From assembly GCA_038396585.1 (NCBI GenBank), contig CP121691.1, forward strand, positions 930,001 to 994,000: a stretch of 64,000 bases of DNA. The letters run 5' to 3'. The translations under genes and the position numbers were made by a program. How positions within the stretch are numbered: position 1 is the stretch's first letter; each line of letters begins with the position of its first letter. The notes under the pieces are model-generated. The model did not search any database. It was not told where the DNA came from and saw only the letters and a list, made by a program, of their open reading frames with translations. Positions 1 through 64,000 of this stretch are shown here, piece after piece. This stretch comes from Vallitaleaceae bacterium 9-2 (GTDB lineage: Bacteria; Bacillota; Clostridia; Lachnospirales; Vallitaleaceae).

Positions 1-336
1 GAGACGGATAATTACCTTTGCTATCATGAATCGGCACAGACAAAGGCGGCACTTGTACTGAACAATAGTATATGCCGCGGTCAAGAAAACTATACCGGAA
101 AAATTGATAGCATCCATGAATTTTTTGAGCATATAGATATTTTTATAAAATTTTTGGATGTATCAAAAATTATTATTCGATATTTTACAGAAGAGTTTAA
201 AAATATGGCGAACCAACTTGCCAAAGAACATCAAAAAACAATTATTTGCATTGAACAAATGGATAATGATGTTGAAATTGGCATGGCTATATCTGCGCAG
301 AGAGAATGGTTTAAGTCCGTATATTTTATGCTCTAA
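1..336 (+). CDS. C-terminal part of an unidentified protein
   Basis: The frame is open from the first base of the window to a TAA at 334-336, so this is the last 111 codons of a gene that starts outside. The visible protein is mixed alpha/beta in character, with no signal peptide or membrane segment and no motif I recognise. It ends 36 bp before the permease at 373, so it is probably the preceding gene of the same operon. The function is unknown. Confidence 0.6.
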   Translation, partial: ETDNYLCYHESAQTKAALVLNNSICRGQENYTGKIDSIHEFFEHIDIFIKFLDVSKIIIRYFTEEFKNMANQLAKEHQKTIICIEQMDNDVEIGMAISAQREWFKSVYFML

Positions 337-372
337 GCTAAAATATATATTATCTTTTGGAGGAGGTTTTAT

Positions 373-1686
373 ATGACAACTGTATTTATTATTTTAATTT
401 TTATTGGGATGTGTGTACTGATGTACACGAAGAAGCTATCCGCATTATTTGCTCTACCTGTGATGGCATTTCTCATTGCATTAGTTTCCGGAATTCCGTT
501 TATGGACACAATGGTTGAAGAGACAAGTCAAGCGGGAATCCTTACACTTATGTTTGTAGAAGGACCGACACGATTAGCATCTGCTATGATGATGTTGATA
601 TTTGGAGCTATTTTGGCACAATATGTAAAAACTACAGGCATCGCAGAAGCATCGGTAAGAAAAGTATCCGAGCTTGCAGGCGATCGACCGCTTGTACTTG
701 GAATGTCGTTCATGATTGTTCTTAGCTTACTATTTACGACACTTGGAGGATTAGGTTCAGTTATTATGGTCGGAAGTATTGCCTTACCTATTATGGCATC
801 AGTTGGTATCAAACCGCTGACTTCTGGAAGTATTTTGTTAATTTCACTCAGTACAGGAGGGATTTTTAACTTAGCTAACTGGGGATTATATACGGATGCT
901 ATGGGACTTAGTGTAGAACAGATTCGTAAGTTTGCATATCCTTTGGGAGCTGTGTTTTTAGTGTTTGGTCTATTATTTGTGGTAGTAGATGTCAAATTTG
1001 GTGGGAAGCTTTTTGGAGTCAATAAACGTGCGAAGCAAAAAATTGCATGGCCAGCACCAGAACCTATGGCTGTATCACAAAAAAAGGTCAATCTCTTGGC
1101 GATGTTAACACCTATTGTACCACTTATTATGGTTTTAGGATTAAAAGTGGATATTATTACAGGTTTTGTTGTAGGAATATTGTATTGTATGGCGACTACG
1201 ATTAATAAGGATTCCTTAAAGCAACTAACAAAGTCGATTATTGAAGGAATATCCAACTCAGCAGGAGCAATTTTCTTGATTATTGGTATAGGTATGCTTT
1301 TAAAAGTAGTTATGGATCCAAGAGTAACAGAGAATATAGGACCGCAATTAGCTCAGATATTACCAACGACCGGACTTACCTTTGTACTGTTTTTTGCAAT
1401 CTTAGCACCACTGGCATTATATCGTGGACCGCTGAATGTTTGGGGACTGGGATTAGGCATTGGAGCGATTATGATGGCAACAGGGCGAATGTCAGGATTA
1501 GCCATTATGGCGGCCTTAATGTCCGTTGGTCAAATCCAAGGAATCTGTGACCCGACCAATACACATAATGTATGGACGGCTGCATCTATAGGATGTGACG
1601 TAAATGATATTTTACGAAAAACATTACCTTTTGTTTGGATAGCATCCGTTATTGGTTTAGTAATTGCAGCAGTAATGTTCTATTAA
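373..1686 (+). CDS. Ion-transporter-superfamily permease (GntP/CitMHS-like)
   Basis: A 437-residue, very hydrophobic protein with about 11-12 predicted membrane segments and two reentrant-type stretches rich in G, S and N (around residues 115-135 and 160-180, and again near 380-400 with the segment GQIQGICDPTNTHN). Length and texture fit the ion transporter superfamily of carboxylate permeases (GntP, CitMHS, DcuC-like). It has a strong RBS (GGAGGAGG) 6-7 bp before ATG 373. It leads a cluster of hydantoinase-like, DUF4127 and FAD enzymes and probably imports their substrate, likely an organic acid or lactam. The substrate cannot be read from sequence. Confidence 0.7.
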   Translation: MTTVFIILIFIGMCVLMYTKKLSALFALPVMAFLIALVSGIPFMDTMVEETSQAGILTLMFVEGPTRLASAMMMLIFGAILAQYVKTTGIAEASVRKVSELAGDRPLVLGMSFMIVLSLLFTTLGGLGSVIMVGSIALPIMASVGIKPLTSGSILLISLSTGGIFNLANWGLYTDAMGLSVEQIRKFAYPLGAVFLVFGLLFVVVDVKFGGKLFGVNKRAKQKIAWPAPEPMAVSQKKVNLLAMLTPIVPLIMVLGLKVDIITGFVVGILYCMATTINKDSLKQLTKSIIEGISNSAGAIFLIIGIGMLLKVVMDPRVTENIGPQLAQILPTTGLTFVLFFAILAPLALYRGPLNVWGLGLGIGAIMMATGRMSGLAIMAALMSVGQIQGICDPTNTHNVWTAASIGCDVNDILRKTLPFVWIASVIGLVIAAVMFY

Positions 1687-1710
1687 ATACAAGGCTTATC
1701 CAAATGATGA

Positions 1711-1747
1711 AAAGAGATGCGGTACAATCTTTGTACTGTATCTCTTT
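1711..1747 (+). terminator. Intra-operon hairpin between permease and hydantoinase-like gene
   Basis: A 17-bp inverted repeat (1711-1727 with 1731-1747, two G-T wobbles, 3-nt loop), followed by TAAAAA rather than a U-run. It lies in the 80-bp gap between the permease stop and the next RBS. It is more likely an mRNA-stabilising or partial-termination element than a full terminator. Confidence 0.5.
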
Positions 1748-1766
1748 AAAAACAGGGGGTTATCAA

Positions 1767-3920
1767 ATGCAAAAAAGGACTATACGTATAGGTATTGATG
1801 TAGGGGGAACCTTTACACATGCAGTAGCTATACAACAACCGGAAAATGAAGTGATTGCACATGCAGTTACACCGACAACGCACTTGTCAAAGGCGTCGGT
1901 ATCAGAAGGGATTATTAAAGTTTTTAAGGACATCATTGAACAGACAGGCGCCAGCGATGCAGAGATTAATTTTGTAGCGCATAGTACAACCCAAGCAACG
2001 AACGCTTTGCTTGAAGGGGATGTTGCAAAAGTGGGAATTGTTGGAATGGGTAAGGGACTAGATGGTATAAAAGCAAAGAGCGACACCCAAGTTAAATCCC
2101 TAGAATTAAGCCAAGGAAAACTATTAGATACATCTCATAGATATATAAACTCAGGGAGTAAAATGTTTAATGAAGATGAGATTAGCATAGTTCTTGAGGA
2201 ATTAAAAAATGAAAATTGTGAAGTCATCGTTGTCAGTGAAGCTTTTGGTGTCGATGATACAACAAATGAAGCGTTGGTTGTCAAAGCTGCATGTGAAAAG
2301 GGATTACCTGCAACAGCGAGCCATGAGATATCTCAACTCTATGGATTAAAGGTACGAACACGTACAGCTGTCATTAATGCCAGTATCTTACCGAAGATGA
2401 CAACGACAGCGCTTTTGACAGAAAAAAGTATCAAAGATAGTGGGATTACGTCACCATTAATGATTATGCGAAGTGATGGTGGTGTTATGGACTTGCCCCA
2501 GATGAAAAAGAGACCGATTTTAACGATGTTATCAGGGCCAGCAGCAGGCATTGCCGCCGCCCTTATGTATGCCAAGATATCCGATGGTATATTTTTAGAG
2601 GTTGGTGGAACCAGTACAGATATATCTGCCATTAAAAATGGCAAGGCGATGATCAAAAGCGCCAATGTCGGGGGACATCTGACATACTTAAAAACCTTAG
2701 ATTCAAGAACCGTAGGAGTAGGTGGGGGATCCATGGTTCGGATGCATAATAATAAAGTCCTGGAAGTGGGACCACGAAGCGCGCATATTGCAGGATTAGG
2801 CTATCTTGCCTTTAGTCAACCTAATGAACTGATTGATTTAAAGCCAAAATTAATTCGACCCATGCCATCTGATCCAAACGATTACCTAATCGTAGAAAAT
2901 AAAGCCGGAAAACAATTTGCAGTAACCCTTACAGATGCATCCATTGTTCTTGGGATGACCGCAGAAGGCGATTATGCATATGCGAATAAAGAGACGGTCG
3001 ACCATGTATTTTGCGAATTAGCAAAAGCTTATAATACAACGGCAAAAAACTTGGCAAAAGACATGCTAGACCAAGCGATAGCTAAAGTCAGACCTGTTGT
3101 TGAGGATTTACTATATGAATATAACATTGACGCTGAACTGGTATCTCTTGTAGGTGGAGGTGGAGGCGCTACGGCTGTGGTGAATTGGTTGGGAAAATCT
3201 ATGCAGATGAAGCATATGATTGCTGAAAAAGCAGAGGTTATATCTGCAATTGGTGCAGCAATGGCTATGTTAAGAGACTGTATTGAAAGAACCGTATTAG
3301 AACCGACAGAACAAGAGATTGTTGCTATTCGAAAAGAAGCTATCGGTCGATTAGAAGCCATGGGAGCACAAAGTAGTACCATTGAGGTACAAGTTGAAGT
3401 TGATAATGCAAAGAATATACTACGGGCCATAGCAACAGGTGCTTTTCACATGAACAAAGATGCACTGGATAAAAAGGTCCTGAGCGAGGATGAAATCTCA
3501 GCAAGTGCCATCAAAGCGTTTAAGTCAGAAGCAGATCGTGTAACAGCGGTAGCAAAAACAAAAGGATTAACCGTCTTTCAAAACCATGAAAAGATAAAAA
3601 AATTCTTTGGACTGATGACAAAAAATAAAATCACCTATCGAATTCTTGATGATTCTGGGGTGGTCAAACTTCAATTAAATAAAGGTGCGTATATGCAAAC
3701 CCGCGCCAATGGTGAAATACCGGAGTTTATCCAAAGTGAATCCATTTACAATGATGTCGGCATGATTATTCCTGAGATTTTTATGTTATATAAAAGTCGA
3801 GTGGTTGATTTTTCAACCATCTTAGATTATAAGCAGGTGATGGAGTTAATTCGTATCGAACTCGATGGTCTAGAAGAAGATGAGCCTATTGTTTTATTGG
3901 CACATCCACGAAATAGTTAG
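1767..3920 (+). CDS. Hydantoinase/oxoprolinase-family protein (HyuA-like)
   Basis: 717 residues. Near the N-terminus is the acetate-kinase/Hsp70-type phosphate-1 motif IGIDVGGTFT. Later come LSGPAAGIAAAL, EVGGTSTDIS and VGVGGGSM (about residues 255-330), all typical of the N-methylhydantoinase A/5-oxoprolinase alpha family, which couples ATP hydrolysis to opening of cyclic amides or carboxylation of ketones. I chose ATG 1767 because CAGGGGG lies 7-10 bp upstream; an upstream in-frame extension to 1635 would overlap the permease and has no RBS. No separate HyuB-type subunit is visible, and the C-terminal 200 residues are not of the standard HyuA type. The family call is firm; the reaction is not known. 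Confidence 0.8.
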   Translation: MQKRTIRIGIDVGGTFTHAVAIQQPENEVIAHAVTPTTHLSKASVSEGIIKVFKDIIEQTGASDAEINFVAHSTTQATNALLEGDVAKVGIVGMGKGLDGIKAKSDTQVKSLELSQGKLLDTSHRYINSGSKMFNEDEISIVLEELKNENCEVIVVSEAFGVDDTTNEALVVKAACEKGLPATASHEISQLYGLKVRTRTAVINASILPKMTTTALLTEKSIKDSGITSPLMIMRSDGGVMDLPQMKKRPILTMLSGPAAGIAAALMYAKISDGIFLEVGGTSTDISAIKNGKAMIKSANVGGHLTYLKTLDSRTVGVGGGSMVRMHNNKVLEVGPRSAHIAGLGYLAFSQPNELIDLKPKLIRPMPSDPNDYLIVENKAGKQFAVTLTDASIVLGMTAEGDYAYANKETVDHVFCELAKAYNTTAKNLAKDMLDQAIAKVRPVVEDLLYEYNIDAELVSLVGGGGGATAVVNWLGKSMQMKHMIAEKAEVISAIGAAMAMLRDCIERTVLEPTEQEIVAIRKEAIGRLEAMGAQSSTIEVQVEVDNAKNILRAIATGAFHMNKDALDKKVLSEDEISASAIKAFKSEADRVTAVAKTKGLTVFQNHEKIKKFFGLMTKNKITYRILDDSGVVKLQLNKGAYMQTRANGEIPEFIQSESIYNDVGMIIPEIFMLYKSRVVDFSTILDYKQVMELIRIELDGLEEDEPIVLLAHPRNS

Positions 3921-3928
3921 GAGGACAT

Positions 3929-4618
3929 ATGGACAATAGATTTATGCAAAAATTATTGGAAAAAGAATTGAGCTTAGTCGTTAGTTTGCCTTGCAATGAT
4001 CTTCAGTTGGCAAAAGCTGCATGGGAGAATGGGGCGGATATTGTTAAAATACACTTAAATGTTGAACATAGGGCAAGTAAAACATCGTTTAAAAGCTTTG
4101 AAGAAGAAAGCGATGTGATTCGTAGGATTATAGATGAGGCAAAAGGACCTTGCGGCATTGTTGTTGGAGGAGACTTGGCATCGGCAGATAGGGATTTTGA
4201 CCAGGTGGTTAGGGCAGGGTTTGATTTTATTTCTCTGTATGCCCATCATGCACCGGTTAGAATATTTAATGAGCAGACCATTGCAAAGATGTTAGCTGTA
4301 GATTATACATATACAGATTTAGAAATTAAAAATCTAAGTGAGATTGGTGTGGATGTTCTGGAAGCCTCCATCATGCGTCCGGAGACATATGCAGAAGGCT
4401 TTAGTGCAAGAGATTTATTACAATATAGAAGGCTTGCAAGTCTTTCAACACTTCCTATCGTTGTGCCGACGCAGCATAATATCCAAGCCGATGATGTAAA
4501 ATATCTGCAAGAGTGTCAGGTAAAGGGGATTATGATTGGCTCGATTGTCACAGGTAATCATCAAGAGAGCCTTGCCAAAGCTGTATGTGATTTTCGAAAT
4601 GCCATAGATAAAATATAG
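3929..4618 (+). CDS. Putative TIM-barrel phosphate-binding protein
   Basis: 229 residues. Alternating strands such as LSLVVSLPCND, ADIVKIHL, CGIVVGGD, FDFISLYAHH and a C-terminal IMIGSIVTG give the pattern of a small (beta/alpha)8 barrel. The last glycine-rich loop resembles the phosphate-binding loop of NanE/HisA/TrpC-type barrels. The start at ATG 3929 has AGGAGG 5 bp upstream, 8 bp after the previous stop, so it is tightly coupled to the hydantoinase-like gene. It may be an epimerase, aldolase or isomerase acting on the pathway intermediate. I do not recognise a specific family. Confidence 0.6.
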   Translation: MDNRFMQKLLEKELSLVVSLPCNDLQLAKAAWENGADIVKIHLNVEHRASKTSFKSFEEESDVIRRIIDEAKGPCGIVVGGDLASADRDFDQVVRAGFDFISLYAHHAPVRIFNEQTIAKMLAVDYTYTDLEIKNLSEIGVDVLEASIMRPETYAEGFSARDLLQYRRLASLSTLPIVVPTQHNIQADDVKYLQECQVKGIMIGSIVTGNHQESLAKAVCDFRNAIDKI

Positions 4619-4629
4619 GAGATGAACGT

Positions 4630-6090
4630 ATGAAAATTAGTATGCTTCCTATAGACTCACGACCGTGTACGTATAATTTTCCTCAACAACTGGTCAAATT
4701 ATTAGGATATGACTTAAATGTTCCTTCAATTGATCAGATGGATTTTTTTAAACAACCCTCGTCCTATGAAGCGATATCAACATGGCTATTAGATGCAGCA
4801 AGTAAAAGCGACATATTGATTTTGTCTGTTGACCAGCTATTATACGGAGGTTTAATCGCATCAAGGCAAAACTATGTATCTATGGATGAGGCTAAACAAA
4901 GGCTGGACTTGATAAAACAGCTAAAACAGACAAAGCCTAATTTGGAGATTTATGCCTATAACATCTTAATGCGAACTACGGTCAGTACCGTTAACGCAGA
5001 ATCAAAAAAATGGTGGGAAAAAGTAGCCAAGTATTCAAAGTTGTATTATCTAGAACAAACACAGTCCCAACCAAAGTACCAGCAGGCCGTTAAAGAATTA
5101 GAAAGGGAAATACCTAGAGACGTCTTAGAGGAGTTTTGGGAGGTTCGTAATAGGAATCATACCATGAATAAGATGTGTTTGGAGTTTGCCAAGGATAACA
5201 TTTTTGAGCGGTTACTAATCTTACAAGAAGACTGTGCGACACAAGGGATTCAAAAATTTGAGCAACAAGTGCTTCAAGAGTTTGTCAACAAAAACAACCT
5301 ACAAAAAAGAATCTATATTCATAATGGAACCGATGAAGCCGGAATGGAGATTTGTATGCTGGCACTTTGCACACTTAGACAAAGCAAATCCATAAAAATT
5401 CATTGGCTTGGAGACAACATGACATTTACAGCGCGATATGAAGACCGAGAGTTTTCAAAAAATCTGTATAGTCATATGCAGATGATGAATATCCGTGAAG
5501 AAAAAAGCGCACAAGATGTATTATTCATTTATCCGCCAAAAGCAAGTCAAGGAGATCATTGTCCCAAACTTGAAGCCTCTCACCAATATGATGATAGCCA
5601 GATGCAAGATTTTGCAGAGAGAATTCTAGCCGAGCACAAGCGAGGAAAAAATTGTTTTTTGTTGGACCTAGGCTATGCTAATGGTGGAGATATGGAGTTT
5701 ATGAAAGTGGTGTCAGCAACGCTTGATGTGAGGCAACTCTTTGGATATGCGGCTTGGAATACAGCAAGTAACGCCTTGGGAACAATCCTATCACAAATTG
5801 TTGCATGTCGTTCTAGCAATACAATGCTCAATCAGAAGTTTACGATGGAGCGTATATTAGATGATTTGGTCTATCAAGCTATTGTGCGAGAAAAGGTGGA
5901 ACAAAACCTTCGTCAACACAAGCAAGATGTTTGGTGCATAGAAAACTTACCCCTAGGGAACGCACTGTTGCATCAAGGTTTTGAAAGCAAACAGGGAGTA
6001 TTAAATCAAATCTTTAATCATTCGGTACCGTCATTTAACTATAAAATCTGGTGGCCAAGAACATTTGAGATAGATATAGAGGTAGAATGA
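4630..6090 (+). CDS. DUF4127 family protein
   Basis: 486 residues, near the usual length of about 500 for this family. The N-terminal signature MLPIDSRPCTYNFPQQL, followed by SVDQLLYGGLIASR and later the segment LDLGYANGGD, is characteristic of DUF4127, a family of unknown function. There is no signal peptide. It follows the TIM-barrel gene by 11 bp with RBS AGGAG. The conserved pairing with a permease and a hydantoinase-like enzyme suggests a catabolic or salvage role, but no reaction has been assigned that I know of. Confidence 0.8.
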   Translation: MKISMLPIDSRPCTYNFPQQLVKLLGYDLNVPSIDQMDFFKQPSSYEAISTWLLDAASKSDILILSVDQLLYGGLIASRQNYVSMDEAKQRLDLIKQLKQTKPNLEIYAYNILMRTTVSTVNAESKKWWEKVAKYSKLYYLEQTQSQPKYQQAVKELEREIPRDVLEEFWEVRNRNHTMNKMCLEFAKDNIFERLLILQEDCATQGIQKFEQQVLQEFVNKNNLQKRIYIHNGTDEAGMEICMLALCTLRQSKSIKIHWLGDNMTFTARYEDREFSKNLYSHMQMMNIREEKSAQDVLFIYPPKASQGDHCPKLEASHQYDDSQMQDFAERILAEHKRGKNCFLLDLGYANGGDMEFMKVVSATLDVRQLFGYAAWNTASNALGTILSQIVACRSSNTMLNQKFTMERILDDLVYQAIVREKVEQNLRQHKQDVWCIENLPLGNALLHQGFESKQGVLNQIFNHSVPSFNYKIWWPRTFEIDIEVE

Positions 6091-6142
6091 TGAGAAAATC
6101 AGATGAAAGGAAATAAGGTTACATACTTAAAAGGTGTATAAT

Positions 6143-7495
6143 ATGAAGAAAATTTATGATTTAGTCGTCATTGGGGCAGGTCCCAGTGGTATGACCACTG
6201 CTATATCGGCTGCAAGACAAGGACTGGAGGTCTTATTAATTGATAAGAACTCCTATCCGGGAGGGATGAATACAGCTGCTATGGTATCGCCTCTACTGAC
6301 ATTTCACTGTGGAGAACAGCAGGTCATTAAAGGTATAGCACAAGAGATAATTGACAGGCTTGCAAAACACAATGCAACATTAGGTCATATCCCGGATCCA
6401 ATAGGTATGGCGTCTTCGATTACGCCCATTGATACAGAAATTTTAAAAATCGTATATTTTGAGATGTTAGAAGAGCTACCTAATATCACAGTGCTCTTTG
6501 ATACCGTACTTTATTCTGTCGAATCTAGCCAGGGAATTGTAAAAAAAGTTTGCGTGATTAATAAAAGTGGAAGTGCGACATATACAGGTAAGATGTTTGT
6601 AGATTCGACAGGGGATGGCGATTTGGCAGCCATGGCAAAGGCAGAGTTTAATATTGGAAGGACAAAAGATGGCCTATGTCAACCGATGACCTTGATCTTT
6701 ACAGTCGGTGGTGTTGAGTTATCAAAAGTCATCGAATATGTGGAGAATAACACAGAACAATTTATACTCAACAAGAATAGCGATTTAAATAAATATCTAG
6801 CTGTTTCAGGTTTTTTTGAATTTGTAAAACAAGCGCAAGAAAATGGAGACCTTAACATTCCTAGAGACCGTGTGTTGTTTTTTCAGGGGATACACCCAGG
6901 TGAGATTACAGTGAATATGACAAGAATTATTAAATTATCAGGAATTAATGCTAAGGATTTAAGTATAACTCAATTCGAAGCGCATAAGCAAATCATGGAG
7001 ATTATAGAGTTTTTCAAAAAATACATAGATGGTTTTCAATCGTGCTATATACAAAAGATTGCCAATACAACAGGGGTACGAGAAAGTAGACGTATTAAAG
7101 GAAAAGAGACACTAACAATTGACAATGTAATTCAAAATCTTGAAAGTAACGAGAGTATCGCTATTTGCTCTTATCCTATTGATATACATGATCCTAATGG
7201 CATGGAGCTTAACTGGTTGCGAAAAGAAAGGGCATGCTGCTATGATATACCTTTTGGAGTCATGGTGCCTATAAAATTTGACAACCTATTGGTAACTGGA
7301 CGTTGTATTTCAGCGACCCATGAGGCTATAGCATCAGCAAGAATATCAGCAACAGCTATGGCGATTGGAGAGGCGGCAGGTGTCGCAGCAGGTGTTTGTG
7401 CCAAAGGTGACTATAATTTTAATACGATAAATATACAAGAAGTTCAAACAGTACTTAATCAACAGGGAGCGATCCCCGGGAAGAAGTGGTTGTAA
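6143..7495 (+). CDS. FAD-dependent oxidoreductase
   Basis: 450 residues. The N-terminal Rossmann dinucleotide-binding motif is VVIGAGPSGMTTAIS (about residues 7-21), followed by VLLIDKNSYPGG. The STGDGDLA segment (about residue 155) and a C-terminal LLVTGRCISATHEAIAS with AAGVAAG match the FAD_oxidored (PF12831) group, which often carries FAD-linked dehydrogenases or hydroxylases. ATG 6143 is preferred because AAAGGTG lies 6-7 bp upstream; GTG 6134 lies inside that RBS. Cytoplasmic. It is likely a redox step in the same pathway as the DUF4127 and hydantoinase-like proteins. Confidence 0.8.
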   Translation: MKKIYDLVVIGAGPSGMTTAISAARQGLEVLLIDKNSYPGGMNTAAMVSPLLTFHCGEQQVIKGIAQEIIDRLAKHNATLGHIPDPIGMASSITPIDTEILKIVYFEMLEELPNITVLFDTVLYSVESSQGIVKKVCVINKSGSATYTGKMFVDSTGDGDLAAMAKAEFNIGRTKDGLCQPMTLIFTVGGVELSKVIEYVENNTEQFILNKNSDLNKYLAVSGFFEFVKQAQENGDLNIPRDRVLFFQGIHPGEITVNMTRIIKLSGINAKDLSITQFEAHKQIMEIIEFFKKYIDGFQSCYIQKIANTTGVRESRRIKGKETLTIDNVIQNLESNESIAICSYPIDIHDPNGMELNWLRKERACCYDIPFGVMVPIKFDNLLVTGRCISATHEAIASARISATAMAIGEAAGVAAGVCAKGDYNFNTINIQEVQTVLNQQGAIPGKKWL

Positions 7496-7498
7496 GCG

Positions 7499-8089
7499 AT
7501 GGAAGCAATTATTGCGCGGGACGATGTACGACGAATCGATGAAGTCTTGTGGCTGAGTTCGCCTGTTTTTTCCAGACAAAAAAATAAGGAACATATATAT
7601 GATGAAGCTGTAAAACTTGGAGAAGATATTGCGAAAAAAACACCTATACATATGGCAACGCTAGAAAAGGATATTTATCGTTATGGAATCGCACATATTG
7701 TAACATTTAGCGATGCGAACATCCACGATGAAAGTCATAGAGCGTATTATCTTCCTGAGACAAAAATGATTCAATATAATGATAACGTTCTAGAAAAGCT
7801 GTATCAATTTTGTGAACAAGAAAAAATACACCTGGAAAAACGAGAAGTGTTGCAGATGATCTTGTTACATGAGTTTTTTCATCATCTAGAAGAATGGCAT
7901 TATGAGACTGTAGACATGACATTATCAAAAAAAATCGGGTGTAGAATCAATCCGATATATCGGGAAATTGCAGCGTTTGCATTTGTCAATGCATATATCC
8001 AACCGATAAAATGCCAATGCATTGATCTAATATGGCTTAAGTATGCTCAGCCTAAGCTTTTTAAAAACATCGAAAAACTTATAGTGTAA
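7499..8089 (+). CDS. Small HExxH protein, putative gluzincin-like metallopeptidase
   Basis: 196 residues with no signal peptide or membrane segment. The sequence LLHEFFHHLEEWHYE gives an HExxH zinc motif (His124, Glu125, His128). A second motif at Glu156 (REIAAFAF, Glu-x-x-Ala) sits where gluzincins such as ImmA/IrrE place the third ligand. The gene begins 3 bp after the FAD oxidoreductase stop and is probably translationally coupled, since no strong RBS is visible. I do not recognise the family. It could be a peptidase, or a zinc hydrolase that has lost peptidase activity. The motif is directly visible; the function is inference. Confidence 0.6.
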   Translation: MEAIIARDDVRRIDEVLWLSSPVFSRQKNKEHIYDEAVKLGEDIAKKTPIHMATLEKDIYRYGIAHIVTFSDANIHDESHRAYYLPETKMIQYNDNVLEKLYQFCEQEKIHLEKREVLQMILLHEFFHHLEEWHYETVDMTLSKKIGCRINPIYREIAAFAFVNAYIQPIKCQCIDLIWLKYAQPKLFKNIEKLIV

Positions 8090-8106
8090 AAGAAGGAGGA
8101 ATATGA

Positions 8107-9399
8107 ATGAAAAAAATAAAAGGACTCGTTATAATTTTATTATTATTAAACTTCATGATGGTATCTATCACGGCCTCAAATAATTATATTAATGCCCAAT
8201 TGCCGGTACAAGCAGCCGATGAAAACAATCCAATCCTTACACTCAAACATCGAATCTATATTGAAAACTTTACGAATGGCGTTGTGAGTGTTGTTGATAA
8301 CAACAGCAACCACGTAGTGGTGGGTAATGTGTATCGTCCGGCAACAGTAGCAAAAAATTCCAGTGATGGATTCTGGGCAGCTCACTATGATAAGGCCTCT
8401 GATGGCACGTTCTCATGTGTGACTGCCATAGGAGCCAATGCCATGCATTTAAAAGTAGGACCAACAGCTTCTTACAATCCGATTCAGGCAACTGCATGGA
8501 CACCCAAACAAATCAGTGTTGGTATCAATGAAGATTATGTACATGCAGGAGGAACATACAGTGACTCAATGATTTATACTTCCATTGCAGGGGGAACGAA
8601 TATTTTTGGAGGCTCATCAGCACCTTATGTTGGAAATCCAGTAAAATATTTAACCGCCAATGGAGTATGGGAAAGTCTGGATACCTACTTTAACAATGAT
8701 TTTACCAAGCCAATTCCTAAACGATTGCTTATAGAGGTATATGAAGCATCAACAAACAATGGAACACCCAATTATATTGAATTTGAGAACTGGGCAAAAA
8801 ATGATTCTGTCGGTGGAATAGTTCAGTCAGAAAACGGTAGAGTATTAGTGCATTATCCGAATGGGACACAAAAGCATATTGCGGATATCATTCAAAGAGT
8901 CCAAGGAACCGGACGGTTTGGTGGAAGTGAATATGCAGAAGTCGGTAGACTGCGTGCGGCTCATCCTGGTGTTATCTGTCTTTCGACATCCTCAAAAGTC
9001 GGATATACGACGAATAGCAATTTACGAGGAGGGTTCCAGTTTGTACCTGCCAACCATGCAAAGTATTTAAGTTATGATTTAGCCCAAGATAGTTTTATCG
9101 GGCGTGATCAATGGGGAATCGTATCCTATGTTGGTGCGACCAAGGATGCTTTGTATGATTCTAATTATATTATTAATGGTGAGGTATCATATAATCCAAT
9201 ATGGGAAGGGGTTGCCCCATTATTTACCGAGTATATCAATCCGCGTCATATACCGGGAAATCCTATGGACTCTACCTATTTTATGGTATCTACGGATTTT
9301 GGAGTGACGTGGAATCATCCTACAGAGATTTTAGGTGTCACTGATGCAACTAACTCTTTGGTTGCTACATGGACAAATATACGATTGTACTTAAACTGA
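8107..9399 (+). CDS. Secreted protein of unknown function
   Basis: 430 residues. It opens with a basic start and a hydrophobic core (IKGLVIILLLLNFMMVSITA), a classic signal peptide, so the protein is exported. The mature part is rich in G, N, S, T and aromatic residues, with strand-like repeats near the C-terminus (YFMVSTDFGVTWNHP) that recall BNR/sialidase-type Asp-box loops (S-x-D-x-G-x-x-W). No catalytic set can be named. RBS GGAGG lies 7 bp upstream. A terminator at 9416 closes the operon, so this protein may be the extracellular arm of the upstream pathway. Confidence 0.65.
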   Translation: MKKIKGLVIILLLLNFMMVSITASNNYINAQLPVQAADENNPILTLKHRIYIENFTNGVVSVVDNNSNHVVVGNVYRPATVAKNSSDGFWAAHYDKASDGTFSCVTAIGANAMHLKVGPTASYNPIQATAWTPKQISVGINEDYVHAGGTYSDSMIYTSIAGGTNIFGGSSAPYVGNPVKYLTANGVWESLDTYFNNDFTKPIPKRLLIEVYEASTNNGTPNYIEFENWAKNDSVGGIVQSENGRVLVHYPNGTQKHIADIIQRVQGTGRFGGSEYAEVGRLRAAHPGVICLSTSSKVGYTTNSNLRGGFQFVPANHAKYLSYDLAQDSFIGRDQWGIVSYVGATKDALYDSNYIINGEVSYNPIWEGVAPLFTEYINPRHIPGNPMDSTYFMVSTDFGVTWNHPTEILGVTDATNSLVATWTNIRLYLN

Positions 9400-9415
9400 T
9401 AAGGAATATAAATCT

Positions 9416-9456
9416 AAAACCCTTTGATTCATAAAAATGAATCAAAGGGTTTTATT
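9416..9456 (+). terminator. Rho-independent terminator
   Basis: A perfect 17-bp stem (AAAACCCTTTGATTCAT and its complement), 4-nt loop and T-rich tail, 17 bp after the secreted-protein stop. It ends the 373-9399 transcription unit. Confidence 0.85.
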
Positions 9457-9544
9457 TTGCATCAATATATGCTAATATATCAATGGTTATCGTAGAATAT
9501 TCAAAAGACAATGAAGATATAATAATATCTATAAGGAGGCAACA

Positions 9545-9814
9545 ATGGAATATATTTATAAAACACAAAACGTGTGTGCCCGTAACATAAAGGTGGACGT
9601 AGAGGATAATATTGTAACCAATATTCAGTTTTTGAATGGTGGATGCAGTGGTAATCTTAAGGCACTTCCGGCTATACTTGAAGGGTGGACGGTTGAAGAT
9701 ATTGAAAACAAGCTTTCAGGTATAACATGTGGTAACAGACCAACATCATGTGCAGATCAACTTGTAAAAGCGGTCAAAGAGGCTTATCAATTAGCAAGTG
9801 AAAAAAAGCATTAA
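9545..9814 (+). CDS. TSCPD domain-containing protein
   Basis: 89 residues, a stand-alone TSCPD domain as in the TIGR03905 family. The signature is the N-terminal aromatic/VCA segment, FLNGGCSGNLKALP, GITCGNRPTSCADQL and a C-terminal amphipathic helix. Cys residues at about 37, 61 and 68 match the conserved set. The domain is related to the C-terminal domain of class II ribonucleotide reductase NrdJ; the free-standing form has no proven function. RBS AAGGAGG lies 6 bp before the ATG. It is monocistronic, between two terminators. Confidence 0.8.
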   Translation: MEYIYKTQNVCARNIKVDVEDNIVTNIQFLNGGCSGNLKALPAILEGWTVEDIENKLSGITCGNRPTSCADQLVKAVKEAYQLASEKKH

Positions 9815-9953
9815 ATTAATATGTGGAGTGGATAAATATATGATGAACTTAAACTGAAAAGGGAATGAGTTTTGGAATGAATTATTTAAAGATTTGAAAT
9901 AAATATTTTTTATACTTATATTTTTTCAATGTATAAGTCAACGATAATGATTT

Positions 9954-9998
9954 AAGCTTGGATTCACCTGTAAAAAGTGAATCCAAGCTTTTTTTTAC
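9954..9998 (+). terminator. Rho-independent terminator
   Basis: A 14-bp stem (AAGCTTGGATTCAC with its complement), 9-nt loop and a run of 8 T. It terminates the TSCPD gene. The 140 bp between the gene and this hairpin contain nothing I can assign. Confidence 0.85.
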
Positions 9999-10044
9999 TG
10001 CAACAGCTAATGATATCAAAAAACACGCGTAATGATGAACAATC

Positions 10045-10074
10045 TTGTCAACAACCATCAGAGTATGGTATATT
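10045..10074 (+). promoter_or_regulatory. Putative sigma-A promoter of the sensor operon
   Basis: TTGTCA (10045-10050), 18 bp, TATATT (10069-10074), 36 bp upstream of the GTG start at 10110. A reasonable match, positioned after the preceding terminator. Confidence 0.45.
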
Positions 10075-10109
10075 TGAACAAACTGTACGAATGGATTAGG
10101 AGGCTTATT

Positions 10110-11399
10110 GTGAAAATATACATATATTTATGTGTCGTAGGTATTCTTTTAGCAGGGTGTACGAATATTGAGACCATACAAGAAGAGATAGAAGATGAAG
10201 CAATCGTGATAGAATTTTGGTATGGACTAAAAGGATATCCCAACCAATTGATGAAGAAAATGATTGAAGACTATAACCATAGTCAATCCACTTATGAGGT
10301 TATAGGGGTCGAACAAACCAGCCATGAAGAAACCTTTGCTGCTTTAAAGGCTGCTATTGCAAGACAAAAAGCTCCCACGGTTGTACTTTTGGAAAATCAA
10401 GAATTAAGTTTCCTGGTCTCAAAGGGGGTCATTGATTCTATTGATACGCAAAGCTTTGAATTAGATGATTTTATTTACTCCTATCTTAGCCAAAACACAA
10501 TTCAAGACAATGTCTATGGGATGCCCATGTTTGGAGGAACCCAGGTCTTATATTATCGAAAAGATTTTTTGGAAAATAATAATATCAAACCAGTCGATTT
10601 ATTAACGTGGGAGTCTCTGGCATCCGTCTCAGAAAAATTGTCGGAAAAGCAAGGTGATGAGACCATTGTCTATGGATGGGAATTTATGTATGGAGTGGAA
10701 AATCTTATTGATGCCTCTATCAGTAATGGTGGGGAGTTTTTAAATGCGGATGGAAAAAAAATAAAGATTAATTCGAAAGAGTGGGTTGATGCATGGAACT
10801 ATTTTCGTCGTCTGATTCATGAAGAAAAAGTTATGTATATTCATTATGGAGGGGAAGAGTGGAACCACTGGTATGCAACGATTGATGATGTCAAACAAGG
10901 CAGAGCAGCAGGTTATATAGGCTCCTGTGGTGACATGGGAGATCTTGATATGTCAATTATAGGTACATATCTGTTGCCAAATTGGAATGATAAGTTATAT
11001 GAACCTAAGGGGGTTGTAAACTTACAATCTTTTTGTTTGCCTATGAATGATGCCACAGTTCAAGAAGGGGCGATTGATTTTATTAAGTATATGACCAGTG
11101 TGGATTCAGGAGTGTTGTGGGCAACAAAAACAGGGTATCTACCCGTACGCAAATCTGTAATGGATCAAGATGCATTCTATGAAGCAGTCCTTGCTAATCC
11201 AGACTATTTTATACCCATTCGTCAAGTCAAGATGGGGGCAAAAACGTTTATCGACCCAACAGAAGGTCATATTAACGAACAACTTGAACTTGCTGCATAC
11301 AAAGTCCTCATCGAGAATGTGGATGCACAGATAGCACTTGATGAAGCGGCAAAAAATGCTCAGGCAAAAATGGATGAATTATTTAATCAATGGAGGTAA
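10110..11399 (+). CDS. Sugar-type solute-binding lipoprotein, probable sensor partner
   Basis: 429 residues from GTG 10110, chosen because AGGAGG lies 6-7 bp upstream and the protein then starts directly with a lipoprotein signal (lipobox LLAGC). The mature part is an ABC family-1 solute-binding protein: EFWYGLKGYP, the GMPMFGGTQVLYYRKDF ligand-binding segment, and TGYLPVRKSV near the C-terminus. No ABC permease or ATPase is nearby. Instead the gene is followed 2 bp later by a YesM-type kinase and then a YesN-type regulator. It therefore probably presents a ligand to the kinase, rather than delivering it to a transporter. Confidence 0.8.
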   Translation: MKIYIYLCVVGILLAGCTNIETIQEEIEDEAIVIEFWYGLKGYPNQLMKKMIEDYNHSQSTYEVIGVEQTSHEETFAALKAAIARQKAPTVVLLENQELSFLVSKGVIDSIDTQSFELDDFIYSYLSQNTIQDNVYGMPMFGGTQVLYYRKDFLENNNIKPVDLLTWESLASVSEKLSEKQGDETIVYGWEFMYGVENLIDASISNGGEFLNADGKKIKINSKEWVDAWNYFRRLIHEEKVMYIHYGGEEWNHWYATIDDVKQGRAAGYIGSCGDMGDLDMSIIGTYLLPNWNDKLYEPKGVVNLQSFCLPMNDATVQEGAIDFIKYMTSVDSGVLWATKTGYLPVRKSVMDQDAFYEAVLANPDYFIPIRQVKMGAKTFIDPTEGHINEQLELAAYKVLIENVDAQIALDEAAKNAQAKMDELFNQWR

Positions 11400-11401
11400 G
11401 T

Positions 11402-13228
11402 ATGTTATTTCGATTTACACATATACGCAATCGAATTGCGGTTACGGTTTCCATGATTGTCGTTGGAGCCTTGTTATTAACAACCTATGCAGTAAGTTAT
11501 ATCTACAATCGTGAACTAACGCGCCAAGTATTTATCATCACCAATCAGAAGATGGATCGAATTGCAGATAGTATTGATGAAGAACTCGACCAAATCCTAG
11601 AACTACAAAATCAAATTCAAAATGACAACAATATCCAAGAGTTGATGGAAAAGCATCGACGTCTAGAACAAGATGATGCTCAAGTGATTAAAGAATTATC
11701 GGATTTGTTAAGAGATTATTCGTACTCCAATACGAGTGTAAACTCAATCTTTGCGTTTGATCTGAATAAAAATATTTTGGATCCGTTGTATCGTATTGAG
11801 CCTTATCATGAAATTGTATCAGAGTTTGAGGAATTTAAGCGCTTTATTGAAGCAGATGCATATAGTGAGTTTTCAGTGCCGACAACTTTTCCTAATCGCC
11901 ACTACAATAATCAGGTATTAGAAGCTTCAACCATTACCTATTTTTCCAAATACATTAATCTGAATCACTTTGACCAGATTGGATATATTATGATTAACAC
12001 CAATATTGATAGTGTCTTTGGAAAGTTTATGGATCTAAGTGAAAAAGAACTGGATTTTGCTATTGTTGTGGATCAGTACGGGCGAAAAATCATAGAGTCT
12101 GGCGAGGTTCCGACTACTTTTCAAAAGCAGGATGTGCTCCACGATATGGCAAACCAAGAGACCCGTAATATTATAGGTGCAGGGATGCAGACTTATATTA
12201 TTAATCAATCGATAGAAGCACATCCAAGTTGGACGATTATTGGCGGCATTCACTATAATAATCTCCTTGAAGGTAATCGTATGATTATGAATATCGTCAT
12301 CCTTATCGGTGGAATCAGTGTATTAGCAGTTTCGCTATTGGCTTTTTATATCGCCAAGCGGATAACCAAGCCGATTATTGAAGTGTCGGAATCGATGGAA
12401 TCACTAGACTATGGAGTATGGCCCGAAGCTTTAGTGCCAAAGACTAATGATGAACTTCGAATTCTTGTCGAAGGGTATAACACTATGGTGCGTGACATTA
12501 AGTCGTCCATAGAAACCATTGAAAAAGAACAAACGGAAAAAGCGCATTTTGAGATTAATAATCTGAAGTTAAAGCTTGAGTTGCTTCAATCGCAGATTAA
12601 TCCGCATTTTGTTCATAATACGTTAAATAGTATTAAATATTTGGCAAAAGTTAAAGAAGCATCGGAATTAGTGGATTTAATTGAATCGTTTAATATGCTG
12701 TTACGTGCAAGTATGTCAATTGATTCTGATTTTATCACCGTAGATGATGAGATGGCGTGTGTGAAGAGTTTTATGAATATTTTTACTATTCGCTATGATC
12801 ATCCGATTGATATGATTTTTGATATTGACCCTCAATTGAATAAATGCCTGGTTCCTAAACTTATTCTCCAGCCAATCGTTGAAAATTCTGCATACCACGG
12901 AATCTTGGGCAAAGGCGTCAAAGGCAATCTAAAAATAAAAATATCACCTGTAGATTCGGATAAGATGAAAATAGAAGTTTGTGATAATGGACTAGGTATG
13001 TCCAAAGAAAAAGTAGAACAAATCTTAAGTGGACAGGTGATGCGCCAAGAAAAGAGCTTTGTGCGAAGTAAAAAAGGGTTTAATAACATCGGCTTAAAAA
13101 ATATCAAAGACCGTCTGCAACTTTATTATGGAAAAAGTTGTCAGTTAACCATTAAAAGTCATGTAGGTGAGGGCACCAGTGTTTCATTTATTATTCGACA
13201 GACAAAGGAGAAAACGAGTGGACAGTAA
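11402..13228 (+). CDS. YesM/LytS-type sensor histidine kinase
   Basis: 608 residues from ATG 11402 (GGAGG 5-6 bp upstream; the upstream in-frame ATG at 11390 lies inside the previous gene). Domains: TM1 about 10-30, an extracytoplasmic sensor of about 260 residues, TM2 about 294-316, HAMP, then the His_kinase box LLQSQINPHFVHNTLNSIK with phosphoacceptor His near residue 402. The HATPase domain carries the N-box LQPIVENSAYHG and G-box GLGMS. The kinase overlaps the regulator gene by 11 bp. With the lipoprotein upstream it forms a ligand-sensing three-component unit. Confidence 0.9.
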   Translation: MLFRFTHIRNRIAVTVSMIVVGALLLTTYAVSYIYNRELTRQVFIITNQKMDRIADSIDEELDQILELQNQIQNDNNIQELMEKHRRLEQDDAQVIKELSDLLRDYSYSNTSVNSIFAFDLNKNILDPLYRIEPYHEIVSEFEEFKRFIEADAYSEFSVPTTFPNRHYNNQVLEASTITYFSKYINLNHFDQIGYIMINTNIDSVFGKFMDLSEKELDFAIVVDQYGRKIIESGEVPTTFQKQDVLHDMANQETRNIIGAGMQTYIINQSIEAHPSWTIIGGIHYNNLLEGNRMIMNIVILIGGISVLAVSLLAFYIAKRITKPIIEVSESMESLDYGVWPEALVPKTNDELRILVEGYNTMVRDIKSSIETIEKEQTEKAHFEINNLKLKLELLQSQINPHFVHNTLNSIKYLAKVKEASELVDLIESFNMLLRASMSIDSDFITVDDEMACVKSFMNIFTIRYDHPIDMIFDIDPQLNKCLVPKLILQPIVENSAYHGILGKGVKGNLKIKISPVDSDKMKIEVCDNGLGMSKEKVEQILSGQVMRQEKSFVRSKKGFNNIGLKNIKDRLQLYYGKSCQLTIKSHVGEGTSVSFIIRQTKEKTSGQ

Positions 13229-14831
13229 GTATACAGTATTGATTGTAGATGATGAAAAACCGGCAAGAGAGTTGGTTAAAACGTTAGTGGATTGGCAGGA
13301 ATATGGTTTTATTGTTTGTGGAGAAGCCAAAAATGGTTTGGAAGGCTATCAATTGTATGAAAAGTTAAAACCTGATCTTATTATTACAGATATTGATATG
13401 CCGGTACTTGATGGACTGGAGTTTATTCGTAAGGTTAGGCAAACAGATGCAGCACAAAAGTTTATTATACTCAGTTGCTATGAAGAATTTGCTTTTGCCA
13501 GAGAAGCCATACGCCTTAATGTAGATGAATATATGATTAAAGACCTGTTAACCAAAGAAGAAATCATTAATCAACTGTGTCAGTTTTCTAGTGTATCAAA
13601 ACACCAAAGCGAGGAAGAGGCAATGGATGTAAGCCAAGAAGACTGGGAAATCAACAGTCGTAGGTTAAAGCATTTTATTGTCAATGGAGCTTTTGAAGAT
13701 GCGTATTTGTTTTTGCGTATGCAGGTAAGAGAAACATATGGAATTATGGTGGTGAGTATAGATGACTACAAACGTTATCAGTTATATGATCCTGAACTTG
13801 ACAAGGGAAAGATGAAAAGTGGCGTATTGGATACATTGTGCAGGGCAAAGCAGGAGAATAGTCAAATCCTTGAGTTTGCACATATTGGAAAAGGAATGTT
13901 CATCGTTATAACTCGATTGACCAATACAGTTAGTGAAGGTCAGCTATACTATGAGTTGACAAAAATGGCCAATGCTATTCGATATATTCATTCCAAGGAG
14001 CATAAAGAGACGTTAACAATTGCTATGGGACGTACATTTAGCCATGCACATGAACTAGAAGAAGCTTTTCACTTAGCGATGGATGCTATACGGTATCGGT
14101 TGTACCTTGGTAGGGCTAAAAATATATCGTATAACTCAAGCATCGTTAAAAGCATCAACACTTCAAAGCCGAATGTTGAAAAACTGATTGATGAGGTACA
14201 AACACAGATTAATAGTCGAAACCTAGAAGGGGCAATAGAGTCCATTATTGAGCTTTTTTCGGATAAAAACACAGGGTTTATACAGTATCATTATCTTATG
14301 GAGGTTAATGAGCAACTGGTTATGATGTTTATCGAGATGGCAAGAGAGTATGAAGTGGATCAAAAAGAGCTGATGGATGAAAATATTAGTCCGCTTCATG
14401 ACTTAGACAGTATGGATACCATTGCCCAGATGCGAGCTTGGTTTGTAGCGTTAACTCAGCAATTAATTGGGCTGCTGCAAGAAAAAGAACAATATTCAAG
14501 ACATGTGCTGATTGCCAAGCAATATATTGAAGAACACATGTGTGAAGCGGTGTCCTTAAGTGATATCTCGGACTATTTACACTTGCATAAAGTTTATCTT
14601 GCACGTATTTTTAAAAAGGAAATGGGGGTAACCATCACCCAATATATTCATGTAGTACGAGTGAACGAAGCCAAGAAGCTAATACGTACTACAAATTTGA
14701 AGCTATATGAGATTGCAGAACAGATTGGCTATGCAAATACCCATTATTTTTTTGTTGTGTTCAAAAAAATCTGTGGCATAACCGCCAGTAACTATAGAGA
14801 AAAGTATAAAATAGTTAATATTGAACAATGA
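13218..14831 (+). CDS. YesN-type response regulator with AraC DNA-binding domain
   Basis: 537 residues from GTG 13218 (AAAGGAG 7 bp upstream, inside the end of the kinase gene). The N-terminal receiver has the acidic pair Asp11/Asp12 and phosphoacceptor Asp58 in ITDIDMP. The usual Lys-Pro after strand 5 is Lys-Asp here (YMIKDLL). A long linker of about 300 residues leads to a C-terminal AraC/HTH_18 pair of helix-turn-helices (VSLSDISDYLHLHKVYLARI and LYEIAEQIGYANTHYFFVVF). It likely activates the TRAP operon starting 78 bp downstream, whose promoter has a tandem repeat overlapping the end of this gene. Confidence 0.9.
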   Translation: MDSKYTVLIVDDEKPARELVKTLVDWQEYGFIVCGEAKNGLEGYQLYEKLKPDLIITDIDMPVLDGLEFIRKVRQTDAAQKFIILSCYEEFAFAREAIRLNVDEYMIKDLLTKEEIINQLCQFSSVSKHQSEEEAMDVSQEDWEINSRRLKHFIVNGAFEDAYLFLRMQVRETYGIMVVSIDDYKRYQLYDPELDKGKMKSGVLDTLCRAKQENSQILEFAHIGKGMFIVITRLTNTVSEGQLYYELTKMANAIRYIHSKEHKETLTIAMGRTFSHAHELEEAFHLAMDAIRYRLYLGRAKNISYNSSIVKSINTSKPNVEKLIDEVQTQINSRNLEGAIESIIELFSDKNTGFIQYHYLMEVNEQLVMMFIEMAREYEVDQKELMDENISPLHDLDSMDTIAQMRAWFVALTQQLIGLLQEKEQYSRHVLIAKQYIEEHMCEAVSLSDISDYLHLHKVYLARIFKKEMGVTITQYIHVVRVNEAKKLIRTTNLKLYEIAEQIGYANTHYFFVVFKKICGITASNYREKYKIVNIEQ

Positions 14832-14875
14832 AAGTTAACATTGAACAGTCTATTATGTGAAATATGCGCTATGAT
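14814..14875 (+). promoter_or_regulatory. Tandem 20-bp-period repeat and promoter of the TRAP operon
   Basis: Two direct repeats, GTTAATATTGAACA (14814-14827) and GTTAACATTGAACA (14834-14847), start exactly 20 bp apart. A TATGAT -10 follows at 14870 with no good -35, as expected for an activator-dependent promoter. The same arrangement recurs at 18715 before the phosphate transporter genes. The repeats overlap the last codons of the response regulator gene. Confidence 0.6.
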
Positions 14876-14909
14876 TAATGTATCAAAATGAATTGGGAGG
14901 AAAGTGATC

Positions 14910-16022
14910 ATGAAAAAGCTTTTAGCAATTGTATTGGGGTTAGTATTAATAATGAGTTTATTCTCAGGATGTGCAAAAGAAGAAGCAGCTACGGATGCAG
15001 GCACACAACAAGAGGCTGCCGGATCCAATGAAACTGCAGATGAATCAACAACAGAAGAAACAGCAGCGCCAGAGCAAGAACAAGAGACACCAGACGATTA
15101 TAAACTTGTGTTAAAACTCAGTCATGTGTTTAGTCCAGATGAGCAATTAACTAAATCCATGGATGCAGCAGCGGCAAGCATCTTAGAAAAAACGGATGGA
15201 GCGATAGAGATTCAGACGTTCCCACAAGGTCAGATTGCAACATATAAGGACGGGGTTGAGCAAGTTGTTCGTGGAGCTAACTTCATCTCTGTAGAAGACC
15301 CATCTTATATCGGAGACTATGTTCCGGAATTTACAGCACTTGTAGGACCTATGCTTTATAACAACTATGATGAGTATGTAGAATTGGTTCAAACAGAGAT
15401 GGTTGAAGGCTGGAAGAAAAAAGCAGAGGAACAAGGAATCAAAATTTTAGCACTTGATTTTGTCTTTGGATTTAGAAATGTTATCACAGATAAAGTTGTC
15501 AAAACACCTGAAGACCTTCAAGGTGTCAAGCTTCGTACACCAGGTAGCCAATTGTTCATTGAAACCTTAAATGCGATGGGCGCAACAGCGACGCCACTTC
15601 CATGGGGAGAGACATTTAGTGCATTGGAGCAAGGTGTTGTTGAAGGATTAGAAGGGTCTGAATTTACGAATATCGGAACAAAAGTTTATGAAACAGGGAT
15701 GAAGAATGTTGCTTTGACAAATCACTTCCTTGGAACATGCGGTGTGTATATCTCCATTGATGTGTGGAATGAGATACCTGAGAAGTATCAAACAATTATT
15801 CAAGAAGAGTTTACAGCAGAAGCACATAACATGGTTGAACTTTTAAAATCTCAACATGCGGATGTAGTTACAGAACTTGAAGGATATGGTGTAGAGTTTA
15901 ACGAAGTTGATAAAGATGCGTTCATGGCAGCAACCAAACCTCTTTATGAGACACTTCCAGGATTAAGTATGGATATCTATGATGAAATTCAAGCAGAGCT
16001 TGAGATCATTCGAAACAACTAA
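14910..16022 (+). CDS. dctP: TRAP transporter substrate-binding protein (DctP family)
   Basis: 370 residues from ATG 14910 (GGGAGGA 7 bp upstream). It starts with a lipoprotein signal with lipobox LFSGC, then a low-complexity E/A/T linker of about 45 residues. The mature domain has DctP features: LKLSHVFSPDEQLTKS, the LQGVKLRTPGS segment with the conserved carboxylate-binding Arg, and ATATPLPWGETFSALEQGVV. It captures an organic acid or other carboxylated solute outside the membrane for the DctQM permeases encoded next. The substrate is unknown. The gene is probably controlled by the upstream kinase and regulator. Confidence 0.92.
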   Translation: MKKLLAIVLGLVLIMSLFSGCAKEEAATDAGTQQEAAGSNETADESTTEETAAPEQEQETPDDYKLVLKLSHVFSPDEQLTKSMDAAAASILEKTDGAIEIQTFPQGQIATYKDGVEQVVRGANFISVEDPSYIGDYVPEFTALVGPMLYNNYDEYVELVQTEMVEGWKKKAEEQGIKILALDFVFGFRNVITDKVVKTPEDLQGVKLRTPGSQLFIETLNAMGATATPLPWGETFSALEQGVVEGLEGSEFTNIGTKVYETGMKNVALTNHFLGTCGVYISIDVWNEIPEKYQTIIQEEFTAEAHNMVELLKSQHADVVTELEGYGVEFNEVDKDAFMAATKPLYETLPGLSMDIYDEIQAELEIIRNN

Positions 16023-16053
16023 AGTGACTCCAAAGATTGTTTAGATTTTGAAT

Positions 16054-16084
16054 AGATTCTGCAGGTTATTTGCAGAATCTATTC
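16054..16084 (+). terminator. Intra-operon hairpin after dctP
   Basis: Perfect 10-bp stem AGATTCTGCA / TGCAGAATCT, 7-nt loop, then ATTCTTTT. It lies between the binding-protein gene and the small permease. It would allow more binding protein than permease, by partial termination or 3' end protection. Confidence 0.6.
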
Positions 16085-16116
16085 TTTTACCAAAGGTTAC
16101 GAAAGAGGTGCGACAG

Positions 16117-16608
16117 ATGAAGTGGTTAAAATTTATTTTTAAAAATATTGAAGAATTGATTAGTGGAGTCTTTATTGTTGCTACGGTCATTATTGTCATC
16201 ATTAACGTTATCCTTCGCTATTTTTTTAACATGGGCTTATATTGGTCTGAAGAAGTGGCGACCATATGTTTTGTATGGGCAGTTTTTGTAGGAGCGAGTG
16301 CGACCTATAAACATAAAATGAATATCGGCATTGATTTTTTGGTGAAGCGAAGTCCATTGGTTATTCAAAAGATTATGCGGATTTTTGTTGATGTCTTGTT
16401 AATTGTCATTGTCGGATATTTAGTATATTTAAGCGTTATATTTACAAATATTGCATCCATCAAGCCAACAGCTGTATTAGGCATATCTTCTGCATATGTG
16501 AATGCATCCCTTGTGGTAGGCTTTGGTTTGATGTTTATACATGCCATTCGTTTTTTTATTGAAGACATAAAATTTGTAATGACTGAAAAGAAAGAGGAGG
16601 TTGAATAA
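16117..16608 (+). CDS. dctQ: TRAP transporter small permease (DctQ family)
   Basis: 163 residues from ATG 16117 (GAAAGAGGTG 6 bp upstream). Four membrane segments are visible. The conserved DctQ stretch NVILRYFFNMGLYWSEEVAT and WAVFVGASATYKHKMNIGID are both present. It forms the membrane complex with DctM, whose ATG overlaps this stop codon by one base, so the two are translationally coupled. Confidence 0.92.
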   Translation: MKWLKFIFKNIEELISGVFIVATVIIVIINVILRYFFNMGLYWSEEVATICFVWAVFVGASATYKHKMNIGIDFLVKRSPLVIQKIMRIFVDVLLIVIVGYLVYLSVIFTNIASIKPTAVLGISSAYVNASLVVGFGLMFIHAIRFFIEDIKFVMTEKKEEVE

Positions 16609-17888
16609 TGGCATATCTTCCAATAGTTTTAGTGTTTTTGCTTTATTTTTCAAGTATACCTATTGCCTTTGCATTATTTGCAGCAGCGCTTGTATATTTT
16701 ACGTTTATTAATGTTGGGATGCCACCGGATTTGATTCTACAAAAATTCATCTCTTCAACGCAATCTTTTCCGTTACTTGCGGTTCCTTTTTTTATCATGG
16801 CAGGTTCGGTCATGAACTATTCGGGCATCAGCAATAAGCTGATGAACTTTGCAGAAGTCTTAACAGGGCATATGTCCGGTGGTTTAGCACAAGTCAATGT
16901 TGTTCTAAGTACAATGATGGGAGGCGTATCGGGCTCAGCCAATGCAGACGCTGCGATGCAGTCAAAAATCTTAGTTCCTGAAATGGAAAAGCGAGGTTAT
17001 TCACGTGCGTTTTCAGCAGCGATTACGGCAGCTTCTTCTGCAATCTCACCGGTTATTCCACCAGGGATTAACCTGATTATTTATGCTCTTATAGCCAAAG
17101 TATCTGTTGGGAAGATGTTTATCGGCGGCTATGTTCCTGGTTTATTGATGTGTTTGACACTCATGATTACTGTGGCGATTATCTCAAAAAAACGAGGATA
17201 TACACCAACGAGAGAACGCCGGGCAACACCGATAGAGATTTTTAAACAGCTGATTGAATCAATCTGGGCTCTTTTGCTACCCTTTGGAGTCATTATGGGA
17301 TTACGCTTTGGTGTGTTTACACCAACAGAAGCCGGAGCCATTATGGTGCTTGTCTCTGTGTTGATTGGATTCTTCGTCTATAAAGAACTAAAAATCATGC
17401 ATTTTAAAGAAATCATCAAAGATACGATTTATGGAACCGGAACAGTCGTATTGATTATTGTAGCGGCTTCAGTGTTTGGATATTATATGAGCTGGGAACG
17501 TATTCCACAGACATTATCTACGGCTTTAGTTGGACTGACAGAAAATAAATGGGTGATGCTTTTAATTCTTAACTTATTGCTTTTGGTTTTGGGTATGTTC
17601 ATTGAAGGTGGTGCAGCGCTTATTATTGTTACGCCATTAGTAGTTCCTGTTGTTGTAAATTTAGGCGTGGATCCGATTCACTTTGGTATGATTGCTATTG
17701 TTAATATTATGATTGGTGGAGTAACGCCGCCCTTTGGGTCGATGATGTTTACTACCTGTTCAATAACTAAGACGGAAGTCCATGATTTTATACGGGAGAG
17801 CCTCCCTATGATTGCGGCATTATTAATTGCACTGCTTATTATAACGTTCTTCCCGGCAATCGTTATGTTTTTACCAAATCTGATGTAA
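16608..17888 (+). CDS. dctM: TRAP transporter large permease (DctM family)
   Basis: 426 residues with about 12 membrane segments, the expected length for DctM. Family hallmarks include FPLLAVPFFIMAGSVMNYSG, MMGGVSGSANADAAMQSKI, SSAISPVIPPGINLIIYA and a C-terminal NIMIGGVTPPFGSMMF. It is the sodium-coupled transport subunit. It overlaps dctQ by one base (ATG inside TAATG). The GDPD gene follows by 38 bp, so substrate uptake and phosphodiester cleavage may be linked. Confidence 0.93.
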   Translation: MAYLPIVLVFLLYFSSIPIAFALFAAALVYFTFINVGMPPDLILQKFISSTQSFPLLAVPFFIMAGSVMNYSGISNKLMNFAEVLTGHMSGGLAQVNVVLSTMMGGVSGSANADAAMQSKILVPEMEKRGYSRAFSAAITAASSAISPVIPPGINLIIYALIAKVSVGKMFIGGYVPGLLMCLTLMITVAIISKKRGYTPTRERRATPIEIFKQLIESIWALLLPFGVIMGLRFGVFTPTEAGAIMVLVSVLIGFFVYKELKIMHFKEIIKDTIYGTGTVVLIIVAASVFGYYMSWERIPQTLSTALVGLTENKWVMLLILNLLLLVLGMFIEGGAALIIVTPLVVPVVVNLGVDPIHFGMIAIVNIMIGGVTPPFGSMMFTTCSITKTEVHDFIRESLPMIAALLIALLIITFFPAIVMFLPNLM

Positions 17889-17926
17889 TACATATATATA
17901 ATATACATATGGAAAGGATATAGAAT

Positions 17927-18598
17927 ATGATTCTAATAGCACATAGAGGAGCATCAGGATATTGCCTCGAAAATACCATGGCATCTTTTGAAAAGGCACT
18001 TGAAATGGGGGCGACGATGATTGAACTGGATGTTCAGTTAACTGCCGATGAAAAAATAGTGGTTTATCACGATTTTGAACTAGGAAGGATTGTAAAAGGA
18101 GAAGGGTTTATCAAAGATCAGCTAAGTGAGGACCTAGTAAAACTGGACATTCCACTACTAGAAGATGTCCTTGACCTTGTGCCTTCTGATGTAGTGATTA
18201 ATGTTGAGATAAAACGCTTGGGTATCGATCGAAGAGATGTAGCTCAAAAAGTATATACAATGGTTGAAGAAAAAGGACGGCTAGAATCCATAACTTTTTC
18301 AGCATTTGACCATCAGATACTTTTGGATTTGCAGTCGTTGGGGGCCAAGCGGCTTGGACTGCTTTTGGACTCTGGAATGGTTAGACCATGGGACTATATG
18401 CAATCTATAGGACTTCACTGTATAAGTATCAATCAATCCAAAGCATTTATTCATCCTCAGTTTGTTGAACAGGCTCATGCCCATGGATATCAAGTGTTTA
18501 GTTATACAGTGAATGAACCACAGGTAGCTAAAGCGTTTGAGACTTTTGGCGTGGATGGTATTTTTACGAATTATCTGGATATTCTTAATAAAGAGTGA
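17927..18598 (+). CDS. Glycerophosphodiester phosphodiesterase
   Basis: 223 residues without signal peptide, so cytoplasmic. GDPD family residues are all present: IAHRGASG (catalytic His and Arg), ENTMASFEKAL, the metal pair in IELDVQLT and the second catalytic His in VVYHDF. A C-terminal GVDGIFTNY completes the TIM barrel. It hydrolyses glycerophosphodiesters to sn-glycerol-3-phosphate and an alcohol. Placed after a TRAP transporter and just before the Pit phosphate unit, it suggests a phosphate-scavenging theme. GDPD genes are classic Pho-regulon members in Firmicutes. Confidence 0.92.
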   Translation: MILIAHRGASGYCLENTMASFEKALEMGATMIELDVQLTADEKIVVYHDFELGRIVKGEGFIKDQLSEDLVKLDIPLLEDVLDLVPSDVVINVEIKRLGIDRRDVAQKVYTMVEEKGRLESITFSAFDHQILLDLQSLGAKRLGLLLDSGMVRPWDYMQSIGLHCISINQSKAFIHPQFVEQAHAHGYQVFSYTVNEPQVAKAFETFGVDGIFTNYLDILNKE

Positions 18599-18714
18599 TG
18601 ATGTAAACAATCGAGAAATATATCAAAAGGCTGTCTTATCTAAGGCGGTCTTTTCCTATACTACAGGAAAATCCATACATCCTTTCTCAAGAGTTATCTG
18701 TATCTATTGAATAA

Positions 18715-18777
18715 GTTAATATAACACAGTGAAAGTTAACATGACACATTTTTTTTAGAAGGACTTGAGCGTATGAT
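18715..18777 (+). promoter_or_regulatory. Tandem 20-bp-period repeat and promoter of the phosphate transporter unit
   Basis: GTTAATATAACACA (18715-18728) and GTTAACATGACACA (18735-18748) start 20 bp apart. TATGAT follows at 18772, 37 bp from the start of the second repeat (36 bp in the TRAP copy). There is no recognisable -35 at the right spacing. The shared layout with 14814-14875 indicates a common activator. The remaining bases of the 229-bp gap after the GDPD gene show nothing else. Confidence 0.6.
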
Positions 18778-18827
18778 TATGCTAAGGCGTTATATATGCG
18801 AAGGTTTATGGAAAGAAGGAGATTGTA

Positions 18828-19478
18828 ATGAAAATTTTTCAAGACAGGAATAAAGAATTAGAGATTGAGATGGATCTCTATTTGAATTGCCTCCAAAAAG
18901 GTGTAATGACATTTAATGAAGGTATTAAAGACTTTATGGATGACAATGAAGGACAGTTTGATGAGCGTATCAAATCTATTATTGAGTTGGAAAATGATGC
19001 GGATGAACATTTGCAAACGTTGAAGTTCATCTTATTTAGATATAATTTGATGCCGGACTTGAGCGCGGATATCTTGGAACTGATGGATGCTATGGATGAT
19101 ATCAACGATATAGCCAAAGACGTTTTATTAGGTTTATATGTTGAACGTCCTTGTATTAACCCGGACCATAGAAGCGACTTTAAAATGATTGCAAAATATT
19201 CGCGCAAGGCGGTTGAGACTTTGATTAAAGGCGTACGTATTTATCTGACGCAGTTTAGGACGATTGAAGATTATGTCAGTAAGGTTTACCATTTTGAATC
19301 AGAAGTAGATACATTGCTATATAACTTAAAGGTGAAAATCTTCTCGGATAAAGATGACATGAATTTTCCGATTAAGATGCACGAGCGCTATTTTGCACAA
19401 GAGATTGCTAAGCTCTCAGATATTGCAGAAGATATTGCCGGAAAACTGGCGGTATTTCGTTTTAAACGAAGCTTATAG
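18828..19478 (+). CDS. DUF47 (PhoU-like) Pit accessory protein
   Basis: 216 residues, all-helical, with acidic metal-binding style repeats such as ELENDADEHLQTLKF and HFESEVDTLLYNLKV, the paired E-x-x-x-D pattern of PhoU and DUF47 proteins. DUF47 genes are almost always next to a Pit transporter, as here (28 bp upstream of it), and are thought to modulate its activity. RBS GAAGGAG lies just upstream. It is transcribed from the repeat-containing promoter at 18715. Confidence 0.9.
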   Translation: MKIFQDRNKELEIEMDLYLNCLQKGVMTFNEGIKDFMDDNEGQFDERIKSIIELENDADEHLQTLKFILFRYNLMPDLSADILELMDAMDDINDIAKDVLLGLYVERPCINPDHRSDFKMIAKYSRKAVETLIKGVRIYLTQFRTIEDYVSKVYHFESEVDTLLYNLKVKIFSDKDDMNFPIKMHERYFAQEIAKLSDIAEDIAGKLAVFRFKRSL

Positions 19479-19506
19479 ATAAGAGGGGACGGAGGAGGTT
19501 TTTGTA

Positions 19507-20565
19507 ATGGATGTTACACTATCAACAACGATTTTTCTCTCGGCAGGTCTATTTATGGGATGGTCCTTAGGGGGAAATGATGCCGCCAATATTTTTGGAA
19601 CAGCGGTAGGAACACGTATGGTGAGATTTTCAACGGCTGCGCTTATCTGTAGTATCTTCGTCATCTTAGGAGCGGTAGTCAGTGGTGCAGGGGCATCCCA
19701 TACCCTTGGTGAGCTTGGCGCGATTAATGCCATAGGTGGTGCCTTTGCGGTATCAGCATCAGCAGCATTTACCGTTATGATGATGACAAAGCGTGGACTT
19801 CCGGTATCAACGTCACAAGCAATTGTAGGTGCAATCATTGGTTGGAATCTGTTTGGCGGGATTGATACGGATATATCTGTAGTGACCAAGATTATCAGTA
19901 CGTGGGGGATTACACCTGTGCTGGCTGCGATTTTTGCGATGGTGATCTATTGGATTGTTCGATTTAGCTTAGAACACATCAACATTCATGTGGTTCGAGT
20001 CGATAAGTACACCCGCTACGCCCTTGTTATCGTAGGAGCCTTTGGGGCATATAGTCTGGGAGCGAACAATATTGCCAATGTGATGGGGGTTTTTATCAAT
20101 GTGTCGCCATTTAACACGTTAAGTATTTCAGATACTTTTGTTGTCACAGATGTACAACAGCTTTTCTTACTCGGAGGCATCGCTATTGCCGTTGGAGTCT
20201 ATACATACTCTAAAAAAGTCATGTTAACCGTGGGTAAAAGCATCTTTAAGTTATCCCCGATCAGTGCTTTTATCGTTGTCTTGGCAACCTCGATTGTTCT
20301 GTTTTTATTCTCATCAGAAGCGCTTTATATGTGGCTGACATCGCGAAATCTGCCGGCACTGCCACTAGTTCCGGTATCTCAGTCACAGGCGATTGTTGGA
20401 GCGATTATGGGGATTGGTATAGCAAAAGGCGGTCGTAATATTAATAGTCGTGAACTGCTTCGAATAAGTTCAGGCTGGGTTATGACCCCGATACTATCCA
20501 TGGTTATATCGATGGTGTCACTGTATGTACTTCAAAACGTCTTCATGCAAACGGTAATTCGCTAA
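19507..20565 (+). CDS. pit: Inorganic phosphate transporter, Pit family
   Basis: 352 residues with about 10 membrane segments, on the short side for Pit. Both halves carry the Pit signature: GGNDAANIFGTAVGTRM near residue 20 and SLGANNIANVMGVF near residue 185. Each half also has a SQAIVGAIxG segment. It imports phosphate (often as metal-phosphate) with protons or sodium. It forms an operon with the DUF47 gene; RBS GGAGG lies upstream. Confidence 0.92.
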   Translation: MDVTLSTTIFLSAGLFMGWSLGGNDAANIFGTAVGTRMVRFSTAALICSIFVILGAVVSGAGASHTLGELGAINAIGGAFAVSASAAFTVMMMTKRGLPVSTSQAIVGAIIGWNLFGGIDTDISVVTKIISTWGITPVLAAIFAMVIYWIVRFSLEHINIHVVRVDKYTRYALVIVGAFGAYSLGANNIANVMGVFINVSPFNTLSISDTFVVTDVQQLFLLGGIAIAVGVYTYSKKVMLTVGKSIFKLSPISAFIVVLATSIVLFLFSSEALYMWLTSRNLPALPLVPVSQSQAIVGAIMGIGIAKGGRNINSRELLRISSGWVMTPILSMVISMVSLYVLQNVFMQTVIR

Positions 20566-20582
20566 TAAAAGCCATCCATACC

Positions 20583-20729
20583 TTGCAATATCTGATGTAA
20601 AATAGTAAAATATACCTAGATATATACAGTGAGGTGCAGGGGATGAGACGGATGGGACAGCCAAATAGGAAAAGTCTATATGAATACAAAAAACTAACGC
20701 ATACCCACGAGATGGCTATGCGTTTTTTT
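20583..20729 (+). promoter_or_regulatory. Recurrent promoter-leader-terminator element, copy 1
   Basis: Promoter TTGCAA (20583-20588), 17 bp, TAAAAT (20606-20611), then a leader containing AGGGGATGAG, ATGGGACA and AATAGGAAAAGTC, ending in hairpin ACGCATACC / GGCTATGCGT (one-base bulge) with seven T at 20697-20729. Copies 2 (33609) and 3 (40947) have the same promoter spacing, core and terminator shape. It lies 70 nt upstream of the YccF-like gene in the same direction, so it may be an attenuator or riboswitch, or a short sRNA gene. I recognise no known class. Confidence 0.6.
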
Positions 20730-20799
20730 AGCACAAAAATAGTGTCATTAAAGGTAACGGATTGATACATACCATACTCAAAGAAAGGAAGTGCGAAGA

Positions 20800-21162
20800 A
20801 TGAAAGTACTAGGGAATATAATATGGTGGCTATTTGGTGGAGTTATACTCGCAGGGATATGGTTTTTGGGAGGCCTTCTACTAACAATTACAATTATCGG
20901 CATCCCCTTTGGCATTCAATGCTTTAAAATTGCAGGATTTGTCCTCTTTCCTTTTGGGAGAAATATTGAACTTGGACACTTTGGTGCAGGCGGCTTGCTC
21001 CTCAATGTATTATGGGCTATATTCATTGGATGGGAACTTGCCATAGGCCATCTGTTCGCAGCACTCTTAAGTGCTATAACCCTCATCGGCATCCCCTTCG
21101 CTAAGCAACACTTCAAGTTAGCCCAGCTAGCCTTTATCCCCTTTGGAGCAAGAGTGGGGTAG
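20800..21162 (+). CDS. YccF (DUF307) family membrane protein
   Basis: 120 residues from ATG 20800 (AAAGGAAG about 8 bp upstream; GTG 20791 overlaps the RBS). It has two near-repeats with the motif IGIPFGIQCFKIAGFVLFPFG and IGIPFAKQHFKLAQLAFIPFG, each preceded by hydrophobic membrane segments. This internal duplication is the defining feature of YccF domains. Function is unknown; it is an integral membrane protein. The gene lies behind leader copy 1. Confidence 0.85.
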   Translation: MKVLGNIIWWLFGGVILAGIWFLGGLLLTITIIGIPFGIQCFKIAGFVLFPFGRNIELGHFGAGGLLLNVLWAIFIGWELAIGHLFAALLSAITLIGIPFAKQHFKLAQLAFIPFGARVG

Positions 21163-21440
21163 AGAAGGCGGCGGTGTATTGAAGAGTTTTGAGGATTAGG
21201 TGAAGGGAACCTTATCATAAATAAGTATTATTATAATGTTTAGGTATTAACTTTATAGAGAAGCTAGGCTGTTTTTAGAGGAAAATGGATTATTTGAGCA
21301 TTGATTAGAATCGAGATTTTTTAGCAATAATAAATTATTCAATTTAGAACATTATCAAATAAATTTTCTGCATCATAAAATTTGCTGAACATTATAGACA
21401 GAGTTATCTCTTCGGATATGATTAATTCGGAGGTGATACA

Positions 21441-21647
21441 ATGTATCGAGATAGAATTGAAAAAGTAGACTGCAAAGTAATAATCAAAGGTGAGGAATTA
21501 TATAGCTATAAGGGGAGGCTAAGGAACCATGAAGATATTAAGAATGAAGTTCTAGCAAATTTTGCAAGAGAGTTCATGGCAGAGGTTGAGAAGTTAATTG
21601 AAGAAAAAGGCAAAGACTACGTTATGGGCTTATGCACAAGGGAGTAA
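21441..21647 (+). CDS. Small hypothetical protein at the left edge of the defence island
   Basis: 68 residues, charged and mostly helical, with no recognised domain. It has a good RBS (GGAGGTGAT) 6-8 bp before ATG 21441, which argues that it is translated. It is isolated: 278 bp of AT-rich sequence without assignable features precede it and 166 bp follow. It may be an island-specific regulator or small defence accessory, but nothing in the sequence shows this. Confidence 0.5.
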   Translation: MYRDRIEKVDCKVIIKGEELYSYKGRLRNHEDIKNEVLANFAREFMAEVEKLIEEKGKDYVMGLCTRE

Positions 21648-21813
21648 TTTGATTTTATGAGATGTGGGGAGCATGTTGCTTCCATTATTTTTGGAATTAA
21701 TCAGAATCATTTATTGATGATATGTGAGACATTAAATTATTTAGCTTATAATAACTATATTACGTTGTTATATAAGTTAAACATAGCTGATGAATTATTT
21801 ATGAGGTGGTAAG

Positions 21814-22632
21814 ATGACTATTACAGATAGAGATTATAACATATTAACAGATGAGGAGAAGGTAGAATGGAATCTCCAAGAACATCTTGCTTCGCTTGAT
21901 GATAACGGAAAACCTTTTCTCATAAAAGGAATGAAACGAACGAATTACACTCTTATTCCAAAGGCAGCAAGGCACTACCTTTCATTATTTCCGAATAATA
22001 TGATGGATATTTGTGATTTAAAAAGAGATGATTACTTGCATGATATGGTTAATGGTTTCGAAAAATTTCTAGATGACCCTTCAACTGGCGAGCTGCAAAT
22101 ACTGAATTATATCAATCATGGTATGAGACATCATTTGATTGCATCAATCCTTAAAGGTGGATATGACTTTGGTCATCATGAAGCCTTTGTATTTCCTGAA
22201 TTCAAGCTAGGTAATTCATGGACTGTTGATTATCTAATTGTAGGAAGGAATTCTGGTGGATATGAGTTCATATTTGTAGAACTAGAATCGAATAAAGGGC
22301 AAGTGACTAGAAAAGATGGTGAATTCTCAACAGTAATAAATAAGGGTATTCATCAAATAAATGATTGGAAGATTTGGTTAGAGGGAAGGTATTCACAGCT
22401 CAATGAAACATTTGAGAAATATCTTCATGTAGATAAATCACTTCCTGATGAATTTAGAACATATGATAGTTCAAGAATTCATTATGTCTGTGTTGCAGGT
22501 AGAAGGACAGATTATAATAAAGCGACATATACAAGAAGAAGAAAATTCATGCAGGAGCAGCGAATCAATGTAATGCATTATGACAATTTAATTGACTTAG
22601 CCAGAAACACAATTGGCAAAGCCACATATTAG
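21814..22632 (+). CDS. DUF4263 (Shedu-like) PD-(D/E)XK-type protein
   Basis: 272 residues. The central part has the pattern of a PD-(D/E)XK nuclease core as in DUF4263/SduA: FPEFKLG, then WTVDYLIVGR (acidic residue on a strand), then EFIFVELESNKG (Glu-x-Glu in place of the usual Glu-x-Lys), then a helix with HQINDWKIWLEG. Shedu proteins are single-gene phage-defence nucleases. This one is shorter than most and stands 20 bp upstream of a Gabija-like pair in the same operon, so it may be an added effector. The family assignment rests on motif pattern only. Confidence 0.6.
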   Translation: MTITDRDYNILTDEEKVEWNLQEHLASLDDNGKPFLIKGMKRTNYTLIPKAARHYLSLFPNNMMDICDLKRDDYLHDMVNGFEKFLDDPSTGELQILNYINHGMRHHLIASILKGGYDFGHHEAFVFPEFKLGNSWTVDYLIVGRNSGGYEFIFVELESNKGQVTRKDGEFSTVINKGIHQINDWKIWLEGRYSQLNETFEKYLHVDKSLPDEFRTYDSSRIHYVCVAGRRTDYNKATYTRRRKFMQEQRINVMHYDNLIDLARNTIGKATY

Positions 22633-22652
22633 AGATAAGGTGGGTGGAGTAA

Positions 22653-24362
22653 ATGTATATCAGAAAGATTAAAGAAATTGAAAATTATCGGAACTTATCA
22701 GGTGTTGACTTTTCATTTACTAAGAAGATAAATTTCATTGTTGGTGAAAACAATATTGGTAAAACTAACGTTATGGAATTAATGAATAAAGTAGTCAAGA
22801 TAGGAAAGTTTGAAGAAAGTGATTTTACTGATGTTAGAGAGCCTATAAAAATCATCTTTAGTATCAAGTATAGTGAAAGTGAGCTTGGATTTTTTGAGAG
22901 CACTTTTGATGTGAATGATGAATATTTAATCACTATTACGGCTACCCAAGAGAGTGTAGACAGTAGGATTGAATATGTTCATACTGGTTCGGAGTCTTAT
23001 ATTAATCCCAAACATATTAAAATGCTAAATTTCATATACTATTCATCCCTTAGAACACCAAATAAAGAGCTGAGTTTTAATAATAATATCGGAACTGGTA
23101 AAGTTCTTAAATACATTATGAAAAAGAGTCTTGAAGATAAAGACATTCAACAAATGGATTTGCTAAAGCAAGATGAAATTAGAGAAGTTTTGACTGAAGT
23201 TAATGGACGCTTAGACAAATTGAATGGTTTATCATCTGAGAAAATTGAAGCATTCCTAAGCGAAGACAATGAGAATATAATTAACAGGATTTTGGAGATT
23301 GGTGATATAAATAAACGTAACCTCTCGAAACTTGGTGATGGACTGCAATACTCATTCAATATATTTCTCAACATACTTGATTTACTGGTGCATTTGAAGA
23401 CAACAAAGAAAGAAAATGTTTTTGAAAGCCTACTAATCAAGGAAGCTGACGGCAAAAAATATTTGCCTATTATTCTTGGATTGGATGAACCAGAGATTCA
23501 TCAACACCCATATAGACAACGTGCCTTAATTAAAAGTATTAGGGACATCATAAGTAATAAGAATGAAGGTTTTACACAAATTATAAATGACCTATTTGAT
23601 ATTGATGGATTTATTGGGCAGGTATTTGTAACAACGCATTCACCAAGTATTTTACTAGATGATTATAGGCAAATAATACGTTTGTATAAAGAGGGTGACA
23701 ATGTAAGTTCTTCAAGTGGAAATGCTATACAGTTTACTCCAGATGAAAAGAAGTTGTTACGCAGTAGTTTCATGTATTTCAAGGAAGCTATGTTTGCAAA
23801 AGCTGTTATTCTTGTCGAAGGTGATACAGAATATGGAGCGGTTCCAGTATTTGCTCAACGGCTTGATTTTGATATGGATGAAAAAAGTGTTGGAGTATTC
23901 AAACTTGATGGTGCAGATGGAGTTAAAAAGTATCTTAAATTATTCGATGGATACAGTATTGAAGCCAAAGCGATTTTAGATAAAGATAAGGAAGCTGATT
24001 ATACTGGACATGACCAAATATCATTTACTACTGGTATAGATTTTGAAGAAGATATATTTGATAACTTTACATTTGATGGATATTTGGAGTATCTAGTTAG
24101 TCTTAATAAACATACATGCCTTATTAGATTACTAAGAGCAAAGATTGATGATTTTGATAGAAGAGAATTTCTTGAAGACCCATGCTCATATGAAGTCGAA
24201 AATGAAGTGAAGATAGAGATAATGGCAGAGATTAGAGAGAAAGAACTCGAAGAGTTGGGAAAACAGAAAAATGCTGTTCATGGAGCTCTATTAGCAGAAC
24301 TAGTCGATGAAATACCGCAAGCGTTTGAGGATATTATTACTGATATTATGTGGGAGATATAA
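22653..24362 (+). CDS. gajA: OLD-family ATPase-TOPRIM endonuclease, GajA-like
   Basis: 569 residues, close to typical GajA. The N-terminal ABC-type ATPase has Walker A GENNIGKT (Lys37), signature-like KLGDGLQYSF and Walker B LGLDEPEIHQHP (about 272-283). The His-containing switch lies in VTTHSPSILL. The C-terminal TOPRIM domain has LVEGDTEY (about residue 387, catalytic Glu) and LDKDKEADY (about 441). In Gabija, GajA forms a DNA-nicking tetramer held inactive by nucleotides until phage infection. The next gene, 2 bp away, is the helicase partner. Confidence 0.85.
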   Translation: MYIRKIKEIENYRNLSGVDFSFTKKINFIVGENNIGKTNVMELMNKVVKIGKFEESDFTDVREPIKIIFSIKYSESELGFFESTFDVNDEYLITITATQESVDSRIEYVHTGSESYINPKHIKMLNFIYYSSLRTPNKELSFNNNIGTGKVLKYIMKKSLEDKDIQQMDLLKQDEIREVLTEVNGRLDKLNGLSSEKIEAFLSEDNENIINRILEIGDINKRNLSKLGDGLQYSFNIFLNILDLLVHLKTTKKENVFESLLIKEADGKKYLPIILGLDEPEIHQHPYRQRALIKSIRDIISNKNEGFTQIINDLFDIDGFIGQVFVTTHSPSILLDDYRQIIRLYKEGDNVSSSSGNAIQFTPDEKKLLRSSFMYFKEAMFAKAVILVEGDTEYGAVPVFAQRLDFDMDEKSVGVFKLDGADGVKKYLKLFDGYSIEAKAILDKDKEADYTGHDQISFTTGIDFEEDIFDNFTFDGYLEYLVSLNKHTCLIRLLRAKIDDFDRREFLEDPCSYEVENEVKIEIMAEIREKELEELGKQKNAVHGALLAELVDEIPQAFEDIITDIMWEI

Positions 24363-24364
24363 AT

Positions 24365-26134
24365 ATGACTAGAGAAGAAATAGAGAATAAGATTAGGGAG
24401 ATTCATGGCACAGATGAGGAACAATTAGAGTTTATACTATCAGATAATAAGAGAATTCAAGTAACTGCTAGTGCAGGTTGTGGCAAGACAAAGACTATGA
24501 TAAGTAAAATTGCATATGAGTTAATTACCACACCAAACCTAAACCATAAGAAGATATTGGCTCTTACTTTTAGTGTAAATGCATCCACAAAGATAAAAGA
24601 GGATACTGCATCAATATTACCTCAAATTATTGGTGATGAAGATTTTGATGTTGAGAATAAATTAGATGTATCGAATTATCATGGTTTTTCAACCAAATTA
24701 TTATTTAAGCATGGATATATATTCCATGAGAACTTGAAAAGTGTTGAAGGATTCACTATTGTTCCAGAAACGGCTGCTGTTGTAAATAGACACCTTATTG
24801 CTCAAGATGTAAGGATGTTAACAGAGTTTACTGAAGCACTTAAAGCTGTTGATAAAGCAAAAGTGGATGAGTTAATTGAAGATTATAGGAAACTTCTTAT
24901 TGAAAAGCTGATTCCAAATAATGTGATTACATATAATGGTCTATTAATATTGGGGAGTGAGTTACTCTCAAACCCTCACATCAAGAACTTCTATACAAAG
25001 TATTATCCAATGGTTATTGTAGATGAATTTCAGGACACCAATTATCTTGCCTATAAAATAATATGTAATCTGATTGGTGATAACAAGATGATACTAATGG
25101 GTGATGATATCCAAAAGATATATGGTTTTCTTGGGGCTATTCCTAATTTATTTGAGGATATGAAGACTGAGTTTGATATGATGCCAATGGAGTTCAAAAC
25201 CAATTATAGATTTCAGGATAATCCGAAGATGTTACAGCTTGATAATTATATAAGAGAAATATTCAAGCAATATGATGATATGGATTCATTTGAGGAGACT
25301 GCTGAAATAAACTTTGGCTTTTACACATCTGAAAGAGGTGAAGTTGATAAGATATACTCAGGGTTAATTGAAAAGACCCAAGGAGATAATACTGCTGCTG
25401 TGCTAGTGAATATCAACAGAAGTTCCACATGGATTATAGATAAACTTGAAGAGAATAATATCACTTATTTTAATGGTTTATTTAAAGATACTGATGTTGA
25501 TTATCAAAAGTTTCATAAAATTGCTTTTGATAAGTTTGTGAGAGAAAGTGGAATAGGGCGGTCTGTTTCTTCAAGAGTAATGAATTCAGTGATAGCAGAG
25601 ATGGAAGCAGAACAGATAGCAATAGTTACAGATATTATTGTATTCAATTCATTAATGCGATTATTGAAGGCTTTATTTGAAAAGACTAAATCATCATCTT
25701 TAAGTAGAGCTGAGAAGTATGACAAAATATCTTTTACGCTTAGTAATGGAAGTTTGAAAAGGTTGATGAATGAAATCGATGAAAAAATTGTTATTACAAC
25801 TATTCACGGCTCAAAAGGTCTTGAATGGGACTATATTTTCATTCCTCAAATTACAAGTGGTGCATTTCCGATATATATAAGTGGAGGGTCGCTTTGTAAG
25901 ACATGTAAAGATGATAGTAGTGGAACACAGTATCAAAAGAGATGTGAATTTACATTCCCAAGTTATTTAAAATCTGGCTTTGAAGAACAATTAAGTCTTT
26001 TCTATGTTGCTATAACAAGAGCAAGAAAAGATGTTTATATGTTTGCTAATACAGAAAATAATCCTTGGGGGTATCCTAAAAAAAGAAGCTGCTTTACGGC
26101 ATTACCAAACTTAACTAGAAACAAAGACTTTTAA
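24365..26134 (+). CDS. gajB: UvrD/REP superfamily helicase, GajB-like
   Basis: 589 residues from ATG 24365 (GGGAG 8 bp upstream). SF1 helicase motifs: Walker A SAGCGKTK (about 36-43), II VDEFQDTN (about 218), III GDDIQKIYGF, IV TNYRF, V TTIHGSKGLEWDY (about 478) and VI YVAITRARKDVY (about 546). A Cys cluster CKTCKD with a further Cys 13 residues on, between motifs V and VI, may bind a metal. It is longer than the canonical GajB of about 500 residues. Being coupled to the GajA-like gene, it is a defence helicase rather than housekeeping PcrA. Confidence 0.82.
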   Translation: MTREEIENKIREIHGTDEEQLEFILSDNKRIQVTASAGCGKTKTMISKIAYELITTPNLNHKKILALTFSVNASTKIKEDTASILPQIIGDEDFDVENKLDVSNYHGFSTKLLFKHGYIFHENLKSVEGFTIVPETAAVVNRHLIAQDVRMLTEFTEALKAVDKAKVDELIEDYRKLLIEKLIPNNVITYNGLLILGSELLSNPHIKNFYTKYYPMVIVDEFQDTNYLAYKIICNLIGDNKMILMGDDIQKIYGFLGAIPNLFEDMKTEFDMMPMEFKTNYRFQDNPKMLQLDNYIREIFKQYDDMDSFEETAEINFGFYTSERGEVDKIYSGLIEKTQGDNTAAVLVNINRSSTWIIDKLEENNITYFNGLFKDTDVDYQKFHKIAFDKFVRESGIGRSVSSRVMNSVIAEMEAEQIAIVTDIIVFNSLMRLLKALFEKTKSSSLSRAEKYDKISFTLSNGSLKRLMNEIDEKIVITTIHGSKGLEWDYIFIPQITSGAFPIYISGGSLCKTCKDDSSGTQYQKRCEFTFPSYLKSGFEEQLSLFYVAITRARKDVYMFANTENNPWGYPKKRSCFTALPNLTRNKDF

Positions 26135-26145
26135 GGGGGTTAGAT

Positions 26146-26391
26146 ATGGCACATAAAAGCGATAGTAGTGTTCAGTTAAAATCAGAGAAAGTGATTCTTC
26201 ATAAACTTGAAGAACATTTAGGATTGGCTACAGACTCTTTAATAACAGAAAGAATAAGGCTCAATAGTAAATCTACTGTAGAGTTAGATGGCTTTCATGA
26301 GGAACAAGGTATAATGGTTGAAGTGTTTTCTCGAATCGGTAAACCGAAACCTGCACATTATGAAAAGTGTTCTGATACAATAAAGTTGTAA
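26146..26391 (+). pseudogene. 5' part of a nuclease-like gene cut off by an IS element
   Basis: 81 codons following the GajB-like gene by 11 bp, with its own RBS (AAGGGGG). The segment STVELDGFHEEQGIMVEVFS, followed by a basic GKPKPAH, resembles the start of a PD-(D/E)XK core (Asp, then Glu-Val). The frame ends at a TAA created within the left end of the IS element at about 26387, and the rest of the gene is not present on the other side. It was probably a fourth gene of the defence operon and is now truncated. Confidence 0.6.
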
Positions 26392-26439
26392 CACCAGGGG
26401 GTGCGGACATAATCTTAGACCTTAAGAAAGGATTTTGCC

Positions 26440-27096
26440 ATGTATTCATTAGAACAACGCCGTATCGCAGTAGAACTTTATATCAAGTATGATTTACAAG
26501 TCAATCCAGTAGTCAAGGAGTTAGGATATCCCTCAAGACGTATATTATATAAATGGTATAAAGAATATCTTGAGCGTGGTGGTCATCCCAAAACCCATAC
26601 AAGAGAGTCACCATATTCTTATGAGAAGAGAAAGAGTGCTGTTGAGTACTACATTAATCATGGTAAAAGTCTAGCAAATACAATTCGAAAGCTTGGCTAT
26701 CCTACACAAGTTACATTAAGGTCGTGGATTACTGAGATGTACCCCGATACTGAAAAACGTTGTGATACCCAAAAATATAAGGTAAGATATTCGTATGCCA
26801 AGAAGAAAAAAGTGCTTATAGACCATTGTAAAAGATCTACATCCAGCGAGATTATTGCAAAAACTCATGGTGTTCCCCGAACTGCACTTTATCGCTGGGA
26901 AAAAGAGCTACTAAGTATGGAGAGTATCGAATCTATGAGAAATCAACGTAAAAATAACGCTTTGATAAAAAATAATCCTTCGGACAAAAAATCCGAACTA
27001 GAAAAAGAAGTCGATAAGCTAAAACAGGAAATCTTTGACCTAAAACTCGAATGTGATATATTGAAAAAGACTTCAGACGTCTTAAAAAAGCAATAA
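26440..27096 (+). CDS. IS3-family transposase OrfA
   Basis: 218 residues. It carries repeated helix-turn-helix units (RRIAVELYIKY, KRKSAVEYYINHG and KKKVLIDHCKR, each followed by a basic recognition-type helix) and a C-terminal leucine-zipper coiled coil (about residues 185-215, heptads in VDKLKQEIFDLKLECDILKK). These match IS150-type OrfA, which binds the IS ends and oligomerises. The frame passes through AAAAAAG at 27084-27090 just before its stop. A -1 slip there would join it to OrfB without an intervening stop. Confidence 0.85.
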   Translation: MYSLEQRRIAVELYIKYDLQVNPVVKELGYPSRRILYKWYKEYLERGGHPKTHTRESPYSYEKRKSAVEYYINHGKSLANTIRKLGYPTQVTLRSWITEMYPDTEKRCDTQKYKVRYSYAKKKKVLIDHCKRSTSSEIIAKTHGVPRTALYRWEKELLSMESIESMRNQRKNNALIKNNPSDKKSELEKEVDKLKQEIFDLKLECDILKKTSDVLKKQ

Positions 27097-27122
27097 GCAT
27101 CAATCCTAAATCCTTATCAAAC

Positions 27123-27908
27123 ATGGAAAAGGCCAAGGTCATTGGTGCGCTCAAACACAAATACAAGACTGCAGTCTTGCTAGATTATTTTCAAATGGCC
27201 CGTAGTAGTTACTTTTACAATGTACAAATTCTAAAACGTTCTGAAAAATATGTTGATTTGCGGATAGCGATAAAGCGAATATTTGAGGAGTCATCACAAA
27301 CGTATGGATATAGAAGGATTTATGGATCCTTGGTGAAGGAAGGAATACGAGTATCAGAAAAAGTTATTCGTAGAATCATGCTTGAAGAAGGTATTTCAGT
27401 TCGCCAGGTCAAAAAGAAGAAGTATAGCTCATATAAAGGTGAAATTAGCCCTGCTGTAGAGAATGTGATTAATAGGAAGTTCACTGCTGCTAACCCAAAT
27501 GAGAAATGGTTAACTGATATAACCGAATTTCATTTACCTGCCGGTAAAGTGTATCTTTCCCCAATCATTGATTGTTTTGACGGTATGGTTGTTTCTTGGT
27601 CAGTTAGTACATCTCCTAATGCAAATCTGGTAAATAGTATGTTGGACGAAGCACTTACTACGTTGGAACCAAATGAACATCCAATTATTCACACGGATCG
27701 TGGCTGTCACTATCGATGGCCAGGTTGGATAGAGAGAATGAATCAATCAGGATTAACACGTTCTATGTCTGCCAAGGGATGTTCGCCTGATAATGCAGCG
27801 TGTGAAGGATTCTTTGGCAGGCTTAAGAATGAGATGTATTATGGAAAGTCGTGGCTTCAGACATCAAAAAATGAATTTATTGATCATATAAACCAGTATA
27901 TCGAATGA
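27123..27908 (+). CDS. IS3-family transposase OrfB (rve integrase domain), prematurely stopped
   Basis: 261 residues as read. HTH_21 segment TYGYRRIYGSLVKEGIRVSE is followed by the DDE catalytic domain: Asp in WLTDITEF, Asp in HTDRGCHYRW, Glu in NAACEGFFGRLKNEMYYG. All three acidic residues are intact. The frame is open back to the AAAAAAG slip site at 27084, so it is normally made as an OrfAB fusion. TGA at 27906-27908 replaces the Trp codon expected after QYIE. Beyond it the same frame continues with YNKKRIKISLG and IEYRRSLGL to TAA 27981-27983, so about 25 conserved C-terminal residues are lost. Confidence 0.85.
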   Translation: MEKAKVIGALKHKYKTAVLLDYFQMARSSYFYNVQILKRSEKYVDLRIAIKRIFEESSQTYGYRRIYGSLVKEGIRVSEKVIRRIMLEEGISVRQVKKKKYSSYKGEISPAVENVINRKFTAANPNEKWLTDITEFHLPAGKVYLSPIIDCFDGMVVSWSVSTSPNANLVNSMLDEALTTLEPNEHPIIHTDRGCHYRWPGWIERMNQSGLTRSMSAKGCSPDNAACEGFFGRLKNEMYYGKSWLQTSKNEFIDHINQYIE

Positions 27909-28033
27909 TATAATAAAAAGCGTATAAAAATATCACTTGGGGCCAAGAGTCCTATAGAGTATCGACGTAGCCTAGGATTGTAATAATCAGTCCAAGAAAA
28001 CATCCGCACCCCCGGTATGACAATTTTGCTTGA

Positions 28034-28381
28034 CTAGAACAAAGTGAGATATGCCTTGAAAGGGGATTCCCGAAAAAAATCAAAGTGGATAATGGCCCGG
28101 AGTTTATTTCTAGATCATTAGATTCTTGGGCTTACTTCAACAAAGTCAAACTCGAATTCTCAAGGCCAGGGACACCAACAGATAATGCAGTCATCGAATC
28201 CTTTAACGGGAGCCTTAGAGACGAATGTCTAAATGTAAGTTGGTTCATATCATTAGATGACGCAAAAGGAAAAATCGAGGCATGGAGATTGGACTACAAT
28301 GAATTCAGACCTCACTCTGGACTAACACACATGACACCATCCGAATTTGCCCAAAATCATAACGAAAAATCGATTTCATAA
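28034..28381 (+). pseudogene. Remnant of a second IS3-family orfB (IS2/IS407-like)
   Basis: The frame starts next to the right end of the previous IS and reads ERGFPKKIKVDNGPEFISRS, RPGTPTDNAVIESFNGSLRD and YNEFRPHSGL. This is the C-terminal third of an rve transposase of a different IS3 subgroup, with only the second Asp and the Glu of the DDE triad. The N-terminal two thirds are missing. Its 3' flank reads AAAAAAGGGTGCTACTCAA, probably the right end of that old element. It is evidence of repeated IS activity and deletion at this spot. Confidence 0.85.
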
Positions 28382-28513
28382 TGAACATTTTAACTTTAAA
28401 TATGGACCAAAAAAAGGGTGCTACTCAATCATAAAGTGACTAACATTTATATTGGATTAGATTTTGGGGAGCAGGTCAGAGTAAATGATATACTTGACTG
28501 ATACATATAAAGT

Positions 28514-28556
28514 AGCTATAACCGCGGTATTTTTTTAACGGTTATAGCTGTTTTTA
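28514..28556 (+). terminator. Rho-independent terminator
   Basis: An 11-bp stem AGCTATAACCG / CGGTTATAGCT with a 14-nt loop, then GTTTTTA. It points rightward and so ends transcription coming through the IS remnant; it also separates the convergent minus-strand gene at 28584. Confidence 0.7.
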
Positions 28557-28583
28557 TGTAAAGCTGTCAAATGAATTGATTAC

Positions 28584-28964
28584 CTACAGAAGTGTAAAGC
28601 TTACATCGGTAGGTGAAGTAAATTTCACCTGTACACTGTTTCCAACTTGAGCGCCACAAGATACATACCACGGAGTGAAAGCTTTGCAAGCGCCGTGGCC
28701 TATACCTTCAAATTGTTTTGCGTATTTACCATCGGCTGTTCCGTTACCTGCTGCTTTGATTCTTATTGATGGTGAACCATTAGTAAAGGATGCCGTGTAT
28801 TCAGAACCACGTCTAATATTATACATTCTTGCATAATCTACAGGAATCTTAACATAAGATTCACCTTCAATTTTTGCTCTGTTTGTTGGGTTTCTTGGTT
28901 CATTTCCCCAATCGATATGAGAGGGTTTAATCGCAACAGTATATATATCTCCTGCTTTTGGCAT
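28584..28964 (-). CDS. Orphan hypothetical protein on the minus strand
   Basis: 126 residues. A good RBS (AAGGAGG) precedes the ATG at 28964 on the minus strand. The composition is strand-rich and compact, with segments VKIPVDYARMYNIRRGSEY and a C-terminal SVQVKFTSPTDVSF that could fit a small beta-barrel DNA-binding or lectin-like fold. I recognise no family. It is the only minus-strand gene between 1 and 39 kb and lies between IS debris and the restriction-modification unit. It is probably cargo of the island. Confidence 0.6.
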   Translation of the reverse strand: MPKAGDIYTVAIKPSHIDWGNEPRNPTNRAKIEGESYVKIPVDYARMYNIRRGSEYTASFTNGSPSIRIKAAGNGTADGKYAKQFEGIGHGACKAFTPWYVSCGAQVGNSVQVKFTSPTDVSFTLL

Positions 28965-29140
28965 AATATTCCTCCTTGCAACTTAGATTAATGTGCTATC
29001 AATTATTTCAACTATTCAGTAGGTTGATGTGAAAATCATTTGACATTACAATACCTAAAAATTTTAACATAATTTGGAACTTGGTACCAGATGTACAAGG
29101 AAAATAAAAGGTAATATAATCGAGCTACTTTTTTATCGTG

Positions 29141-29154
29141 CGAACAATCGTTCG
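29141..29154. promoter_or_regulatory. Inverted repeat CGAAC-N4-GTTCG
   Basis: CGAACAATCGTTCG is a perfect 5-4-5 dyad. It matches the core of the Gram-positive LexA (SOS) box, CGAAC-N4-GTTC. It sits 18 bp upstream of the -35 of the restriction-modification promoter, so it could instead be an operator for the adjacent Xre-type controller. Confidence 0.45.
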
Positions 29155-29172
29155 AATAGCTAAACAAATATA

Positions 29173-29201
29173 TGGACAATATAAAATTTATAGTTTATAC
29201 T
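29173..29201 (+). promoter_or_regulatory. Promoter of the restriction-modification operon
   Basis: TGGACA (29173-29178), exactly 17 bp, TATACT (29196-29201), 33 bp before the regulator ATG. Confidence 0.6.
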
Positions 29202-29234
29202 AGTGTTAGTTTGATAGAGCGGAGGGGATGGAAG

Positions 29235-29444
29235 ATGACAATCTCAGAGCAAATAAAAGTACTATGTGTACGTTGTGATATAAGTGTAGCTGAATTAGCT
29301 AGAAGAGTGGGTAAATCCCCTCAAAATATGAGCTCTAAGCTGAAACGAGGCAGTTTTACAATTGAAGACTTAGATGATATTGCAGAGGCAGTAGGGGTTA
29401 CTTTTGAAAGACACTTTGTACTTAATAATGGCGACAAAGTATAA
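29235..29444 (+). CDS. Xre-type helix-turn-helix regulator of the R-M unit
   Basis: 69 residues from ATG 29235 (GGAGGGGATGGAAG upstream). A single HTH_3 domain is visible: ISVAELARRVGKSPQNMSSKLKRG, followed by FTIEDLDDIAEAVG, spanning nearly the whole protein. Size and position, 17 bp upstream of a C5 methyltransferase and followed by an endonuclease, fit a controller (C) protein that delays endonuclease expression. It has its own promoter and a dyad upstream. Confidence 0.8.
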   Translation: MTISEQIKVLCVRCDISVAELARRVGKSPQNMSSKLKRGSFTIEDLDDIAEAVGVTFERHFVLNNGDKV

Positions 29445-29461
29445 ATATTGGAGGATTTAGA

Positions 29462-30514
29462 ATGCGATTTGAACTAGGAGAACTGTTTTGCGGACCAGGC
29501 GGTATCGCTCATGGTGCTACAACTGCAAGAATTGAAAATGAGGAGTTTCAAATAGTCCATAAGTGGGCGAACGATTATGACCAAGATACGTGCAACACAT
29601 ATGCTTATAATATATGTCCTGAACATCCTGAGTCAGTAATATGTGAGGATGTAAGGAAATTAAGGATAAATGATTTAGAACCAATTGATGGTTTTGCTTT
29701 TGGCTTCCCATGCAATGACTTTAGTTTAGTGGGTGAGCAAAAGGGATTTGATGGTGAATTTGGACCACTTTACACCTATGGTGTTAAAGTACTTAAGAAA
29801 TTTAAGCCTAAGTGGTTCTTAGCTGAAAATGTGGGTGGTATACGAAGTGCTAATGAAGGTGGAGCATTTAAGAAGATATTGAATGACCTAGAGAACGTTG
29901 GATATAAATTATATCCACATCTCTATAAGTTTGAGCAATATGGAATTCCACAAGCTAGACATAGGGTAATAATAATAGGGATTAGAAAAGATTTACCTTA
30001 TGAGTTTAAGGTGCCATCACCTGCACCTTATGCAGATATAGATAACACAAGTAAAACAGCACTAGAGGTACCACCTATTGCGAAAGATGCTCTAAATAAT
30101 GAGAGGACACGACAATCTGCAGTTGTAACTGAAAGACTTAAACATATTAAACCAGGACAAAATGCTTTTAATGCTGATATTCCGGAAAATCTTCAGTTAA
30201 AAGTTAAAGGTGCTAAAATCAGTCAAATTTATAAACGTTTAGACCCTCATAAGCCTGCTTATACAGTTACTGGTAGCGGTGGAGGTGGTACTCATATATA
30301 TCATTATGATGAACCACGAGCATTAACAAATAGGGAAAGAGCAAGGTTGCAGACTTTTCCAGACCATTATAACTTTCAGGGTGGGAAAGAGAGTGTAAGA
30401 AAACAGATTGGTATGGCTGTACCAGCAGCTGGTGCTAAGATTATTTTTGAAGCTGTTCTTAGAACATTCGCAGGTATTGAATATGAAAGTGTAGAGTGCA
30501 ATGTAGAAATATAG
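29462..30514 (+). CDS. DNA (cytosine-5) methyltransferase
   Basis: 350 residues with the C5-methyltransferase motifs in order: I ELFCGPGGIAHG (5-17, SAM binding), IV GFPCNDFS (about 81-87, catalytic Cys in Pro-Cys-Asn instead of the usual Pro-Cys-Gln), VI AENVGG (about 121), VIII QARHRV (about 163), and X QIGMAVPAAGAKI near the end. The target-recognition region lies between about 190 and 290. It protects host DNA against the endonuclease encoded 14 bp downstream. The recognition sequence cannot be read. Confidence 0.92.
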   Translation: MRFELGELFCGPGGIAHGATTARIENEEFQIVHKWANDYDQDTCNTYAYNICPEHPESVICEDVRKLRINDLEPIDGFAFGFPCNDFSLVGEQKGFDGEFGPLYTYGVKVLKKFKPKWFLAENVGGIRSANEGGAFKKILNDLENVGYKLYPHLYKFEQYGIPQARHRVIIIGIRKDLPYEFKVPSPAPYADIDNTSKTALEVPPIAKDALNNERTRQSAVVTERLKHIKPGQNAFNADIPENLQLKVKGAKISQIYKRLDPHKPAYTVTGSGGGGTHIYHYDEPRALTNRERARLQTFPDHYNFQGGKESVRKQIGMAVPAAGAKIIFEAVLRTFAGIEYESVECNVEI

Positions 30515-30528
30515 ATAGGGGGTGTACT

Positions 30529-32079
30529 ATGATTAATTATTGGTGGGTAACTAGACCTAAAAGAAAATTAAACTCAGTACCTGAGGTACTTACAACATTT
30601 GCAGAATTATCACTTGATGCAGAGTGGCAAGGGCAAAGGGGAACACATTTATCCTTAGAAGATGCATTAGAACAAGCAGGATTGAAAAGAATTGGAGAAA
30701 GGCGAGACCAAACTGGGGGCGGTGCTAGAACTTATAAAGCATGGATAATGAGTCTAGGCTTGATATTTGCACAAGAATCCACGGGTCAAATAAAGCTTAC
30801 CTTAGCAGGTGAAGCCATAATGTCAGGTGCATCACCAGTACAAGTATTAAAACATCAAGTTCTTAAATATCAGTTCCCCTCGTCATTTTCAATGGGTCGA
30901 GGGGTTCTGGTCTCTTCACGATTTAAAATCAGACCTTTTAGGTTTTTACTAAGACTTTTAAATGATGAGAGAATCAGTTGTTATATAACTGAGGAAGAGA
31001 TTGCGAAAATTGTTATTACGGAAGCTGAAAAAGAAACCGATTCGTGCTTTAATCATGTAGTGAATAGAATAATTGAGTTTCGTAATACTGGTGATTCTTG
31101 TTTAAAGGATGATTTCTTTACGAAGTATGGACCAGGACGTGGAAAAGTTAATCCTGCTTATCCGTATCGTCATCTGACTGATACAGCTAATACCTTAGTA
31201 AATTGGCTTGAATATACCCAGTTAGCTAAAAGAAATGATAATCGACAGCTAGTTATATTAGATGACAAGAAAGCAGAAGTAGAAGAAATATTAGCAGAAA
31301 CTCCACCTTTCATCAATAGACCTGAACAGCATGAATATTTTCAAAGAAAATTCGGGGTTGACCCAGAACATACTAAGGATACACGTAATCTTACAGCTAC
31401 CAGAACGGTAACTCATAAAATAATTGCAGAGCAAAAGATTAAGCAAGCTTTCATCTCAGAATCGTTAAAGCAGCCTATTGCTAGGATTGATTCACAAGTT
31501 ATAGATAAGATTATAGATATGACTGGCATTGATGCAAATCTTGTTGAGGAAACGCTTTTAAAATACTATCCTCATGGAGCCATTGGGTCATTTATGACTG
31601 AGTACTTTGAAATGGCATTTAGAGGTAGAGATAATGCCATAGAGTTTGAGACTGCTACTGTAGAACTGTTTCAGTCAGCGTTTGGATTTAGAGCAGAGCA
31701 TGTAGGTCCAATTGGACTAACTCCTGATGTGCTTGTCCTATCTGATCAGGATAGATATGTTGGCATTATAGACAATAAAGCATACAGTAAGTATTCAATT
31801 ACGAATGACCATAGAAATCGTATGATATATAATTATATTGAATCATACCGTCAAAGCGAGTATCCTCTTGAGTTCTTTAGTTATATATCAGGCGGATTCA
31901 GTAATAATATTAATAATCAAATTCAAAGTATAGCTGCAGAAACGGGTATTAATGGTTCTGCAATGTCAGTATCAAATATGATAAAATTAGTTGAGAATTA
32001 TGAACGTAATAGATATGACCACAGTAAAATAAAGCAAGTATTTTCGGTCAATAGACAAGTATTGTTAGCAGATATATAA
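30529..32079 (+). CDS. AlwI-family (FokI-like) type II restriction endonuclease
   Basis: 516 residues from ATG 30529 (AGGGGGTG 5 bp upstream; the upstream in-frame start lies inside the methyltransferase gene). The opening MINYWWVTRPKRKLNS and overall length match AlwI/MlyI/PleI-type enzymes. The C-terminal cleavage domain has TPDVLVL (about 399) and IIDNKAYSKYS (about 412-422), then HRNRMIYNYIESY. This corresponds to the FokI active site (Pro-Asp ... Asp-x-Lys). Such enzymes usually cut outside an asymmetric site and need two methyltransferase activities. Only one methyltransferase is visible here. Confidence 0.82.
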   Translation: MINYWWVTRPKRKLNSVPEVLTTFAELSLDAEWQGQRGTHLSLEDALEQAGLKRIGERRDQTGGGARTYKAWIMSLGLIFAQESTGQIKLTLAGEAIMSGASPVQVLKHQVLKYQFPSSFSMGRGVLVSSRFKIRPFRFLLRLLNDERISCYITEEEIAKIVITEAEKETDSCFNHVVNRIIEFRNTGDSCLKDDFFTKYGPGRGKVNPAYPYRHLTDTANTLVNWLEYTQLAKRNDNRQLVILDDKKAEVEEILAETPPFINRPEQHEYFQRKFGVDPEHTKDTRNLTATRTVTHKIIAEQKIKQAFISESLKQPIARIDSQVIDKIIDMTGIDANLVEETLLKYYPHGAIGSFMTEYFEMAFRGRDNAIEFETATVELFQSAFGFRAEHVGPIGLTPDVLVLSDQDRYVGIIDNKAYSKYSITNDHRNRMIYNYIESYRQSEYPLEFFSYISGGFSNNINNQIQSIAAETGINGSAMSVSNMIKLVENYERNRYDHSKIKQVFSVNRQVLLADI

Positions 32080-32085
32080 ATTTTT

Positions 32086-32114
32086 AAGGTAGCCATAATT
32101 GGTTACCTTTTTTA
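32086..32114 (+). terminator. Rho-independent terminator after the endonuclease gene
   Basis: Stem AAGGTAGCC / GGTTACCTT (one G-T pair), 6-nt loop, T-run. It lies 7 bp after the endonuclease stop and ends the R-M operon. Confidence 0.75.
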
Positions 32115-32163
32115 CTTTCAAACCTATCATTTAAGGGTATGCTTTAAGCAAGAGGTGTGAAAT

Positions 32164-32256
32164 ATGGGGGACATGTTTTCAAAAGAAAAAAGAAGCGAAA
32201 TTATGTCGCATATAAATGGGAAAGATACTAAACTTGATGTGCTTGTAAGGGAGTAA
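32164..32256 (+). pseudogene. vsr: N-terminal remnant of a Vsr mismatch endonuclease
   Basis: A 30-codon frame, ATG 32164 to TAA 32254, reads DMFSKEKRSEIMSHINGKDT and then KLDVLVRE. This is the conserved N-terminus of very-short-patch-repair endonuclease Vsr (SKEKRSxIMSxIxGKxTKPE). The remaining roughly 110 residues, including the catalytic domain, are absent. Vsr repairs T-G mismatches caused by C5-methylcytosine deamination and commonly accompanies C5 methyltransferases, so its loss leaves the R-M unit without this repair partner unless a chromosomal copy exists. Confidence 0.8.
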
Positions 32257-32363
32257 TATTGGATCAGTTTATTGGGGGGGGCAGGTCATGTGAATCTCTC
32301 TTTTTGGTGTCTACTTTATTGTAACAATCGTTAATGATCGTGTCTATTTTTATAGTATAGATC

Positions 32364-32870
32364 CATTTTGAGGATTATTGCGTAAGGTATTTATCACCGA
32401 ATAGAGATGATGTTGATAAACTTAAAATAGGAAAATTTTGTTCCATAGGTTCAGGAGCTATCTTTATGATGGCTGGTAATCAAGGGCATAGATATGATTG
32501 GATAACAAGTTATCCATTTTATTATTCAACTATTAATGAGAGGGCAAAAGATGGATATGTACCAGCTGGAGATACTGTGATTGGAAATGATGTCTGGATA
32601 GGAACGGAAGCAGTCATAATGCCTGGAGTAAAAATAGGGGATGGTGCTGTAATAGCGACAAGAGCATTAGTTTCAAAAGATGTAGAGCCATATACTATTG
32701 TTGGAGGAAATCCAGCTAAGCCTATTAAAAAAAGATTTACACAAGACAAAATTGAAATGTTGTTAGAAATTAAATGGTGGGATTGGCCTATTCAAAAAAT
32801 CAAAAATAACATGCTACTTTTGTGTAGTGATGATATTAAATTGTTATATAAAGAGTTTTTGAATAAATAA
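32364..32870 (+). pseudogene. catB: 5'-truncated type B chloramphenicol acetyltransferase (CatB/XAT)
   Basis: Left-handed beta-helix acetyltransferase of the CatB/Vat group. Homology begins at 32364 ([10 protein letters not shown]), then [25 protein letters not shown] with the catalytic His, [27 protein letters not shown] and [13 protein letters not shown]. An in-frame TAG lies just upstream of 32364. About the first 45 residues of a normal CatB (about 210 residues) are missing. A shorter product of 134 residues could start at ATG 32466, but no good RBS is seen. It is probably a dead resistance gene, brought in with the island. Confidence 0.75.
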
Positions 32871-33011
32871 ATCGAAATGATGAACCACATCATATATCTA
32901 GGGTGGATGTTACTGTTATGGACGACAGTTATATCTTATGAACTTAATGCATGTGCTTGAATAGTTAATGCAAAGGAGGACTTATCTATCAATAATCCTA
33001 TAAATCAATAT

Positions 33012-33602
33012 TTGGAGTATATTAAAAAAATAGGTAACCGAAAAGAATTATATAAAGTAGTTGCCAAGACCTTTAATGTGACAAGTGCATTATATCCGGG
33101 GAGTCATGTTGATATAAGTCCATCGTTAGTGATTCCTGATGTCACTTATATTGATAATTATAAGGGGACGATTAGCTTTTTTGCAGACATAGAGCCTATA
33201 TATGATTATATCAATCAGAAGAAGGACTATGATGAGGCTTGCCATATTAGATTTTACGGGGAAAATTATGAAGATAATTTTGACCTTGGCAAGGTGGACT
33301 TAATCATTTCTCAATATGCGGGTTTTGTTGGTCAATCAACAAAAAAATATCTGAAAGACGAAGGGATATTGTTATGTAATGACAGCCATGGTGACGCGAC
33401 TTTGGCATATTTAGACGATGCCTTTGAATTCATTGGAGTGGTTGATGCGAACAATAGGATTGCAACAAAGCAGTTGGATCAATATTTTCAATTTGCCCGC
33501 CAGAGGAAAATAGACATCGAGAAGGTTAAGCAAACAATGAAAGGTCCAAAATACAAACATCAAGCACCAAATTATTTGTTTAGATATAAAAATTTATTTT
33601 AA
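33012..33602 (+). CDS. Hypothetical protein, start uncertain
   Basis: At least 196 residues. The frame is open upstream, and a strong RBS (AAAGGAGG, 32972-32979) lies 8 bp before an ATC codon at 32988 rather than an ATG. The first ordinary start, TTG 33012, is 32 bp from that RBS. Either translation begins at a non-standard codon or the start codon has mutated. The protein has Rossmann-like strands (VDLIISQYAGFVGQ, EGILLCNDSHGDATLA), as in small methyltransferases, but lacks a clear SAM motif. Function unknown. Confidence 0.55.
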   Translation: MEYIKKIGNRKELYKVVAKTFNVTSALYPGSHVDISPSLVIPDVTYIDNYKGTISFFADIEPIYDYINQKKDYDEACHIRFYGENYEDNFDLGKVDLIISQYAGFVGQSTKKYLKDEGILLCNDSHGDATLAYLDDAFEFIGVVDANNRIATKQLDQYFQFARQRKIDIEKVKQTMKGPKYKHQAPNYLFRYKNLF

Positions 33603-33608
33603 GATTCC

Positions 33609-33757
33609 TTGCATTATCTATAGCGAGATAGTAAAATATTACTAAGGTAGCATGCTAATGTGCGAGGGGATGAGGCAATGAAACATCCAATAAGGGATAA
33701 TCAAATACTATTAAAAAATATGAACGCATAATCACGGGAGTGGTATGCGTTTTTTTT
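33609..33757 (+). promoter_or_regulatory. Recurrent promoter-leader-terminator element, copy 2
   Basis: Promoter TTGCAT (33609-33614), 17 bp, TAAAAT (33632-33637). The leader contains AGGGGATGAG, ATGAAACA and AATAAGGGATAATC. It ends in a hairpin from ACGCATAATCAC to GTGGTATGCGT followed by eight T (33724-33757). The TTG start of the SLH protein lies 85 nt downstream, in the same direction. Copies 1 and 3 are at 20583 and 40947. Confidence 0.6.
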
Positions 33758-33842
33758 GCACAATACCATAAAGAAAGGATATATTTTGGGAATCGAGCGT
33801 GACACATATTAAGGATCAAATAGTGGAAGGAGAGGGTTAGTT

Positions 33843-36800
33843 TTGCACAACACCAAATGGAAAGCGGTAGCAATTATTTTTTTTATGAGTTTTTACATGA
33901 ATATCACTGTGGTATCAGTAGTAGGTGTGGACGGTTTCAATGATATAGATAATCATTGGGCAAAAGATAAGATTTCAAAATGGACAGAGGCGGGGAGGAT
34001 CTCGGGCTATCCAGATGGCTCCTTTAAACCAGATGACAATATTACCAAGGCTGAGTTTATTACACTGATTAACAAATTGTATGGTTACAATGAAGCGGAT
34101 GGGGTTAATTTTTCAGATGTTGGAAGCGAAGCGTGGTATGCTAATCAGACAGCGATAGCAAAATCAAATCGATATATGCAATGGTATCAAAACAATCAAT
34201 TAGAACCGGATGAAGCTATTTCTAGAGAAGATGTCAGTGTTATAGTAGCTGAAATTCTGGCAAGTAAAAGTAACGATCCTGACACAGTTTTAAGTTCTTT
34301 TGAAGACGGAACAATGGTTGAGGAAACGCATCAATCACAGGTGGCAGCGTTAATCGAAAAAGGTTATTTAACGGGATATCCTGATGGAACGTATAAACCA
34401 CAAGGGGCTATTACCCGTGCAGAGGTTATTAATCTGCTAGACAAAGTACTTGGACGAACGGTTACAGAATCGGGAACTGTTGGCAATGGTTCGCAGGTTG
34501 AAGTTGTCGATGGGAACATTACCGTATACAAAGGCGATTTAACCCTGACTAACGTTTGGATTAAAGGTGATTTGATATTAACGGCAGAAGTTGCTGATGG
34601 AGATATTAACTTAGAGAATGTGACGATTGATGGACGTATTATTGTAGATGGCGGCGATAGTCAACTGCATTTAAAGGGAAGTAATATAAGTGAGATACTT
34701 CTGGTTAAAAAAAGTGGAAAGTCTCAAGTTCTCTCTGAGAACAGTACAGTGAATAAGGTGATATCAAAATCCAATGTACTCCTAGAAGGTGATTTTAAAA
34801 ACTCAGAAGTTGAAATTCAATCATCAGGACATGTAGTTGAATTGGATGGAACATTTGCTTCAGTTGAAATGAAAGAGAGCGCAACCCTTGAGATCAAAGG
34901 TGATACCGGTATTGATGATTTGAAGGTGGCTACTGAAGCAGCAGGTTCAAATATCAATACATCTTCCGGGACAACCATTAAGGAAGTAACTTTTGATGGT
35001 CCGGCGATAGTTAAAGGAAGTGTGTTCATTGCCAAGGTGGTCTTGAATACAGATGGGGTTTTAGTAGAGCCTGTTGTAGGTGAAATAGAAAAAAACGAAG
35101 CAACAACGAATTCCGAAGGCGTTAAAGTCAAACAACCGTCGCGAGGTGGAGGTGGCACTAGCACAACAACGGATACAACGCCTCCGACCGGTTATAGCGT
35201 CAGTTTTGACCAAAGTGCAGCAAATAGTTCCAATCAATCTTCAATGAGTTTTACTTTTAGCTCGGCAGAAGTCGGGACGAGTTATAAGTATAGTATTGAC
35301 GATACGAATGGATTGACTTTGGCAGTCATTGGCAATGGAACGATAGCTACTGCTACGGATCAAGTAACTGGCATTGATGTCAGCACGTTGGATGATGATA
35401 CTTTGACATTGACTGTGACATTAGTAGATGCAGCGAACAATCAGGGGAATAGTGTAAGTGATACGGTAATAAAAGAAACGGTTGCACCGACGGGCTACAG
35501 TGTTTCAATAGATCAGGCGGCTATCACTGCTTCCAATGAAACCACAATGAGTTTTAGCTTTGCATCTGCTGAGGTAGGGAGTAATTATCGTTATACGATT
35601 GCTGATACTGATAATGGGACATCGGATGTAACAGGTAGTGGTTCAATTGTCACGGCAGCGGATCAAGTGATTGGAATAAATGTCAGCACGCTTACAAATG
35701 GAACACTGACATTGCACGTCCAATTAACAGACGCAGCAGGGAATGAGGGAAATATAGCGGTTGATACCATCATAAAGGAATCAACGCCGCCGAGTGGCTT
35801 TAGTGCTAGCTTTGATCAAGATCCTGTGAATCTAACAAATAAAACAAATATCTCTTTCACGTTTGCCTTGGCAGAAGTTGGAACAACTTATAACTATAGC
35901 ATCGACGATACCAATGCTGGAACCCCTGCGGTTACAGGCAGTGGAACCATAGCGACAGCCACCGATCAAATCAGTGGATTGGATGTCAGTGGTCTGGATG
36001 ATGACACGCTAACCTTGACAGTCTATTTGACCGATAGTTATGGGAACCAAGGAAATAATGTAACGGATACAGTGCTTAAAGATACGAGTGAACCAAGTGG
36101 CTATAGCGTTAGTATAGATTCAAGTTATATCAATAGTAGCAATGCAACAGCAATAAGCTTTACTTTTGCTTTGGCGGAAGTCGGAGCAACGTATTCTTAC
36201 AGTATCGACGATACCAATGGCGGGACTTTGCCGATAACAGGAAGTGGAACCATAGGGACAGCCACCGATCAGATAACAGGTATTGATGTCAGTGGATTAG
36301 ATGATGATACCTTAACCTTGACAGTTTACCTGACAGATAATCATGGGAACCAAGGTGGCAACACAACGGATACAGCAACTAAAGAGACCGTTGTGCCAAG
36401 CGGTTACTCTGTTACTCTAGATCAAGACCCGGTGACGTCAGCTAATGACACGGGGGTAAGCTTTAGTTTTGCCTTGGCGGAAGTCGGAACAACATATCAT
36501 TACAGCATTGATGATAATAATAATGGCACGTCACCGATAACAGGAAGTGGGGGCATAATAACAGCCACAGACCAGGTAAGTAGTATTGATGTGAGTGGCT
36601 TAGATGATGGGACCTTGCATCTTAGTGTGACCTTAACAGATGCAGCAGGCAATATCGGGGTAGCGGCAACAGATAGTGCAACCAAAGAAGCGACGCCTCC
36701 AACTGGATACACCATAAGCTTCGATCAAGATTCAGTGATTGCATCCAATGCAACGAATGTATCTTTTACTTTTGCCTCGGCAGAAGTAGGAGTCGCTTAT

Positions 36801-39704
36801 ACCTATAGCATCGACGATTACAACGGCGGAACCCCTGCGGTTACAGGAAGTGGTATGATAGCGACAGCGACAGACCAGATCAGTGGATTGGATGTCAGCG
36901 GGTTGGATGATGATACCTTAACCTTGACAGCTTATTTAACGGATGCATATGGGAACCAAGGAATCAATGTAACGGATACATTAATAAAAGATATATATAT
37001 ACCAAATGGCTATAGTGTTAGTATTGATTCAAGTTATATTAATAACACCAATGCAACAGCAATGAGTTTCACATTTGCCTTGGCGGAAGTCGGAACAACG
37101 TATCACTACACTATTGACGATACCAACGGTGCGACTGCTGCGATCACAGGTAGTGGAGTTATAGAGACAGCGACAGATCAGATAACAGATATTGATGTCA
37201 GTGGCTTAGCCGACGATATTCTAACTTTGACGGTCTATCTAACAGATAGTGCGGGCAATCAAGGTAGCGATGCAACGGATACAGTGACCAAAGAGACGGT
37301 GCCACCAAGTGGTTATACGGTTACCTTAGATCAAGACCCGGTGACGTCATCTAATGATACTGCAGTAAGTTTTACGTTTGCCTCGGCGCAAGTAGATGCA
37401 GACTATGCCTACAGTATCAGTGATGGCAGTAGCCAAGTGACAGGCAGTGGGACGATAGCAACAGCCACAGACCAGATAAGTAGTATTGATGTGAGTGGTC
37501 TAGCGGATGGAACCTTGAATCTTAGCGTGACCTTAACAGATGCAGCAGGCAATATCGGGGTAGCGGCAACAGATAGTGCAACCAAAGAAGCAACGCCTCC
37601 AAGTGGATACAGTGTAAGCTTCGATCAAGGCACGGTAATCTCATCCAATGAAGCCAACATATCTTTTACCTTTGCCTCGGCAGAAGTAGGAGCTACCTAT
37701 AACTATAGCATCGACGATACCAATGCTGGAACCCCTGCGGTTACAGGAAGTGGAACCATAGCGACAGCCACAGACCAGATAAGTGGATTGGATGTGAGTG
37801 GTCTAGATGATGACACGTTAACCTTGACAGCTTATTTAACAGATGCATATGGAAATCAAGGAGATAATGTAGCGGATATGATTACAAAAGATACCGTTGC
37901 TCCAAGTGGATACAGTGTTAGTATTGATTCAAGTTATATTAATAACACCAATGCAACAGCAATGAGTTTCAAGTTTGCCTTGGCGGAAGTCGGAACAACG
38001 TATCACTACACTATTGACGATACCAACGGTGTGACTGCTGCCATCACAGGAAGTGGAACTATAGCAACAGCCACAGATCAGATAGCTGGTATTGATGTCA
38101 GTGGATTAGCCGACGATATTCTAACTTTGACGGTCTACCTAACAGATAGTGCGGGTAATCAAGGTAGCAATGCAACGGATACAGTGACCAAAGAGACAGT
38201 GCCACCTAGTGGTTATACAGTTACCTTAGATCAAGACCCGGTGACATCAGATAATGATACTACAGTAAGTTTTACATTTGCTTCGGCGCAAGTAGATGCA
38301 GATTATGCCTATAGTATCAGTGATGGCAGTAGCCAAGTGACAGGCAGTGGGACGATAGGGACAGCCACAGATCAGATAAGTAGTATTGATGTGAGTGGTC
38401 TAGCGGATGGAACCTTGAACCTTAGCGTGACCTTAACAGATGCAGCTGGCAATGTCGGGCTAGCAGCAACAGATAGTGCAACAAAAAAAGCAATCTCACC
38501 AAGTGGGTATAGCGTCAGCTTCGATCAAGGCTCAGTGATTCCGTCCAATGAATTCAACATATCCTTTGCCTTTGCCTTGGCAGAAGTAGGAGCTACCTAT
38601 ACCTATAGCATTGATGATACCAATGCTGGAACCCCTGCGGTTACAGGAAGTGGTACGATAGCGACAGCGACAGACCAGATCAGTGGATTGGATGTGAGTG
38701 GTCTAGATGATGACATGTTAACCTTGACAGCTTATTTAACAGATGCATATGGAAATCAAGGAGATAATGTAACGGATACAGTAGAAAAAGATACGAGTGT
38801 ACCGAGTGGATACAGTGTTAATATGGATCCAAGTTATATCAATAGTACCAATGCAACCGCAATAAGTTTTACTTTTGCATTGGCAGAGGTGGATGCAACG
38901 TATTATTACAGCATTGACGATACCAACGGTGCGACTTCCGCGATCACAGGTAGTGGAGTTATAGAGACAGCGACAGATCAGATAACAGGTATTGATGTGA
39001 GTGGCTTAGATGATGATACCATCACCTTAAGTGTTTATTTAACAGATGGTTTTGGAAATACAGGCAATACCACAACGGATACAGTGACCAAAGAGACTGT
39101 GGTGCCAAGCGGTTACACCGTTACCTTAGATCAAGATCCGGTGACATCAGATAATGAAACGGCAATAAGTTTTACGTTTGCCTCGGCGGAAGTAGGAGCC
39201 ACTTATAACTATAGTATTGATGATGCCAATGGTGCAACTTCGGCGATCACAGGTAGTGGAACGATAGAGGCAGCCACAGATCAGATAACAGGTATTGATG
39301 TGAGTGGATTAGATAGTGGAACCTTGAACCTTAACGTGACATTGACAGATATAGCGGGCAATGTGGGTATAGCTGCAACGGATAGCGTAGTAAAAAGTGC
39401 GAATGTTCCCAATAGTTACACAGCTACCTGTGCCAGTGATCCAAGTGATGATTATGCACAAACATATGAGAAAGCAGCAGATGTTAATGGAAAACCAAGT
39501 TATAATTATTATCACAATGTATATGGTGCGAATTTCACAATTCTATGGGATGCTGGCGATAACCGCTGGGAGCTTCAAGATGATAGTGTCTCTGCTGGAT
39601 ATGATCCGGTAGTTCATTACCATAATGGTACAGGTGATACGCCTCCAATTGGTCCTTGGATAAATATATATGGGATTGGGGATATATCACTCAATGCAAA
39701 CTAG
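33843..39704 (+). CDS. Giant SLH-domain surface protein with 14 Ig-like repeats
   Basis: 1953 residues from TTG 33843 (GGAGAGGG about 8 bp upstream), beginning with a signal peptide (AVAIIFFMSFYM core). Three SLH domains (about 30-80, 95-145 and 155-205; WAKDKISKW, GYPDGSFKPDDNITKAEF, GYPDGTYKPQGAITRAEV) anchor it to cell-wall polysaccharide. Residues of about 215-430 form a beta-solenoid-like stretch of short strands. Next, after a Gly/Thr linker, come 14 tandem domains of about 100 residues (P-S-G-Y-S-V start, SFTFALAEVG, GSGTIATATDQI, DVSGLDDDTLTLTVYLTD). A unique C-terminal domain of about 90 residues ends the protein. It is probably an adhesin or S-layer-associated stalk. Confidence 0.88.
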   Translation: MHNTKWKAVAIIFFMSFYMNITVVSVVGVDGFNDIDNHWAKDKISKWTEAGRISGYPDGSFKPDDNITKAEFITLINKLYGYNEADGVNFSDVGSEAWYANQTAIAKSNRYMQWYQNNQLEPDEAISREDVSVIVAEILASKSNDPDTVLSSFEDGTMVEETHQSQVAALIEKGYLTGYPDGTYKPQGAITRAEVINLLDKVLGRTVTESGTVGNGSQVEVVDGNITVYKGDLTLTNVWIKGDLILTAEVADGDINLENVTIDGRIIVDGGDSQLHLKGSNISEILLVKKSGKSQVLSENSTVNKVISKSNVLLEGDFKNSEVEIQSSGHVVELDGTFASVEMKESATLEIKGDTGIDDLKVATEAAGSNINTSSGTTIKEVTFDGPAIVKGSVFIAKVVLNTDGVLVEPVVGEIEKNEATTNSEGVKVKQPSRGGGGTSTTTDTTPPTGYSVSFDQSAANSSNQSSMSFTFSSAEVGTSYKYSIDDTNGLTLAVIGNGTIATATDQVTGIDVSTLDDDTLTLTVTLVDAANNQGNSVSDTVIKETVAPTGYSVSIDQAAITASNETTMSFSFASAEVGSNYRYTIADTDNGTSDVTGSGSIVTAADQVIGINVSTLTNGTLTLHVQLTDAAGNEGNIAVDTIIKESTPPSGFSASFDQDPVNLTNKTNISFTFALAEVGTTYNYSIDDTNAGTPAVTGSGTIATATDQISGLDVSGLDDDTLTLTVYLTDSYGNQGNNVTDTVLKDTSEPSGYSVSIDSSYINSSNATAISFTFALAEVGATYSYSIDDTNGGTLPITGSGTIGTATDQITGIDVSGLDDDTLTLTVYLTDNHGNQGGNTTDTATKETVVPSGYSVTLDQDPVTSANDTGVSFSFALAEVGTTYHYSIDDNNNGTSPITGSGGIITATDQVSSIDVSGLDDGTLHLSVTLTDAAGNIGVAATDSATKEATPPTGYTISFDQDSVIASNATNVSFTFASAEVGVAYTYSIDDYNGGTPAVTGSGMIATATDQISGLDVSGLDDDTLTLTAYLTDAYGNQGINVTDTLIKDIYIPNGYSVSIDSSYINNTNATAMSFTFALAEVGTTYHYTIDDTNGATAAITGSGVIETATDQITDIDVSGLADDILTLTVYLTDSAGNQGSDATDTVTKETVPPSGYTVTLDQDPVTSSNDTAVSFTFASAQVDADYAYSISDGSSQVTGSGTIATATDQISSIDVSGLADGTLNLSVTLTDAAGNIGVAATDSATKEATPPSGYSVSFDQGTVISSNEANISFTFASAEVGATYNYSIDDTNAGTPAVTGSGTIATATDQISGLDVSGLDDDTLTLTAYLTDAYGNQGDNVADMITKDTVAPSGYSVSIDSSYINNTNATAMSFKFALAEVGTTYHYTIDDTNGVTAAITGSGTIATATDQIAGIDVSGLADDILTLTVYLTDSAGNQGSNATDTVTKETVPPSGYTVTLDQDPVTSDNDTTVSFTFASAQVDADYAYSISDGSSQVTGSGTIGTATDQISSIDVSGLADGTLNLSVTLTDAAGNVGLAATDSATKKAISPSGYSVSFDQGSVIPSNEFNISFAFALAEVGATYTYSIDDTNAGTPAVTGSGTIATATDQISGLDVSGLDDDMLTLTAYLTDAYGNQGDNVTDTVEKDTSVPSGYSVNMDPSYINSTNATAISFTFALAEVDATYYYSIDDTNGATSAITGSGVIETATDQITGIDVSGLDDDTITLSVYLTDGFGNTGNTTTDTVTKETVVPSGYTVTLDQDPVTSDNETAISFTFASAEVGATYNYSIDDANGATSAITGSGTIEAATDQITGIDVSGLDSGTLNLNVTLTDIAGNVGIAATDSVVKSANVPNSYTATCASDPSDDYAQTYEKAADVNGKPSYNYYHNVYGANFTILWDAGDNRWELQDDSVSAGYDPVVHYHNGTGDTPPIGPWINIYGIGDISLNAN
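35178..39400 (+). repeat. Fourteen tandem domain repeats with a 900-bp higher-order period
   Basis: Each unit is about 301 bp. Units 3-14 fall into four blocks of three distinct types (SFDQ type, SIDSSYIN type, TLDQDPVTS type). Type 1 junctions near 36690, 37590 and 38490 are exactly 900 bp apart, with near-identical DNA around 36661, 37561 and 38461. The repeats therefore expanded as three-domain blocks, and recently enough to allow recombination between them. Confidence 0.85.
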
Positions 39705-39705
39705 T

Positions 39706-39753
39706 ATTCAAATAAAGAGACAACATATTAATATGTTGTCTCTTTATTTGAAT
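39706..39753. terminator. Bidirectional terminator, perfect 48-bp palindrome
   Basis: 24 bases from 39706 pair perfectly with 39730-39753, without a loop beyond the stem turn. A-rich and T-rich outer arms serve both the SLH gene (+) and the convergent tail-collar gene (-), whose stop codon abuts it. Confidence 0.85.
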
Positions 39754-40272
39754 CTAACTTCTTGGCGGGAAAATACCATTAACGCAGATAATAAAGTTAA
39801 TGGTTAAAAAGGGTGGTAAAATTTGAAGTGGTTGAGAACCGCCGGTATCTCCGATGCTTTTTTCATGCATATTCGTAGTTGTATCGGGATCTTTTGGTCC
39901 ATAAACATTGGTGGTATATCTAGATTGTGGAACAGATAAAACATTGTTTTCAGGTTCTGCTAAAGTTGCATTTTGGGTGGATGCAGTTATGGTATGGCTA
40001 TGTTTAGGCATGTTATCAACTGTGATGTGCGTTGTTAGCGTTCCGCCTTTTTCTCCTTGACGAAAAATAGGTCCTTGATGCATTGGGAAGCGATCGCGTA
40101 AATCCGGTAATTGGAATGTATTGATTCCATCACCGCCATAGGTGGTACCTAGAAGCGCATAAAGTGCTTGAAATTGTGATATCGGTAATATAGCTCCATC
40201 ACAGAACATCCAGTCCTGAGGCGCATAGTTGCCGGCGAACATTGTAATCTCACCTAAATAGTAATCTACCAT
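39754..40272 (-). CDS. Phage tail collar domain protein (microcystin-dependent type)
   Basis: 172 residues on the minus strand, RBS AAGGAGGA upstream of the start at 40272. The N-terminal tail-collar domain (PF07484) has MFAGNYAPQDWMFCDGAILP, LYALLGTTYGGDG and FQLPDLRDRFPMHQG. The second half contains THSHTI-like His residues and a C-terminal PFLTINFIICVNGIFPP strand. These proteins occur both in phage tail fibres and as stand-alone bacterial surface or extracellular proteins. No other phage gene is nearby, so the latter is likely. It is a paralogue of the gene 39 bp upstream. Confidence 0.88.
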   Translation of the reverse strand: MVDYYLGEITMFAGNYAPQDWMFCDGAILPISQFQALYALLGTTYGGDGINTFQLPDLRDRFPMHQGPIFRQGEKGGTLTTHITVDNMPKHSHTITASTQNATLAEPENNVLSVPQSRYTTNVYGPKDPDTTTNMHEKSIGDTGGSQPLQILPPFLTINFIICVNGIFPPRS

Positions 40273-40311
40273 TTAAAAATTCCTCCTTACTTAATCAATT
40301 GATGGTTTGTG

Positions 40312-40830
40312 TTAAGGACGAGATGGATAATAGCCATCATAGTTTATGATAAAATTAAATGTAAGATAAGGCGGCATCGTTGCAAGTGGTTGAGAGCCAC
40401 CTTCATTTTTTAGACTGTCTTGATCCAATGAAGTTATATGAGAAGCATCATAGTTAGTGTACAGCATTGTCGGATAGCGCGATTGAACAGTTGACATTAC
40501 GTTATTCGTTGGAGTTGACTCAGCCATATTGCTTGTAGAAGTTCGAAGGGGATGATTGTGAGCGGGTAAATGGTTGGGGGATAGTTGAACGTGCGTCCAA
40601 CCTCCAATCATTCCTTGATAGAAGCCATCGCCTCGATGGTTTGGAATCCGGTCTCTTAAATCCGGCAGTTTGAAGGTGGTATACCCATCGCCACCGTAAC
40701 GATTTCCGATAACAGCATAAAGCAGCTGGTACTCAGAAATCTGAAGTGTCGAACCATCACAGAGGAACCATCCTTCTGGCGCGTAAGTTGCTGCAGTAAG
40801 GGTCACTTGTCCTGCAAATGGATAATTCAT
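40312..40830 (-). CDS. Phage tail collar domain protein, paralogue
   Basis: 172 residues on the minus strand, the same length and layout as its neighbour at 39754: PFAGQVTLTAATYAPEGWFL, YAVIGNRYGGDG, FKLPDLRDRIPNHRG, LPAHNHPL and the terminal YLTFNFIINYDGYYPSR. It is the first gene of a two-gene minus-strand operon produced by tandem duplication. RBS GAGGAGGAAAT lies just upstream. The function is unknown; these proteins may form trimeric fibre-tip structures. Confidence 0.88.
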   Translation of the reverse strand: MNYPFAGQVTLTAATYAPEGWFLCDGSTLQISEYQLLYAVIGNRYGGDGYTTFKLPDLRDRIPNHRGDGFYQGMIGGWTHVQLSPNHLPAHNHPLRTSTSNMAESTPTNNVMSTVQSRYPTMLYTNYDASHITSLDQDSLKNEGGSQPLATMPPYLTFNFIINYDGYYPSRP

Positions 40831-40946
40831 TAATATTTCCTCCTCTCGTTAAAACCTTGACTAACTTGTATAGAATTATTATATCATAAAATTAAATGTA
40901 AAACGCAAAGAGAGTATTTTGTATGGAAAATATAGCTTATAATGGC

Positions 40947-41096
40947 TTGCATTATATGGAGCAAAATAGTAGAATGGTACTTGAATAAAGTGGTAATGTG
41001 CAATGGGTTGAGTATAATGGGAAAACTTATAAGGGAAGATTCTCTATTTTTTTATAATAATAAGCGCATAACCATAACTGTGGTATGTGTTTTTTT
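40947..41096 (+). promoter_or_regulatory. Recurrent promoter-leader-terminator element, copy 3
   Basis: Promoter TTGCAT (40947-40952), 17 bp, TAGAAT (40970-40975). The leader contains TAATGTGCAATGGGTTGAG, ATGGGAAAA and TATAAGGGAAGATTC. The hairpin runs from GCGCATAACCA to TGGTATGTGT with a T-run (41064-41096). It lies 57 nt before the helicase start. The 323-bp gap 40831-41153 otherwise holds only AT-rich sequence that must include the leftward promoter of the tail-collar pair. Confidence 0.55.
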
Positions 41097-41153
41097 GTTG
41101 TCTGGGAGAGATAAGAGCTGAATGAATAATTAATAAAGGGGAGCTATAGTATT

Positions 41154-43601
41154 ATGATATTAAACATTGATCAACGTAAAATTGTCGATAGTGATGTAAC
41201 AGGAAATATGCTTATTCGTGGTGTGGCGGGAAGTGGAAAAACCACCGTTGCAGTTCATAGAATACCGATTCTATTGGATTATCATACAAAAGAAAAGGAT
41301 AAGGTTCTCTTGATAACATATAACCGTTCCTTAATCCACTATGTCAATTATTTATATGAAAAAATGGATCGACAAACGACGCTGCTTGATTTGTCCGATA
41401 AGGAAGAACGATTAGAGATTAAGACCATTGACTCAATCATTCGAAGTCTGTTTAATCAATTAAAGATAAAACATAAAAATAATCCCATTCCCTCAATGCA
41501 TGAACAATTTAATACAATAAACTATGTTTTGGATAAACTTCAAGATAAGTATAAAGAGATTCCGTGGTTTAACACGCAAAATTCGAGATTCATACTTAAT
41601 GAAATCGATTGGATTAAAGCCTGTGACTACGATAGTATAAAAGCTTATCAAGAAGCTGATAGAACAGGCCGAGCCGCTTACATGAAAGAAATTAAAGACA
41701 CACAAGGCGTTCAACGAATTAAGAAAAATAGTATTCAAAGAGAAGCTATTTATGAATGCTATCAGTTTTATAATAACATCATGTATAAAAAGGGCTTTTT
41801 TGATTTTGGAGATATGGCAAAAATGGTAAAGGATCATTTTGAAGAAATTAATACGGATAAGTACGTGCACATACTTATAGATGAAGCACAAGACCTGTCA
41901 AAATTACAACTTGATATAATCAAGAGATTATATGATGAACAAGACTATAGCTCGGCAACCTTTATCACAGATACTTCTCAGAGTATTTATGAAAAATCGT
42001 GGTTGAGTTATCATGCTTTTACTACTGTAGGCTTTAATATGGCAGGTCGCTCGCGCATCCTAAGCAAAAACTATCGAACCACGAAACAAGTGGCAATGGC
42101 GGCATATAGTTTGACAGAAAAAGATGATGCAATTACTTCAAATGAGTTATACGTGAAGCCTCTGGTGGTTGAACGCGAAGGAAGTTTTCCGGTCTATCGA
42201 AATTTTGAAAATGATGAAGAAGAACTTAACTATATCTCCAGCGTGATTAAGAAGAAAAGCTCTAAGTATGACTTGCGGGATATGGTTATCATAGCACGTA
42301 ATAAAAAGCAGTTAGAGATTGCTAAAGATTATTTGATTCGTCAAGGTATTGACTCCAAAATCTATTCAGATAAAGTATCCTTTGATGAAGAGGTAGTAAA
42401 ATTATTTACTATGCATTCAATTAAAGGTTTAGAATTTAAGTTGGTTTTTATTATTGGCTTGAATGAAGGAATTATTCCCTATTCTAGTCCGTGTGAAGCA
42501 GATGACAATAATAACAGCGAAATACAAGACAGAAAATTATTGTATGTTGGGATGACCAGAGCTGAAGAAAAACTCTATATGACCTCGAGTGGAAAAGCGT
42601 CAAAGTTTATAAAAGATATTAATCCCGAATACCTTATTACCAATGATGAAGAACCCTTTGAAAATATTACAAAATTACCTGAAAATCGATATTTGTTTAC
42701 AGAAAAGATTATTGAAATACATAGCAAAGAGGAAACTGTAAGACAAGGTATTCTTCAAAATCTCATAGATATACTAGGATATCCATTAAGTTGCATCGAT
42801 ATTGAAGTTCCCGTGCAACAATATTCTCAAAAAGGTTATGCAGATATTGTCCTCTACAAATCTCAATCAAAAGAGAAACCCTTAGTTGTCATTGAATGTA
42901 AGGCTCAAGATGTTGAAATCGAAGCATTAAAGGACCAATTATTTGACTATATGAAAGCATTGCCTAGTGTAAGATTTGGCATGATGACAAATGGAGTAAA
43001 GCATTATTTTTATGAGAAAAGTGGAATGAAAATGTTGGACCGTGCTATGGTGCCATCTTATGATAACTTAGTCAACACCATAGATAAAGTCTTTGTCTAT
43101 AAGAATATGGTCAATAATAGAGAGTTTAAATATATCGTTAATGGATATGATAATAAAAACATATCAATAAAGTATATGGATGAAGAGGGTGTGTTGCCTA
43201 TTGGAGACTATCGGGATATAGGAATAATGGGAAAAGTATCCGCCGGTTTGCTCAAGACGATGGATCAATCTATAGATAGTATATCAAGGCATATCCCATT
43301 GCCATCAGAGTGGTTTTCAAATAGTTACGATTATCTCATGCTTAAAGTTGATGGGGATAGTATGATTCAGGCAGGAATAGAGCCTAGGGACCATGTTGTC
43401 GTCAGAAGGCAAGCGGATGTTGAAAACTATGATATTGCCGTTGCTGTTGTAGATGATGAAGCAACGATGAAAAAAATAGTTAAGATGGGCGACAGTATAA
43501 TGTTAATGCCTGAAAACAGCAAATATGAGCCGATAATGAAAAAAGCAGATGAAATCTTCATAGCAGGTAAGATCGTTGGAGTTTTGAAGAGCTTGGGATA
43601 G
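41154..43601 (+). CDS. UvrD-like helicase fused to HsdR_N-like nuclease and S24 (LexA-like) domain
   Basis: 815 residues. Residues 1 to about 490 are an SF1 helicase: Walker A GVAGSGKTT (Lys29), II LIDEAQDLS (about 241), IV SKNYRTTKQ (about 303), V TMHSIKGLEFKLV (about 418), VI YVGMTRAEEKLY (about 463). Residues of about 530-640 carry a type I restriction R_N-like nuclease core with GYADIVLYKS (Asp, about 560) and VVIECKAQD (Glu-x-Lys, about 578). Residues of about 715-815 are an S24/LexA-type domain with the Ser-Lys dyad in GDSMIQAG (about 733) and TMKKIVKMGD (about 771). The dyad would allow self-cleavage. It may be a DNA-damage or phage-triggered nuclease. A two-component pair follows 15 bp downstream. 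Confidence 0.82.
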   Translation: MILNIDQRKIVDSDVTGNMLIRGVAGSGKTTVAVHRIPILLDYHTKEKDKVLLITYNRSLIHYVNYLYEKMDRQTTLLDLSDKEERLEIKTIDSIIRSLFNQLKIKHKNNPIPSMHEQFNTINYVLDKLQDKYKEIPWFNTQNSRFILNEIDWIKACDYDSIKAYQEADRTGRAAYMKEIKDTQGVQRIKKNSIQREAIYECYQFYNNIMYKKGFFDFGDMAKMVKDHFEEINTDKYVHILIDEAQDLSKLQLDIIKRLYDEQDYSSATFITDTSQSIYEKSWLSYHAFTTVGFNMAGRSRILSKNYRTTKQVAMAAYSLTEKDDAITSNELYVKPLVVEREGSFPVYRNFENDEEELNYISSVIKKKSSKYDLRDMVIIARNKKQLEIAKDYLIRQGIDSKIYSDKVSFDEEVVKLFTMHSIKGLEFKLVFIIGLNEGIIPYSSPCEADDNNNSEIQDRKLLYVGMTRAEEKLYMTSSGKASKFIKDINPEYLITNDEEPFENITKLPENRYLFTEKIIEIHSKEETVRQGILQNLIDILGYPLSCIDIEVPVQQYSQKGYADIVLYKSQSKEKPLVVIECKAQDVEIEALKDQLFDYMKALPSVRFGMMTNGVKHYFYEKSGMKMLDRAMVPSYDNLVNTIDKVFVYKNMVNNREFKYIVNGYDNKNISIKYMDEEGVLPIGDYRDIGIMGKVSAGLLKTMDQSIDSISRHIPLPSEWFSNSYDYLMLKVDGDSMIQAGIEPRDHVVVRRQADVENYDIAVAVVDDEATMKKIVKMGDSIMLMPENSKYEPIMKKADEIFIAGKIVGVLKSLG

Positions 43602-43616
43602 AAAAAGAGGCAGAGT

Positions 43617-44333
43617 ATGAAAAAAATCTTATTATTGGAAGATAACATTTCCTGTAGAAAACATTTGCTTAAGATAGCAGCAAGCATAAACCCTACGTTG
43701 GATTTTTTTGAAACCGGTAGTGCAAATGAAGCATATAGCTATTCAATATCAAATGATGTCAGTGTGTTTTTGCTGGATATCCAGGTAGAGGATTATTCAG
43801 GAATAGAACTAGCCAAACGCTTAAGAAGTATAAAAAAATATCAGTTTACACCGATTATCTTTATTACGGCTATGCCAACTAGACAGCTGGAGGCATTTCG
43901 CAAAATCCATTGCTATGATTACATAATAAAGCCTTTTACAGAGGAAGAAGCCGGTAAAGTCCTTAAAAAAATATTGATTGATTACATAGATCGACCTAAT
44001 GAAACCAAAAACCTAGCATTAAAGTTCAAGAATTTTACTCAAATGATTCCTATGAATGATATTTTGTATGTAGAGTATGTGAATAGAAGAATCATCATCA
44101 TAACCAAAGAGGAAAAAATAAAATATATGCATATGTCGATGAAAAAATTCAAGCAATTATTAGATGAAGATTTTTTCATGCAAGTACACCAATCCGTTAT
44201 TATTAATTCAAATTATGTTGAAAAAATAGAGTTCGACGCAAAAAGTATAAAACTATATAGTGTAGAAGAAGAAATTCCAATAGGACGAAGCTATCTAAAA
44301 GAAGTGAGAGGTAGATTTGATGACTTATATTGA
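43617..44333 (+). CDS. LytTR-family response regulator
   Basis: 238 residues. The receiver has an acidic pocket LLLEDN, phosphoacceptor Asp in VFLLDIQVEDYSG (about residue 53), and IIKPF with the conserved Lys-Pro. The LytTR DNA-binding domain begins at about 135: MNDILYVEYVNRRIIIITKE, FKQLLDEDFFMQVHQSVIIN and PIGRSYLKEV. It is of the AgrA/ComE type, which binds direct repeats. It follows the helicase fusion by 15 bp and its end overlaps the kinase gene. No agrB or agrD gene is nearby. Confidence 0.9.
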   Translation: MKKILLLEDNISCRKHLLKIAASINPTLDFFETGSANEAYSYSISNDVSVFLLDIQVEDYSGIELAKRLRSIKKYQFTPIIFITAMPTRQLEAFRKIHCYDYIIKPFTEEEAGKVLKKILIDYIDRPNETKNLALKFKNFTQMIPMNDILYVEYVNRRIIIITKEEKIKYMHMSMKKFKQLLDEDFFMQVHQSVIINSNYVEKIEFDAKSIKLYSVEEEIPIGRSYLKEVRGRFDDLY

Positions 44334-45591
44334 GACGTTAATCTTATCTTTTTTTGACATGCTTATGTTGACGTACATCATTGTCATTTTAAAAGCTTCA
44401 TTGAAGAAAATAGATGTCATTAAAGGTTGTTGTGGAGTACTTGTCGGGACGGCATTAATAGGCACGGTGATTTACTTTGTCAGTAATCAGGTGGTTTCTT
44501 TTACGGTTAATATTATAATTGCGTTTGTTTTAATTCAAATTATTATGAGAAGTGATTTAAAGCGTATTACGATTACTTATGTATATAGCCTGACGATTTT
44601 ATGTACAGTTCAACTTCTGACAACCATTGCATATCAGTTGATAAAAGGAAGTTGGGATTACACATTTGTCAGTAGTTTGATAACACAGCTAATAACGGCA
44701 GTTATGACTATAGTTATATTAAAAATCTTGCCGATTAATCAATTTTATCATAGCCTTATTAAAGAAAATAAATGGATGCAGATTGTTGTCACTAACGTTT
44801 TTTTCGTATATTATGTGTTAGTTATATTATGGAATACAGATTTATATGGGCTGCTTGATAGTATTTTAGGCATACTTATCCTTGTCGTTATTATATTACT
44901 TATCAACACGTTAATGATTACTCATGGGATATCTAATCAGATATTATCAGAAAAGATAAAGATGTATGATATGTATTTTCCTGTAATAGAAGATATCATT
45001 GAAGAAGTGCGAACAAAGCAACATGATTATCATAATCATATTCAAACTTTATATGCTTTAAAGTCCATGGAGCACTTACCTAATGCCTTTGAGGAATACT
45101 TACAAACAATAAAAGCTGATGATATTTGGATGAAGCTTATTCGATTGGATAATAAAGTATTGATGGCGTTTTTATATAGTAAATTTTTACATGCTCAAAA
45201 AGATAAAATTAATGTGGAGTTTAAAATTCAGAATTACTTTTTTAACTCTGAACTTCAAGATTATGAACTTATAGAAATTTTTGGGATTCTTATGGACAAT
45301 TCAATTGAGGCAACTCTTGAAGTCGAAGCAAGAGGATGTGAAATACTTATAGGATATGAAGAGGGGTTAAATATTATTCAAACACGCAATCAAGCGACAG
45401 CTATGCTAAACGATAGATTGATAAAAACGTTGAAAAGCGAAAGGAAGCGTCATATTAAAGATAAAACAGGGTATGGGCTTCAAAAATTAACCACTATTGT
45501 CAACCGCTATAAGGGACAGATTAAGATAAAATATAACAAAAAAGACCAAGAAATAATTTGTCGAGTAGAGATACCTGATAGTAGTAATTAA
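44320..45591 (+). CDS. AgrC-like GHKL sensor histidine kinase
   Basis: 423 residues from ATG 44320 (GAGAGGT about 8 bp upstream, inside the regulator gene). Six or seven hydrophobic segments fill residues 1 to about 205. The phosphoacceptor box is KQHDYHNHIQTLYAL (about residue 235). A GHKL ATPase follows, with N-box IFGILMDNSIEATLE and G-box KTGYGLQKLTTIV. It is like AgrC/ComD, which sense peptides, but no peptide precursor gene is visible. Co-transcription with the helicase fusion is likely. Confidence 0.88.
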   Translation: MTYIETLILSFFDMLMLTYIIVILKASLKKIDVIKGCCGVLVGTALIGTVIYFVSNQVVSFTVNIIIAFVLIQIIMRSDLKRITITYVYSLTILCTVQLLTTIAYQLIKGSWDYTFVSSLITQLITAVMTIVILKILPINQFYHSLIKENKWMQIVVTNVFFVYYVLVILWNTDLYGLLDSILGILILVVIILLINTLMITHGISNQILSEKIKMYDMYFPVIEDIIEEVRTKQHDYHNHIQTLYALKSMEHLPNAFEEYLQTIKADDIWMKLIRLDNKVLMAFLYSKFLHAQKDKINVEFKIQNYFFNSELQDYELIEIFGILMDNSIEATLEVEARGCEILIGYEEGLNIIQTRNQATAMLNDRLIKTLKSERKRHIKDKTGYGLQKLTTIVNRYKGQIKIKYNKKDQEIICRVEIPDSSN

Positions 45592-45606
45592 AAACTCGTT
45601 AAACTA

Positions 45607-45663
45607 TTGACAAGCTCAAAATCTGTGTTAAAATTATACTAGATGAACGTTCAGCTAGTATAA
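45607..45663 (+). promoter_or_regulatory. Promoter and 30-bp operator palindrome of the adh gene
   Basis: TTGACA (45607-45612), 16 bp, TAAAAT (45629-45634), followed directly by a 30-bp palindrome at 45634-45663 centred on TGAACGTTCA, with outer arms TTATACTAG / CTAGTATAA and only one mismatched pair. The dyad covers the transcription start and so suits a repressor. The TetR protein encoded at 46796 is the obvious candidate. Confidence 0.65.
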
Positions 45664-45689
45664 AAAAGCGCATAAAAGGAGAATGATTG

Positions 45690-46727
45690 ATGAGAGCATT
45701 ATATATGCCACAATTAAATAAAATTGAGCTTAAAGATGTAGAAAAACCACAGCTAAAAAATTCGACAGATGTGATTATTAAAGTGACTTCAACAACCATC
45801 TGCGGGAGTGATATTCATATTGTAAATGGAGTTATTCCTACGCAACCGGGCTTTGTATTGGGACATGAGTATGTAGGGATTATCGAAGAAGTTGGAGACG
45901 ACGTGAAGAACTTTCGGGTGGGGGACCGAGTGATAGGACCACCAGCTCCATTTTGCGGGGAATGTGGTCCTTGCGAAAAAGGAAATGTAGCCCATTGTCT
46001 CCATGGAGGAATTCATGGCAGTGGGGTAACCCGCGGCGATATTCCTGGAACTCATGCTGAGTACACGCGTGTACCTCATGGAGATTCGTGTCTTCTTCAT
46101 GTTCCGCAGCACTTATCGGATGAGGAAGTTATCTTTATCTCCGATATCGTTGCAACTGGATACACAGGAATTCACAAGATGAATTTACAAGAAGGAGAGA
46201 CACTGCTTGTGTTTGGGTGTGGACCGGTTGGTTTATCAGCAGTGCTTACCGCTAAGTTTAGAAAACCTAAGAACATTATTGTTGTTGAAAAATCCGAACA
46301 ACGTCTTCAAAAAGCAATGGAACTAGGAGCGACACATGGATTGCTAGTTGGTCGTGATAATGTTGAAGAAGAAGTGGCAAAGATCACAGGAGGCGTCGGT
46401 GTAGATGTCGTGATTGATGCTGTGGGTCTAGCCATCACTTTAGAACAAGGATTTAATGCATTAACGGTTGAAGGGCGCCTGTTTATGGTTGGTATTCCTG
46501 AAGCCCCAGTGGCTATTCATCCGTTACATTTTTTCAAGAATATTACCTTTAGTATGGGCTTAGGCGATTTGACAAAAATCGAAGAATTGCTAGGCTATGT
46601 GGCAAATGGTGAACTTGATTTAAAACCTTTAATCAGCCATCAGATGTCTCTTGATGATGTAGAAGCAGCCTTTGATTTGTTTGCCAATAATCCTAATGAA
46701 GTGTTGAAAATAATCATAAAACCATAA
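45690..46727 (+). CDS. Zinc-dependent alcohol dehydrogenase (MDR family)
   Basis: 345 residues from ATG 45690 (AAAAGGAGAA 7 bp upstream). Catalytic zinc ligands are Cys in TTICGSDIH and the His-Glu pair in LGHEYVG. The structural zinc site is FCGECGPCEKGNVAHC. The Rossmann NAD(P) motif is VFGCGPVGLSAV (about residue 170), followed by an acidic VVEKSEQR. It is of the threonine/secondary-alcohol dehydrogenase type. The gene is preceded by a large operator, and a TetR gene follows 68 bp later. Confidence 0.92.
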   Translation: MRALYMPQLNKIELKDVEKPQLKNSTDVIIKVTSTTICGSDIHIVNGVIPTQPGFVLGHEYVGIIEEVGDDVKNFRVGDRVIGPPAPFCGECGPCEKGNVAHCLHGGIHGSGVTRGDIPGTHAEYTRVPHGDSCLLHVPQHLSDEEVIFISDIVATGYTGIHKMNLQEGETLLVFGCGPVGLSAVLTAKFRKPKNIIVVEKSEQRLQKAMELGATHGLLVGRDNVEEEVAKITGGVGVDVVIDAVGLAITLEQGFNALTVEGRLFMVGIPEAPVAIHPLHFFKNITFSMGLGDLTKIEELLGYVANGELDLKPLISHQMSLDDVEAAFDLFANNPNEVLKIIIKP

Positions 46728-46744
46728 ATCACTGTACGTTAATC

Positions 46745-46784
46745 TCCCCTTCCGCTATAATGTAAGTAATACGACGGAAGGGGA
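46745..46784 (+). promoter_or_regulatory. Promoter of the TetR gene inside an inverted repeat
   Basis: A TATAAT box at 46756-46761 lies between 10-bp arms TCCCCTTCCG (46745-46754) and CGGAAGGGGA (46775-46784). There is no good -35. The right arm overlaps the RBS region, so as RNA the hairpin could also hide the RBS. This dyad is unlike the one at 45634. Confidence 0.5.
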
Positions 46785-46795
46785 TTAGTTTATCC

Positions 46796-47410
46796 ATGAG
46801 TAAAAAAAGAGATGCAGAAGCATCGATTAAAAAAATCTTAGATGCGGCGAAGATTATTTTTGCCAAAAAAGGATATCACCGAACAACGCTATCCGAGATC
46901 GGCGAAAAAAGTGGCTTATCGAGAACGACGCCTTCATATTTTTTCAAAAATAAAGAAAATCTATACAAGACGCTGATTGACAGTCTGATTGAAGATGAAA
47001 AAAACTATGTGAGCAACTTGACATTTGAAGGTGAAGTGACCATAGAGGCGCTAAAAGACTTATTATCCAGGCATATAGGCTATACTTTTGAGAATCCATA
47101 TTTAAGTAAAATTATTATATGGGAATCCTTAGATGATAACCGCCAAGATTGGATTCACAGTTATTTTCCTGACGTGATGCATTGGAGTCATATCTATTTG
47201 GAACAAGCCAAAAAACAAGGGTTGCTTCATGAGGAAATCGATACATATTCTTTATGGTTAAATGCCATGGCGATGGCGTGGTTACCAATCATTACAGAAC
47301 ATACGTTTATGCACTCTATTCATAGAGACATCAGTTCCCCGGAATTTCTTGCCTTTCATAAGCGACAAGTAGAGATATTGATTTTTGAGTCTATCCTAAA
47401 GAAAGAGTAA
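46796..47410 (+). CDS. TetR/AcrR-family regulator
   Basis: 204 residues. The N-terminal TetR_N helix-turn-helix: KILDAAKIIFAKKGYHRTTL, SEIGEKSGLSRTTPSYFFKN and KENLYKTLIDS. The C-terminal 140 residues form an all-helical ligand domain. It is probably the repressor of the dehydrogenase gene just upstream, whose promoter carries a 30-bp palindrome. Its own promoter lies in a different inverted repeat. Confidence 0.9.
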   Translation: MSKKRDAEASIKKILDAAKIIFAKKGYHRTTLSEIGEKSGLSRTTPSYFFKNKENLYKTLIDSLIEDEKNYVSNLTFEGEVTIEALKDLLSRHIGYTFENPYLSKIIIWESLDDNRQDWIHSYFPDVMHWSHIYLEQAKKQGLLHEEIDTYSLWLNAMAMAWLPIITEHTFMHSIHRDISSPEFLAFHKRQVEILIFESILKKE

Positions 47411-47442
47411 AAGTAGGTTTGTTCATAGAGAGGATGGTCTAA

Positions 47443-48174
47443 ATGAAAGAATTTAGTGATCGAATCAAAGCGGCTGAGGCTATTGTGTTTTTTGGAGGTG
47501 CAGGAGTATCAACAGAGAGTGATATCCCTGATTTTAGAAGTGAACATGGAATATATAAAACTGTTCAGGAGTATGGTGTGTCACCGGAACAGATTATATC
47601 GCACACATATTTTCATAAGCATCCAGAAGTGTTTTATGATTTCTATCGTAAGTATATGATTTTTAAAGATGCAAAACCTAATGCAGCCCATAATACATTG
47701 GCAAAGCTTGAAGCTATGGGAAAGTTAAAGGCTGTTATAACACAAAATATTGATGGATTGCATCAAATGGCAGGGAGTCAAACAGTATATGAACTCCATG
47801 GATCCATTCATCGTAACTATTGCACCCATTGCCATGCATTCTATGATATGACCACGATGGTAGAAGCGGGTGGAGTGCCGTTATGCACATTGTGCGGGAA
47901 TGTGATTAAACCGGATGTTGTTTTATATGAAGAACCTTTAGATGAACAGGTATTATCAAAAAGTATCGAAGCAATTCGCACGGCAGATATGCTGATTGTT
48001 GGCGGGACGTCTTTGAGGGTATATCCAGCAGCTGGGTTGATTAATTATTATCAAGGCAACAACTTAGTCTTGATTAATAAGGAAGAGACCCCTTATGATG
48101 CGAAGGTTGATTTATGTGTTCGAGGAAGTATCGGTGAGATTTTGCGTGAAACGATTGAGGAAATAGACCTATAA
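47443..48174 (+). CDS. cobB: Sir2-family NAD-dependent protein deacylase
   Basis: 243 residues, all sirtuin motifs present: FFGGAGVSTESDIPDFRS (about 17-34), ITQNIDGLHQ (about 104), catalytic His in ELHGSIHRNYC, zinc Cys pairs CTHC and CTLC, then IKPDVVLYEE, VGGTSLRVYP and NLVLINKEETP. It removes acyl groups from lysines using NAD+. RBS GAGAGGATGG lies just upstream. It may be co-transcribed with the TetR gene 32 bp upstream. Confidence 0.93.
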   Translation: MKEFSDRIKAAEAIVFFGGAGVSTESDIPDFRSEHGIYKTVQEYGVSPEQIISHTYFHKHPEVFYDFYRKYMIFKDAKPNAAHNTLAKLEAMGKLKAVITQNIDGLHQMAGSQTVYELHGSIHRNYCTHCHAFYDMTTMVEAGGVPLCTLCGNVIKPDVVLYEEPLDEQVLSKSIEAIRTADMLIVGGTSLRVYPAAGLINYYQGNNLVLINKEETPYDAKVDLCVRGSIGEILRETIEEIDL

Positions 48175-48199
48175 AATGTAGCACTCGCTTTTATTGTGA

Positions 48200-50431
<2,232 letters not shown>

Positions 50432-50455
50432 AGGTACATGAAAAGCTAGGTGAAC

Positions 50456-50484
50456 TTGACAGTTACAGGATAAGGGTATATTAT
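50456..50484 (+). promoter_or_regulatory. Sigma-A promoter of the phnA-like gene
   Basis: TTGACA (50456-50461), exactly 17 bp, TATTAT (50479-50484), 42 bp before the start. It is one of the best matches in the window. Confidence 0.65.
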
Positions 50485-50525
50485 ATACGCGATTGATCAA
50501 AAGAATGTAATGTAAGGAGAACATG

Positions 50526-50867
50526 ATGAATAATTTACCTAATTGTCCAAAATGCAACTCAGAGTATACCTATGAAGACGGAATGCTTATGGTATGTCCG
50601 GAGTGTGCTTACGAATGGTCTTTGACAGCATCAGAAGAAGCGGATGATGCGATTAAAGATGCGAAGGGCAATCTGCTTAGTGATGGAGATGCGGTGACCG
50701 TCATACGGGATCTGAAAGTTAAAGGAAGCTCATCTGCAATTAAACAAGGGACAAAAGTAAAAAGTATACGCCTTGTTCCAGATGCACCAGATGGACATAA
50801 TATTGATTGTAAAATCGATGGTTTTGGCGCGATGAAGTTAAAGTCAGAATTCGTTAAAAAAGCATAA
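50526..50867 (+). CDS. PhnA/YjdM family zinc-ribbon protein
   Basis: 113 residues. The N-terminal zinc ribbon is [21 protein letters not shown]. The C-terminal PhnA domain includes [20 protein letters not shown] and [19 protein letters not shown]. Historically named for alkylphosphonate use, the family (YjdM) has no proven role in it. Two adjacent ATGs are possible; 50526 has better spacing (7 bp) from AAGGAGA. Confidence 0.88.
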
Positions 50868-50888
50868 AAAGTTTTTGGAGGGATGAAG

Positions 50889-51809
50889 GTGTCAAAATTT
50901 TTAGAGCTGGATATGGAGGATCAAGAACTCATATGTAATGTTGGGAAAGCATTGTCGTCACCGATTCGTATTGAAATTTTAAAGCTGCTGTATGGAAAAA
51001 GCTTAATTATAGGTGAAATTGCCAATGCACTAGATATTCCGGCTTCGAGTGCTGCGATGCATGTTCGAACATTGGAAGCAGCTCAATTGATTCGTTTTGA
51101 AGAATTGCCGGGAACTAGGGGCAAGACAAAGCTTTGCCATCGAAAGCCCGATTTTATCAATATTAGTCTGTTAAGTAAAGACAGGAATGTGGATGAAATC
51201 GTTAGCGTTGAAATGCCTGTTGGCGCCTTTTGTTCTTGTGATGCTGTTCCAACATGTGGTTTAGCTGATATTGACGGAGTGATAGGAACAGAAGATGTCG
51301 TAAGTAGTTTTTATCTTCCGCAACGGGCGAATGCACAGTTACTATGGAGCTCGGGTGGTGTGATTACCTATCGTTTTCCAAACTTAGTGCCAAAAAAATA
51401 CACACCTAAGCGGCTAAATCTAACGATGGAGATATGTTCTGAGGCTCCAAACTATCGGTTGGGTTGGAAGTCGGATATTACACTTTGGGTTAATGGAATT
51501 GACTGCGGATATTGGCAAAGTCCAAGTGACTATGGTGCTAGACGTGGTCGATTAAATCCGGCAAAATGGCCGGATGGCTCTACACAATATGGTGTCTTAG
51601 TGAGTTGGGAAGTCAATGAAAATGGCATATACATTAATAACGAACATATTCGTTCTTTAGATTTTGAAGCACTTAATATTATGGAGCAAGAATATATAGA
51701 AATCAAAATTGGCAATAAAGCCGATGCGCAATATGTGGGTGGATTTAATATCTTCGGAAAAAGATTCGGTGACTATGCGCAAGATTTGATTTTAAGTATT
51801 GAGTATTAA
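50889..51809 (+). CDS. ArsR-type helix-turn-helix regulator with C-terminal beta domain
   Basis: 306 residues from GTG 50889. GGAGGG lies 6 bp before it; the ATG at 50883 directly abuts that RBS. The N-terminal winged helix is ArsR-like: ALSSPIRIEILKLLYG, IIGEIANALDIPASSAAMHV. From about residue 90 a long strand-rich region follows, with Cys residues in FCSCDAVPTCG. It includes RLGWKSDITLWVNGIDCG and YIEIKIGNKADAQYVGGFNIFG, possibly a galactose-binding-like ligand domain. ArsR proteins of this length are uncommon and tend to sit near carbohydrate genes, as here just before a sugar ABC operon. Confidence 0.75.
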   Translation: MSKFLELDMEDQELICNVGKALSSPIRIEILKLLYGKSLIIGEIANALDIPASSAAMHVRTLEAAQLIRFEELPGTRGKTKLCHRKPDFINISLLSKDRNVDEIVSVEMPVGAFCSCDAVPTCGLADIDGVIGTEDVVSSFYLPQRANAQLLWSSGGVITYRFPNLVPKKYTPKRLNLTMEICSEAPNYRLGWKSDITLWVNGIDCGYWQSPSDYGARRGRLNPAKWPDGSTQYGVLVSWEVNENGIYINNEHIRSLDFEALNIMEQEYIEIKIGNKADAQYVGGFNIFGKRFGDYAQDLILSIEY

Positions 51810-51811
51810 AA

Positions 51812-51842
51812 AGAGCCTAGTGAAAGCTGGGCTCTTTTTTTA
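51812..51842 (+). terminator. Rho-independent terminator
   Basis: Stem AGAGCC / GGCTCT extended by A-T pairs, loop of about 13 nt, run of eight T. It ends the phnA-arsR unit. Confidence 0.8.
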
Positions 51843-51851
51843 GAATATTAT

Positions 51852-51992
51852 AACAATAAAATTGTTGTAAAAATAAATAAAAAGAAAATAATAGGTGAAA
51901 AAATGTTGTAAAAGCATAAAAAGATTAAAGATGTACTTGACTTAATTGTATAATTATACTAATGTATAAAATATAAAAACAATATTATTGTT
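51852..51992 (+). promoter_or_regulatory. Promoter with paired operators of the sugar ABC operon
   Basis: Two identical-type dyads AACAAT-N3-ATTGTT at 51852-51866 and 51978-51992, centres 126 bp apart, flank a promoter TTGACT (51937-51942), 17 bp, TAATGT (51960-51965). The second dyad lies just past the expected start point. Paired operators at this spacing fit repression by looping. The regulator is not evident, though the ArsR-type protein just upstream is a candidate. Confidence 0.55.
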
Positions 51993-52055
51993 TATATATG
52001 CCGGCGATATAGGTCACTTGTCAATATCATACAATGTAAATAAAGGGAGGACAAC

Positions 52056-53459
52056 ATGAAGAAAAAAAGTATGTTTTTTTTAGTAATAGTATTCGTTATG
52101 TTATTCATCGTAGGTTGTGGGTCACAAAGCAATGATACAAATGCGTCAGGGAATGATTCGAGTGTTGATAGTGGAACGTCAGAATCAGATACATCCAAGA
52201 CGCAAGATGAAACCTCAGAAAATGATGCTGATGTAAATGAGGACGGGACGGTTAATAATCCTGAAAATGTAGAAATAAAAGAAGGTAATCTAGTTTTTTG
52301 GTCTTTGTTTAGCGGTGGTGACGGCGGATTTATGGATGAGATTATCACAGACTATAATGCCACGCAACCAACTATGCAGGTGCAACCTATTATGCTGGTA
52401 TGGGCTGATTACTATACAAAGCTTCAAACCGCAGTGGCGGCAGGAAAAGGGCCGGATATTGGAGTGGCACATGCATCGAAACTACCTGAGTTAGTAGAAC
52501 AAGGCGCAGTAGTTCCTATTGATAGCTATCTAGAAGATATAGGTATCTCGATGTCAGATTTATACACACAAGGGTCTATCAACAGTGTGACCTTTAGCGA
52601 GCAGACATATGGCGTTCCATTAGATACACATGCAGAGATTATGTATTATAACAGAGATATCTTAGCCGAAGCAGGCGTTGAGTTAAACGCGGAAGGTAAG
52701 TTGGATATTCAAAGTGCTGATGCATTCCTTGCCATCTTAGATAAGATAAAAGCGGTTATTCCAGAAGGTTCTTCAGCCCTTGCGCTGACAAATTCAGGAG
52801 ATGATCCATATCGTGTTTGGTGGGCGACCTATTTTCAAATGAACGGAACAGCAATACTTAGTGCTGATGCAACAGAAGTGACCTTAGATAAGAATGTTGC
52901 TATGGAAGCGGCAGAATTTGTTAAACGTTTGTATGAAGAAGGATATGTTCTTGAAGGTATCGATGACCATCAAGCCTTTTTCCAAAGTGGAAAAGCGGGG
53001 ATTTTGTTTGGAGGAACATGGGCAACAGGAGCGTTTGAAAAAACAGATGGCTTAAACTTTGGTGCGCAAAACTTTCCAAAGCTATTTGACCAAGATGCGT
53101 GCTGGGCAGATGCGCATATAATGATGATTCCGTATTCAAAAGAACGCACAGATGAAGAAACCCTTGAAGCGGTTAGATTTATCGTTGCAGCAGCATCGGA
53201 TGGAGGCGTAACATGGGCAAAGTCCGGTCAGATTCCATCCAATATTAATGTCGTCAATAGTCAAGAATATGCAGAGCTTGATTATCGAAGTGACTACAAA
53301 AATGCTTTGAATACAGCAGTGCTTCCGCCTCAAAGCTCAAGTTTTTATGCGATGAAAGCAGGGATGATTGATTCGCTTAATGCATACTGGACAGGGCAAA
53401 GTGATGTTGAGACAGCAATCAATGATTTATATAGTGAACTTGCATCAAACATATTCTAA
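52056..53459 (+). CDS. Sugar ABC transporter substrate-binding lipoprotein
   Basis: 467 residues. Lipoprotein signal with lipobox FIVGCGS, then a long S/D/E/T linker of about 60 residues. The SBP_bac_1 domain: NLVFWSLFSGGDGGFMDEII, VAAGKGPDIGVAHAS, YGVPLDTHAEIMYYNRDIL and AGILFGGTWATGAF. It belongs to the CUT1 carbohydrate uptake type. RBS GGGAGGA. It is the first gene of an operon with two permeases and a GH2 glycosidase, so the ligand is probably an oligosaccharide or glycoside. Confidence 0.92.
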   Translation: MKKKSMFFLVIVFVMLFIVGCGSQSNDTNASGNDSSVDSGTSESDTSKTQDETSENDADVNEDGTVNNPENVEIKEGNLVFWSLFSGGDGGFMDEIITDYNATQPTMQVQPIMLVWADYYTKLQTAVAAGKGPDIGVAHASKLPELVEQGAVVPIDSYLEDIGISMSDLYTQGSINSVTFSEQTYGVPLDTHAEIMYYNRDILAEAGVELNAEGKLDIQSADAFLAILDKIKAVIPEGSSALALTNSGDDPYRVWWATYFQMNGTAILSADATEVTLDKNVAMEAAEFVKRLYEEGYVLEGIDDHQAFFQSGKAGILFGGTWATGAFEKTDGLNFGAQNFPKLFDQDACWADAHIMMIPYSKERTDEETLEAVRFIVAAASDGGVTWAKSGQIPSNINVVNSQEYAELDYRSDYKNALNTAVLPPQSSSFYAMKAGMIDSLNAYWTGQSDVETAINDLYSELASNIF

Positions 53460-53467
53460 ATAAAACG

Positions 53468-53496
53468 ATAAGGGAGTTTTATGCTCCCTTATTCTT
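53468..53496 (+). terminator. Intra-operon hairpin after the binding-protein gene
   Basis: Perfect 9-bp stem ATAAGGGAG / CTCCCTTAT, 7-nt loop, then TCTTTT. It lies between the binding-protein gene and the permeases, and probably sets their ratio. Confidence 0.6.
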
Positions 53497-53515
53497 TTAG
53501 AAAAGGAGCATAAGA

Positions 53516-54409
53516 ATGGAGATTAAAAAGAAAAAAATCAGAGCTTATCTGACGCCTATAGGATTTATATTTCCTTTTTTTGCACTATATACTGTTTTTA
53601 CCATATGGCCCGTTGTTCAAGGTATATATGTTAGCTTTCATCGATGGAGTTTGATGGGGAAGTTAGGTTTTGTTGGCTTTGAAAATTACTCGCGCTTTTT
53701 AGGGGATAAAAATTTTATAGGAGCGCTAAGCAATACGTTAAAATTCGTTATAATCACAGCACCTGCATTGGTAGTAGTAGCACTTGTTTTAGCTTTATTA
53801 GCTAATCGGGAATCGCGATTAAAAAAAATTCTTCGTATCAGTTATTATTTACCTAGTGTGTTGTCCGTTGCAGTGGCCTCGTTTATTGCACAATATATGT
53901 TTGCACCGTACCGAGGTTTTATTAATGGTTTTTTACATGCGATAGGTTCTTTGCCTGCAAATCAAGAGCTGCAATGGCTACAAGACCCTAGCTTGGTTTG
54001 GGTGACGATTACATCAATGACTGTATGGTGGACCGTTGGATTTAGTATGATGCTTTACTTGTCAGCATTACAAGACATCTCACCGCAAGTTTTGGAATCT
54101 GCAGAAATCGATGGTGCAAATGGCCGACAACGTTTGTTTTTTATTGTTATTCCCTTGTTAAAACCTACTACCTACTTGGTGTCATTGCTACAGCTTATTG
54201 CGTGTTTTAAAGTGTTTGGACAAATTTATCTCATAACAGGTGGAGGACCGGCTTCTTCAACACGTCCCATGATTCAATATATTTATGAGACCGCATTTAC
54301 AAAAGGGCGAATGGGTTATGCAGCATCGATGTCGTATGTTCTTTTCGCGATTTTGGTCCTTTTGTCTCTTGTTCAGCAAATTATGCAAAAAAGGAGTGAA
54401 AAGGTATGA
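53516..54409 (+). CDS. Sugar ABC transporter permease (MalF/UgpA type)
   Basis: 297 residues with six membrane segments. The CUT1 permease coupling motif is ESAEIDGANGRQRLFFIVIPLLKP (EAA loop, about residues 195-218, shown here in part by SAEIDGANG). The opening KIRAYLTPIGFIFPFFALY is typical. It forms the channel with the next permease, whose ATG overlaps this stop by four bases. Confidence 0.92.
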   Translation: MEIKKKKIRAYLTPIGFIFPFFALYTVFTIWPVVQGIYVSFHRWSLMGKLGFVGFENYSRFLGDKNFIGALSNTLKFVIITAPALVVVALVLALLANRESRLKKILRISYYLPSVLSVAVASFIAQYMFAPYRGFINGFLHAIGSLPANQELQWLQDPSLVWVTITSMTVWWTVGFSMMLYLSALQDISPQVLESAEIDGANGRQRLFFIVIPLLKPTTYLVSLLQLIACFKVFGQIYLITGGGPASSTRPMIQYIYETAFTKGRMGYAASMSYVLFAILVLLSLVQQIMQKRSEKV

Positions 54410-55248
54410 TGCAATCATCAGGCATAAAAAAAAGACGTGTTGGAAATACGGCGTTGACAATAGTTTCAGGTGTGTTTGCACTGGTATTTTTGGCACCTAT
54501 ACTTTGGTCGTTAGCGGTGTCTTTTCAGATAGAGGGAAGGCAAATCCTAAGTGTGTGGGACTGGTTTAAACCACCATATACATTGCAAAATTATCCGGAG
54601 ATTATTCTTAATAGTGAAGTACCGCTTTGGATGTTTAATAGCTTGTTTATTGCAGTTGTTGCGACAGTACTTACAGTATTTTTGTCGGCGATGGCAGCCT
54701 ATGCAATTGCAAAAATTGAATTTAAAGGAAGTCGTTTGCTATTATTTTATTTTTTGCTGGGGCTAATGGTGCCTGGAGAAGCAACGATTGTTCCCCTATT
54801 TATAACCGTCAATGGGTTTGATTTAATTGATACATATCCTGGGTTGATTTTTCCTGCGATTGCAGGCTCTATGAATTTAATCATCATGGTTACATTTTTA
54901 CGCAATATACCGAACGAATTAATTGAAGCAGTTAAAATAGATGGAGGCAACCATATGACCATTTTCTTTAAGATTGTATTGCCTTTATCAAAAGCTGTTT
55001 TGTCGACAGTAAGCATTTTTGCATTTATAGGAAGTTGGAATAATTATTTGTGGCCATTGCTATGTGCAATGAGCAGCTCAAAATTTACGCTTCCAATTGG
55101 AATACCAACGTTTGCAGGTACATACACCGTTGATTATGTGAAACCATTGACGGCTAACATGGTGGCATCCATACCAATGATTGTATTGTATATCATTTTT
55201 GAAAAACAAATTGTTCAGGGAATTACAATGACTGGAGTTAAAGGGTAG
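54406..55248 (+). CDS. Sugar ABC transporter permease (MalG/UgpE type)
   Basis: 280 residues with six membrane segments. EAA loop: NELIEAVKIDGGNHMTIFF, about residues 165-184, then KIVLPLSKAV. It ends KQIVQGITMTGVKG, the usual MalG-type C-terminus. It overlaps the previous gene by four bases (ATGA). No ATP-binding subunit is encoded in the operon, so a shared MsmX-like ATPase elsewhere must power it, as is common in Firmicutes. Confidence 0.92.
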   Translation: MMQSSGIKKRRVGNTALTIVSGVFALVFLAPILWSLAVSFQIEGRQILSVWDWFKPPYTLQNYPEIILNSEVPLWMFNSLFIAVVATVLTVFLSAMAAYAIAKIEFKGSRLLLFYFLLGLMVPGEATIVPLFITVNGFDLIDTYPGLIFPAIAGSMNLIIMVTFLRNIPNELIEAVKIDGGNHMTIFFKIVLPLSKAVLSTVSIFAFIGSWNNYLWPLLCAMSSSKFTLPIGIPTFAGTYTVDYVKPLTANMVASIPMIVLYIIFEKQIVQGITMTGVKG

Positions 55249-55287
55249 AAAATCTACGAACTAAAATATTATTACGGAGGAACGATT

Positions 55288-57069
55288 ATGAAGACGTATA
55301 TCAAAGATTATCCTAGACCACAAATGGTTAGACCACAGTGGGAGTGTTTGAACGGAGAATGGCTGTTTGCTTTTGATGATCAAAATATAGGTGAGCAAGA
55401 GGGGTGGAATCATGGCTTATCCAGTGATTTAAAGATTGTGGTACCTTTTACATATGAAACTCAATTGAGTGGTATTAACGCGCAAGAGCCTCATGAAGTG
55501 GTTTGGTATCAACGCAGCATATATTCAAAAGAACAAAAGCCAAGGCAGCGACAGCTATTGCACTTTGAAGGGAGCGACTATATTACAAAGGTGTGGGTCA
55601 ACGGGCAATTTATTGGCAAGCATCAGGGCGGATATGCGAGGTTTTCATTTGATATTACCCACGCACTCCAGGAAGGGGAGAATATTCTTGTAGTAAAAGT
55701 TGAAGATACATATGATGTTCGTCAACCTCGTGGTAAGCAGCGATGGAAAAAATACAATTATGGATGTTGGTATGTTCAAACGACAGGGATTTGGAAAACG
55801 GTATGGTTGGAGAGTGTGTCCAGTGAACATATTAAAAAAACAAAAATCACACCGGACCTAGAAAAAAAAGAGATTGAACTTGAAGTTGAGTTTATTAAAG
55901 GAGAAGAACCGCTAAGAATAGAGACGCGTATAGAATTTGACGGTGTTTTGGTTAATACATCTTCCGCTCAAGTTTTTGATAATTATATAACCCTGCATTT
56001 GAATGTGCTATCTCTTGAGGTGAGTGAATGGGGAATAAAGACATGGTCGCCGAATGAACCTAACTTATACGACTTAAATATTCGCTTGATACAAGGGGAT
56101 AAGATTATTGATGAAGTCGATTCATATTTTGGTATGAGAGAGATTCGAATTGAACATAGTGAAGTACTACTTAATGGGCAGCCCCTATATCAAAGATTAC
56201 TGTTAGATCAAGGGTACTGGGAAAAATCTCACTTAACGCCTCCAAGCGAAGAGGCACTAATTGAAGATATTGATAAGACGTTGGAGCTTGGTTATAATGG
56301 AGTGCGAAAACATCAAAAGACAGAAGATGAGCGATTTTTATATTGGTGTGATGTGAAGGGGCTATTGGTTTGGAGTGAGTTTCCGGCGGCATATCATTTT
56401 ACAGATTATGCAGTTGAATGTATGACTGGTGAATGGATGGAGATTGTCACGCAAAACTATAATCATCCAAGTATTATTACGTGGACGCCTTTTAATGAAT
56501 CATGGGGGATTGCAGATATTAAAACCAATACAACGCAGCAAAAATTCACAGAGGCTATCTACTACTTTACAAAAACACTTGACCCTTACAGACCGGTGAT
56601 TGTGAATGATGGTTGGGAACACACGATTTCAGATATTATTACGTTACATGATTACGAAGAATCAGGAGAAGTGTTTTATAATCGTTACAACGAATACAAG
56701 CAGGAAATTCTCGAAAATCGTACGTACCATAGTCGACATAAATCAGCGTTTGCTAATGGATATGGCTACAAAGGACAGCCGGTTTTAATTAGTGAGTATG
56801 GGGGGATTGCCTTCGATAATGACGAAAAGGGATGGGGATATGGCAACAAAGTAGCAACAGAAAAAGACTTCATTCAACGCTTTGAAGAAATAACAGAAGC
56901 GATAAAAAAGACACCTTACATATGTGGTTTTTGTTATACGCAACTTTCAGATGTGCAGCAAGAAATCAATGGATTAATGGACATCAAAAGAAACTTTAAG
57001 GTCGATCCGCAGCGAATTAGCGAAATAAATAAGCGGCAGACAGGGTATTGGAGAATGGATAATTATTAA
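55288..57069 (+). CDS. Glycoside hydrolase family 2 enzyme
   Basis: 593 residues, no signal peptide, so cytoplasmic. N-terminal sugar-binding jelly roll: RPQWECLNGEWLFAFDD and HFEGSDYITKVWVNGQFIG. A central Ig-like sandwich leads to the (beta/alpha)8 barrel, with acid/base Glu in ITWTPFNESWG (about residue 400) and the nucleophile Glu in VLISEYGGIAF (about residue 503). It resembles the short beta-galactosidase/beta-glucuronidase type. It probably cleaves the glycoside taken up by the upstream ABC transporter. RBS GGAGG. Confidence 0.9.
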   Translation: MKTYIKDYPRPQMVRPQWECLNGEWLFAFDDQNIGEQEGWNHGLSSDLKIVVPFTYETQLSGINAQEPHEVVWYQRSIYSKEQKPRQRQLLHFEGSDYITKVWVNGQFIGKHQGGYARFSFDITHALQEGENILVVKVEDTYDVRQPRGKQRWKKYNYGCWYVQTTGIWKTVWLESVSSEHIKKTKITPDLEKKEIELEVEFIKGEEPLRIETRIEFDGVLVNTSSAQVFDNYITLHLNVLSLEVSEWGIKTWSPNEPNLYDLNIRLIQGDKIIDEVDSYFGMREIRIEHSEVLLNGQPLYQRLLLDQGYWEKSHLTPPSEEALIEDIDKTLELGYNGVRKHQKTEDERFLYWCDVKGLLVWSEFPAAYHFTDYAVECMTGEWMEIVTQNYNHPSIITWTPFNESWGIADIKTNTTQQKFTEAIYYFTKTLDPYRPVIVNDGWEHTISDIITLHDYEESGEVFYNRYNEYKQEILENRTYHSRHKSAFANGYGYKGQPVLISEYGGIAFDNDEKGWGYGNKVATEKDFIQRFEEITEAIKKTPYICGFCYTQLSDVQQEINGLMDIKRNFKVDPQRISEINKRQTGYWRMDNY

Positions 57070-57085
57070 TAACAAAAATTAAAAG

Positions 57086-57116
57086 CGGTGTGCATTGAAT
57101 ATGCACCCGTTTTTTT
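57086..57116 (+). terminator. Rho-independent terminator
   Basis: Stem CGGTGTGCAT / ATGCACCCG (one bulged T), 5-nt loop, seven T. It ends the sugar operon. Confidence 0.8.
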
Positions 57117-57143
57117 ATGTGATGTTTTTGTCTTTTTGTGGGA

Positions 57144-57172
57144 TTGTTGAAATAGAAGACTAGGCGTAAGAT
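57144..57172 (+). promoter_or_regulatory. Promoter of the iron/phosphosugar-type ABC operon
   Basis: TTGTTG (57144-57149), exactly 17 bp, TAAGAT (57167-57172). A GTTAATATCAATGA stretch, like one half of the 20-bp repeats at 14814 and 18715, follows at about 57179 but is not repeated. Confidence 0.5.
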
Positions 57173-57212
57173 TAAAGATGTTAATATCAATGAATATAGA
57201 GGAGGTTTTGTA

Positions 57213-58325
57213 ATGAAAAAGTTATTATCTATGTTTTTAGTTGTTGCGTTAATCTTTAGTTTAACTGCATGCGGTAGTGAAGAGGCAGGGGAAGATCAAG
57301 GGGCAACAACATCGGGGGAAACAGAGCAAGCAGAAGAGACGACCAACGAACAAGACCAAGAGATGACAGAGAAAAAAGATCTTAAACTCACAGTATATGC
57401 AGGACTTCAAGAAGACCACGCTGCATTAGCTGTCAAAGAATTTGAAAAAGCAACAGGGGTTAAGACAGAGATGGTTCGTATGAGTGGTGGAGAAATTTTT
57501 GCACGTATCAAAGCAGAAAAAGATAATCCATCAGCTAGTATATGGTATGGTGGTGGAGCGTTAACATTTATGGCGGCAGATAATGAAGGGCTGCTTGAGG
57601 AATATAGCTCTCCGGAAAGTGAAAATATTGATGATCAGTTTAAAGACGCTGAAGGAGCTTGGACAGGTATTTATACAGGTATTCTTGGAATAGAAGGGAA
57701 TCAAGCATGGCTTGAAGACAATAATCTTGAGCTTCCGACAACATGGGATGAACTATTAAAACCTGAATTTAAAGGCAATATTGTTATCGCACATCCAGCG
57801 TCTTCGAGTACGGCGTATAACTTTTTAGCGACTATTTTACAGTTAAAAGGGGAAGAAGAAGGATTTGCATATCTTCAAAAATTTAATGAGCAAGTCAGAC
57901 AATACACAAAATCAGGAAGTGCACCTGGACGAATGGCAGGTCTTGGTGAAGCGCCGATTGCTATCGGGTTTTTACATGATGCGATTAAATATCAAGAAGA
58001 AGGATATAAGGATTTGATCTTTACAGCGCCAGAAGATGGAACAGGTTATGAAATCGGTGCTGTTGGAATTATTAAAGGTGGACCGGACCAAGAGGCAGCT
58101 AGAATGTTTGTGGATTGGAGTTTGTCAAAAGAAGCGCAAGAGTTAGGTAAAACTGTTGGTTCGTTCCAATTCTTAACCAACAATACTGCGGAACCGCCAG
58201 AACAAGCAAAATCACTTAAAGGTGCTAACCTCATCGACTATAAGTTTCAATGGGCAGCAGATAACCGAGAAGAATTTTTAGAAAAATTTATTGAACTGAC
58301 AAAAAGTGAACCACCAACAGAATAG
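57213..58325 (+). CDS. ABC substrate-binding lipoprotein, Fe3+/AfuA-like family
   Basis: 370 residues. Lipoprotein signal ending in the lipobox LTACGS, an acidic T/E/Q linker of about 35 residues, then a family-1 periplasmic binding fold: LKLTVYAGLQEDHAALAVKE, SIWYGGGALTFMAADNEGLL, KPEFKGNIVIAHPASSSTAY and VGIIKGGPDQEAARMFVDW. This clade covers ferric iron (FbpA, FutA), phosphosugar (AfuA) and phosphoglycerate (PgtC) binders. The Tyr pair usual for ferric binding is not evident, so a phosphorylated organic ligand is possible. RBS GAGGAGG. Confidence 0.85.
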   Translation: MKKLLSMFLVVALIFSLTACGSEEAGEDQGATTSGETEQAEETTNEQDQEMTEKKDLKLTVYAGLQEDHAALAVKEFEKATGVKTEMVRMSGGEIFARIKAEKDNPSASIWYGGGALTFMAADNEGLLEEYSSPESENIDDQFKDAEGAWTGIYTGILGIEGNQAWLEDNNLELPTTWDELLKPEFKGNIVIAHPASSSTAYNFLATILQLKGEEEGFAYLQKFNEQVRQYTKSGSAPGRMAGLGEAPIAIGFLHDAIKYQEEGYKDLIFTAPEDGTGYEIGAVGIIKGGPDQEAARMFVDWSLSKEAQELGKTVGSFQFLTNNTAEPPEQAKSLKGANLIDYKFQWAADNREEFLEKFIELTKSEPPTE

Positions 58326-58332
58326 TAAGCTT

Positions 58333-58368
58333 GTTGCACCCTATCTGCAAGGCTTGATAGGGTGCAAC
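58333..58368 (+). terminator. Strong intra-operon hairpin
   Basis: Perfect 13-bp stem GTTGCACCCTATC / GATAGGGTGCAAC with a 10-nt loop, 3 bp before the RBS of the permease gene and without a T-run. It is more likely a 3' stabiliser of the binding-protein mRNA than a full terminator. It is the third such hairpin after a binding-protein gene in this window. Confidence 0.6.
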
Positions 58369-58385
58369 CTTTAAGGAGGATTATT

Positions 58386-60095
58386 TTGAAAAAAAATACG
58401 AAGGTGGAAAAAACATATGGACTTCGCCTTGCGGCAGAAGTGAAAAATATGCGAAAAGTCTTTACAGATCCTATTCTTGTGGTGAGCATTCTCATTGTAC
58501 TAGCGGTAGTTACCTTGTTCATCGTTATGCCGTTAGTCAATATATTAAAAGAAAGCTTTTTAAAAGATGGACAGTTCTCACTGGAACACTATAAAAAGAT
58601 TTTTCGACTTTCATATAATTTAGAGATTATATTAAATACATTAAAACTCGGAGTTACAGTCAGTATCTTATCAACCGTCATAGGATTTATTTTTGCCTAT
58701 GCATCAGCCTATGTAAAGATTGCCAACAAAAAAATCATGAATGCCATTGCAATTCTACCGATTATCTCACCGCCATTTGTCATTGGGCTTTCAGCTATTT
58801 TGCTCTTTGGACGAACAGGCTTGATTACGAGAAATCTCTTGGGTATGCAAAATGCAGAAATCTATGGATTTCATGGGCTCGTTTTAGTACAGACATTAAC
58901 TTTTTTTCCGGTAGCTTATTTGGTTATGGTTGGACTTTTACAACGTATCGATCCATCCGTTGAGGAAGCGGCAAGAGACCTTGGGGCTTCAAGGTGGCAA
59001 GTCTTTAAGACAGTTACGTTACCTCTTATGGCACCCGGAATTGCTAATGCCGGATTACTTGTTTTTATCCAATCGGTTGCAGACTTTGGTAATCCAATGG
59101 TTGTTGGAGGCAATTACACGACCATGGCAGTCCAAATCTATATGCAGGGGATTGGAAGCTTAGATATGAGTGGAGCGACAGCGTTAGCCATTCTTTTGTT
59201 GTTAATCTCAGTATGCGCCTTCCTTTTTCAAAAATATTATATCGGGAAGAAGACATATATTACAGTAACTGGAAAAGTATCAAGAGAACGAGTTCTTATC
59301 GATGAACCGTATATAACCAAGCCTTTATCAGCCATTGTTATTTTGATTAGTATTTTTGTCGGTATGATGTATATTCTTATTCCGATTGGATCCTTCATCA
59401 AGTTATGGGGCGTAGATTATTCGTTTACATTAAATCATTTTAAATATGTATTTAATCTGGGAATAGAACCTATTGTAGATACACTGAGCTTAGCCTTAAT
59501 TGCAACACCCATTACGGGAGTGTTATCAATGGTTATTGCATATCTAATTGTTCGAAGAAAATTTATTGGACGTGGATATATTGATTTTACAACGATGCTA
59601 TCGATTGCTATACCCGGTACAGTTATTGGACTAGGATATGTATTGACCTATAATAAACCACCGATTGTTTTAACAGGGACAGGGATAATCTTAATTATCG
59701 CCTTTATTATGCGTTCGATGCCGGTAGGTATTCGCTCAGGGATTGCTTCACTTCATCAAATCGATCCATCGATTGAAGAGGCTGCCAATGTTCTTGGAGC
59801 TTCAAGTAAAAAAGTGTTTACATCGATTACATTACCAATGATTCGCCCGGCATTTTTCAGTGGATTGGTATATGCTTTTTCTAGAAGTATGACACTGGTC
59901 AGTACAATTATTTTCTTAGTATCTGCAAAATACAGTCTGTTGACGGTAGCGACAATGAGCCAGATTGATCAAGGTAGAATCGGCGTTGCCAGTGTATATT
60001 CCACACTACTTATTATCATTGTTGGCACAGGGATTGCCTTGATGAAGTTTATTTTAACGAAAATGGGAGCCAGTGCAGAGGATATAAAACTATAG
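58386..60095 (+). CDS. ABC transporter permease, fused two-domain type (FbpB/AfuB-like)
   Basis: 569 residues from TTG 58386 (AAGGAGG 7 bp upstream). Two BPD_transp_1 domains give about 12 membrane segments. EAA loops appear twice: EEAARDLGASRWQVFKTVTL in the first half and EEAANVLGASSKKVFTSITL in the second. This fused layout is typical of ferric-iron and AfuB-type importers. It partners the binding protein upstream and the ATPase 9 bp downstream. Confidence 0.9.
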   Translation: MKKNTKVEKTYGLRLAAEVKNMRKVFTDPILVVSILIVLAVVTLFIVMPLVNILKESFLKDGQFSLEHYKKIFRLSYNLEIILNTLKLGVTVSILSTVIGFIFAYASAYVKIANKKIMNAIAILPIISPPFVIGLSAILLFGRTGLITRNLLGMQNAEIYGFHGLVLVQTLTFFPVAYLVMVGLLQRIDPSVEEAARDLGASRWQVFKTVTLPLMAPGIANAGLLVFIQSVADFGNPMVVGGNYTTMAVQIYMQGIGSLDMSGATALAILLLLISVCAFLFQKYYIGKKTYITVTGKVSRERVLIDEPYITKPLSAIVILISIFVGMMYILIPIGSFIKLWGVDYSFTLNHFKYVFNLGIEPIVDTLSLALIATPITGVLSMVIAYLIVRRKFIGRGYIDFTTMLSIAIPGTVIGLGYVLTYNKPPIVLTGTGIILIIAFIMRSMPVGIRSGIASLHQIDPSIEEAANVLGASSKKVFTSITLPMIRPAFFSGLVYAFSRSMTLVSTIIFLVSAKYSLLTVATMSQIDQGRIGVASVYSTLLIIIVGTGIALMKFILTKMGASAEDIKL

Positions 60096-60104
60096 GAGGC
60101 AAAG

Positions 60105-61172
60105 ATGAAAAAAGGTATTTCAATAAAAAACTTATCCAAGATATTTGTCATTGACAGTACGTCAAAAGTTGTTGCAGTCAATAAGGTTAATCTAGAAATA
60201 GAACCGGGAGAATTTGTTACGTTACTTGGACCCTCTGGTTGTGGTAAGACCACGCTTTTGCGTATGGTTGCCGGTTTTGAAACATTGACAGAAGGCGAGA
60301 TATATATAGGCAAGGAAAATGTAGCGTCATTGACACCGGATAAAAGGGACACATCGCTGGTTTTCCAAAACTACGCACTGTTTCCCCATATGAATGTATA
60401 CAATAATATTGCCTATGGCTTAAAGTTGAAAAAACTGCCAAAAGCTGAAATTGATCAACGGGTACAGCGTATTCTTGATTTGATGAAGATGAATGATTTT
60501 GCACATCGAGTACCATCCCAAATGTCTGGAGGGCAACAACAACGTGTGTCACTTGCCAGAGCCTTGGTAATGGAACCGGGAGTGCTGTTATTTGATGAAC
60601 CTCTTTCGAATCTGGATGCAAAACTTCGGGTGCATATGCGTGATGAAATACGTAAACTACAAAAAGAAGTAGGGATTACATCCTTATATGTAACCCATGA
60701 CCAATCCGAAGCTATGGGATTATCCGACAAAGTCGTTATTATGAAAGATGGTAATATTGAACAGATTGGTAGTCCACGTGAAATCTATCAACAACCCGCC
60801 AATTCTTTTGTGGCTAACTTTATCGGTAAAGCCAATATCGTTAAAGGCGTCGTTGAAGGTGAAGGTGAAGATGGAGTGTATCAAGTCAATATTATGAATG
60901 TCATGTATATGGTGAGGTCGGAGCTGAAACTACAAAAAGACCAACGGGTTCAGCTGGTTATTCGACCTGAGAGCATTATCGTTGGAAAAAAAGATTATCA
61001 GACAAAAGTAACCAAAAGTATCTTTATGGGAGAATACCATGAATATGAAAGCGACTGGTTTGGACAAAACCTACAGATTTCAGATGAAAATCCCATCGGC
61101 AAAAAAATCTATGATGTAGAGGATACCATGTGGATTGGTTTTGACGACTCTGCACTACATATTATTGAGTAA
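60105..61172 (+). CDS. ABC transporter ATP-binding protein (FbpC/PotA type)
   Basis: 355 residues. Walker A LLGPSGCGKTTLL (about 41-53), Q-loop SLVFQNYALFPH, signature MSGGQQQRVSLARAL, Walker B LLFDEPLSNLDAKL, and switch His in YVTHDQSEAMGL. A TOBE-type domain follows from about residue 270, with LVIRPESIIVG. It energises the permease encoded 9 bp upstream. RBS AGGAGG. Confidence 0.95.
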   Translation: MKKGISIKNLSKIFVIDSTSKVVAVNKVNLEIEPGEFVTLLGPSGCGKTTLLRMVAGFETLTEGEIYIGKENVASLTPDKRDTSLVFQNYALFPHMNVYNNIAYGLKLKKLPKAEIDQRVQRILDLMKMNDFAHRVPSQMSGGQQQRVSLARALVMEPGVLLFDEPLSNLDAKLRVHMRDEIRKLQKEVGITSLYVTHDQSEAMGLSDKVVIMKDGNIEQIGSPREIYQQPANSFVANFIGKANIVKGVVEGEGEDGVYQVNIMNVMYMVRSELKLQKDQRVQLVIRPESIIVGKKDYQTKVTKSIFMGEYHEYESDWFGQNLQISDENPIGKKIYDVEDTMWIGFDDSALHIIE

Positions 61173-61187
61173 CAGGAGGTGTAAGTG

Positions 61188-61877
61188 ATGGGCGTTGGTC
61201 AAATAACGCTTCGTATTCTATTAGCGATTGTTGTCGGAGGAAGTATTGGATACGAGCGAGAAATGCGAAATCGACCGGCTGGATTTATCACACACACACT
61301 GGTATGCGTCGGTGCAACGGTTGTTTCTCTTATGCAAATGGAGATGGTTCATCAGACAATTCTACTTATTGAAGCTAATCCTGTACTTGCACAATCGATG
61401 AAGGCTGACCTTGGTCGAGTTGTTGCACAAGTGGTTACAGGTGTCGGATTCTTAGGTGCCGGAACAATTATTGTTGATAAACGTTCAGTAAAAGGGTTAA
61501 CAACAGCTACAACCATATGGGTTGTAGCTTGCATTGGTTTAACCATTGGTATGGGGTATTATGCGATTGCAATTATTGCAACCGTTAGTATCTTTTTTGT
61601 GATGATTACTCTTCGTCGATTTGAGAGTATGGCAAAGGATAGGATGTACCAAGTCAAACTTACGGTTTCATATAAGGACCAAGAGTTTTTAGAAGAGCTT
61701 CTTCAATTTATCCACAAAAAGAAAGTGCAGATACGTGATATTAAGACGGATACCGAGCCTGAAAAAGGCTTGTTTCAGTGTAAGTTGATCTTGTACTTTG
61801 GGATGAGTCAAAAGAGGGAGCGGTTTTTTGAAGAGTTGGTCAGCTATGAAGAAGTGGTTTACATAAAACGGGGATAA
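61188..61877 (+). CDS. MgtC/SapB family membrane protein
   Basis: 229 residues from ATG 61188 (AGGAGGTG 6 bp upstream). The N-terminal MgtC domain has four or five membrane segments with the family signatures GGSIGYEREMRNRPAGFITH, GVGFLGAGTII and VKGLTTATTIWVVACIGL. A cytoplasmic ACT-like domain of about 80 residues follows. MgtC proteins affect magnesium and phosphate homeostasis and the F1Fo ATPase in other bacteria. Placement inside an ABC operon, 15 bp after the ATPase gene, is unusual and hints at a phosphate-related solute. Confidence 0.9.
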   Translation: MGVGQITLRILLAIVVGGSIGYEREMRNRPAGFITHTLVCVGATVVSLMQMEMVHQTILLIEANPVLAQSMKADLGRVVAQVVTGVGFLGAGTIIVDKRSVKGLTTATTIWVVACIGLTIGMGYYAIAIIATVSIFFVMITLRRFESMAKDRMYQVKLTVSYKDQEFLEELLQFIHKKKVQIRDIKTDTEPEKGLFQCKLILYFGMSQKRERFFEELVSYEEVVYIKRG

Positions 61878-61908
61878 GCGTCTTTTCGATTAGATGATGA
61901 AGGAAAAG

Positions 61909-61937
61909 TTGCAATTGCACATAAATGGCTATATAGT
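61909..61937 (+). promoter_or_regulatory. Internal promoter of the second sensor module
   Basis: TTGCAA (61909-61914), exactly 17 bp, TATAGT (61932-61937), 19 bp before the ATG of the second binding protein. The -35 and spacing equal those of the three leader elements, but no conserved leader follows. Confidence 0.5.
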
Positions 61938-61956
61938 GTAATAAGGAGATGAAGTT

Positions 61957-62994
61957 ATGAATAAACGTAAAAATTTCTTTGGAGGGCTATGGCTTTTCAT
62001 AATTATTAGCTTTGTGGCTGTTGCATGTGTTGATGACGAACCAAAAGAACGAGGACTCGTCATCTATTCCCCGCATCCTATTGAATTTATTGACCCGATT
62101 ATTGCAGAATTTGAAAAAGAAACGGGTATTCTTGTGGAGATTGTTCGAAATGGTACGGGAGAATTAATCTCAAAAATACAACATGAACAAGAAGAAGAAA
62201 ATTATATTGGAGATGTGCTATGGGGTGGATCAATAGCTACGTTGATGAATAAAAAAGAGGTCCTGTTTGAACCCTACCAATCACAAAATGAAGCTTTTTT
62301 GCGGTTTAAAAATACGGATGGATATATGACGCGGTTTTCACTTATGCCAAGTGTTATTATGGTTAATTCTCACTTGGTTGGTCCAGGTGAAATACAAGGA
62401 TATCAAGATTTGCTTAAGCCGGAGTATAAAGGGGAGATAGCTTTTGCTAATCCGGAGCTATCAGCATCTTCATATGAGCAGTTGCTTAATCAGCTATGGG
62501 CAATGGGGGATATGGAACCGGATGCTGGATGGGACTATGTAAAGGCTTTAATTGATCAACTGGATGGTCAACTTCAAAGCCGTTCGCAAGATGTCTATAA
62601 TGGGGTCACAGAGGGCAAGTATAAGATTGGATTAACTTTTGAAGAACCGGCAGCTAAGTTTAAGGACAATGGAGCTCCGGTGGAACTGATTTATCCTATT
62701 GAAGGGACAATAGTCAGACCGGATAGTGTTGCCATAATTAAGCATAGTGATAAAGTGGACGAAGCGAGACAATTTATCGATTTTGTCACAAGTTATGAGA
62801 TTCAAGAGCTTATCGCCACAGAGTTGAGTCGAAGACCTGTGCGACAGGATGTGGAGGCGTCGGCAACATTGTTAGATTTTGACGCTATGATTGTGATTAA
62901 TGATGACCTGGATTGGTCTGCAAGCCAAAAAGAAACGCTGGTGAATCGATTCCTAAGCTTATATGAAGAGACGCTAAGTTCCAAAGAACAATAA
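61957..62994 (+). CDS. Fe3+/AfuA-like solute-binding lipoprotein, probable sensor partner
   Basis: 345 residues. A hydrophobic N-terminus ends in FVAVAC (lipobox-like), then LVIYSPHPIEFIDPIIAEFE, a VLWGGSIATLMNKK segment and LLKPEYKGEIAFANPELSAS. It belongs to the same family as the binding protein at 57213 but lies outside the transporter cassette and is followed 21 bp later by a histidine kinase. It probably senses the same ligand and signals through that kinase. Such binding-protein plus kinase pairs regulate phosphosugar and phosphoglycerate uptake in other bacteria. Confidence 0.82.
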   Translation: MNKRKNFFGGLWLFIIISFVAVACVDDEPKERGLVIYSPHPIEFIDPIIAEFEKETGILVEIVRNGTGELISKIQHEQEEENYIGDVLWGGSIATLMNKKEVLFEPYQSQNEAFLRFKNTDGYMTRFSLMPSVIMVNSHLVGPGEIQGYQDLLKPEYKGEIAFANPELSASSYEQLLNQLWAMGDMEPDAGWDYVKALIDQLDGQLQSRSQDVYNGVTEGKYKIGLTFEEPAAKFKDNGAPVELIYPIEGTIVRPDSVAIIKHSDKVDEARQFIDFVTSYEIQELIATELSRRPVRQDVEASATLLDFDAMIVINDDLDWSASQKETLVNRFLSLYEETLSSKEQ

Positions 62995-63015
62995 GTCGGC
63001 AAGGATGGTGCCCAT

Positions 63016-64000
63016 TTGAAAAAGCATATATATCGCGATGAGCTTCGCCATTTGCTAATTACATATACCATTGTTTTTATTCTCGTGAGTATAGTGCTGA
63101 TGATTATTTTTGTTGGTGTTTATACTAATATTATTGTGCGTAGACAAACCGTTGAATCCAATGATGCCATTAGCGAGGTGTTAACTTATGAGATGGAAGC
63201 GTATGTTCAATTTTTGGAAAATGTGGATGCCCATTCAAGTGTTGTTCAATTATTTGAAGACGGACGTACGGAACCGATTTATGAAAGCTTATATGACTTT
63301 AATAACAGCCGCGAGATTCAAAGCGTCTTTTATATTGTAAACCCAGCCGGAGAAACAATCATCTCCAATAACAACAATAATTCACCCTATAATTCTATCG
63401 ATATTTTTTTGTCGGGCATTTTTAAAGAGATGTCAGAGACAAGGGATATCGTCTTTGATAATAACAAAGTACAAATTGATTTATCAAAGCGTACGGTATA
63501 TTCTCTTGGAAAAGCGATATACATAGATGATACGCTGCAAGGGTATCTTTTGTTTGAATTAATCGAGCAAGATCTTTTGAATAACATCGAAAACTTATCT
63601 GTAGATATCTTTACCATTACAGACCAATATTATAACAGCATACTAACGAACAATGCTTCAATTCTAGATGATATCGGTAAACTTACGATTGTGAAAAAAT
63701 ATGAAGATAAGATTACATTTAAAAATACGGATTATTATTTTTATGAAGCTCAATACTTAGAGTATAATATTCGGGTATTTACCTTTTCACAACTGAATTT
63801 TATCAATGAATTGCTGGTGACAACGTCACTTTTTATGATGTTGGCTATGATTATTGTGGTAATAATTGTTGTCAAAATCTCGGATATTTTAGCCCAAAGA
63901 AAAACAAAATCTATTCAAGAGATTATCCAGTTTATTGATATTGTCAAGGAAGGGAACTTAGATGCACGGATTGAGCTTAAAACTAACGACGAGTTTGAGA
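63016..64000 (+). CDS. Sensor histidine kinase, N-terminal part (runs off the window)
   Basis: Open from TTG 63016 (AAGGATGGTG 5 bp upstream) to the last base, 328 codons. TM1 is about 14-38 (TIVFILVSIVLMIIFVGVYT). An extracytoplasmic Cache-like sensor spans about 40-270, with Asn-rich loop SNNNNNSPY. TM2 is about 275-295, followed by the start of a HAMP domain (IIQFIDIVKEGNLDARIEL). The kinase core lies outside. The layout matches the YesM-type kinase at 11402. It follows the AfuA-like lipoprotein. Confidence 0.85.
   Translation, partial: MKKHIYRDELRHLLITYTIVFILVSIVLMIIFVGVYTNIIVRRQTVESNDAISEVLTYEMEAYVQFLENVDAHSSVVQLFEDGRTEPIYESLYDFNNSREIQSVFYIVNPAGETIISNNNNNSPYNSIDIFLSGIFKEMSETRDIVFDNNKVQIDLSKRTVYSLGKAIYIDDTLQGYLLFELIEQDLLNNIENLSVDIFTITDQYYNSILTNNASILDDIGKLTIVKKYEDKITFKNTDYYFYEAQYLEYNIRVFTFSQLNFINELLVTTSLFMMLAMIIVVIIVVKISDILAQRKTKSIQEIIQFIDIVKEGNLDARIELKTNDEFE

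Follow-up and report, generated by a model that had tools for sequence, protein, structure and literature searches.

A UvrD-type helicase fused to a nuclease and a LexA-type peptidase in Vallitaleaceae bacterium 9-2, a candidate self-cleaving defence protein

In AddA and RecB, a single chain holds a UvrD-type motor and, after it, a PD-(D/E)XK nuclease, and the HsdR subunit of type I restriction systems likewise combines an HsdR_N-type nuclease domain with a motor. LexA and the phage repressors are inactivated by cleavage and, to our knowledge, all known self-cleaving S24 proteins are transcription repressors or polymerase subunits. In the window, the 64,000-nucleotide stretch of the Vallitaleaceae bacterium 9-2 chromosome analysed here, a single open reading frame (41154-43601, + strand) encodes an 815-residue protein that combines features of all of these. 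It has the motor-then-nuclease order of AddA and RecB, but is shorter, has a nuclease of the HsdR_N type and a C-terminal S24 domain, and is not flanked by AddB or RecC. In contrast to HsdR, its motor is an SF1 UvrD-type helicase that precedes the nuclease, and the adjacent genes do not encode HsdM or HsdS. It shares with LexA and UmuD the S24 domain with its Ala-Gly site, serine and lysine, but a helicase-nuclease stands in place of the DNA-binding helix-turn-helix (HTH) of LexA. Scores fell below the NCBIfam equivalog cut-offs for AddA (45.2 of 707.65 bits), RecB (40.5 of 696.05), PcrA/UvrD/Rep (PcrA, 124 of 911) and LexA (102.3 of 110.95, the N-terminal winged HTH being absent).

Among defence systems, the closest PADLOC model is that of Gabija GajB (8.8e-37), like the window protein a single UvrD-type SF1 helicase; the match is confined to the helicase part, however, whereas the window protein has a nuclease and S24 domain of its own. 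GajA is not adjacent to it, as a separate GajA-GajB pair lies at 22653-26134, and the gene is instead flanked by genes for collar-domain proteins (39754-40830) and a two-component system (43617-45591). The second-best match (8.2e-34) is to the NERD+UvrD candidate C3a187, by model name also a nuclease-like domain with a UvrD helicase, but its best match spans helicase residues 231-488 only and leaves the S24 domain uncovered. Among the best 25 of 35 PADLOC 2.0.0 matches, all helicase models with best stretches that end by residue 488, none covers the whole fusion. A literature search found no description of a helicase-nuclease-S24 architecture, in line with the first-pass annotation of this DNA, which knew of no defence system so built.

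Domain layout and catalytic residues

The gene was identified from the open reading frame list, Pfam and full-length homologues without internal stops. Four Pfam domains were found above the gathering score (E-values are for the whole protein): the UvrD-helicase N-terminal domain (PF00580, residues 3-280, 41160-41993, 4.6e-23), UvrD_C (PF13361, best stretch residues 411-479, 42384-42590, 1.5e-22), with conserved motifs around residues 419-427 and 464-469, HSDR_N_2 (PF13588, residues 525-622, 42726-43019, 2.9e-22) and Peptidase_S24 (PF00717, residues 691-808, 43224-43577, 1.3e-25). All lie far above the cut-offs, which bears out the three-part fusion that the first-pass annotation had proposed. 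The nuclease core that it had placed at about residues 560 and 578 corresponds to D564 (42843-42845), E581 (42894-42896) and K583 (42900-42902), the D...E-x-K arrangement of a PD-(D/E)XK core within the HsdR_N-type domain. The Ser-Lys dyad that it had described as intact was identified as Ser736 (43359-43361) and Lys773 (43470-43472), with a LexA-type Ala-Gly bond upstream of the serine (A697-G698, 43242-43247), the predicted site of self-cleavage; together with the PF00717 domain, these are the sequence features of an S24 peptidase. The best solved relative of the S24 region is LexA (3k2z, 3.5e-20), and sequence-profile matches of the nuclease region in the PDB include RM.BsaXI (5.8e-5), a Cas4-family nuclease (9.9e-4) and HsdR (0.013). 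An AlphaFold model, made from an alignment of only two rows, had a mean pLDDT of 30.

The catalytic residues are highly conserved. Walker A (G26-S-G-K29) and motif II (D243-E244-x-Q246-D247) of the helicase are invariant in 27 of 27 rows, and D564, E581 and K583 of the nuclease as well as the S24 serine and lysine do not vary among 36 full-length rows. Some of these 36 are nearly identical to one another: L006 and the window, L039 and L040, L056 and L057. Dropped beforehand were a copy at a contig end (L060), one with the S24 domain in a second overlapping frame (L061), broken copies (L062 and L182), fragments (L186, L188, L199 and L212) and repeats of a locus (L177, the same as L047, and L179, the window itself). 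The 815-residue protein is probably able to unwind and cut DNA.

Truncated forms and the direction of control

A genus other than that of the window contains six long copies that lack the S24 domain, and in all six the nuclease active site is lost as well: three carry E581K and K583N, and in three the nuclease domain is absent. Of the 56 helicase residues that are otherwise invariant, these copies retain 53-56, including Walker A and motif II, and no S24 piece was found within about 1.5 kb of them. They form two separate clades in the tree, which points to at least two loss events. The joint loss suggests that nuclease and S24 domain depend on each other in evolution, which fits either a restraining S24 domain or one needed as a dimeriser. 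General decay of these forms is an alternative that the data accommodate, given that one of the clades shows drift at two to three otherwise invariant helicase positions (N306S, S422C/F/L and, in two copies, E427Q); for comparison, of nine extra full-length copies, eight have none or one such change and one has two.

The same genus contains a short form, in 34 of 68 genomes (counting genomes in which both halves were seen), that consists of a helicase half on an intact S24 domain. The motif II glutamate is missing from 22 of the 23 short forms examined, whereas the AAG motif, serine and lysine are retained in all 23. Mean identity is 44% for the helicase half versus 64% for the S24 domain, and this retention of the S24 residues while the helicase half drifts suggests that the protease itself is under selection. 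One genome, G1013, carries a short form together with a full-length copy. No conserved neighbour was found for the short form, the most-shared cluster occurring in 5 of 14 loci.

The reading that we tentatively prefer, at a little under an even chance, is that of a stand-alone helicase-nuclease for defence, with a self-cleaving LexA-type tail that responds to RecA and controls the enzyme. The UvrD-type motor would load on DNA, such as intermediates of phage replication or recombination, and unwind it for cutting by the PD-(D/E)XK nuclease. The C-terminal domain would act as a built-in control that restrains the uncleaved protein, until RecA filaments on single-stranded DNA (phage DNA or broken DNA) stimulate self-cleavage at A697-G698 and so split the protein into the helicase-nuclease (residues 1-697) and the S24 dimer domain (698-815). 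We infer that cleavage occurs, that RecA is the trigger and that foreign DNA is the target; that cleavage turns the enzyme on rather than off is only slightly the more probable direction. Release of an active enzyme, which the first-pass annotation had suggested, is possible, and so is the opposite.

That opposite would amount to a form of restriction alleviation: the defence enzyme would be active as the intact dimer and, once the SOS response is under way, would be turned off by RecA-stimulated cleavage, sparing host recombination intermediates. By analogy with LexA, with which the protein shares the topology of an N-terminal effector and a C-terminal S24 dimer domain, such a role is conceivable, and decay of the nuclease upon loss of the S24 domain would be equally expected if nuclease activity needs that domain. 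This alternative does not readily account for the short form. Nothing that we found separates it from activation, and we consider it rather unlikely.

Should the preferred reading hold, the protein may stand for a class of antiphage effectors not described before, with a RecA-sensing LexA-type protease fused to a helicase-nuclease and the SOS response gating this DNA-destroying enzyme directly, by proteolysis and not by transcription. The companion common in the other genus, a P-loop half-helicase that lacks the motif II glutamate and carries the same protease, would then be a second, unrecognised RecA-sensing regulator; we regard this as possible, with considerable doubt. Such an effector would couple the sensing of RecA filaments directly to a DNA-cutting effector, and explain how a non-specific helicase-nuclease stays safe in the cell.

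Genomic context and distribution

Restriction or reverse-transcriptase defence genes are present near 9 of 26 homologue loci versus 0 of 24 random loci (Fisher 0.0012, with criteria set post hoc after the hits had been seen and 40 neighbours scanned singly), leaving 17 of the 26 loci with no counted defence neighbour in that scan. Matches to PADLOC families at 1e-10 numbered 246 in 140 neighbour ORFs versus 25 in 140 random ORFs, the latter drawn from 15 of the same genomes. Among the neighbours scanned one by one are a UG10 reverse transcriptase 31 bp from a homologue (1.1e-263), a GmrSD-type Orf5 at 63 bp (4.6e-174), PDC-S06 (4.5e-267) and a retron-type reverse transcriptase with a type IV restriction endonuclease (5.4e-279). 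Kept outside the count as generic were a DpdF match at L060 (2.3e-188), for which HRDC domains in the tally suggest RecQ, a dGTPase at L040 (1.5e-80), UvrD matches at L055 (best 1.7e-49) and mad3 at L037 (9.7e-50); adding L060 and L040 would give 11 of 26 loci. Mad3 is also present in the random control, and JetD and McrBC have two members each in the tally, without assignment to loci.

No neighbour gene is constant across the family loci. Clusters common to at least three loci comprise ABC-transporter-like ORFs (12 loci, by eye), type IV restriction endonuclease-like helicases (6 loci, one a 150-residue piece at L038), methyltransferase-like ORFs of about 200 residues (5 loci, by eye; near a type IV restriction endonuclease-like helicase in L038, L041 and L057), a single divergent gene shared by four loci of genus g308, and a further four clusters with three loci each. 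In the window, a defence island that we regard as context outside the system (21814-32079, + strand) carries Shedu, Gabija and restriction-modification genes 9 kb upstream of the helicase gene. It comprises SduA (21814-22632, PADLOC 6.8e-102), GajA (22653-24362, 1.9e-153), GajB (24350-26134, 1.2e-165), transposase-like ORFs (26440-28381, labelled from reading of the ORF sequences alone), a type II methyltransferase (29462-30514, 1.6e-115) and a type II restriction endonuclease (30496-32079, 2.1e-36).

Occurrence of the family is patchy, within the phylum of the window and on one Fusobacteriota replicon, with homologues in 4 of 22 genomes sampled at the level of the family; samples of the order and of the phylum yielded 12 of 392 and 18 of 398 genomes, respectively. 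Three PLSDB records match, one of which (Ilyobacter) covers 80% or more, and INPHARED yields two matches, both to the helicase part and neither covering 80%. A viral origin was considered and rejected: the IMG/VR matches listed are weak and to the helicase only (best E 1e-8), and the INPHARED and PLSDB results also oppose it.

This distribution bears on a role in housekeeping or auxiliary repair, in which a small AddA-like helicase-nuclease would act on breaks or stalled forks and be tuned by the SOS response. A UvrD/PcrA/AddA-type motor with a nuclease and the weak AddA and RecB matches would suit such a role, as would the location of some homologues, for example in Ilyobacter, among housekeeping and metabolic genes. 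The patchy presence in the order and phylum samples and the clustering with restriction and reverse-transcriptase genes argue against it, as do further UvrD-type helicase matches elsewhere in the window genome and the lack of a LexA box, and we judge it unlikely. The genome's own lexA has three CGAAC-N4-GTTTG boxes, but no CGAACNNNYGTTYG site was found near 41154 and no AAC-N4-GTT site in 40831-41153; membership of the LexA regulon was therefore rejected, and expression is not obviously SOS-induced. The protein gives the impression of an anti-foreign-DNA weapon under damage control and appears to belong to a wider, undescribed family.

The first-pass annotation had also described a recurrent leader element in front of the gene, the sequence of which was not spelled out, so that the element analysed here may differ. 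The decamer AAGCGCATAA occurs four times in the window versus 0.28 expected, with one copy inside a collar-protein gene, but genome-wide it is hardly commoner than its reversed control (15 versus 13) and was rejected as a functional element. The leader 24-mer matches only itself in the window, with up to three mismatches allowed, and the recurrence is attributed to chance. Rfam gave no match in the window, and a consensus scan of 40800-45800 found no terminator-like site.

The S24 cleavage site and the two-component genes

It could be argued that the S24 domain serves solely as a non-cutting scaffold for dimerisation or for binding DNA ends, as two full-length copies, L035 (GD) and L191 (AD), have no Ala-Gly bond and yet keep the dyad. 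A scaffold would not need a conserved cleavage site and dyad, though, and 34 of the 36 full-length rows retain the Ala-Gly bond, next to the universal dyad of both full-length and short forms, making this explanation very improbable.

Downstream of the helicase gene lie a LytTR response regulator (43617-44333, + strand; Response_reg and LytTR domains) and an AgrC-like GHKL kinase (44317-45591, + strand; GHKL with an AgrC-like match), which we judge to be outside the system. The first of these ORFs starts 15 bp after the helicase ORF and the second overlaps it by 17 bp, so the spacing given in the first-pass annotation holds; the operon that it proposed is not supported. It had suggested a gene-neighbourhood analysis, with homologues never associated with the two-component genes counting against the link, and outside the species this is what we found: no homologue of either gene is present around 28 other homologue loci (blastp, E 1e-3; flanks of at most about 9 kb and less on small contigs; for L060, the upstream side only), and the sister species G184 carries the pair (74% and 64% amino acid identity) without the helicase gene. 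That this LytTR/AgrC-like system governs an operon with the helicase gene as its effector, as the close same-strand spacing in both assemblies of the species (the window and L006, the only other locus with the pair beside the helicase gene) might suggest, is already contradicted by these observations and most improbable, what remains of it being read-through in this one species. The pair is an incidental neighbour in this species only. In G184 it comes after an ABC-ATPase-type gene, and DNA similarity between the two species begins at window position 43605, just past the helicase stop codon.

Domain composition, conservation and distribution

The helicase-nuclease-S24 gene (41154–43601, + strand) is a single open frame of 815 codons. 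Within its product Pfam identified UvrD-helicase (residues 3–280), UvrD_C (residues 411–479), HSDR_N_2 (residues 525–622) and Peptidase_S24 (residues 691–808), all well over their curated scores, and the fusion of helicase, nuclease and LexA/S24 parts proposed in the first-pass annotation is sound. LexA (3k2z) aligns with the S24 part at 3.5e-20, and a family profile of the nuclease region gave weak matches in the PDB to RM.BsaXI (5.8e-5), a Cas4-family nuclease (9.9e-4) and HsdR (0.013).

At E 1e-60 or better, and counting the window's own genome, relatives were found in 12 of 392 sampled genomes of the order and in 18 of 398 sampled across the phylum (three of these 18 being disrupted, split or truncated at a contig end). 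Four of 22 genomes of the window's family carry a relative, and the gene is absent from both other searched genomes of its genus. Identity outside the species is about 30–66%, and one relative, annotated just as "S24 family peptidase", lies on a replicon of Ilyobacter (Fusobacteriota). Across 27 aligned full-length rows, G26–K29, D243, E244, D564, E581, K583 and the S24 dyad (S736 and K773) are invariant, while A697 and G698, flanking the predicted cleavage bond, are retained in 26. Nine further full-length copies retain all nuclease and S24 catalytic residues and, in eight of them, the Ala-Gly; combined, and with near-duplicates included, the nuclease residues and dyad are present in 36/36 rows and Ala-Gly in 34/36.

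The S24 part of one homologue (L061:8334–10797, − strand) is encoded by a second ORF overlapping the first, the result of a natural split, a frameshift or an error in assembly. A Fusobacterium animalis plasmid protein (L228:3986–6358) has a related UvrD helicase, but at its C-terminus Pfam detected neither a nuclease nor an S24 domain at E 0.001.

A full-text literature search, in which subscription papers were mostly outside coverage, contained no recognisable description of this architecture among the matches listed, as judged by titles and the starts of abstracts. As far as searched, the protein belongs to an undescribed family. The relevant passages of PMC13192584 (Druantia III/Zorya II) deal with an inhibitor of LexA self-cleavage rather than with an S24 fusion.

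Reduced forms in one genus

Among the 68 genomes searched in genus g488, the full-length form occurs in 8 and a long S24-less form in 6, with broken remnants at two further places (G1145, G1196). Three S24-less forms (L181, L196, L197) have the nuclease domain, but with E581 replaced by lysine and K583 by asparagine; in the others (L183, L184, L198) the domain is absent. The ~1.5-kb flanks of the six loci held no S24 pieces, apart from a 22-residue chance match (E 0.51) at L183. A helicase tree separates the six into two clades, one of which sits amid S24-bearing copies, indicating at least two independent losses. The contrast in nuclease residues (36/36 full-length rows vs 0/6) gives a Fisher value of 1.9e-7 with relatedness ignored. 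The most economical interpretation is that a working nuclease can be tolerated, or be of use, only when the S24 domain accompanies it; the alternative is general decay of these forms from the C-terminus. Their motor is nearly intact. The 27 rows share 56 invariant helicase residues, all of which L183 retains; L184 retains 55, L196 and L198 54, and L181 and L197 53, compared to 54–56 in the nine additional full-length copies. Positions N306 and S422 are altered in the clade formed by L181, L196, L197 and L198, and E427 in two of its members.

A short form, with helicase N-terminal and S24 stretches in one ORF of about 475–552 aa and the intervening parts missing, is present in 34/68 g488 genomes, and an S24 stretch in an ORF under 560 aa in 46/68, where divergence often places the N-terminal part below the threshold (both counted by eye from search rows at E 1e-40). 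Examples are L214–L227 and L202–L206, L208, L209, L211 and L213. Pfam identified S24 in all three short forms submitted and UvrD-helicase in two. All 23 short forms examined retain the P-loop GK[T/S] as well as AAG, Ser and Lys, and 22 have lost the motif II glutamate; the helicase halves average 44% pairwise identity, vs 64% for S24. The short form shows selection on the protease itself. At 14 short-form loci we found neither conserved neighbours nor AAC-N4-GTT within 200 bp 5′ of the gene, and a single short-form query had no match in INPHARED at 1e-20.

Genomic neighbourhood

No constant neighbour gene was found across the family loci. In comparison with PADLOC antiphage-defence profiles, 140 neighbour ORFs from 26 loci matched 246 families at 1e-10, a figure inflated by generic models (GajB, DpdF), vs 25 families for a control set of 140 ORFs, out of 162 located around random positions in 15 of these genomes. 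Forty neighbours were scanned singly, including one overlapping downstream ORF (L052:2868) outside the 140. Counting as defence any locus with a match of E 1e-50 or better not judged generic, criteria chosen after the hits were seen, defence neighbours are present at 9/26 family loci (L041, L042, L044, L046, L048, L050, L052, L053 and L057) vs 0/24 control loci (Fisher 0.0012), the best control E being 6.2e-46. Requiring near-complete model coverage, likewise post hoc, left 5/26 loci (Fisher 0.031). The label "GmrSD-type" for Orf5 draws on both its PADLOC name and the Pfam tally. In the window, a defence island (21814–32079) comprising SduA (Shedu), GajA-GajB (Gabija), transposase-like ORFs and a type II methyltransferase/REase pair sits 9 kb 5′ of the gene, and GC falls to about 0.32 within it, at 22–26 kb.

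At L038, L041 and L057 a methyltransferase-like ORF of ~200 aa lies near a type IV REase-like helicase (e.g., L041:2765–5871), and this recurring combination may itself be a defence pair. The window also holds a 1953-aa ORF (33843–39704) with long direct repeats spaced about 303 nt and an SLH-like start by eye, and a tandem pair of 172-aa proteins with phage tail collar domains (39754–40830, − strand; PF07484).

A LytTR response regulator begins 15 bp 3′ of the gene and is overlapped by the ORF of an AgrC-like GHKL kinase. The proposed operon with this two-component system did not hold up: outside the window the pair accompanies the family only in the species' other assembly (L006), it was not found at the 28 other homologue loci searched, and in the sister species G184 it follows an ABC-ATPase-type gene, with the helicase gene absent. 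The ABC-ATPase-type gene, which precedes the sister-species pair at L176:7968–11488, may be the pair's real context. The recurrent leader element claimed upstream of the helicase gene was judged to be chance and rejected. Overall, the first-pass annotation was sound on the protein and wrong on its partners.

Predicted self-cleavage and regulation

S24 proteins with such a site and dyad self-cleave upon binding of RecA-ssDNA filaments. IrvR is a RecA-independent exception, according to PMC7101444. In the window protein, self-cleavage would part residues 1–697 from the S24 dimer domain; the uncleaved protein would be restrained, and cleavage would release this restraint. We favour release as the role of the predicted cleavage, with inactivation of the enzyme an almost equally good explanation. 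The family is probably defensive, with a putative built-in LexA-type switch.

The host's own lexA gene bears three CGAAC-N4-GTTTG boxes, and a genome-wide scan for the LexA-box pattern found no site near 41154. The canonical GAAC-N4-GTTC was not found 5′ of 25 other listed homologues, six of which have a weak AAC-N4-GTT match 5′ of or just inside the gene. A damage response of the protein, if any, probably occurs after translation. Elsewhere in the window, a perfect, LexA-box-like palindrome, CGAACAATCGTTCG (29141–29154), lies 17 bp ahead of a small ORF (29172–29444), which looks HTH-like by eye and is followed by the type II R-M genes; the palindrome could reflect either SOS control or a controller-protein operator.
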